Assembly (NCBI GenBank): GCA_003990745.1
Contig: RBNI01001294.1
Coordinates: 1 to 23,217 of the forward strand
Origin: Jimgerdemannia flammicorona
Lineage: Eukaryota; Mucoromycota; Endogonomycetes; Endogonales; Endogonaceae
Reading direction: 5' to 3'
Length of the DNA stretch: 23,217 bases
The stretch's first letter is position 1. Every line of letters starts with the position of its first letter. Below the pieces are notes generated by a model, which saw only the letters and a program-made list of their open reading frames with translations, had not been told where the DNA came from and did no database searches. The position numbers and the translations under genes are program-made. Of this stretch, positions 1 through 23,217 are shown in pieces.

Positions 1-390
1 GGAGGTGGGAGGACTTGAGGGACAGATTGGTAGGGGGGATAGGGAAGGAGTGGATTACTTTGGGCTGGGCATTGGCTATTTGGGTAGGACTGGCCAGTCA
101 CTGGCTATTTGTTTTTGAGGATGGCAGTAGACAGGGCTTGGGGGACCGGTTGTTGCAGTGGCATAGGCTTATGGAAGACACCTTAACAGGCTGGTGGCTT
201 GGTTGGGGGCTGCAGGGTGGTCAGAGACGCCGCTTAGTGGAGAAAATTTGTGGACAGAGTGGAGGGAGAGCTGGTATAGTGGGTAAAAGGGTGGTTCTTA
301 TTCGTGAGGAGGTGGGGAGGAACCCCCCTATGGGGATAGGGTAGTGGGTAGTGATGATGTATACTTACTCATAGACTGGTAATAAAGGCG
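1..390. other. Unassigned G-rich segment, not RIP-mutated
   Basis: This end of the window has ordinary GC content and a strong purine bias on the + strand, and it stops abruptly at about 390-400 where the AT-rich DNA begins. One open frame (15-344, 109 codons, Trp- and Gly-rich) is present, but I recognise no domain. Its composition looks like a by-product of the G-rich strand. It could be the edge of another repeat or the UTR of a gene outside the window. Confidence 0.3.
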
Positions 391-839
391 GAGTCCAAGT
401 GACTATAAAAAATAAAAAAAGATATATATAGAATGACTACTATTATAAAGATAAGGAGAATAATAAAAACAAATATAGAGATCAATATTAGCAATAAGAA
501 AGTAATGGAAAAAAATGTGATACATATGTAGCAAAGAGCAATATAATATAAATACTACTAAAACTGATAATAGCTAAGATAGAGATATATTCTCTATATA
601 AGTAATATATACTAAGTATTTAGAAAAGGCCTCATTTATCATCTACATCAAAGCCATATACTCTTGAGCCAGTAAAAAGCAATAATATAAGTAAAGTATA
701 AACTAACACAGCTAATGATAATGATGAATAACTAATGTTATATATACTTAAGAAAGAGAAAATATCATTATACATCTTTATAGATATATTACAAAGCCTG
801 CTAATACTTTTCAGAATATCCTATATACTTTAAAGATAA

Positions 840-1570
840 GAAAGAACCTTTTTTCAAACAGCAAAATGATAGTCTGAAGTAATAAAGAAATGTGTATATA
901 CTACTTTCTATAGTGAGAAGAGATAGTTTATCATATTTATTAATAATTATATATATAAAATATATATATACTTTTTCTCAACAAAGAGTGAAGTTTTGAA
1001 GAAATTTAAAAAGTTTATAGTAATTATGGAAAATGAAATAGAATATAGAATATGTATTATATATTCAGATAATAGATATAAATATATCAATAGTATATTC
1101 AAGTAATATCTGAGGAAATATGATATATATATATATATATATATATATACTATTAAATAATAACTCAAAATATACTCTAGTAGAATATTATAGCTGAGTA
1201 ATTTAACTATATAACTGTAGAGATAGTGTATATAATGGATAATATATTTAGACTATTATATTCTTATTGAGCTGAGGAAATTAACATAATAGCATATATT
1301 TGTAACTAATATATATCTTAAGTATTAAGTCAGAAATCTGATAATAATAAGTATTTGAGAGATACTGATCATATCTCTAAGAATTTATAGAGTAGAATAA
1401 AGCCAGATATTTCACATTTACATATATTCAGATATGATGTATACATTTTTGACAAATGTAATATAATTAGTATAAGTTCAAGCTAAAAGCTAGTAGGTAT
1501 GTATTTCTTAGATATTTCAGCAGGACATATTGACTCTGGGATCTATATAAATATTATATAGTAATATTAT
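840..1570 (+). pseudogene. copia integrase remnant
   Basis: The conserved second Asp region of the integrase core is readable near 1063-1095 as SDNRYKYINSIF, matching the copia pattern SDNGGEYxNxxF. Farther on, near 1405-1455, KPDISHLHIF matches the copia motif KPxxSHLRxFG. Near 1478-1530, FKLKASRYVFLRYF matches KLxxRSxxxxFLGY. In-frame stops are frequent. The first catalytic Asp and the N-terminal zinc region are not confidently readable. The protein would have joined element cDNA to chromosomal DNA; this copy cannot be functional. Confidence 0.75.
1123..1149. repeat. (AT)n microsatellite
   Basis: A run of about 13 AT dinucleotides inside the copia integrase remnant. It is probably a product of AT enrichment followed by slippage. 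Confidence 0.9.
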
Positions 1571-1959
1571 ATAATATATAGTTCAACAAAAAAGAAAATC
1601 AGGAGCTCTATATAGATGTACTTATTAAAATATCTACTTTAATATCTATATCTTAGCTAGTATAAGTACAATATCTACTGTCAATTTCTTTAATAAAGTA
1701 AAATTATTTTTAACTTCTATATATACCTGAGTCAGAGTTATCTAAACTAAGAATAATAAAGATTAAGGATGATGAGATCTCTGATAATAATGAAGAATCT
1801 ATTAAAGAGAAGAAAAAGTCCAAGCATAAGCCTAGGAATGAGACTTATTCCAAATTAGAAAATTATTATAATACATCAACAAACTCTGGATAGTAATATA
1901 AGAACTATATAAGTTATACTAAGATATATAAATATATATTTATTATAATTTCTAATAAG

Positions 1960-2700
1960 CTAAGTATATATAATAAAGTGATAATTTTTCTTAATAATAA
2001 AAAATATAAACAAGCCATAGATGAAAAGTATAATTTACTTATAGGATCTCATTAGATTTATAAAATTAAGTATAAGAGCAATAGAAGTATGGAGCAATTG
2101 AAAGCTTATTTCATTATTAAGAGTTATTTGCAAGATTATAATATAAACTATAATAAGACATTTTTACTAGTATTCAAGCTTACTTTGCTAAAAACTTATA
2201 ATTAGTACTATTCATAATCTGGAAATCTATCAGATAGATATAAAGACAGTCTTTCTTATTGGTAATATAGATATAGAGCTATATATTTATCAGTCACAAG
2301 AATACCAATAGAATGTTGAACTCATATATAAACTATATAAAGGATTATATAATATCAAATAAGTATCTATTTATAGAACAGAAAAATAAATAAATAACTT
2401 CTTAATAATAGTTTTATATATTATAAAGTAGAAAATTATATATATATTCAATACTATATTAATAAAGTTGTATTTATAAGTATTTGGCTAGATGACATTA
2501 TTATTATAGTAATAAAGAGTAGACTTAATAGAGTTAAATAAGCCCTATATAAGAAATTTAAGATAATAAACATAGTGATATATTTTTTCTTTAAAAAATA
2601 TCTATTATAAATAACAAGAGTATGAGTACTATATATCTCTCATAGTTAACTTAACATATCTAAGCTATTCTAGAATGATTTAATATAAATGAATATAAGT
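1960..2700 (+). pseudogene. copia reverse transcriptase remnant
   Basis: At about 2041-2165 the frame reads through a string typical of the copia RT start: YKIKYKSNRSMEQLKAYFI, then YNINYNKTF, matching YKxKxxxDGxxxRxKARLV and GxDYxxTF. The catalytic box is at about 2485-2500 as WLDDIIII, equivalent to YVDDxxI, with both Asp codons kept. After it, residues resembling KxxFKMxDLGxxxxFLGI can be followed to about 2620, interrupted by stops. The catalytic Asp pair survives, but the frame is broken throughout. Confidence 0.85.
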
Positions 2701-2929
2701 TAGTAAATATCTCTATAAAAACTTCAGTAAAGTTAAGAAAGCCTAATAATATACTAAAGATAAATAATAATATTCCCTATTAACAAATAGATAGTTTTCT
2801 CATATATCTCATATTAGAAATGAGGCCCAACATCTTATATACTATGAATAAGATAACATAGTATTTATTTTGCTATATATAATAATTTACATTAAAGTAT
2901 TATTAAAAGAATTTTCAAATATATTAAAG

Positions 2930-3440
2930 AAATAGCATATACTATATACTTACTCTTAGTAGATTAAGTAGGAGTAATAATAGAAATAATATATAACTAT
3001 CTGATATATATAATACTGACTAAGCTAGAGACTTAGATAATAACTAATCTATAAACTAGATACTGTTTTCAATTAAGTAACAATGGAGTTATATCTTAGT
3101 AAATATATAAGAAGAGTTTAGTAGTAATATTATTTATATAAGTAAAGTATTAAGTAATGTATACAGTAATTAAAAAGTCTTTTGTCTATGCCAACTATTA
3201 AAAGAACTTAGATTTGATCAGAAATAGTACTCTATACTCATCTATTAGAATAACTAGTTTATAATTACTATATATAATAAAGAACTCTATTTATCATAGA
3301 AAAATAAAGTATATTAATATATAATATCATTATATAAGAGAATATATATAGAATGAAACTATATACTTAAAATATATCTCCATAGAGTATATGATTACAA
3401 ATTTGCTTACCAAAGTTCTTCTGAGACCTAAGTTTAAGTA
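2930..3440 (+). pseudogene. copia RNase H remnant and pol C-terminus
   Basis: At 3301-3342 one frame reads KIKYINI, a stop, then YHYIRE. This matches the very conserved copia sequence TKHIDIRYHFIRE, the stop standing where Arg (CGA) would be after transitions. At about 3370-3422 the frame ends with EYMITNLLTKVL, matching the pol C-terminal pattern TxxMxADxLTKxL. This fixes the strand and the 3' end of the copia pol gene at about 3440. No intact frame remains. Confidence 0.85.
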
Positions 3441-3537
3441 ATGTTAAAGAAATAAGTCTTATAGTAAAATATATACTAACAATAGTACTATATATCAGTA
3501 ATGAGTAATCATAGAATATCTCATAATAAAAAAAAGG

Positions 3538-3625
<88 letters not shown>
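3538..3625 (+). repeat. 88-nt A tract with a single T
   Basis: Bases 3538-3625 are all A except a T at 3584. The tract lies about 100 bp after the end of copia pol. It could be a fossil poly(A) tail of a retrotransposed transcript, an expanded homopolymer, or partly an assembly artefact. Its length in reads cannot be judged from one sequence. Confidence 0.9.
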
Positions 3626-3626
<1 letters not shown>

Positions 3627-3992
3627 AATATAATATATCTTTCTATATCTCTCTCTCTTTAAGCATTATATTGTATTATTATTATTTATTAGTTCTTTTT
3701 CTTCTTTTATATTTGAGATTCTACTATTAGAATCTATCTATATTCTTTATTTTCACTATAGTTCCATATACTTTAAATATAGATAGATAGCATTCTTTTA
3801 GTATATTTATAGTTATTTTATAGTTATCATTTAATTTTATTAAATTATATTTCTGATTATATTATATTTTTGCAAATTATCTCATTGAGCAGGAGTGTTA
3901 AAATTTCAATTATTTAATATCTCAATAATATGGCTTAGATATATAATTCTTTCAACTATGTAATCTTTGATATATATTATTCAATATATAAT
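3626..3992 (+). repeat. AT-rich stretch, possible 3' part of the gypsy-2 5' LTR
   Basis: No coding signal is visible. The right half (about 3895-3990) can be aligned loosely with the 3' parts of the two LTR copies at 18224-19125 and 19421-20160. A GGCTTA block is followed by CAACT/A-TGTAAT and then AT-rich sequence ending TATAATAT. Its position, directly left of the nested gypsy-1 and on the same strand as gypsy-2, is where the 5' LTR of gypsy-2 should be. Similarity is weak because all cytosines have decayed, and the 5' half of the LTR is not seen. Confidence 0.35.
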
Positions 3993-3997
3993 ATAAA
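3993..3997. repeat. Target-site duplication (left) of gypsy-1
   Basis: ATAAA directly precedes the left LTR and is repeated at 10692-10696 directly after the right LTR. A 5-bp duplication is typical for Ty3/gypsy integrases. It requires the LTR to include base 3998 (G) and its partner 10232 (A). Confidence 0.7.
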
Positions 3998-4457
3998 GTA
4001 GCAGATGCTTACTTTTGAAAGTACATCGGATTTCTGTATCTTGAATACTTGATCTTCTCTAACTCCTCGGAGTCCTTGGGATATAGAGGTGGATGAGTTT
4101 GAAGTATATCTGCCTACAGGCTTTCTAGTTCCTTTACTATCTTTTTGCTTTTGAACTATTTCGATCTGAGGTTTATTCACTCTGAGAGACTGGGTTATTT
4201 ATATAAGTTTTGCTAACTATAAGGTGGCTAAGTAATAGCTCATTTTGCAAGTATTGAATCTTTTAACATCTTCTAAGATTTCACTAATTGCAAAGATTCT
4301 AACATCTCCTAAATCCTTACAAATGTTAAAGTTTCTGCACTTTGCAGAATGTGGCTGCTATTTATGAGGCTAAGCTATATTGGGAATCAGATTTAGGTAC
4401 CGTGATCAAATGTCTAATTCCTCTGTTTCATGTTACTAATTCAGATCAACTGTCACA
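3998..4457 (-). repeat. gypsy-1 3' LTR
   Basis: This 460-bp sequence matches 10232-10691 at about 91% identity by eye. On the - strand it starts TGTGACAGTTGATC, directly after a polypurine tract, and ends CATCTGCTAC. The end is not the usual CA, which may reflect RIP or a family trait. It contains the same TATA motif as the other copy (about 4197-4206). Confidence 0.92.
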
Positions 4458-4960
4458 TCTTCCTCCTGAATAGGTGATTTGTCTCAGGAGTATCCTATTC
4501 ACTTGAATTCCCAGGCTTCTACAATTTGTATTTTCTTATACTGTGCGATTTGTGTCATTATATCCTTCCAATGTTATCTCTTGACATATTGAAAGTCTCC
4601 TGGAGTTACTCCTCAGAAATGGGCTAAGGCTGACTCATTGTTTTTGAATAACTTGTGTACTCTTTTTGCAATCATGATCTGAGTGTAGGAGAGCTGACAT
4701 TCTCTGATCCAGTCTTCTTTACCCATCTTCAGTCTTGAATTCAGTAGCTGTCCCAATTTGAAGTATTCCTGGAACTCAGTTCAGTTCTGGTAGGCCTTGA
4801 AATGTGAGATTCATGACAAGTGTGTTTGTACTATACTCTGTATACTGTCAAAGGATTCTTCCATTGTTGGAGGCTCGGTGGAATACCACTGTCTTTCAAT
4901 GGCTTGCTGGGCCATGCTAGTAATTCTGAGGGCAGTAGTATTACTTTGTTGACTGGTCAT
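4436..4960 (-). pseudogene. Extra ORF after gypsy-1 pol, function unknown
   Basis: On the - strand an ATG at 4960 overlaps the end of pol, whose stop is at 4943-4941. The overlap is 20 bp and in a different frame. The new frame runs 174 codons and stops at 4438-4436 inside the 3' LTR. It contains six stops. Five are TGA at places where CGA (Arg) is the simplest ancestor, and one is TAA. The frame reads as plausible protein, for example MTSQQSNTTALRI, MAQQAIERQWYSTEPP and KMGKEDWIRECQLSYTQI, while the other frames here are poor. I recognise no domain: no membrane segment, so not envelope-like, and no chromodomain. The last ten or so codons lie in the polypurine tract and LTR. It may be an accessory protein of this family, or a former pol C-terminal extension displaced by a frameshift. 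Confidence 0.5.
4458..4468 (-). other. gypsy-1 polypurine tract
   Basis: On the - strand the purine-rich CAGGAGGAAGA abuts the TG of the 3' LTR. This is the position from which plus-strand DNA synthesis is primed in LTR elements, and it fixes the LTR boundary. Confidence 0.85.
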
Positions 4961-6159
4961 AATACTTCTTGAGTTGGTTTCGGTAGATGGTAGTGGGGAT
5001 GATTGTGTCTGAGAGTTTTCGTAGCCAAAAGGCAGTTCCTTTTATATCTTGTACAAGGTAAGGTCCTTCCCACTTGGGCTCCAGTTTTCGTGACCATGAG
5101 GCTTCTACTATATTCTAATATACCAGGACCTTGTCTCCTATCTTGATAATCTCTAGGAGTTTGTGGGTTTTTTCGGCATTCTTCTGTTGTAGTGCCTGTG
5201 CCTTCATTATGTAATCCTCAGCCTTCTTCCTGATTTGGTATAGTCTCTGTATTTCTCCATCTATATGTTTCTATACAGCATTCCCATTGGACGATAGGGT
5301 TTCTTGAGAACTTTCTTCTCTGAACAGCATTTCTCGAGGGGTAAAGTGGGTACTTTGTGATCTGATATCTTGGAGAGCAGATAATGCTTTGGCAGATAGT
5401 GATCTCAGTTTTCATAGTTATCACAGATCTTGGCGATAACATTCTTGAGGGTCTTGTTGGTCCTTTCTGCTTGTCCGTTTCCTTGAGGGTGATAGGCTGT
5501 AGTCTAAATGTGCTGGATCTTGTACTTCTTGTAGAGAACCTCAAAGAACTGGTTCACAAATTCTGTTCCTCTATCTATAGTTACTTGCATTGGGGTCTTG
5601 AACTGGCAGATGATTTCTTTGTGGAAGAAATCGGCAATTAACTGTACATTGGCTTTCTTGAGGGGTCCTGCTTCTATCCACTTCATAAAAAGGTCTACAA
5701 TGACAATGATATATTGGTTGCCAGTCAGGGTCAAGGGTAGAGGGCTGATTACATCCATTGCTATGTGGGCAAATGGTACTGGTTCTATATGTGATGATCC
5801 TGGGGCTTGGTTTTGTTGGTCTTATTTCTGTTTCTGGCATTTGTCACAGGTTTTGACAAATTGTCTGATATCTTTCTCCATTCCTGGCCACCATATCATT
5901 CTTCTTACCTTGTCGTATATATTCATTCCTCCTAGATGGCCAAGTTCATATACTGATTTCATTGCTTGCTCCTTCTTGTATTCTGGTATAACTAGTAGTT
6001 TTCCTTTCTTCAGTATTTGTCCATCAGTTTTGAATTGTTTCCATGTTCTGTTAATAATTATTTGCGTTCATTCTTCCAGATATTGGGGCATCTTTCACTG
6101 TCCCAGATATGTGATGATTCCATAATAGAGCTCCTTATTCATAATTGATTTATTGGTTG
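4941..6159 (-). pseudogene. gypsy-1 integrase
   Basis: Integrase inserts element cDNA into the genome. On the - strand the zinc domain is readable at about 5985-5838: VYELGHLGG, then IWWPGM, then TCDKCQKQ. The first zinc His is Tyr (CAT to TAT), a C-to-T loss. The catalytic core follows with AMDVISPLPL (first Asp, about 5755), TIDRGTEF (second Asp, about 5580) and a Glu in GNGQAERTNKT (about 5470). The C-terminal GPY module reads KWEGPYLVQDIKG and IYRNQLKKYY, ending at TAA 4943-4941. The frame shifts near 5390 and again between RNase H and the zinc domain, and there are several stops. No chromodomain is visible. Confidence 0.88.
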
Positions 6160-6559
6160 GAGGTATTTTGAGGTATCTGTGAGAGAGTATCTGCATTGGA
6201 ATTTGTTCTTCCAGGGTAGTATATAATGGTTACATCATAGGCTTGTAACTTCATTATCTATCTAGCATAGATTCCTTTGGGTTGTCCAGTTGTCAGTAGC
6301 CAGGTGAGAGCTGAGTAGTCCATCTGAATGGTGAAGTGTCTTCCAGCCAGATAGTAGTGGAACTTTTCTACAGCCCAGATGACTGTGAGACATTCCAACT
6401 TGTAGGATTCATATTCTTTTTCAGCTCCTCAGGTTCCTCTGCTTAGGTATGCAATGACATACTCTTTTTTGTCTTCCTTTTAAGCTAGAACCACTCCTAG
6501 TCCTTGTGCACTTATATCTGTCTGAAGGATAAACTCTTGGGTCCAATTGGGTCATCTGA
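6160..6559 (-). pseudogene. gypsy-1 RNase H
   Basis: RNase H degrades the RNA strand of the RNA/DNA hybrid. Reading on the - strand in the same frame as the second RT part, the acidic residues are in FILQTDISAQGLG (Asp), YKLECLTVIWAVEKF (Glu), FTIQMDYSALTWL (Asp) and NSNADTLS (Asp). The His expected after the third Asp is Tyr here (CAC/CAT to TAC/TAT). Four or more in-frame stops, for example in VLA*KED and SRGT*GAE, are of the RIP type. Confidence 0.88.
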
Positions 6560-7642
6560 GGATGGGTGCCTGGGTCAGTCTGACCTTGAGTTCATCAAAT
6601 GCTTTTTGTTGTCTACCAGTCCAGTTGAATTTAGTGTCCTTCTTGTTGAGTTCATAGATTAGACCTACAATATTGGAGAATCCTCTGATAAATCTACAAT
6701 AGTAGAAGGCAAGTCCCATGAAGGCTTGGGCTTCTGTAACAGTGGTGGGCCTTGAGTATGCCACTACTACTTGTATCCTGAGGGGGTCCATGTGTGTTCC
6801 ATCTCGATTGATAATATGGCCAAGGTAGGAGATCTCGATTTCTGCAAATTTGCATTTCTTGGGCTTGATATACAGGCCATGCTTTCTCATCTTTCCATTA
6901 TCTGCCATATGTGCTGCAGGTGTTCCTCAGGTGTCTTGCTGTAGATGATTACATCATCAACATAGACCATCATCCATCTTCCTATGTCTTAGTAGAAGAT
7001 TTTGTCAATCATTTGCTGAAAGCTTGCTGGTGTATTGTACATCCCAAATGGTATTCATAAGTAGATGTAGGTTCCATCTGGGGTGATGAAGGCTGACTTT
7101 TCACTTGACATCTCTGTGAGTCCAATTTGGTGAAATCCCAAGTATAAGTCCAAGGTGCTGTAGTACTGTACTTCATCTTCCAGTGTTATAAGGATGTCAC
7201 TGATGAGGGGCAGTGGTTGGCGATCCTTCTTGGTAACTGTATTGAGCTTTCTGTAGTCAACACAGAGTCTTGGGGTGAATTCTCCAGATTTGCTTTCTTT
7301 TTTCGGAGCTAGTACAACTGGTAAAGACCAGGGGCTGCTGGCTTCTTTGATAATACCAGCTTCTTCCATCTACTTGATTTCTTCTCTGAGCTATTCTCGG
7401 TAGGCTGGTGGGACAGGTCTTGCCTTCTGGTAAATTGGTTCGGTATCTCCAGTATCTACCTCATGATAGTAGTGTGGGGTCTTTCCCTTGATATTCTTGA
7501 AATCCATGGCAAGGACATTCTTGAATTTGTGGAGTATTTTCTTGAGTTCCTCCTTGAGTGGAAATTCATTTCCAATGGTATAACTGTGCTTGCTTGTAAT
7601 TTCCTCCTTCTTATGCTCCAGTTCAGTGATCTTAGTACTCAT
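6560..7642 (-). pseudogene. gypsy-1 reverse transcriptase
   Basis: Synthesises element cDNA in the cytoplasmic particle. On the - strand, the part before RT (7642-7391) has the usual lead-in, with TGDTEPIYQKARPVPPAYRE. RT proper shows SSPWSLPVVLAPKKE, RLCVDYRKLNTVTKKD, PLPLISDI, YYSTLDLYLGFHQI (first catalytic Asp in TLDL) and the YVDD box at 6964-6953. After that come LYIKPKKCKF and SYLGHIINRDG. Stops at about 7391 and 7055 and a one-base frame change at about 6893 break it. All three catalytic Asp residues are still encoded. Confidence 0.93.
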
Positions 7643-7644
7643 GA

Positions 7645-8029
7645 ATACTCCTCTTTCTGTAGATCCAAATCCTTTTCATTTCCTCCAAATTCTTGACTTC
7701 TATGATCCTTGGTTATAGGATTGGAAAGATCAACATCTGTGCCAATCGGTCCTTCTTCTTGACTGGAAATGGGATTGTAGGATTGTGATTCCTAGCAATG
7801 AGCAGGATTTCTCCAGTATAGTCAGAATCGATGACTCCTCCTTCAATCATAATTTCGCTTCTGGCCAGGCTGCTTCTTGTTTTGAGGATCCCGACATGAT
7901 CCTTTGGGATAGTTATCTCCAGTCCAGTTGTGAGTAGGGTGGTTGTTTGGGGTTCTAGTACAGCTTCTTCTACTGTGGCAATATCCATTCTAGCTACATT
8001 TTCCGACTTATATTCTGGCAAGACTGCAT
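7645..8029 (-). pseudogene. dUTPase domain inside gypsy-1 pol
   Basis: A trimeric-type dUTPase (dUTP to dUMP plus pyrophosphate), which would lower uracil incorporation during cDNA synthesis. On the - strand all five family motifs can be read. Motif 1 is ENVARMDIAT (consensus AGxDL; Gly replaced by Arg, a G-to-A change). Motif 2 is RSSLA. Motif 3 is GGVIDSDYTGEI with its catalytic Asp. Motif 4 is KKKDRLAQMLIF. Motif 5 is KGFGSTERG (7675-7650; consensus GGFGSTG, last Gly replaced by Glu). Motifs 1-4 share a frame with protease; motif 5 shares a frame with RT, so a small deletion lies near 7675. The domain sits between protease and RT. Lentiviruses carry theirs between RNase H and integrase; here the position differs. 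Confidence 0.9.
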
Positions 8030-8408
8030 CAGGGTGGGTCCCTCAGATCTTGACCTTAATTTCTTCTTCATCATCACTATCCTCTAGGAGGGCTGGTGGT
8101 TCATCATCTTCCTCCTCCTTCTCTTCTCTGATCTGTTTTTTGAGAGCTTTCTGTCTTCTTTCCTGGTGGATTTTCTTGATTCTGATGGTGCACTGATAGC
8201 AATCATTGACATGCTCCATACAGTGCATATTGATCTCATGAGAACAGACTCCTTATGGTATATAGCCTTCTGCAATCTTCTTATACCATTCTTTTTTGCT
8301 CATCTGTCCAACTTTCTTCTTCAGAGTAGTCACCATATAAGCTTCCTCTTGCTTGCTCTCTTCTTCCTCCATGTCAGGCAAGACTCCTTTGTTGACATTG
8401 ATGGAAAT
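8030..8408 (-). pseudogene. Acidic/basic linker with Cys-His cluster in gypsy-1 pol
   Basis: In frame with protease and dUTPase on the - strand. The first part is Glu-rich and Lys-rich (DMEEEESKQEEAY, LKKKVGQMSKKEWYKKIAEG). A Cys/His cluster follows, CSHEINMHCMEHVNDCYQC, at about 8250-8190, then a helical charged stretch and a run of Glu/Asp (REEKEEEDDEPPALLEDSDD). Two stops are of the CAA-to-TAA kind. The Cys/His spacing is not a zinc-finger class I can name. It may be a structural linker of the pol polyprotein. Confidence 0.6.
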
Positions 8409-8774
8409 TTATATCTTCTGTCCCTGGTAGGTGATTTGCATCTTCTGGACATTGAGGTTGATTACTGCCCTGGCTTTGTGAAGCCATTGATTACCGATGA
8501 GGATGTCATAGTTAGTGGCATTGGTTACAATTACATCTACTGGGATGGTTGCTCCTCTAATCTTGATGGGGACTTCTTGGATCTTTCCCAGAGGGGTGGC
8601 TCTTGTGCCATCTGCTGTGACAAAAACCAACTTGATTGCTTCTTCAACTTCCCAGCCTAGGCAGTCTGCTGCTTTCTTGCTGAGGAGACATCCTCCTGCT
8701 CCAGTATCAATGATGGCTTCAAAGACCCTATCTTTGATTTGGCATGTTGCATAGGCAGAGGTTTTGCAATTGTC
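8409..8774 (-). pseudogene. gypsy-1 aspartic protease
   Basis: Retropepsin-like protease that cuts the Gag-Pol polyprotein. On the - strand FEAIIDTGAGGCLLSKKA carries the catalytic triad DTGA (Asp codon 8708-8706). A flap-like region with VFVTADGTRATPLGKI follows, and the C-terminal signature YDILIGNQWLHKARAVINL is the retropepsin hydrophobic-Gly motif. No stop interrupts about 8774-8409, so this domain is intact in sequence. The gag frame is left and the pol frame entered near 8765. I cannot tell a programmed frameshift from a later indel. Confidence 0.9.
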
Positions 8775-10111
8775 TTCACTTTCTTCTCCTGAGTTCTCTT
8801 GAAGTTATTGGCCTCGGTTATCTTCCATCCTTGCTCCTTGGTTGTTTCGGCAAGTCCAAACCTCATTTGTTGTCTGAATGGTGGGATTTCTATGAGCTGA
8901 CCAAAGGTTGCATTGACCTTTTGTTGGCTAAGGTCCTTGAAGATATCATACTTGAAAGTCTTGGTCTTGTGAAGTTTCTTTTCTTTTTCTCCTTTGCTAA
9001 CTGGGGTAGTTCCTCAGATAATATCTTGAACTGCTTGCTCCAGCTCCATATCTTGGTCCATCTCTTTGGCTTGGCTTTTGGTGACCGTTTCTATCTACTT
9101 TTCTACTGAGTTCTTCTTGGGTCTTCCTGGTGGTCTCTTGTAGGGTTCCTTGTGAACATCCTTCTTGGTAGTCTGAGCAGGATAGGTCTCCCATTCTTCT
9201 TTATCGGAATCTCCAATTTCCTCAAAGGTAATTATATTGGCCTGCTCTGTGTTTCATATAGCATTGCTTGGTTGAGCCTTGCACTTAGTTTCACTCATGC
9301 ATTCATAGGAGTAGTGACCTTCTTCTCTACAGATATAGTAGGTACCTTTCTTCTTGTCCGAGGTAGCAGCAAACTTCTGAACTGGGCAGCAGTTTCTTCC
9401 TTGGATTTCTTTTACCACATCTCCCAGGTGGGTGGTCATTTCAGCAAACCTCTTGGCAAGTTCCTCCATAGGGTCACTGCTCTTTTGCTGCTCTGTAGTT
9501 TTTGGCTGAGGTGTGTTTCAATAGATCATTGTAGTAGGGATCACACTGGTTGCCTTGGATGTTTTGATTCTGACTTCTGTGACTCTTTCCATTGTATGGT
9601 CTTATGGGTGTCTGACTGTCCAATATCGCTGAGCTTAGGTGACCTTCTGTAGCAGATCCAAGACTACTGGTAATAAACAAATGGCCATGGCTATCTCTGG
9701 GTGAACTCCTTTCATGAAGGTTGCTTTGGCTACTTGATCTCGGATAGCAGCAGCATAATCCACGAGGATTATCTGATATCAAATTCTGATATAGAATGTG
9801 TTTGGATCCTCACTCATTCCTTGGCATATTATATTGAGCTGATCCTTCAGAGCTTGCTTGATCTCATCTATATAATATGTATTTTGGAGCCAGGTCTTCT
9901 GTGCTGTCAGTATAGCATCAGCATCATTTCCTGCATGGGTTGCAGCTGTAAATGCTGCTCTGGCAGGACCTTGTAGGCTGAAGAGCATGAGGGCTACTTG
10001 CTGTGCTGCTGTCAGGGTCCTTACAGTAGCATACTGCTCGAAATCATCAATGAAGGTAATGATTGATTCATCTGAGGTATACCCATGGAATACTGGTGGT
10101 TTCATATCCAT
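8775..10111 (-). pseudogene. gypsy-1 gag with zinc knuckle and AT-hook-like motif
   Basis: Capsid/nucleocapsid polyprotein. The chosen start is the ATG at 10111 (context ACAAAATGG); upstream in the same frame there is a TGA. The capsid part reads MDMKPPVFHGYTSDE and TFIDDFEQYATVR, then continues in the same frame as DYAAAIRDQVAKATFMKGV through stops at 9779 and later. The nucleocapsid knuckle is at 9340-9299: the pattern C-x2-C-x4-H-x4-C has lost its first Cys (TGC to TAC), the rest being CREEGHYSYEC. Farther on KRPPGRPKKN (about 9140-9110) resembles an AT-hook core. The frame continues to about 8770 with a basic tail. At least seven in-frame stops. Confidence 0.85.
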
Positions 10112-10209
10112 TTTGTCTGGGTATTGTGGCTTGGTTTGTGTAGTTGCTCAGGTAGTGGTGGTTGTTTGTTGTTCAGCTTGAAAGTGAGGGATTCATCTTG
10201 AATCACCAG

Positions 10210-10223
10210 CCAATGGGCACCAA
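10210..10223 (-). other. gypsy-1 primer-binding-site candidate
   Basis: Eight bases inside the 5' LTR the - strand reads TTGGTGCCCATTGG. The leading TGG is what a tRNA 3' CCA end would pair with. I did not match it to a particular tRNA. The Tf1-type self-priming alternative fails, as I see no complement in the expected transcript start. Confidence 0.55.
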
Positions 10224-10231
10224 GTTATATC

Positions 10232-10691
10232 ATAGCAGATGCTTACTCTTAAAAGTATATCAGATTTCTGTATCTTGAATACTTGATCTTCTCTGACTCC
10301 TTGGAGTCCTTGGGATGCAGGAGTGGATGAGTTCAAAGTGTGTCTGCCCACGGGCTTACTAGTTCCTTTGCTATCTCTTTGCTTTTGAACTATTTTGATC
10401 TGAGGTTTATTCACTCTGAGATACTGGGTTATTTATATAAGTTTTGCTAACTATAAGATGGCTAAGTAATGGCTTATTTCACAAGTGTTGAATCTTTTAA
10501 CATCTGCTAAGATTTCGCTAATTACAAAGATTCTAACATCTCCTAAATCCTTGCAAATGTTAAAGTTTCTATACTTTGCAGAATGTAGCTGCTATTTATG
10601 AGGCTAAGCTATATTGGAAATCAGATTCAGGTACTGTGATCAAATGTCTAATTCCCCTGTTTTATGTTACTAATTTGGATCAACTATCACA
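10232..10691 (-). repeat. gypsy-1 5' LTR
   Basis: 460 bp, partner of 3998-4457. It holds the promoter: on the - strand TTATATAAAT (10440-10431) is a TATA box, and an AATAAA lies about 25 bp downstream of it. It begins TGTGATAG where the other copy has TGTGACAG, a C-to-T difference. Confidence 0.92.
10431..10440 (-). promoter_or_regulatory. TATA box in gypsy-1 5' LTR
   Basis: TTATATAAAT on the - strand, identical in both LTRs, placed about 200 bp upstream of the LTR end. Expected element promoter. Confidence 0.55.
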
Positions 10692-10696
10692 ATAAA
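10692..10696. repeat. Target-site duplication (right) of gypsy-1
   Basis: ATAAA, same as 3993-3997. The restored pre-insertion site is AT-rich, showing that the host DNA was already mutated at the time. Confidence 0.7.
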
Positions 10697-10779
10697 TATA
10701 TACTATCTAAAATAATAAACAATACCCCTCTTCTCTCTACTCTATATTTATAACATATTTGATATAATATCAATCTCTA

Positions 10780-12700
10780 CTACTACTGAAGAATGAGTCA
10801 TTACTAATATTAGATAGAAAGAAAAGTAATAATCTCAAGACTTACTAATTATTCAGTATTAAAAGAATTCTAACCAGAAGCCAGTATAGTACAGAACTCT
10901 CAACTTGTACTAACAGACTTATCACTAGAAGATCTGACTCAACTGGATCAATCAGATATTATAGAAGAATCTGCCAAAAGTTTTAACAAACTTATATAAG
11001 AATTAGAAAATTTTCAGGTTCTCTCAGAAGCTCTATCAGTCTCTTCTATCAAATCACTACTTAGACTAGCAACAATAGCCTCAAAAGTATTAGAAATAAT
11101 CTCTTCAAGGATATCCAGATCTACTGTATTTTACTTAAGACTAACAATCTCATCTTTAAGAATACTCAGACCTACTGAACCTTACTCAAGATTAATAACC
11201 CCATCTTCAAGGATATTCAGATCTACTATATCTTACTCAAGACTAATAATCCTATCTTCAGAATATCCAAGCATCCCAAGATCTAAAAAAATCTCAGAAA
11301 GTAAATTAGAATTAGAATTAGAATTATGATAAAATGACCACTCTAATACTAATCTTTGCAGAATACCCAGAAGAAGACCCAAGAGAATTCTCTAATATGA
11401 TTGAAGGAATAGCTACCCTAAATAATCTCTCTACCCAGAGAAAAATCACTATCTTCAAGACTCAACTAAGAGAACTAGTTAAGTGAATATTTAACTAAGT
11501 AGCAAATAATATATATATAGACCTTAAAGCAGCCATCTATATAGTAGTTTTCTGAGAAGAAGAATATAAAGTCATGACCTACTAACTTATTAAAAATATA
11601 GAAAATGAAACCCATCATAAGATTTAAGAATTGATCATAGAGATGAAGATCAATCTTAGAGAATTACCCAGAGTATTTATCATTAGAATTTTGAAAAGAA
11701 AATATATAGCTAGATTCAATACTCTCAATAAGACATTATAGATCTAATGATCTTTATAAATGAGATTTCTCTAAATATTGCCCAGTATATCAATATTCTA
11801 ACTGTCAGAAGACCTGAAGAATAAGTAAGAATTTTTTGATATCAGACAAAAAATAATTAAAAGTAATCATAATAAGAAAGATAACAAAGAAGATCTTTCG
11901 GTCAAAACTCTATAAGGACTCCTTTAAGAATGTGGAAAACCAGAAGTAGGAAGACTAGTTAAGAAGTAAAAGAAAGAGAGAAATGAAATTCAGAATCTTA
12001 ACTCTAAGTTTGACTAATTGGTTAACTAAATAAAAAAACTTAATATATATAAATCAGAGCTATCTATAAGATAACAAAGGTTATATATTATAAAGAAATC
12101 AAGACTATCTATTTGGAGATAACAGGAGCTACTAGTAATAAGAAAAAAGAAGATATATAGTCTAAGATAAAGCCTAAGTCTAATACTTCTACTATTGATA
12201 TTTTAGATACTATATTATAGAATATGATAATAGAAAAGTGACCAAAGAGACACAGAACTACTAAATAAAAGAATATAATCCAGTATAAGAAAACTGAAGC
12301 TTAACATATCAAAAACTTTAAAGAAGAAAGCAATAGTAATAATTATTATAATCTAGACCTATATCTAACTAAGATTATCTCTAGAAAAACAGTCTACTTA
12401 GCTAAAAAGAAAAAGAGACCAGTAGGAAGGTCATTCAGAAATACTAGCAAAATAACTATTTTGAAAGAATATAAAGAAGTTGAAGAGAAGCAGATTGAAA
12501 TATCTCCTAGGTCTCCCTTACTTTTCATATCTGAAAAAAATAGACTACTACTTAAAGATAAAGAAATGTGACATAAAGAACAAGAGCCTATTGTCTCAAA
12601 GTCTAAGAAGAAGTACATTCCAAGGATTATACCTAGAGACATCTATAATGAAGTCTAGAAAAAGATTCTAGAAGTTAAGATAGAAGTCTCTCTCTTATTA
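10780..12700 (+). pseudogene. gypsy-2 gag remnant
   Basis: Leader and N-terminal part (10780-11330) are Ser/Leu-rich with a tandem repeat. From the ATG at 11334 the frame reads IFAEYPEEDPREFSNMIEG, then ATLNNLSTQRKITIFKTQL, then a stop: a plausible capsid-like sequence. Farther on the sequence is Lys- and Glu-rich and broken by many stops. I could not find a zinc knuckle. Assignment to gag rests mainly on its place before protease. Confidence 0.6.
11102..11268 (+). repeat. Tandem repeat, 51-bp unit, three copies plus a partial
   Basis: Units at 11102-11152, 11153-11203 and 11204-11254 with a partial copy to 11268, each beginning TCTTCAAGGATAT or close to it. The unit is 17 codons long, so it would have repeated in frame within the N-terminal part of gag. 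Differences between units are mostly transitions. Confidence 0.85.
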
Positions 12701-12854
12701 TTTCTAAACTGATAGCTGCTGAGATTTGAAATAAACTATTGAGAACTACTAGGTCCAGTACTGGCTAAGTTTTAATCTCATAATAAGAAATAGTACCAAC
12801 TACTATCCAGACTATAGAGAGATATATCAGCATATATCTACATAGAGATATTGG

Positions 12855-13180
12855 AGGACAGAATGCAAAAATCCTCATTGACATATGTATATAGGAGCAG
12901 CTATCTGTATTCTTATTAAATAATTTCTAGATACTCTCCAGTAATCCATTGATGGACTATCTAATCTCAATATTATAGTAGCAGATAGAGCTAGACCTTA
13001 ATCTCTTGAAGAAGTATGAAACATCACTATCTTACTTGAACATATTCAGTTCTCTATTCTAAAAGCTATTATTACCAAAGCTATTACCTATGACATAATT
13101 CTTGGTATCAACTGGATAAAGAAAATGAATGCAATTATTGATATTAGTTAATAGATACTCAAATTTGACTATACAGAAAA
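12855..13180 (+). pseudogene. gypsy-2 aspartic protease remnant
   Basis: At about 12865-12900 the frame reads AKILIDICI then a stop, matching the retropepsin active-site string ILIDTGA with Thr and Gly codons lost by transitions. The C-terminal signature is clear at about 13087-13160: ITYDIILGINWIKKMNAIID, matching YDxILGxxWLxxxxxxID. Stops break the frame between. Confidence 0.75.
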
Positions 13181-14509
13181 AAGTATTCAATTAAGATAAC
13201 TAGTTATGAATAATTAAAGAAGAAGAAGAAGATTACTATTCAGAAAGAGTATATTAGCAATAAAGAATATACTATAGAGAAAGAGGAATCTGAAGATAGA
13301 AATGATCTCAGACTTAACTCATAAATTGGCCAAAAAACAATAAATAGATAAAAGATATTATCTTTATTATAATTAGAGTCATTACAGAATAAGTCAGTGG
13401 ATGTTTCACTTATCCCAAAAGATACAAATACTCCAAAAATTTCTCAGAGATCATTGGAACAAGAAATTCACCTAGTATAGCTTACTCTAAGTATAGAAAA
13501 AGAAAGAAGAAATATAACTACTCTCTAAAGACACCTATAACCAAAGCTACAAAAGTATAAGTAATCTAGTATCAAGAAGTATCTAATGAAAAAACCCCTG
13601 AAAAGAAGTCTCTAAGTAGGAGAAACTCTCAGAAGTTATCCCCTGAGATGACTACTACAATATACTACTAAAATATAATGATATCTGAAATACTGAAGAA
13701 GAATTCAGTATAGTCACCATTGTCTCAAAATAAGAACAAATAAGGAAATAGCCTTTTGGCAAAGAAGATACTAGCATCAGATGATCTTTTACTCTCTCTG
13801 AGACAATTGCTATTAGTACTATTTACTAGATCAGTAAAAAAGACAGAGATACTATAGATCAGGATCCCTAATTATAATTAGACAACTATCTTTCAAGAAA
13901 TCACTATAATGCTGAGAAGATGAGCTAATGAATAAGATAACTTCATCTAAATAGAAATACAGTCCTTAGCTACCCTTCTTCCAACTTATAATAAAGATGA
14001 ATACTGATTTCTAAAATAGTAAGAAGTTAATAACTGAGAACTCTATTTTCAAGTAATGGGATATTGCAATCATAAAAAACACTCAGACAGTTAAGACTAC
14101 ATATATTAGAAACCTTACCTCAGCTAAGATATTATAGTATCCATGCTCAAGAGAGGAGATAACAGAGCTAAGATCTAAAGAAAATAGGCCAGAAAACTAA
14201 AAAAGAAGGTTCTTAAGATCTATGACTAAGAAATATCATCCTAGCTCTCATCTGATATAAAATCTATTAAGAATATATAGAAGATATATACTATTAACTT
14301 CATAGAAGTCCTAGAATCTATAAGAAAAAGAGGAATCAATTACCTCTAAGACCTTTCTACTGGAATCAGATAGCTATATCTCAACCTTAGAGTATAGAGG
14401 CTTATATATATCTACTGAAGCTTTAGCTCAAGAATAATCCAAACTTAGTGAAGATATTATCTGATATATCTTACTATATATATCCCAAGGCCAAACTCTC
14501 TATAAAAGC
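13181..14509 (+). other. gypsy-2 spacer between protease and dUTPase
   Basis: About 1.3 kb, Lys/Glu/Ser-rich when read in the pol direction and full of stops. No known domain was recognised. The matching linker in gypsy-1 is only about 380 bp, so this family has either a longer linker or an additional, now unreadable, domain. Confidence 0.5.
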
Positions 14510-14880
14510 TTATCAAGAAGATATAGAATATGATTTTTACAATTTTAGAAATAAATCTATTAAATTTAGAAGAATAATAGTACTTAGTATAGAACTAGCT
14601 CTATAGCTATTCAAAGAAACTTATATCTAACTGACCTCAAGGTCTGGACTTACTAAATAAGAAATAACTATAGAAACATGAATAATAGACCCAGGATATA
14701 TAGGGAAAATCAGAGTCATCCTGAACATAGTAGTATAGAATAGACCTAAATCTCAAAGAGCAAAAGATTGAATAAGTAATCTTCATTAAGGTCAAGACTC
14801 TCCAACTATAAGAAGTCCTCAAACTAACTCAAGGTATAAGAAAAACAGAAGAATTTAGAAGCTTAGATAAGATAGAGGTA
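14510..14880 (+). pseudogene. dUTPase domain inside gypsy-2 pol
   Basis: Five trimeric-dUTPase motifs in order on the + strand. Motif 1 is EYDFYNF (14526-14546; consensus AGxDLxA). Then IELAL, a stop, and LFKETYI lead to motif 2 RSGLT (14640-14654). Motif 3 is IIDPGYIGKIRV (14682-14717; consensus GVIDxDYxGEIxV, catalytic Asp kept). Motif 4 is KEQKIE, a stop, then VIFIKV (14755-14790; consensus KxGDRIAQxxF). Motif 5 is RKTEEFRSLD (14839-14868; consensus RGxGGFGSTG, Gly codons turned to Glu/Arg codons). Motifs 1-3 share one frame, and motifs 4-5 lie one base over. As in gypsy-1 it lies between protease and RT. Dead copy. Confidence 0.82.
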
Positions 14881-15439
14881 TATCTTCTCTAGATCAACCA
14901 CTTTAAAGAGAATTCTTCTCAGTAAGTATACTACTAATTAGTCAAGCTATAAGAATCAAATTCTAGAACTAGAAGAGCATACTATATTTGATATCTTTAT
15001 ATTACTTGATTCTAGAAATCTCTTCTTTGAAACAAATGAGAATCTCAAGAACCTGAATATAGAAGAATTTATATTTTCTGACAAAATGAACTCTATATAC
15101 TCTTTAGTAATAAACTAAGGCTTGGAAAGCCTCATTCTACTAAAAGAAATTATTATAGACTATCTAGTACCCTATCTTAATTAGATATACAGAGAAGTTT
15201 ATAAACTAAATCTATCAGAAAATAGTAAAAGATCTCAGAAGAAAAAAAAGACCTTTTTATAATCCAGAAGAAAGTAAAGAAATAGAATTAATCTCTCAAC
15301 AATAGTAGTAACTTGCAAAACTCCTTTATAAATATTAGATCTTTATTATATATATATTATAGTAACCAACTATATAACATATTATACTATTACAGTATAA
15401 ATATAAAAAATGCAATACTTATCTTATGGAAGTCTTATA
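14881..15439 (+). other. gypsy-2 spacer between dUTPase and RT
   Basis: About 560 bp, very AT-rich and with many stops. It should hold the RT lead-in region, but no motif is clear enough to place. Nothing else seen. Confidence 0.45.
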
Positions 15440-16240
15440 TATAGAATACTCTATTATCTAAAAATATTCAAGAAGGAATATATTTAGAAACTCTTAGACA
15501 ATAAAGTTATCTAATCCTCTACCAGCTCTTGGACCAGTCTTATACTCATTATATCTAAGAAAAGAAGATAGAGGCTCTGTATAGATTATAGAAAGCTCAA
15601 CTTAGTAATAGAAAAAGATACTTACTCTATGCTCAGAATTGATAATCTCCTAGATAAATTATAAGATACCACATACTTCAGTAGTATGGATCTTTTTGCA
15701 AAATTCTATAAGATCTCTATGGACTTTAAAAACATCTAGAAAACAGTCTTTCTTACTCTAGAAAAATTGTTTAAATATCTCCAAATACTCTTTAGACTCT
15801 ATAATATACTCCTCCAACTTCTCAGAGAATGGCAAACTCAGTCTGTAGCCTACTAATCTACTACTGCCTAATTATATATATAGACAATACTAATATCTAT
15901 TCAGCAAATTTCAAAGAATATCAGTATTATCTAGAAGAATTCTTTCAGCTCACTTATAAAAACCACCTGAGACTTAATGCTAAGAAGTACTACTTTGAAA
16001 AACAGAAACTTGAATTTCTTAGATTTATAGTTTTTAAAGAAGAAACTCATACAGATCCAAAGAAAACTGAGATAATCAACAACAGGCCAGTACCTAAGAC
16101 TTTAAAGAAAATATTATCATTACTGATATTAGTATTATACTATGGGAGATTTATCAAGAATATTATCTAAATTACTACTCTAATTCAAAATCTTCTCAAG
16201 AAAAAAGTGCCCTATAAATAGATAGAATTATAAGAACTAG
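15440..16240 (+). pseudogene. gypsy-2 reverse transcriptase remnant
   Basis: Readable blocks in order: SSWTSLILIISKK, RLCIDYRKLNLVIEKDTYS (15566-15625), TTYFSSMDLFAKFYKISMD (first catalytic Asp in MDL) and KTVFLTLEKLFKYL. The catalytic box at 15877-15888 is YIDN, where the second Asp of YIDD has become Asn (GAT to AAT). Then LRLNAKKYYFEKQKLEFLRF and ETHTDPKKTEII follow. The stretch 15829-16170 happens to be free of stops but starts at a non-native ATG in a shadow frame. Inactive by active-site loss as well as by stops. Confidence 0.88.
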
Positions 16241-16620
16241 TCTTTAGAGAAATTAAGCACTATATAACTGCAGTATTAGTTCTTATGAACTCAATCTATA
16301 GAAGCCATTCATCTTGTATACAGATATCTCTAAAGATAATCTTAAAGCAGTCTTAGCCTAAGAAAGATCTGATCAATAGTACTATATAATAATTTATATA
16401 AGTTGAGCTATTAATAGTCACTATGTTCAAATACTATCTTATTGAAGAAAGGTTTACTCTGATAATGATCATACTGCTCTCCAATAGCTATTCTACTATA
16501 GGAAATCTACTGGAATTCTTATCAGCTAGATCCTTATTCTATAGAATTACAAAATCACTATTATCTATAAAGTAAGAAAAGCTTAAAATGATATTAATAG
16601 ACTTTTTTACTAATTTTAAT
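16241..16620 (+). pseudogene. gypsy-2 RNase H remnant
   Basis: Follows RT directly. FILYTDISKDNLKAVLA (about 16310-16355) carries the first catalytic Asp in the usual LxTDAS setting. NDHTALQ at about 16465-16485 corresponds to TDHxAL, then GILIS, a stop, and ILILQNYKITIIYK matches the final strand region before the last Asp, readable as NDINRLF. Many stops. Confidence 0.75.
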
Positions 16621-16739
16621 AAACTAGAAAGAGTGTATCAAGAAACCACACTCTAAAGAAAGTTTTCATAATCATTAAAATATAAGAAGATATTATCTGA
16701 TAAGAATACCAGAAGGCCCACCAAGAACAGACAAATATA

Positions 16740-17650
16740 AAAAAAAAAAATTATAAATAATATACAAATACTGGCTCTATCTTAGAACAAAAGTCTAAGA
16801 CATACTCCAAAAATGTGATACCTTCTAGAAGTATTAAAGACAGAAGAACTATCAAGTACTACTATAACTAATCACACTATAGTCTATATCTTTCAAAGAT
16901 AGAAAGTAGATATTATTAGATTCTTACTAGTTATACTAAGAAGAAACAAATATATTATAGTATTTATAGAATATCTGACCAAATGACCAAAAGCTTTCTT
17001 CTTTAGAAATTGCCAATATCTTGATCATTATTGGCCTCTTTTATGGCCTGACACTCAGATATAGACCTTTAGAAAACTTATCTCTAACTAAGGAACAGAA
17101 TCTACCAATAATATAATTATAAGTTATATTCTAATTTACAAGATCCATCACATCATGTTATTCTCAAATTAATAGTATAATAGAATAAATAAACCAGAAT
17201 ATTAAGAAATAACTTGTCTAAGTCAATTTTATTAACTATAATATCTGCTTATCTGAGATCCTATTGGAAATTTAAAATACTCCTACTATCTCTACTAAAT
17301 AAAAGCTATTCAAGATAATGTTTATTAAGAAAACTAGAACTACTGATCATAAGAACCTCAGAGACCTCCTTATAAAGACAGAACAATTATATAATTAAGT
17401 CTAAAATTAGATAATTAAGGCTCAAAAAAGATAAAAAAAGTACTATAACCAGAAGTAGAAAGGTTTGAAAATTAAGATTAAAGATCAAGTACTAGTTTGA
17501 AGAAGTATAATTAAAACAATTCTTGTGCTAAACTAGAGTCCAAATAAGGAGAACCTTATCTTATATATAACATCAGAGAAATATATATCTATATAAGCAA
17601 TATAGAAGAATATATCCCGAGAACTTTAGTATATATCAATTATCTTAAGA
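16740..17650 (+). pseudogene. gypsy-2 integrase remnant
   Basis: The catalytic core is readable at about 16905-16995 as KVDIIRFLLVILRRNKYIIV (first Asp) and FIEYLTK, a stop, then PKAFFF, matching DYLTKWPEA. About 17075-17110 reads LISN, a stop, then GTESTNN, equivalent to SDxGTEFxx with Asp turned to Asn. A GPY-like remnant lies near 17540-17562 as SK*GEPYLIY, fitting KWEGPYLIY with the Trp and Gly codons mutated. The N-terminal zinc domain is not clearly readable. Confidence 0.75.
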
Positions 17651-18214
17651 TATATCTATCTCTTACACAATAATCCAGAGGATTGATTAGTATCTCTAGA
17701 TGCTTGTCCTAAGTTCTCTTTAAGTCCTATTAATTCCCCTATCTTAGTTTTAGAAAAATTATTAATAACTACTTCAAACTAATCTAAATTCATTAAGAGA
17801 ACCTTACTATAGCCCAGTAACTTCTAAAAATCTACTAGCTATAGGTATACTATACTATTAGAGAACAACTACAAGCTCTCTCAACCCTGGAGTATACCTA
17901 TATCAGATATACTACAGATCTTATCTGAAGAAATAATATTGCAGTAGATAGACTCTATACTATCTATAAGTAAAATATAGAAGCAATAACTCAGACCCAA
18001 TTTTGTCTTGAAGATATATATCTAAAAAATGATCCCTACTACTTACCAGAGTATTATCTATTACATTGAGATACTATTCTCTAAAGAAGAAAAGAAGCTC
18101 TTAGAATGAAGTAGCTTTAAAACTAATGAAGATGATAAAACAGTAGTTGATACAAAAGATACTTACTTATATTGAAATAATAACTAAAGGACAGTCTGAG
18201 ATAGACTATTCTTT
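17651..18214 (+). other. gypsy-2 region after integrase
   Basis: About 560 bp with some less AT-rich, Pro/Ser-rich reading (DACPKFSLSPINSPILVLEK near 17695) but no recognisable domain. gypsy-1 has an extra ORF at the same relative place; I could not show that the two are related. Otherwise nothing seen. Confidence 0.35.
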
Positions 18215-18223
18215 AATGGGGGC
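18215..18223 (+). other. gypsy-2 polypurine tract candidate
   Basis: AATGGGGGC stands out in AT-rich DNA directly before TGATATAATAAG, which can be the LTR start. G runs not opposite a CpA context would survive RIP, so survival here is plausible. Confidence 0.4.
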
Positions 18224-19125
18224 TGATATAATAAGCTAGTAGAGAAATATACTCAGTTACTATCTAAATTAGTTATTATAATTTAACTATATATTATATC
18301 AGATATATTAGATAACCAGAACTGCTCTATGGTATCAACTTGTATAAATAACCCAGATAGCTAAATAAAAGTACAAAGTATTTCTAACTGATATACTATA
18401 TTAGAATTTGAAATTAGTATTTCTAGCTAGTATGTTATAATAGAATTTATATTTATATCTCTAATAGAAACAGCTAAATTTTATCAGAAATAGTAATTTA
18501 GAGTTAGTTATATAGTAATCAGATAGTAATCACATCTATATAAAATATCTCTGAGATTTAAGTAAATAAACCTCAGTCTGAAATTGAACCTAAAAAGTAA
18601 AAGACAAGTCTGTCTACTATATTTTGAGAGATATATCTATCAAAAGTCACTTAATTCAGGAAAAATTACAATACTTAGGAGAAATATCTGCTCTAAAGCC
18701 ACTTTTAGGAGATTGTGAGCTTAATATCTAATATATACTCTAGTCTACTTTTTGATATAAAGAAGTCTATAATACTTTTAGTCTACTTGCCAGATAAGCC
18801 AGAAGAGAAATCTATTATATTTTGATATACTTATCAGACTAAGTCTGAAGAACTTGAAAAATCTATTAATTTAGAAAAAAATCTATATTAACTAAAAAAT
18901 CTGCTGAATATAGCATATTATATCTGATTTTTACCTAATTAGAAAATTGCTAAAATTATCTATATTATATAAAATAGAGAACTTATATCAATTTCTGAGA
19001 GAAACTATTGAATATTTTATTGCCTTTAATAAAGTAACTGAAGACTTAAGCCAATTTACATAGCAGTCACAACTCTGTAATTTATCTCTATTTATCTGAT
19101 ATATTATAATATATATTTTAGTAAT
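18224..19125 (+). repeat. gypsy-2 3' LTR, heavily mutated
   Basis: Matches 19421-20160 over most of its length, with several indels. Shared landmarks: CTTGTATAAATAACC at 18339, TATAAAATAT followed by GTAAATAAACCTC near 18540-18575, GAAGAACTTGAA near 18848, and AAAGTAACTGAAGACTTAAG near 19032. Relative to the other copy its C and G bases are largely replaced by T and A. Ends are approximate: an alternative start is TGGTATCAAC at 18330, and the 3' end dissolves in AT-rich sequence. It contains a TATA-like box and AATAAA as expected for an LTR. Confidence 0.75.
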
Positions 19126-19420
19126 ATATACATTATATAATTTATAGTAATATAAATTTTATATTATATTATGAATTTTTTATAATAATTTTATTTTTAA
19201 TATAACTGATATTAAAACTTGATATCAAAATAAAAAAAAATTAAATAAAAATTCTGACTTTAAAATTATAATAATTTAATTAGAGAATAATTTTATATAT
19301 ATAGTTGGTATTATTTTTTAATTACCTTTTATATTCTCAAAGTTTATTAAAATTTATAGAGATTTATAGATTTGATACACTATATTCAATAAGTCTAAAC
19401 AAGATAATATTTGAGAGATT
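19126..19420. other. AT-rich segment, nothing recognised
   Basis: About 295 bp of very AT-rich sequence between the two LTR copies. No coding signal, no repeat beyond simple A/T strings. Confidence 0.6.
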
Positions 19421-20160
19421 TGATATTATGATGAGCAAATACTATATTATAGCCACATAATATATAAAGAATACTTAGCATAGTTACCCTATATAGTTAC
19501 TCATATGTGCCACAATTTGTATAAATAACCAGATGTATTAAATTCGGATATTGATTTCATTCTAGCTGAAATGCTTATCCTAGCTAGACACTTATCCTAG
19601 ATGGAACACCTATTCTACAAGAGAATAAGTGGTCATACTTTCTCTAAATTAGTCTTATTGAACATTCTATAATTACTCAGATAGCAATCACACTTGTATA
19701 AAATATCCCAGTGATTCAAGTGAATAAACCTCTGTCTGAAAAGTCAAAGAAAAGAAAAGCCAATTGTCTGGCACACTTAGGAGAAATGCCTGCCAATGAG
19801 CTACTGCTAAGAAAATGTGAGCTTTATTCCTTTTCCACTCCAGCCCACTTTCTGATGCAAAGAAGTCTGCCGATTTTGGTCCACTTACCATATTAAGCCT
19901 GAAGAACTTGAATTATCCATCACATTGTGGTCCACTTGTCAGATGAAGCCTGAAGAACTTTGAGATACCCGCCACTTTGAAATTCGCCATGTTGCGCCAA
20001 ATCCACGCCTAATAAGGAAATCACCAAAATCGTCCGCATCGCGCGAAATCAGAAGAACTGAACATTTTGTTACTTTTTAACAAAGTAACTGAGGGCTTAA
20101 GCGAATCTACATAGCTGCCCCAACCTTGTAATTTGCCTCTATTGAGCCTGCACGTTACTA
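19421..20160 (+). repeat. Second LTR copy of the gypsy-2 family (solo LTR or element edge), little mutated
   Basis: Homologous to 18224-19125 in the same orientation, but with normal base composition from about 19540 on and many CpG sites kept (for example 19970-20045). Landmarks: TTGTATAAATAACC, CTTGTATAAAATATC, GTGAATAAACCTCTGTCTG, CCTGAAGAACTTG (occurring twice, near 19898 and 19950) and AAAGTAACTGAGGGCTTAAG. No internal element sequence follows it, so it is either a solo LTR or the edge of a lost copy. I found no convincing target duplication. Start could instead be TGTGCCACAA at 19506. Confidence 0.7.
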
Positions 20161-20341
20161 TATTGGATGCATCTCCCATGGTTGCAGTGAGCCCAATGCG
20201 CGCTTTCGAAAATCATCACATCAAAAAATAAAAACGAGCAAACCATTTAAGTCATGCATCCGAATAATAAAGATGAGTTAAATGGTTATCCATACAAAAG
20301 AAACGGAAGTCGATATCACTACAAGGCTTTTTATCTATTGC
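20161..20341 (-). other. 3' flank/UTR of the PARP-type gene
   Basis: About 180 bp between the LTR copy and the stop codon of the gene at 20342. No AATAAA hexamer is seen on the - strand, but T-rich and A-rich blocks are present that could act in 3' end formation. No other feature. Confidence 0.4.
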
Positions 20342-21420
20342 TCATGCTTTGTAAACAAGAAGATACGCAGGGTAACATGCAGCGTTCTCGTAGACGACAA
20401 CTTCATCGTATTTGATACTTCCCCTGCCTGGCTCCCCGATAACAGCATTGTATCCGTCAGGGGGACTAGTCAAGGTGACAAGATTAGTCATTGGCTTCGT
20501 CACCTTGCCGACCACAACTTTACATAGGAACATTGTCTTATACCGCGCGCCACCGTAGGGGAACCCATCGCCGCAATAATCATCCGACTTGGATGACGTC
20601 GACGAGAAGTAAATCCCGATCCCGTACCTCTCCAACGTGTGGCGGGTACCCGAAAACGATTTCTTGAAGGAGGTGCGAATGATGCCGCAGACGGAGCAGT
20701 TACTCTCGTTACACAGGGTGTTCTGACTATTGGTGGTGCCGATGGCGCACTTGGCTAGGGTGCCATGGAACCGGCGCTGTTCGTTGCCAACCTCCATGGT
20801 GCGCGTGCCACCTGGAAAAGATCTCCCTTTGAAGGGACCATAGCAACATTCGACAGTAGCCTTGTACTCCTCGTAGCGTTTCAGGATGCTGGCCTCGGGG
20901 TGGATCTTGAAGATTCGTTCGATCTGCGGTAGCGGCTTCGAGTGCATCCACTTGTTGGTGAACTGTTCAACGATGCCCTTGTATTTGTCAGTGTGTGGCA
21001 TGAGGCTCAACGTTGATACCGAGTTCGGGTCTGCGATGGTGCAGTGAGGAACAATGATGGAGTGAGCCGGACGCCTATCTGCAATAGAACGTTGGGAAAG
21101 GGTGTCATCTATGCTTACTGTGTTGCGGATGTACCCAGCCAGCCCTCAGCCGACAATTCTTCCCACACCATGGCGAGGCAACTTTGGTTGCTGGGTCGAT
21201 CCAAACTTTATTTCTCTGTGGAGGTGAAATTGTTTCGTCAGTATTGAGCTTTCCGGGTTTCCAACGGCATCCAATACAGATAACACATACGTACCCTACA
21301 GACGCTACATAGAGGCGAGAAGCCGTTTTTGCACCTTTTTGAACAGAACTGCGACCGGACTCCGTTGCGATCCACCCAGACATCGGCAGTCTTGCACCCC
21401 AGACATTTCGGCGAAGGCAT
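20342..21420 (-). CDS. PARP-type ADP-ribosyltransferase with N-terminal Cys modules (three exons)
   Basis: Predicted protein of about 319 residues that would transfer ADP-ribose from NAD+ to a target. Exons on the - strand: 21420-21295, 21215-21119, 21078-20342. Intron 1 (79 nt) has GTACGT, TACTGAC (21243-21237) and CAG. Intron 2 (40 nt) has GTAAGC and CAG; an alternative acceptor ending at 21031 is also in frame and gives 303 residues. Introns are needed because both exon frames otherwise hit stops. Residues 6-30 are a C-x2-C-x16-C-x3-C module; residues 38-63, joined across intron 1, form a second with x17. The catalytic domain (about 105-319) has RRFHGT (His179), CNESNCSVCGIIRTSF, RYGIGIYFSSTSSKSDDY (Tyr231) and IKYDEVVVY (Glu300), the complete H-Y-E triad. 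Fungal proteins of this layout are known to me as PARP-domain proteins; substrate unknown. The start ATG has context ACAATGCC. Confidence 0.85.
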
Positions 21421-21457
21421 TGTAATCAATTAGTAGATGATGACGTGTGCGCTCTAC

Positions 21458-21463
21458 TTTATA
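21458..21463 (-). promoter_or_regulatory. Possible TATA box of the PARP-type gene
   Basis: TATAAA on the - strand, about 40 bp upstream of the ATG at 21420. This would leave a very short 5' UTR, so it may be coincidental. Confidence 0.35.
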
Positions 21464-21639
21464 TTTGAAGGGAAACGGTATGTTTGTATGGTGATATCGT
21501 TGATTTGCGCAATGCGCGCGGTTTATTTATTTGAAAGAAGAGGGGGTTGGATGAAATGAAGGTTTACCTTTCAACAATTAAATGTGGTCTTGCTGTGGCT
21601 CCCCCGTTCTGGTGTTGATGTCCCATTATCGATTTGATT

Positions 21640-21678
<39 letters not shown>

Positions 21679-21841
21679 GCTACACCATGCCGATTTATAA
21701 ACAAAAACAATGGGATACAAATATCACCCAACCCATTGAATATGACGAAGCACGCGGAAGGATGGTTGGCGGCCTTCCAAGCATCTGCTAAGGTCACAAA
21801 GACGCGACGTGTTGCCATCACACTGGAAAAGCCGGGATGCT
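21464..21841. other. Intergenic DNA between divergent genes, with T35 tract
   Basis: Normal base composition, no supported gene. It contains an uninterrupted run of 35 T at 21643-21677. Short frames that run through the homopolymer read as poly-Phe or poly-Lys and are not genes. T-rich tracts near fungal promoters can exclude nucleosomes, but this one is about 225 bp from the nearer ATG (21420). Confidence 0.5.
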
Positions 21842-22163
21842 ATGGCGGAGCGAAATTAGCAAAATTTATACTATCTTAGAAACATGCTATCAATTCGTGT
21901 CTTATAAGTATATATACTTGTCAACAACTTATTGAGGGTATGCCGTGTCATGTGAAGGCTTTGGTGGATGTTGGTGGTCGATCTACTCGATAGTAAATAG
22001 CTTTTATATTCATTTTTATTATCATTATCCTGTATATTTTTATCTTTGTGTTTTGTAAAATTATTATTATGTTCGGTAGAATAGTAACTGAATAAAAATG
22101 GGCTTGTACTGGTAAACATCAACTAATCAAACAGGCAGGATGAACTGAATTTCGCTCCGCCAT
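21842..22163. mobile_element. 322-bp unit with 16-bp perfect inverted repeats, MITE candidate
   Basis: ATGGCGGAGCGAAATT at 21842-21857 recurs inverted and complementary at 22148-22163. The enclosed 290 bp is AT-richer than both flanks and has no coding frame of note. The pattern of short terminal inverted repeats around a small non-coding AT-rich core fits a miniature inverted-repeat element. Counting from TGGCGG, the flanks are TA on the left and TG on the right, which could be a decayed TA duplication. No second copy exists in the window, so this rests on structure only. Confidence 0.45.
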
Positions 22164-22432
22164 GTATATAGTCGGGGGACTCGTTTCGCGGTGACATCCC
22201 AAGTAATCTTGCTGCATCAAACAGGTATTTCCCCATCCCATTGTTTGTGTTTGGCGGTGCCGCACAGTGGTTTGGTCATGTGAAGGGATAAATAAATCGT
22301 CGGAATCGTTTTCGGCAGATGACTCATTCCGCAGCTTGACGCACCACAATCCACAATCTATTTGTCAAATACCAAAATCCCAATCCAGGAGGGTGCCTCT
22401 TTACCTCAAGTCGCCAAAAAAAAAAAAAAAAA
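22164..22432 (+). promoter_or_regulatory. Upstream region of the Cys-module gene
   Basis: About 270 bp upstream of the ATG at 22433, without another gene. GGGATAAATAAATC near 22284 is a weak TATA-like candidate. An A18 run (22416-22433) reaches into the start codon, which is unusual. The frame is open upstream to a TGA at 22337-22339 but has no earlier ATG. Confidence 0.4.
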
Positions 22433-23217
22433 ATGCAGACCCGCTCAAATAATCTATGCATCGCCTGCCATCAGCAGGACCGCCATGTCGACGGCAAGGG
22501 AATCGTCTCCTCATATTGCAGTAAGAAATGCCGTGACTCTTGGACCATCTCGGCCACGGGATCTAACCAATACACCGGCCCAACCAACGGATCCAACTCT
22601 CACTCAAACCTCTGCGCTCAATGCCACATTAATGCGCGATGGATCGATAGCGCGGGAAACCAGACCCCATTCTGCTCTCGAGCTTGCAAGGCCACTGCCG
22701 CCAGCTCGGGAACGCCGACGACAATATCCGCACCGCCATGGACCGGGTCGACCCACGGTCCCAACCAGAACACCAATCTCTGTGCCCAATGCCAGTTCAA
22801 TCCGCGCTGGACGGACCCTGCGGGAATCCAGACGCCATTCTGTTCGAAATCGTGCAAGGCCGCGGCGGCGATGCAACCGCCCTCATCAGCCGGACCCAAC
22901 ACACAGCCGTCGACGTACTATCTGCCGTCGAAGAATCTTCCACCGTCGACAAACTTCCCGCCGTCGATGAACTTTTCTTCGCCACCGACCCCCCAAGGCC
23001 ACAACCAAGGCAATCTCTGCACGCAATGCGGGGTGGACCCATGCTGGATTAGTCCCGCTGGGATCCAATCGCCCTTCTGCTCCATCGCGTGCCGAAACGC
23101 CGCCGGGTCGCAGCCGCCCACGCCCACGACAGGATCGATCAACACCGGGTTAGGCATTGTGAGCGGGAGCCGAGGCGGGGGCCGGGGCGGGGGCGGGGGC
23201 GGGGGCGGGAGCGGGGG
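22433..23217 (+). CDS. Protein with four C-x2-C-x16-C-x3-C modules and Gly-rich tract (partial, runs off the window)
   Basis: A single frame stays open from the ATG at 22433 to the window edge: 261 codons, no stop, no intron needed so far. Four modules of identical spacing are seen: Cys at residues 9/12/29/33, 61/64/81/85, 117/120/137/141 and 196/199/216/220. Modules 2-4 share the core LCxQCxxxxxW and PFCSxxC. The first is more divergent (LCIAC and YCSKKC). Linkers are Ser/Thr/Pro/Asn-rich, including repeats of the type PPSxNF at about residues 164-182. From about residue 245 the chain is Gly-rich. The Cys pattern is the same as in the N-terminus of the divergent PARP-type gene, so a PARP domain may follow beyond the edge; that part is inference. 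The Cys quartets suggest zinc binding. Confidence 0.75.
   Translation, partial: MQTRSNNLCIACHQQDRHVDGKGIVSSYCSKKCRDSWTISATGSNQYTGPTNGSNSHSNLCAQCHINARWIDSAGNQTPFCSRACKATAASSGTPTTISAPPWTGSTHGPNQNTNLCAQCQFNPRWTDPAGIQTPFCSKSCKAAAAMQPPSSAGPNTQPSTYYLPSKNLPPSTNFPPSMNFSSPPTPQGHNQGNLCTQCGVDPCWISPAGIQSPFCSIACRNAAGSQPPTPTTGSINTGLGIVSGSRGGGRGGGGGGGGSG
23172..23217 (+). repeat. G-rich (GGGGGC)n run, potential G-quadruplex
   Basis: Repeated GGGGGC units at the window edge encode a Gly-rich stretch in the frame of the Cys-module gene. Several consecutive G3+ runs could form a quadruplex, and the repeat number may be unstable or misassembled. Confidence 0.7.

What the first reader, a model, noticed from the sequence alone, without database searches (positions are those of the whole stretch)
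14510..14880. A second, diverged Ty3/gypsy family in the same window also has dUTPase between protease and RT
Seen: under heavy transition mutation, motif 1 EYDFYNF, motif 2 RSGLT, motif 3 IIDPGYIGKI, motif 4 and a decayed motif 5 lie in order between protease (about 12855-13180) and RT (from about 15440). Two families of very different age and sequence with the same domain at the same pol position argue for an old dUTPase-bearing lineage of fungal Ty3/gypsy elements rather than a chance capture.
Basis: partly seen in the sequence, partly recalled or inferred. Interest (0 to 1): 0.88.

Follow-up and report, generated by a model that had tools for sequence, protein, structure and literature searches.

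The report
Decayed fungal retrotransposon carrying a dUTPase
An old, broken jumping gene in a soil fungus still shows a nucleotide-cleaning enzyme (dUTPase) between its protease and its copying enzyme, and it probably belongs to the same old dUTPase-carrying family of elements as its younger neighbour; elements of this general kind were already known in fungi.

Summary
Window 14478-14783 (+) matches Pfam dUTPase above its cut-off with stops read as X; motifs 4-5 follow at 14761-14880 in another frame. Protease lies upstream, reverse transcriptase downstream. All 20 copies examined (the window's own included) show the domain. The host is almost certainly Jimgerdemannia flammicorona (Mucoromycota, Endogonales): a named protein 99% identical to a window ORF sits on a contig of the window's length.

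In a protease+RT tree the window's two families (A, minus strand; B, this one) fall in a 25-row clade, support 100/98, in which every row carries dUTPase. dUTPase trees neither contradict nor establish one acquisition, and AU tests do not exclude B joining another clade.

Two points were missed. The genome has at least two more dUTPase-bearing families (C, D) with dUTPase before the protease, in another RT clade, so dUTPase entered or moved more than once. Families A and D share a Cys/His-rich linker around which protease and dUTPase have swapped sides.

dUTPase between PR and RT in fungal Ty3/gypsy elements was already published. This is a new member with a better-resolved lineage.

The parts
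14478..14783 (+). family B dUTPase, motifs 1-3 (EYDFYNF, RSGLT, IIDPGYIGKI), frame 3, 6 stops in 102 codons
   Evidence: profile 39.8 bits; PF00692 29.0 bits, cut-off 22; shuffles at most 1.9 bits
14761..14880 (+). family B dUTPase, motifs 4-5 in frame 1, so a frame change lies after motif 3
   Evidence: 59-72% identity over 36-39 residues to the same stretch in 7 of 7 chosen copies; only 9.2 bits to the general profile
12891..13184 (+). family B aspartic protease
   Evidence: 46.9 bits to a local profile trained without B; RVP_2 19.1 bits, just under its 20.3 cut-off
15458..16323 (+). family B reverse transcriptase in two overlapping pieces in two frames
   Evidence: 88.7 bits (15458-16081) and 93.0 bits (15793-16323); RVT_1 19.9 and 18.0 bits, under its cut-off of 29.6
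10755..18226 (+). family B internal region as far as it is shared with other copies; no 5' LTR found in the window
   Evidence: most copies start matching at query position 57-62; the LTR query finds no match in the window other than itself, 19775-19960 and 20059-20143
18227..19118 (+). family B 3' LTR, about 890 bases (ends approximate)
   Evidence: several copies begin at query 128-134 and several end at 1009-1019; in contig C3629 the same piece precedes the 5' internal region
19457..20163 (+). second, less mutated LTR-like stretch related to the LTR of family B (solo LTR or remnant)
   Evidence: local alignment to 18291-19112: 511 matches, 91 transitions, 75 transversions
7668..8042 (-). 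family A dUTPase (comparison element)
   Evidence: profile 105.6 bits at 7668-8039; PF00692 72.1 bits
8019..8411 (-). family A Cys/His-rich linker between protease and dUTPase
   Evidence: 198.8 bits with the linker of copy L079; coordinates computed from the residues given
8415..8774 (-). family A aspartic protease
   Evidence: 108.2 bits
6264..7408 (-). family A reverse transcriptase/RNase H in two frames
   Evidence: 241.7 and 204.2 bits
3999..4457 (-). family A LTR, 3' end of the element
   Evidence: 90.8% identical to 10233-10691, K2P 0.10
10233..10691 (-). family A LTR, 5' end of the element

Best explanation
Window 10755-19118 (+) is a dead copy, without a 5' LTR, of a high-copy Ty3/gypsy LTR retrotransposon (family B) of Jimgerdemannia flammicorona. 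Its pol order was protease - long spacer - dUTPase - RT/RNase H. It shares this order, and most likely a common dUTPase-bearing ancestor, with the younger element A lying next to it on the other strand. Likely working, inferred: the dUTPase was made as part of the pol polyprotein, released by the protease and kept in the particle, where it turns dUTP into dUMP and pyrophosphate so that reverse transcription puts little uracil into the cDNA when the cell's own dUTPase is low. Shown here: the domain, its place, its motif residues across copies, copy number and the tree. Not shown: enzyme activity, processing, packaging. The window's own copy cannot make the protein (stops, frame changes).
For: Domain and order. 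Residues in the 11 aligned B rows (window plus 10 of the other 19 copies): motif 2 Ser 11/11, motif 3 Asp 9/11 (Asn in 2), motif 3 Tyr 11/11, motif 4 Gln 8/11, motif 1 Asp 6/11 (Asn in 4, X in 1), motif 5 Phe 8/11 (3 not aligned). DNA search with 14400-15300: 40 matches scored of 968 candidates, the window itself and 39 others at 76-81% identity. Common lineage: RT tree, B + A clade 98/96; PR+RT 100/98; masked 98/94. The search that supplied the relatives used RT/RNase H residues only (530-1003); of its 120 listed hits (3004 passed) 18 carry PF00692, and 16 of those fall in the clade with A. dUTPase motif 2-3 spacing is 16 residues in 7/7 B rows, against 17 in 52 of 61 rows without detected PR or RT. 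Function: retroviral dUTPase review PMC4531489 (passages).
Against: B sits on a very long branch with skewed composition. AU tests do not reject B with the other RT clade (p 0.20, 0.30). In the free dUTPase tree B joined P0039/P0046 and family D, not A, and A's group plus B alone is slightly worse than the free tree (4.6 units, p 0.375). The 16-residue spacing also occurs in P0129-P0131 and P0154 outside the clade. P0039/P0046 carry dUTPase but group with dUTPase-free rows in the PR+RT tree (97/93). B lacks the linker of A (0 of 20 copies). No integrase profile hit was obtained for B in the one stretch and frame scanned.
Confidence: 0.66

Rival explanations
1. Families A and B took up dUTPase separately, at the same pol position by convergence (the PR-RT spacer tolerates inserts).
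For: Independent uptake is the published view for dUTPase-bearing fungal elements (PMC2864245, passages). dUTPase occurs at several pol positions in the 240 public proteins. Some dUTPases of the other RT clade (P0139, P0143) lie among named fungal cellular ones. P0039/P0046 group with dUTPase-free rows by PR+RT. B with three fungal cellular dUTPases is not rejected (p 0.27).
Against: A+B fall in one RT clade with no dUTPase-free row among those sampled. Holding A group, B and P0039/P0046 together raises the dUTPase likelihood. B with the 9 rows without PR or RT p 0.049.
Confidence: 0.21
2. B received its dUTPase (or exchanged it) by recombination with another retroelement lineage, such as that of P0039/P0046 or family D.
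For: Free dUTPase trees join B with P0039/P0046 and D (SH-aLRT 87 and 89; the three together 97/93, B with D 82/46). Family D suggests that modules do move: linker shared with A but another RT clade.
Against: The join shifts when rows are left out: without B, D moves to the side of the cellular rows and P0039/P0046 to the A group; treekit flagged long branches meeting.
Confidence: 0.11
3. The motifs are chance resemblance in AT-rich, repeat-derived sequence.
For: The window copy has stops, a frame change and skewed composition.
Against: 39.8 bits against at most 1.9 in 200 shuffles; 20 of 20 copies read carry the domain, three of them at 61-80 bits to PF00692.
Confidence: 0.01

Closest known systems
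dUTPase-bearing Ty3/gypsy elements of Postia placenta (PosPlaTy3-3, -4, -5), PMC2864245 (12 of 24 passages read)
   Same: Fungal Ty3/gypsy with dUTPase; PosPlaTy3-5 has it between PR and RT, PosPlaTy3-3 at the N-terminus of Pol, which resembles families C and D
   Different: Basidiomycete host; the authors infer independent uptake. Their sequences were not compared here
Tmt1 of Tuber and Phanerochaete chrysosporium elements (Riccioni et al. 2008; Novikova and Blinov 2008; papers not seen, only mentioned or cited)
   Same: dUTPase in fungal LTR retrotransposons
   Different: Dikarya hosts; sequences not available here, so their place relative to the A+B clade is untested
Bdelloid rotifer Juno, Vesta and TelKA elements, PMC5408684 (passages)
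   Same: dUTPase between PR and RT, followed in Juno by an extra Zn knuckle
   Different: Animal hosts, varied ORF3; relationship not tested
Betaretroviruses, PMC4531489 (passages)
   Same: Families C and D have dUTPase between nucleocapsid zinc knuckle and protease, an order like NC-dUTPase-PR (order in betaretroviruses partly recalled)
   Different: Different RT group (recalled, not tested); A and B have the other order

Membership tests
Trimeric dUTPase (PF00692) | Profile match above the curated cut-off | tested here: met
   Window 29.0 bits; copies L019, L011, L021 79.9, 61.3, 64.8 bits; cut-off 22
Trimeric dUTPase (PF00692) | Five motifs in order with catalytic Asp and Tyr of motif 3 | tested here: met
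   In copies with the domain in one frame, stops as X; in the window motifs 4-5 lie in another frame and score weakly alone
Trimeric dUTPase (PF00692) | dUTP hydrolysis, homotrimer | not testable with these tools
   -
Ty3/gypsy LTR retrotransposon | Protease and RT of Ty3/gypsy type in order | tested here: met
   RT tree
Ty3/gypsy LTR retrotransposon | Integrase downstream of RNase H | tested here: inconclusive
   No Pfam hit in window 16741-17300, the one stretch and frame tried; integrase found after RT in family D, L080
Ty3/gypsy LTR retrotransposon | Paired LTRs | tested here: inconclusive
   3' LTR about 18227-19118 defined by copies; no 5' LTR found in the window
PR-DUT-RT lineage that holds family A | RT (and PR) inside the clade | tested here: met
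   98/96, 100/98, 98/94; alternative not rejected by AU
PR-DUT-RT lineage that holds family A | dUTPase of common origin | tested here: inconclusive
   Compatible (p 0.80 with P0039/P0046; p 0.375 without) but weakly resolved
Chromovirus | Chromodomain after integrase | not tested
   17300-18226 was not scanned against Pfam

The most novel reading that the evidence does not exclude
An old Ty3/gypsy lineage has carried dUTPase between PR and RT by descent for a long time (families A and B and 16 public, mostly unnamed pols), and its linker/dUTPase modules have been exchanged with a second lineage in the same genome, giving family D in which protease and dUTPase have changed sides around a shared Cys/His linker; in this host dUTPase would be a near-universal part of Ty3/gypsy elements rather than an occasional passenger.
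Probability: 0.33. Interest if true: 0.55.

Novelty: new member of a known kind. Interest (0 to 1): 0.4.

Why it matters
It turns scattered reports of dUTPase-bearing fungal elements, read so far as separate captures, into a testable case: one RT/PR clade in which every sampled member has dUTPase just upstream of RT, next to a second clade in the same genome where the position differs. A genome with at least four such families in two RT clades suggests that elements of this fungus face a lasting dUTP problem during reverse transcription.

Tried and rejected
Chance motifs: rejected by shuffles and copies. RIP of the Dikarya kind: not adopted. Element A has CpG at 0.14 of expectation but raised CpA (1.29), which looks like loss of methylated CpG; element B has CpG 0.01 and also lowered CpA (0.72) and TpG (0.67), TpA/ApT 1.17. 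In B the C/T differences precede A in 11,211 of 19,823 cases with a constant next base, against 41% A after pyrimidines overall: a bias, not a signature. Dating B by its own LTR pair: not possible in the window, no 5' LTR was found. The AT-rich left flank 3630-3985 as the 5' end of B: not supported; it is another repeat with its own copies. Linker of A in B: none in 20 copies. Count of D linker order was wrong for minus-strand rows (end points instead of midpoints); one search corrects it (D 20/20 DUT-LINK-PR). The AU tests 'D with A clade' and 'all dUTPase-bearing, PR+RT' did not finish. AU results not quoted elsewhere: A group + B + P0039/P0046 + D 0.26 lower, p 0.49; D + C + P0129/P0130 0.30 higher, p 0.506; A group alone 2.5 higher, p 0.551.

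Rows left out: dUTPase trees took one domain per protein and only matches spanning at least 115 profile positions. Rows labelled cell are proteins in which no PR or RT was found; some, such as P0202 with an integrase domain, are element pieces. The first RT tree took 90 of 144 proteins with long enough RT (three in four of the dUTPase-free proteins P0049-P0120 dropped) plus 19 loci and 2 window pieces. The careful RT tree kept 63 of those 111 rows: dropped were 9 RT-DUT proteins, 10 other long or distant proteins (two of them, P0134 and P0196, dUTPase-bearing), both window pieces, L020, the two unassigned loci, and 24 more dUTPase-free rows. The careful dUTPase tree kept 54 of 149 rows. The PR+RT tree had PR for 47 of 63 rows (B: L010 and L011 only).

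Full report
What the window is. The window is contig 1294 of a 134.8 Mb, 7754-contig genome. A PARP-like ORF at 20342-21145 (-) has a public protein named ADP-ribosylation [Jimgerdemannia flammicorona], 99% identical over 92% of the ORF, on a contig of 23217 bases, the window's length; the next named relatives are Endogone and Glomeromycotina proteins. The host is therefore taken as J. flammicorona, Mucoromycota, Endogonales. A review says more than 77% of that genome can be repeats and that Ty3/gypsy dominates in most analysed zygomycete genomes (PMC10386755, three passages).

The observation. Read with X at stops, 14451-14885 (+) gives PF00692 at 29.0 bits, above the cut-off of 22. A local dUTPase profile trained on families A, C, D and public proteins, but not on B, gives 39.8 bits at 14478-14783; the best of 200 shuffles is 1.9 bits. 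Motifs 4-5 lie in another frame at 14761-14880 and match the same stretch of 7 of 7 chosen copies at 59-72% identity over 36-39 residues, though only at 9.2 bits to the general profile. Protease (12891-13184) and RT (15458-16323) flank it.

Copies. A DNA search with 14400-15300 gave 40 matches scored of 968 candidates: the window and 39 others at 76-81% identity. In the 20 best, the window included, the dUTPase domain is found in 20; order PR-DUT-RT in 8, DUT-RT in 8, DUT alone in 3, and one with a neighbouring RT in front. Loci were cut short by design, so missing PR or RT there is not by itself evidence of loss. Over 11 aligned rows, motif 2 Ser is kept in 11, motif 3 Asp in 9, motif 3 Tyr in 11. 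Copies of B are on average 75% identical to each other, those of A 88%, C 94%, D 92.5% around the dUTPase: by divergence B looks the oldest of the four. The LTR pair of element A differs at 9.2% of sites, K2P 0.10, with 39 transitions to 3 transversions.

Other families in the same genome. Of 30 RT loci fetched from the 150 best-scoring RVT_1 matches, 25 carry dUTPase upstream; the other 5 are shorter than the rest, so presumably cut by contig ends. The 25 belong to two further families: C with order NC-DUT-PR-RT and D with NC-DUT-linker-PR-RT (profile order C 8 DUT-PR-RT and 5 DUT-PR of 13, D 20 of 20). This sample is biased to high scores and says nothing about weaker RT families. C and D have Phe in place of the motif 3 Tyr in the 6 rows looked at.

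Shared linker. Between PR and DUT, family A has a Cys/His-rich stretch of about 130 residues. Family D has its homologue between DUT and PR (101 aligned positions, 37% identity, E 3e-21 in a direct two-sequence comparison). The A query finds it in 20 of 20 A and 20 of 20 D copies, none of 20 B and none of 13 C; order PR-LINK-DUT in 20 A, DUT-LINK-PR in 20 D. Among the 240 public proteins then held only P0030, of the A clade, has it clearly. It has no Pfam match above a cut-off (zf-C5HC2 17.8 bits, cut-off 22, for the A linker; none for the D linker).

RT and PR trees. Public relatives came from a search with the RT/RNase H part of an A copy, blind to dUTPase: 18 of the 120 proteins listed, of 3004 that passed, carry PF00692. 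In the careful RT tree of 63 rows, B joins A and 16 of those 18 in a 25-row clade (98/96); P0039/P0046 are next (96/82); C and D sit in a separate 20-row clade (100/100) with proteins of mixed domain order. With protease added the 25-row clade has 100/98, and 98/94 when Ile, Lys, Asn, Tyr, Phe and Met of B are masked; P0039/P0046 then move among dUTPase-free rows (a group of five at 97/93 and 90/93). Against a firm conclusion: moving B to the C/D clade costs only 10.3 (RT) or 8.6 (PR+RT) likelihood units and is not rejected (p 0.20, 0.30), and putting all dUTPase-bearing rows together is not rejected either (7.4 lower, p 0.197). The C/D clade was sampled with a dUTPase-protease query, so nothing can be said of how general dUTPase is there.

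dUTPase trees. 135 columns resolve little. Freely, A groups with P0004 and P0005, C with P0129-P0131, B with P0039/P0046 and D. Holding A group, B and P0039/P0046 together raises the likelihood by 10 (p-AU 0.80); A group with B alone is 4.6 lower (p 0.375). B with the 9 rows without PR or RT costs 35 (p 0.049), B with three named fungal cellular rows costs 13 (p 0.27), D with C and P0129/P0130 costs nothing. Leaving rows out moves D and P0039/P0046, so the B-D join may be long-branch attraction. The spacing from motif 2 to motif 3 is 16 residues in 7/7 B rows; in the A group by pattern in 12 of 17, the other five not caught by the pattern (read by eye from the same output, four of those five are 16 and one 17). 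It is 17 in 52 of 61 rows without PR or RT (16 in 3, not caught in 6), but 16 also in the four DUT-PR-RT rows.

What it does. Retroviral dUTPases matter mainly in non-dividing cells with low cellular dUTPase; their loss raises G-to-A changes (PMC4531489, passages). By analogy the retrotransposon enzyme would keep uracil out of cDNA. This is inference: activity was not tested and the window's copy is dead.

Known or new. dUTPase between PR and RT, at the N-terminus or at the C-terminus of Pol is published for Postia elements, and by citation for Phanerochaete and Tuber (PMC2864245, passages); for bdelloids (PMC5408684, passages); a planarian giant element (PMC6431247, passages); and the ancestor-like metavirus of the PNMA genes (PMC11011659, passages). 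PF00692 is enriched in Entomophthora muscae (PMC11105155, passage). PMC2774666 (passages) likens betaretroviral dUTPase to that of fungal chromoviruses. In nine searches (listings and the passages above) I saw no report for Endogonales; none of those searches asked for the linker or the swapped order by name. Most subscription papers, among them the source that the review cites for the J. flammicorona genome, were not seen.

Noticed in passing
L080, L082 (family D) and window 8019-8411 (family A): Homologous Cys/His-rich linker with protease and dUTPase on opposite sides in the two families; no Pfam family above cut-off.
   Followed up: partly
L004 829-2232, L081 978-3158: Family C: nucleocapsid knuckle - dUTPase - protease in one reading frame (L004), an order like that of betaretroviruses, with Phe for the motif 3 Tyr.
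   Followed up: partly
window about 2197-2560: Very AT-rich remnant of a Ty1/copia reverse transcriptase (RVT_2 26.0 and 21.8 bits, below the 31.6 cut-off) in two frames.
   Followed up: no
window 3998-10696: Element A is bounded by a candidate 5-base duplication ATAAA; weak evidence in such AT-rich DNA (read by eye).
   Followed up: no
window 19457-20163: LTR-like stretch related to the LTR of B but GC-richer (less mutated), next to the gene region.
   Followed up: partly
window 22340-23215: ORF with repeated Cys-x2-Cys ... Cys-x3-Cys units (by eye), no Pfam match above cut-off.
   Followed up: no
P0121-P0124, P0132: Salix proteins with two to four dUTPase domains in tandem; several tremellomycete proteins (such as P0194, P0208) have dUTPase behind coronin-type domains.
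   Followed up: no
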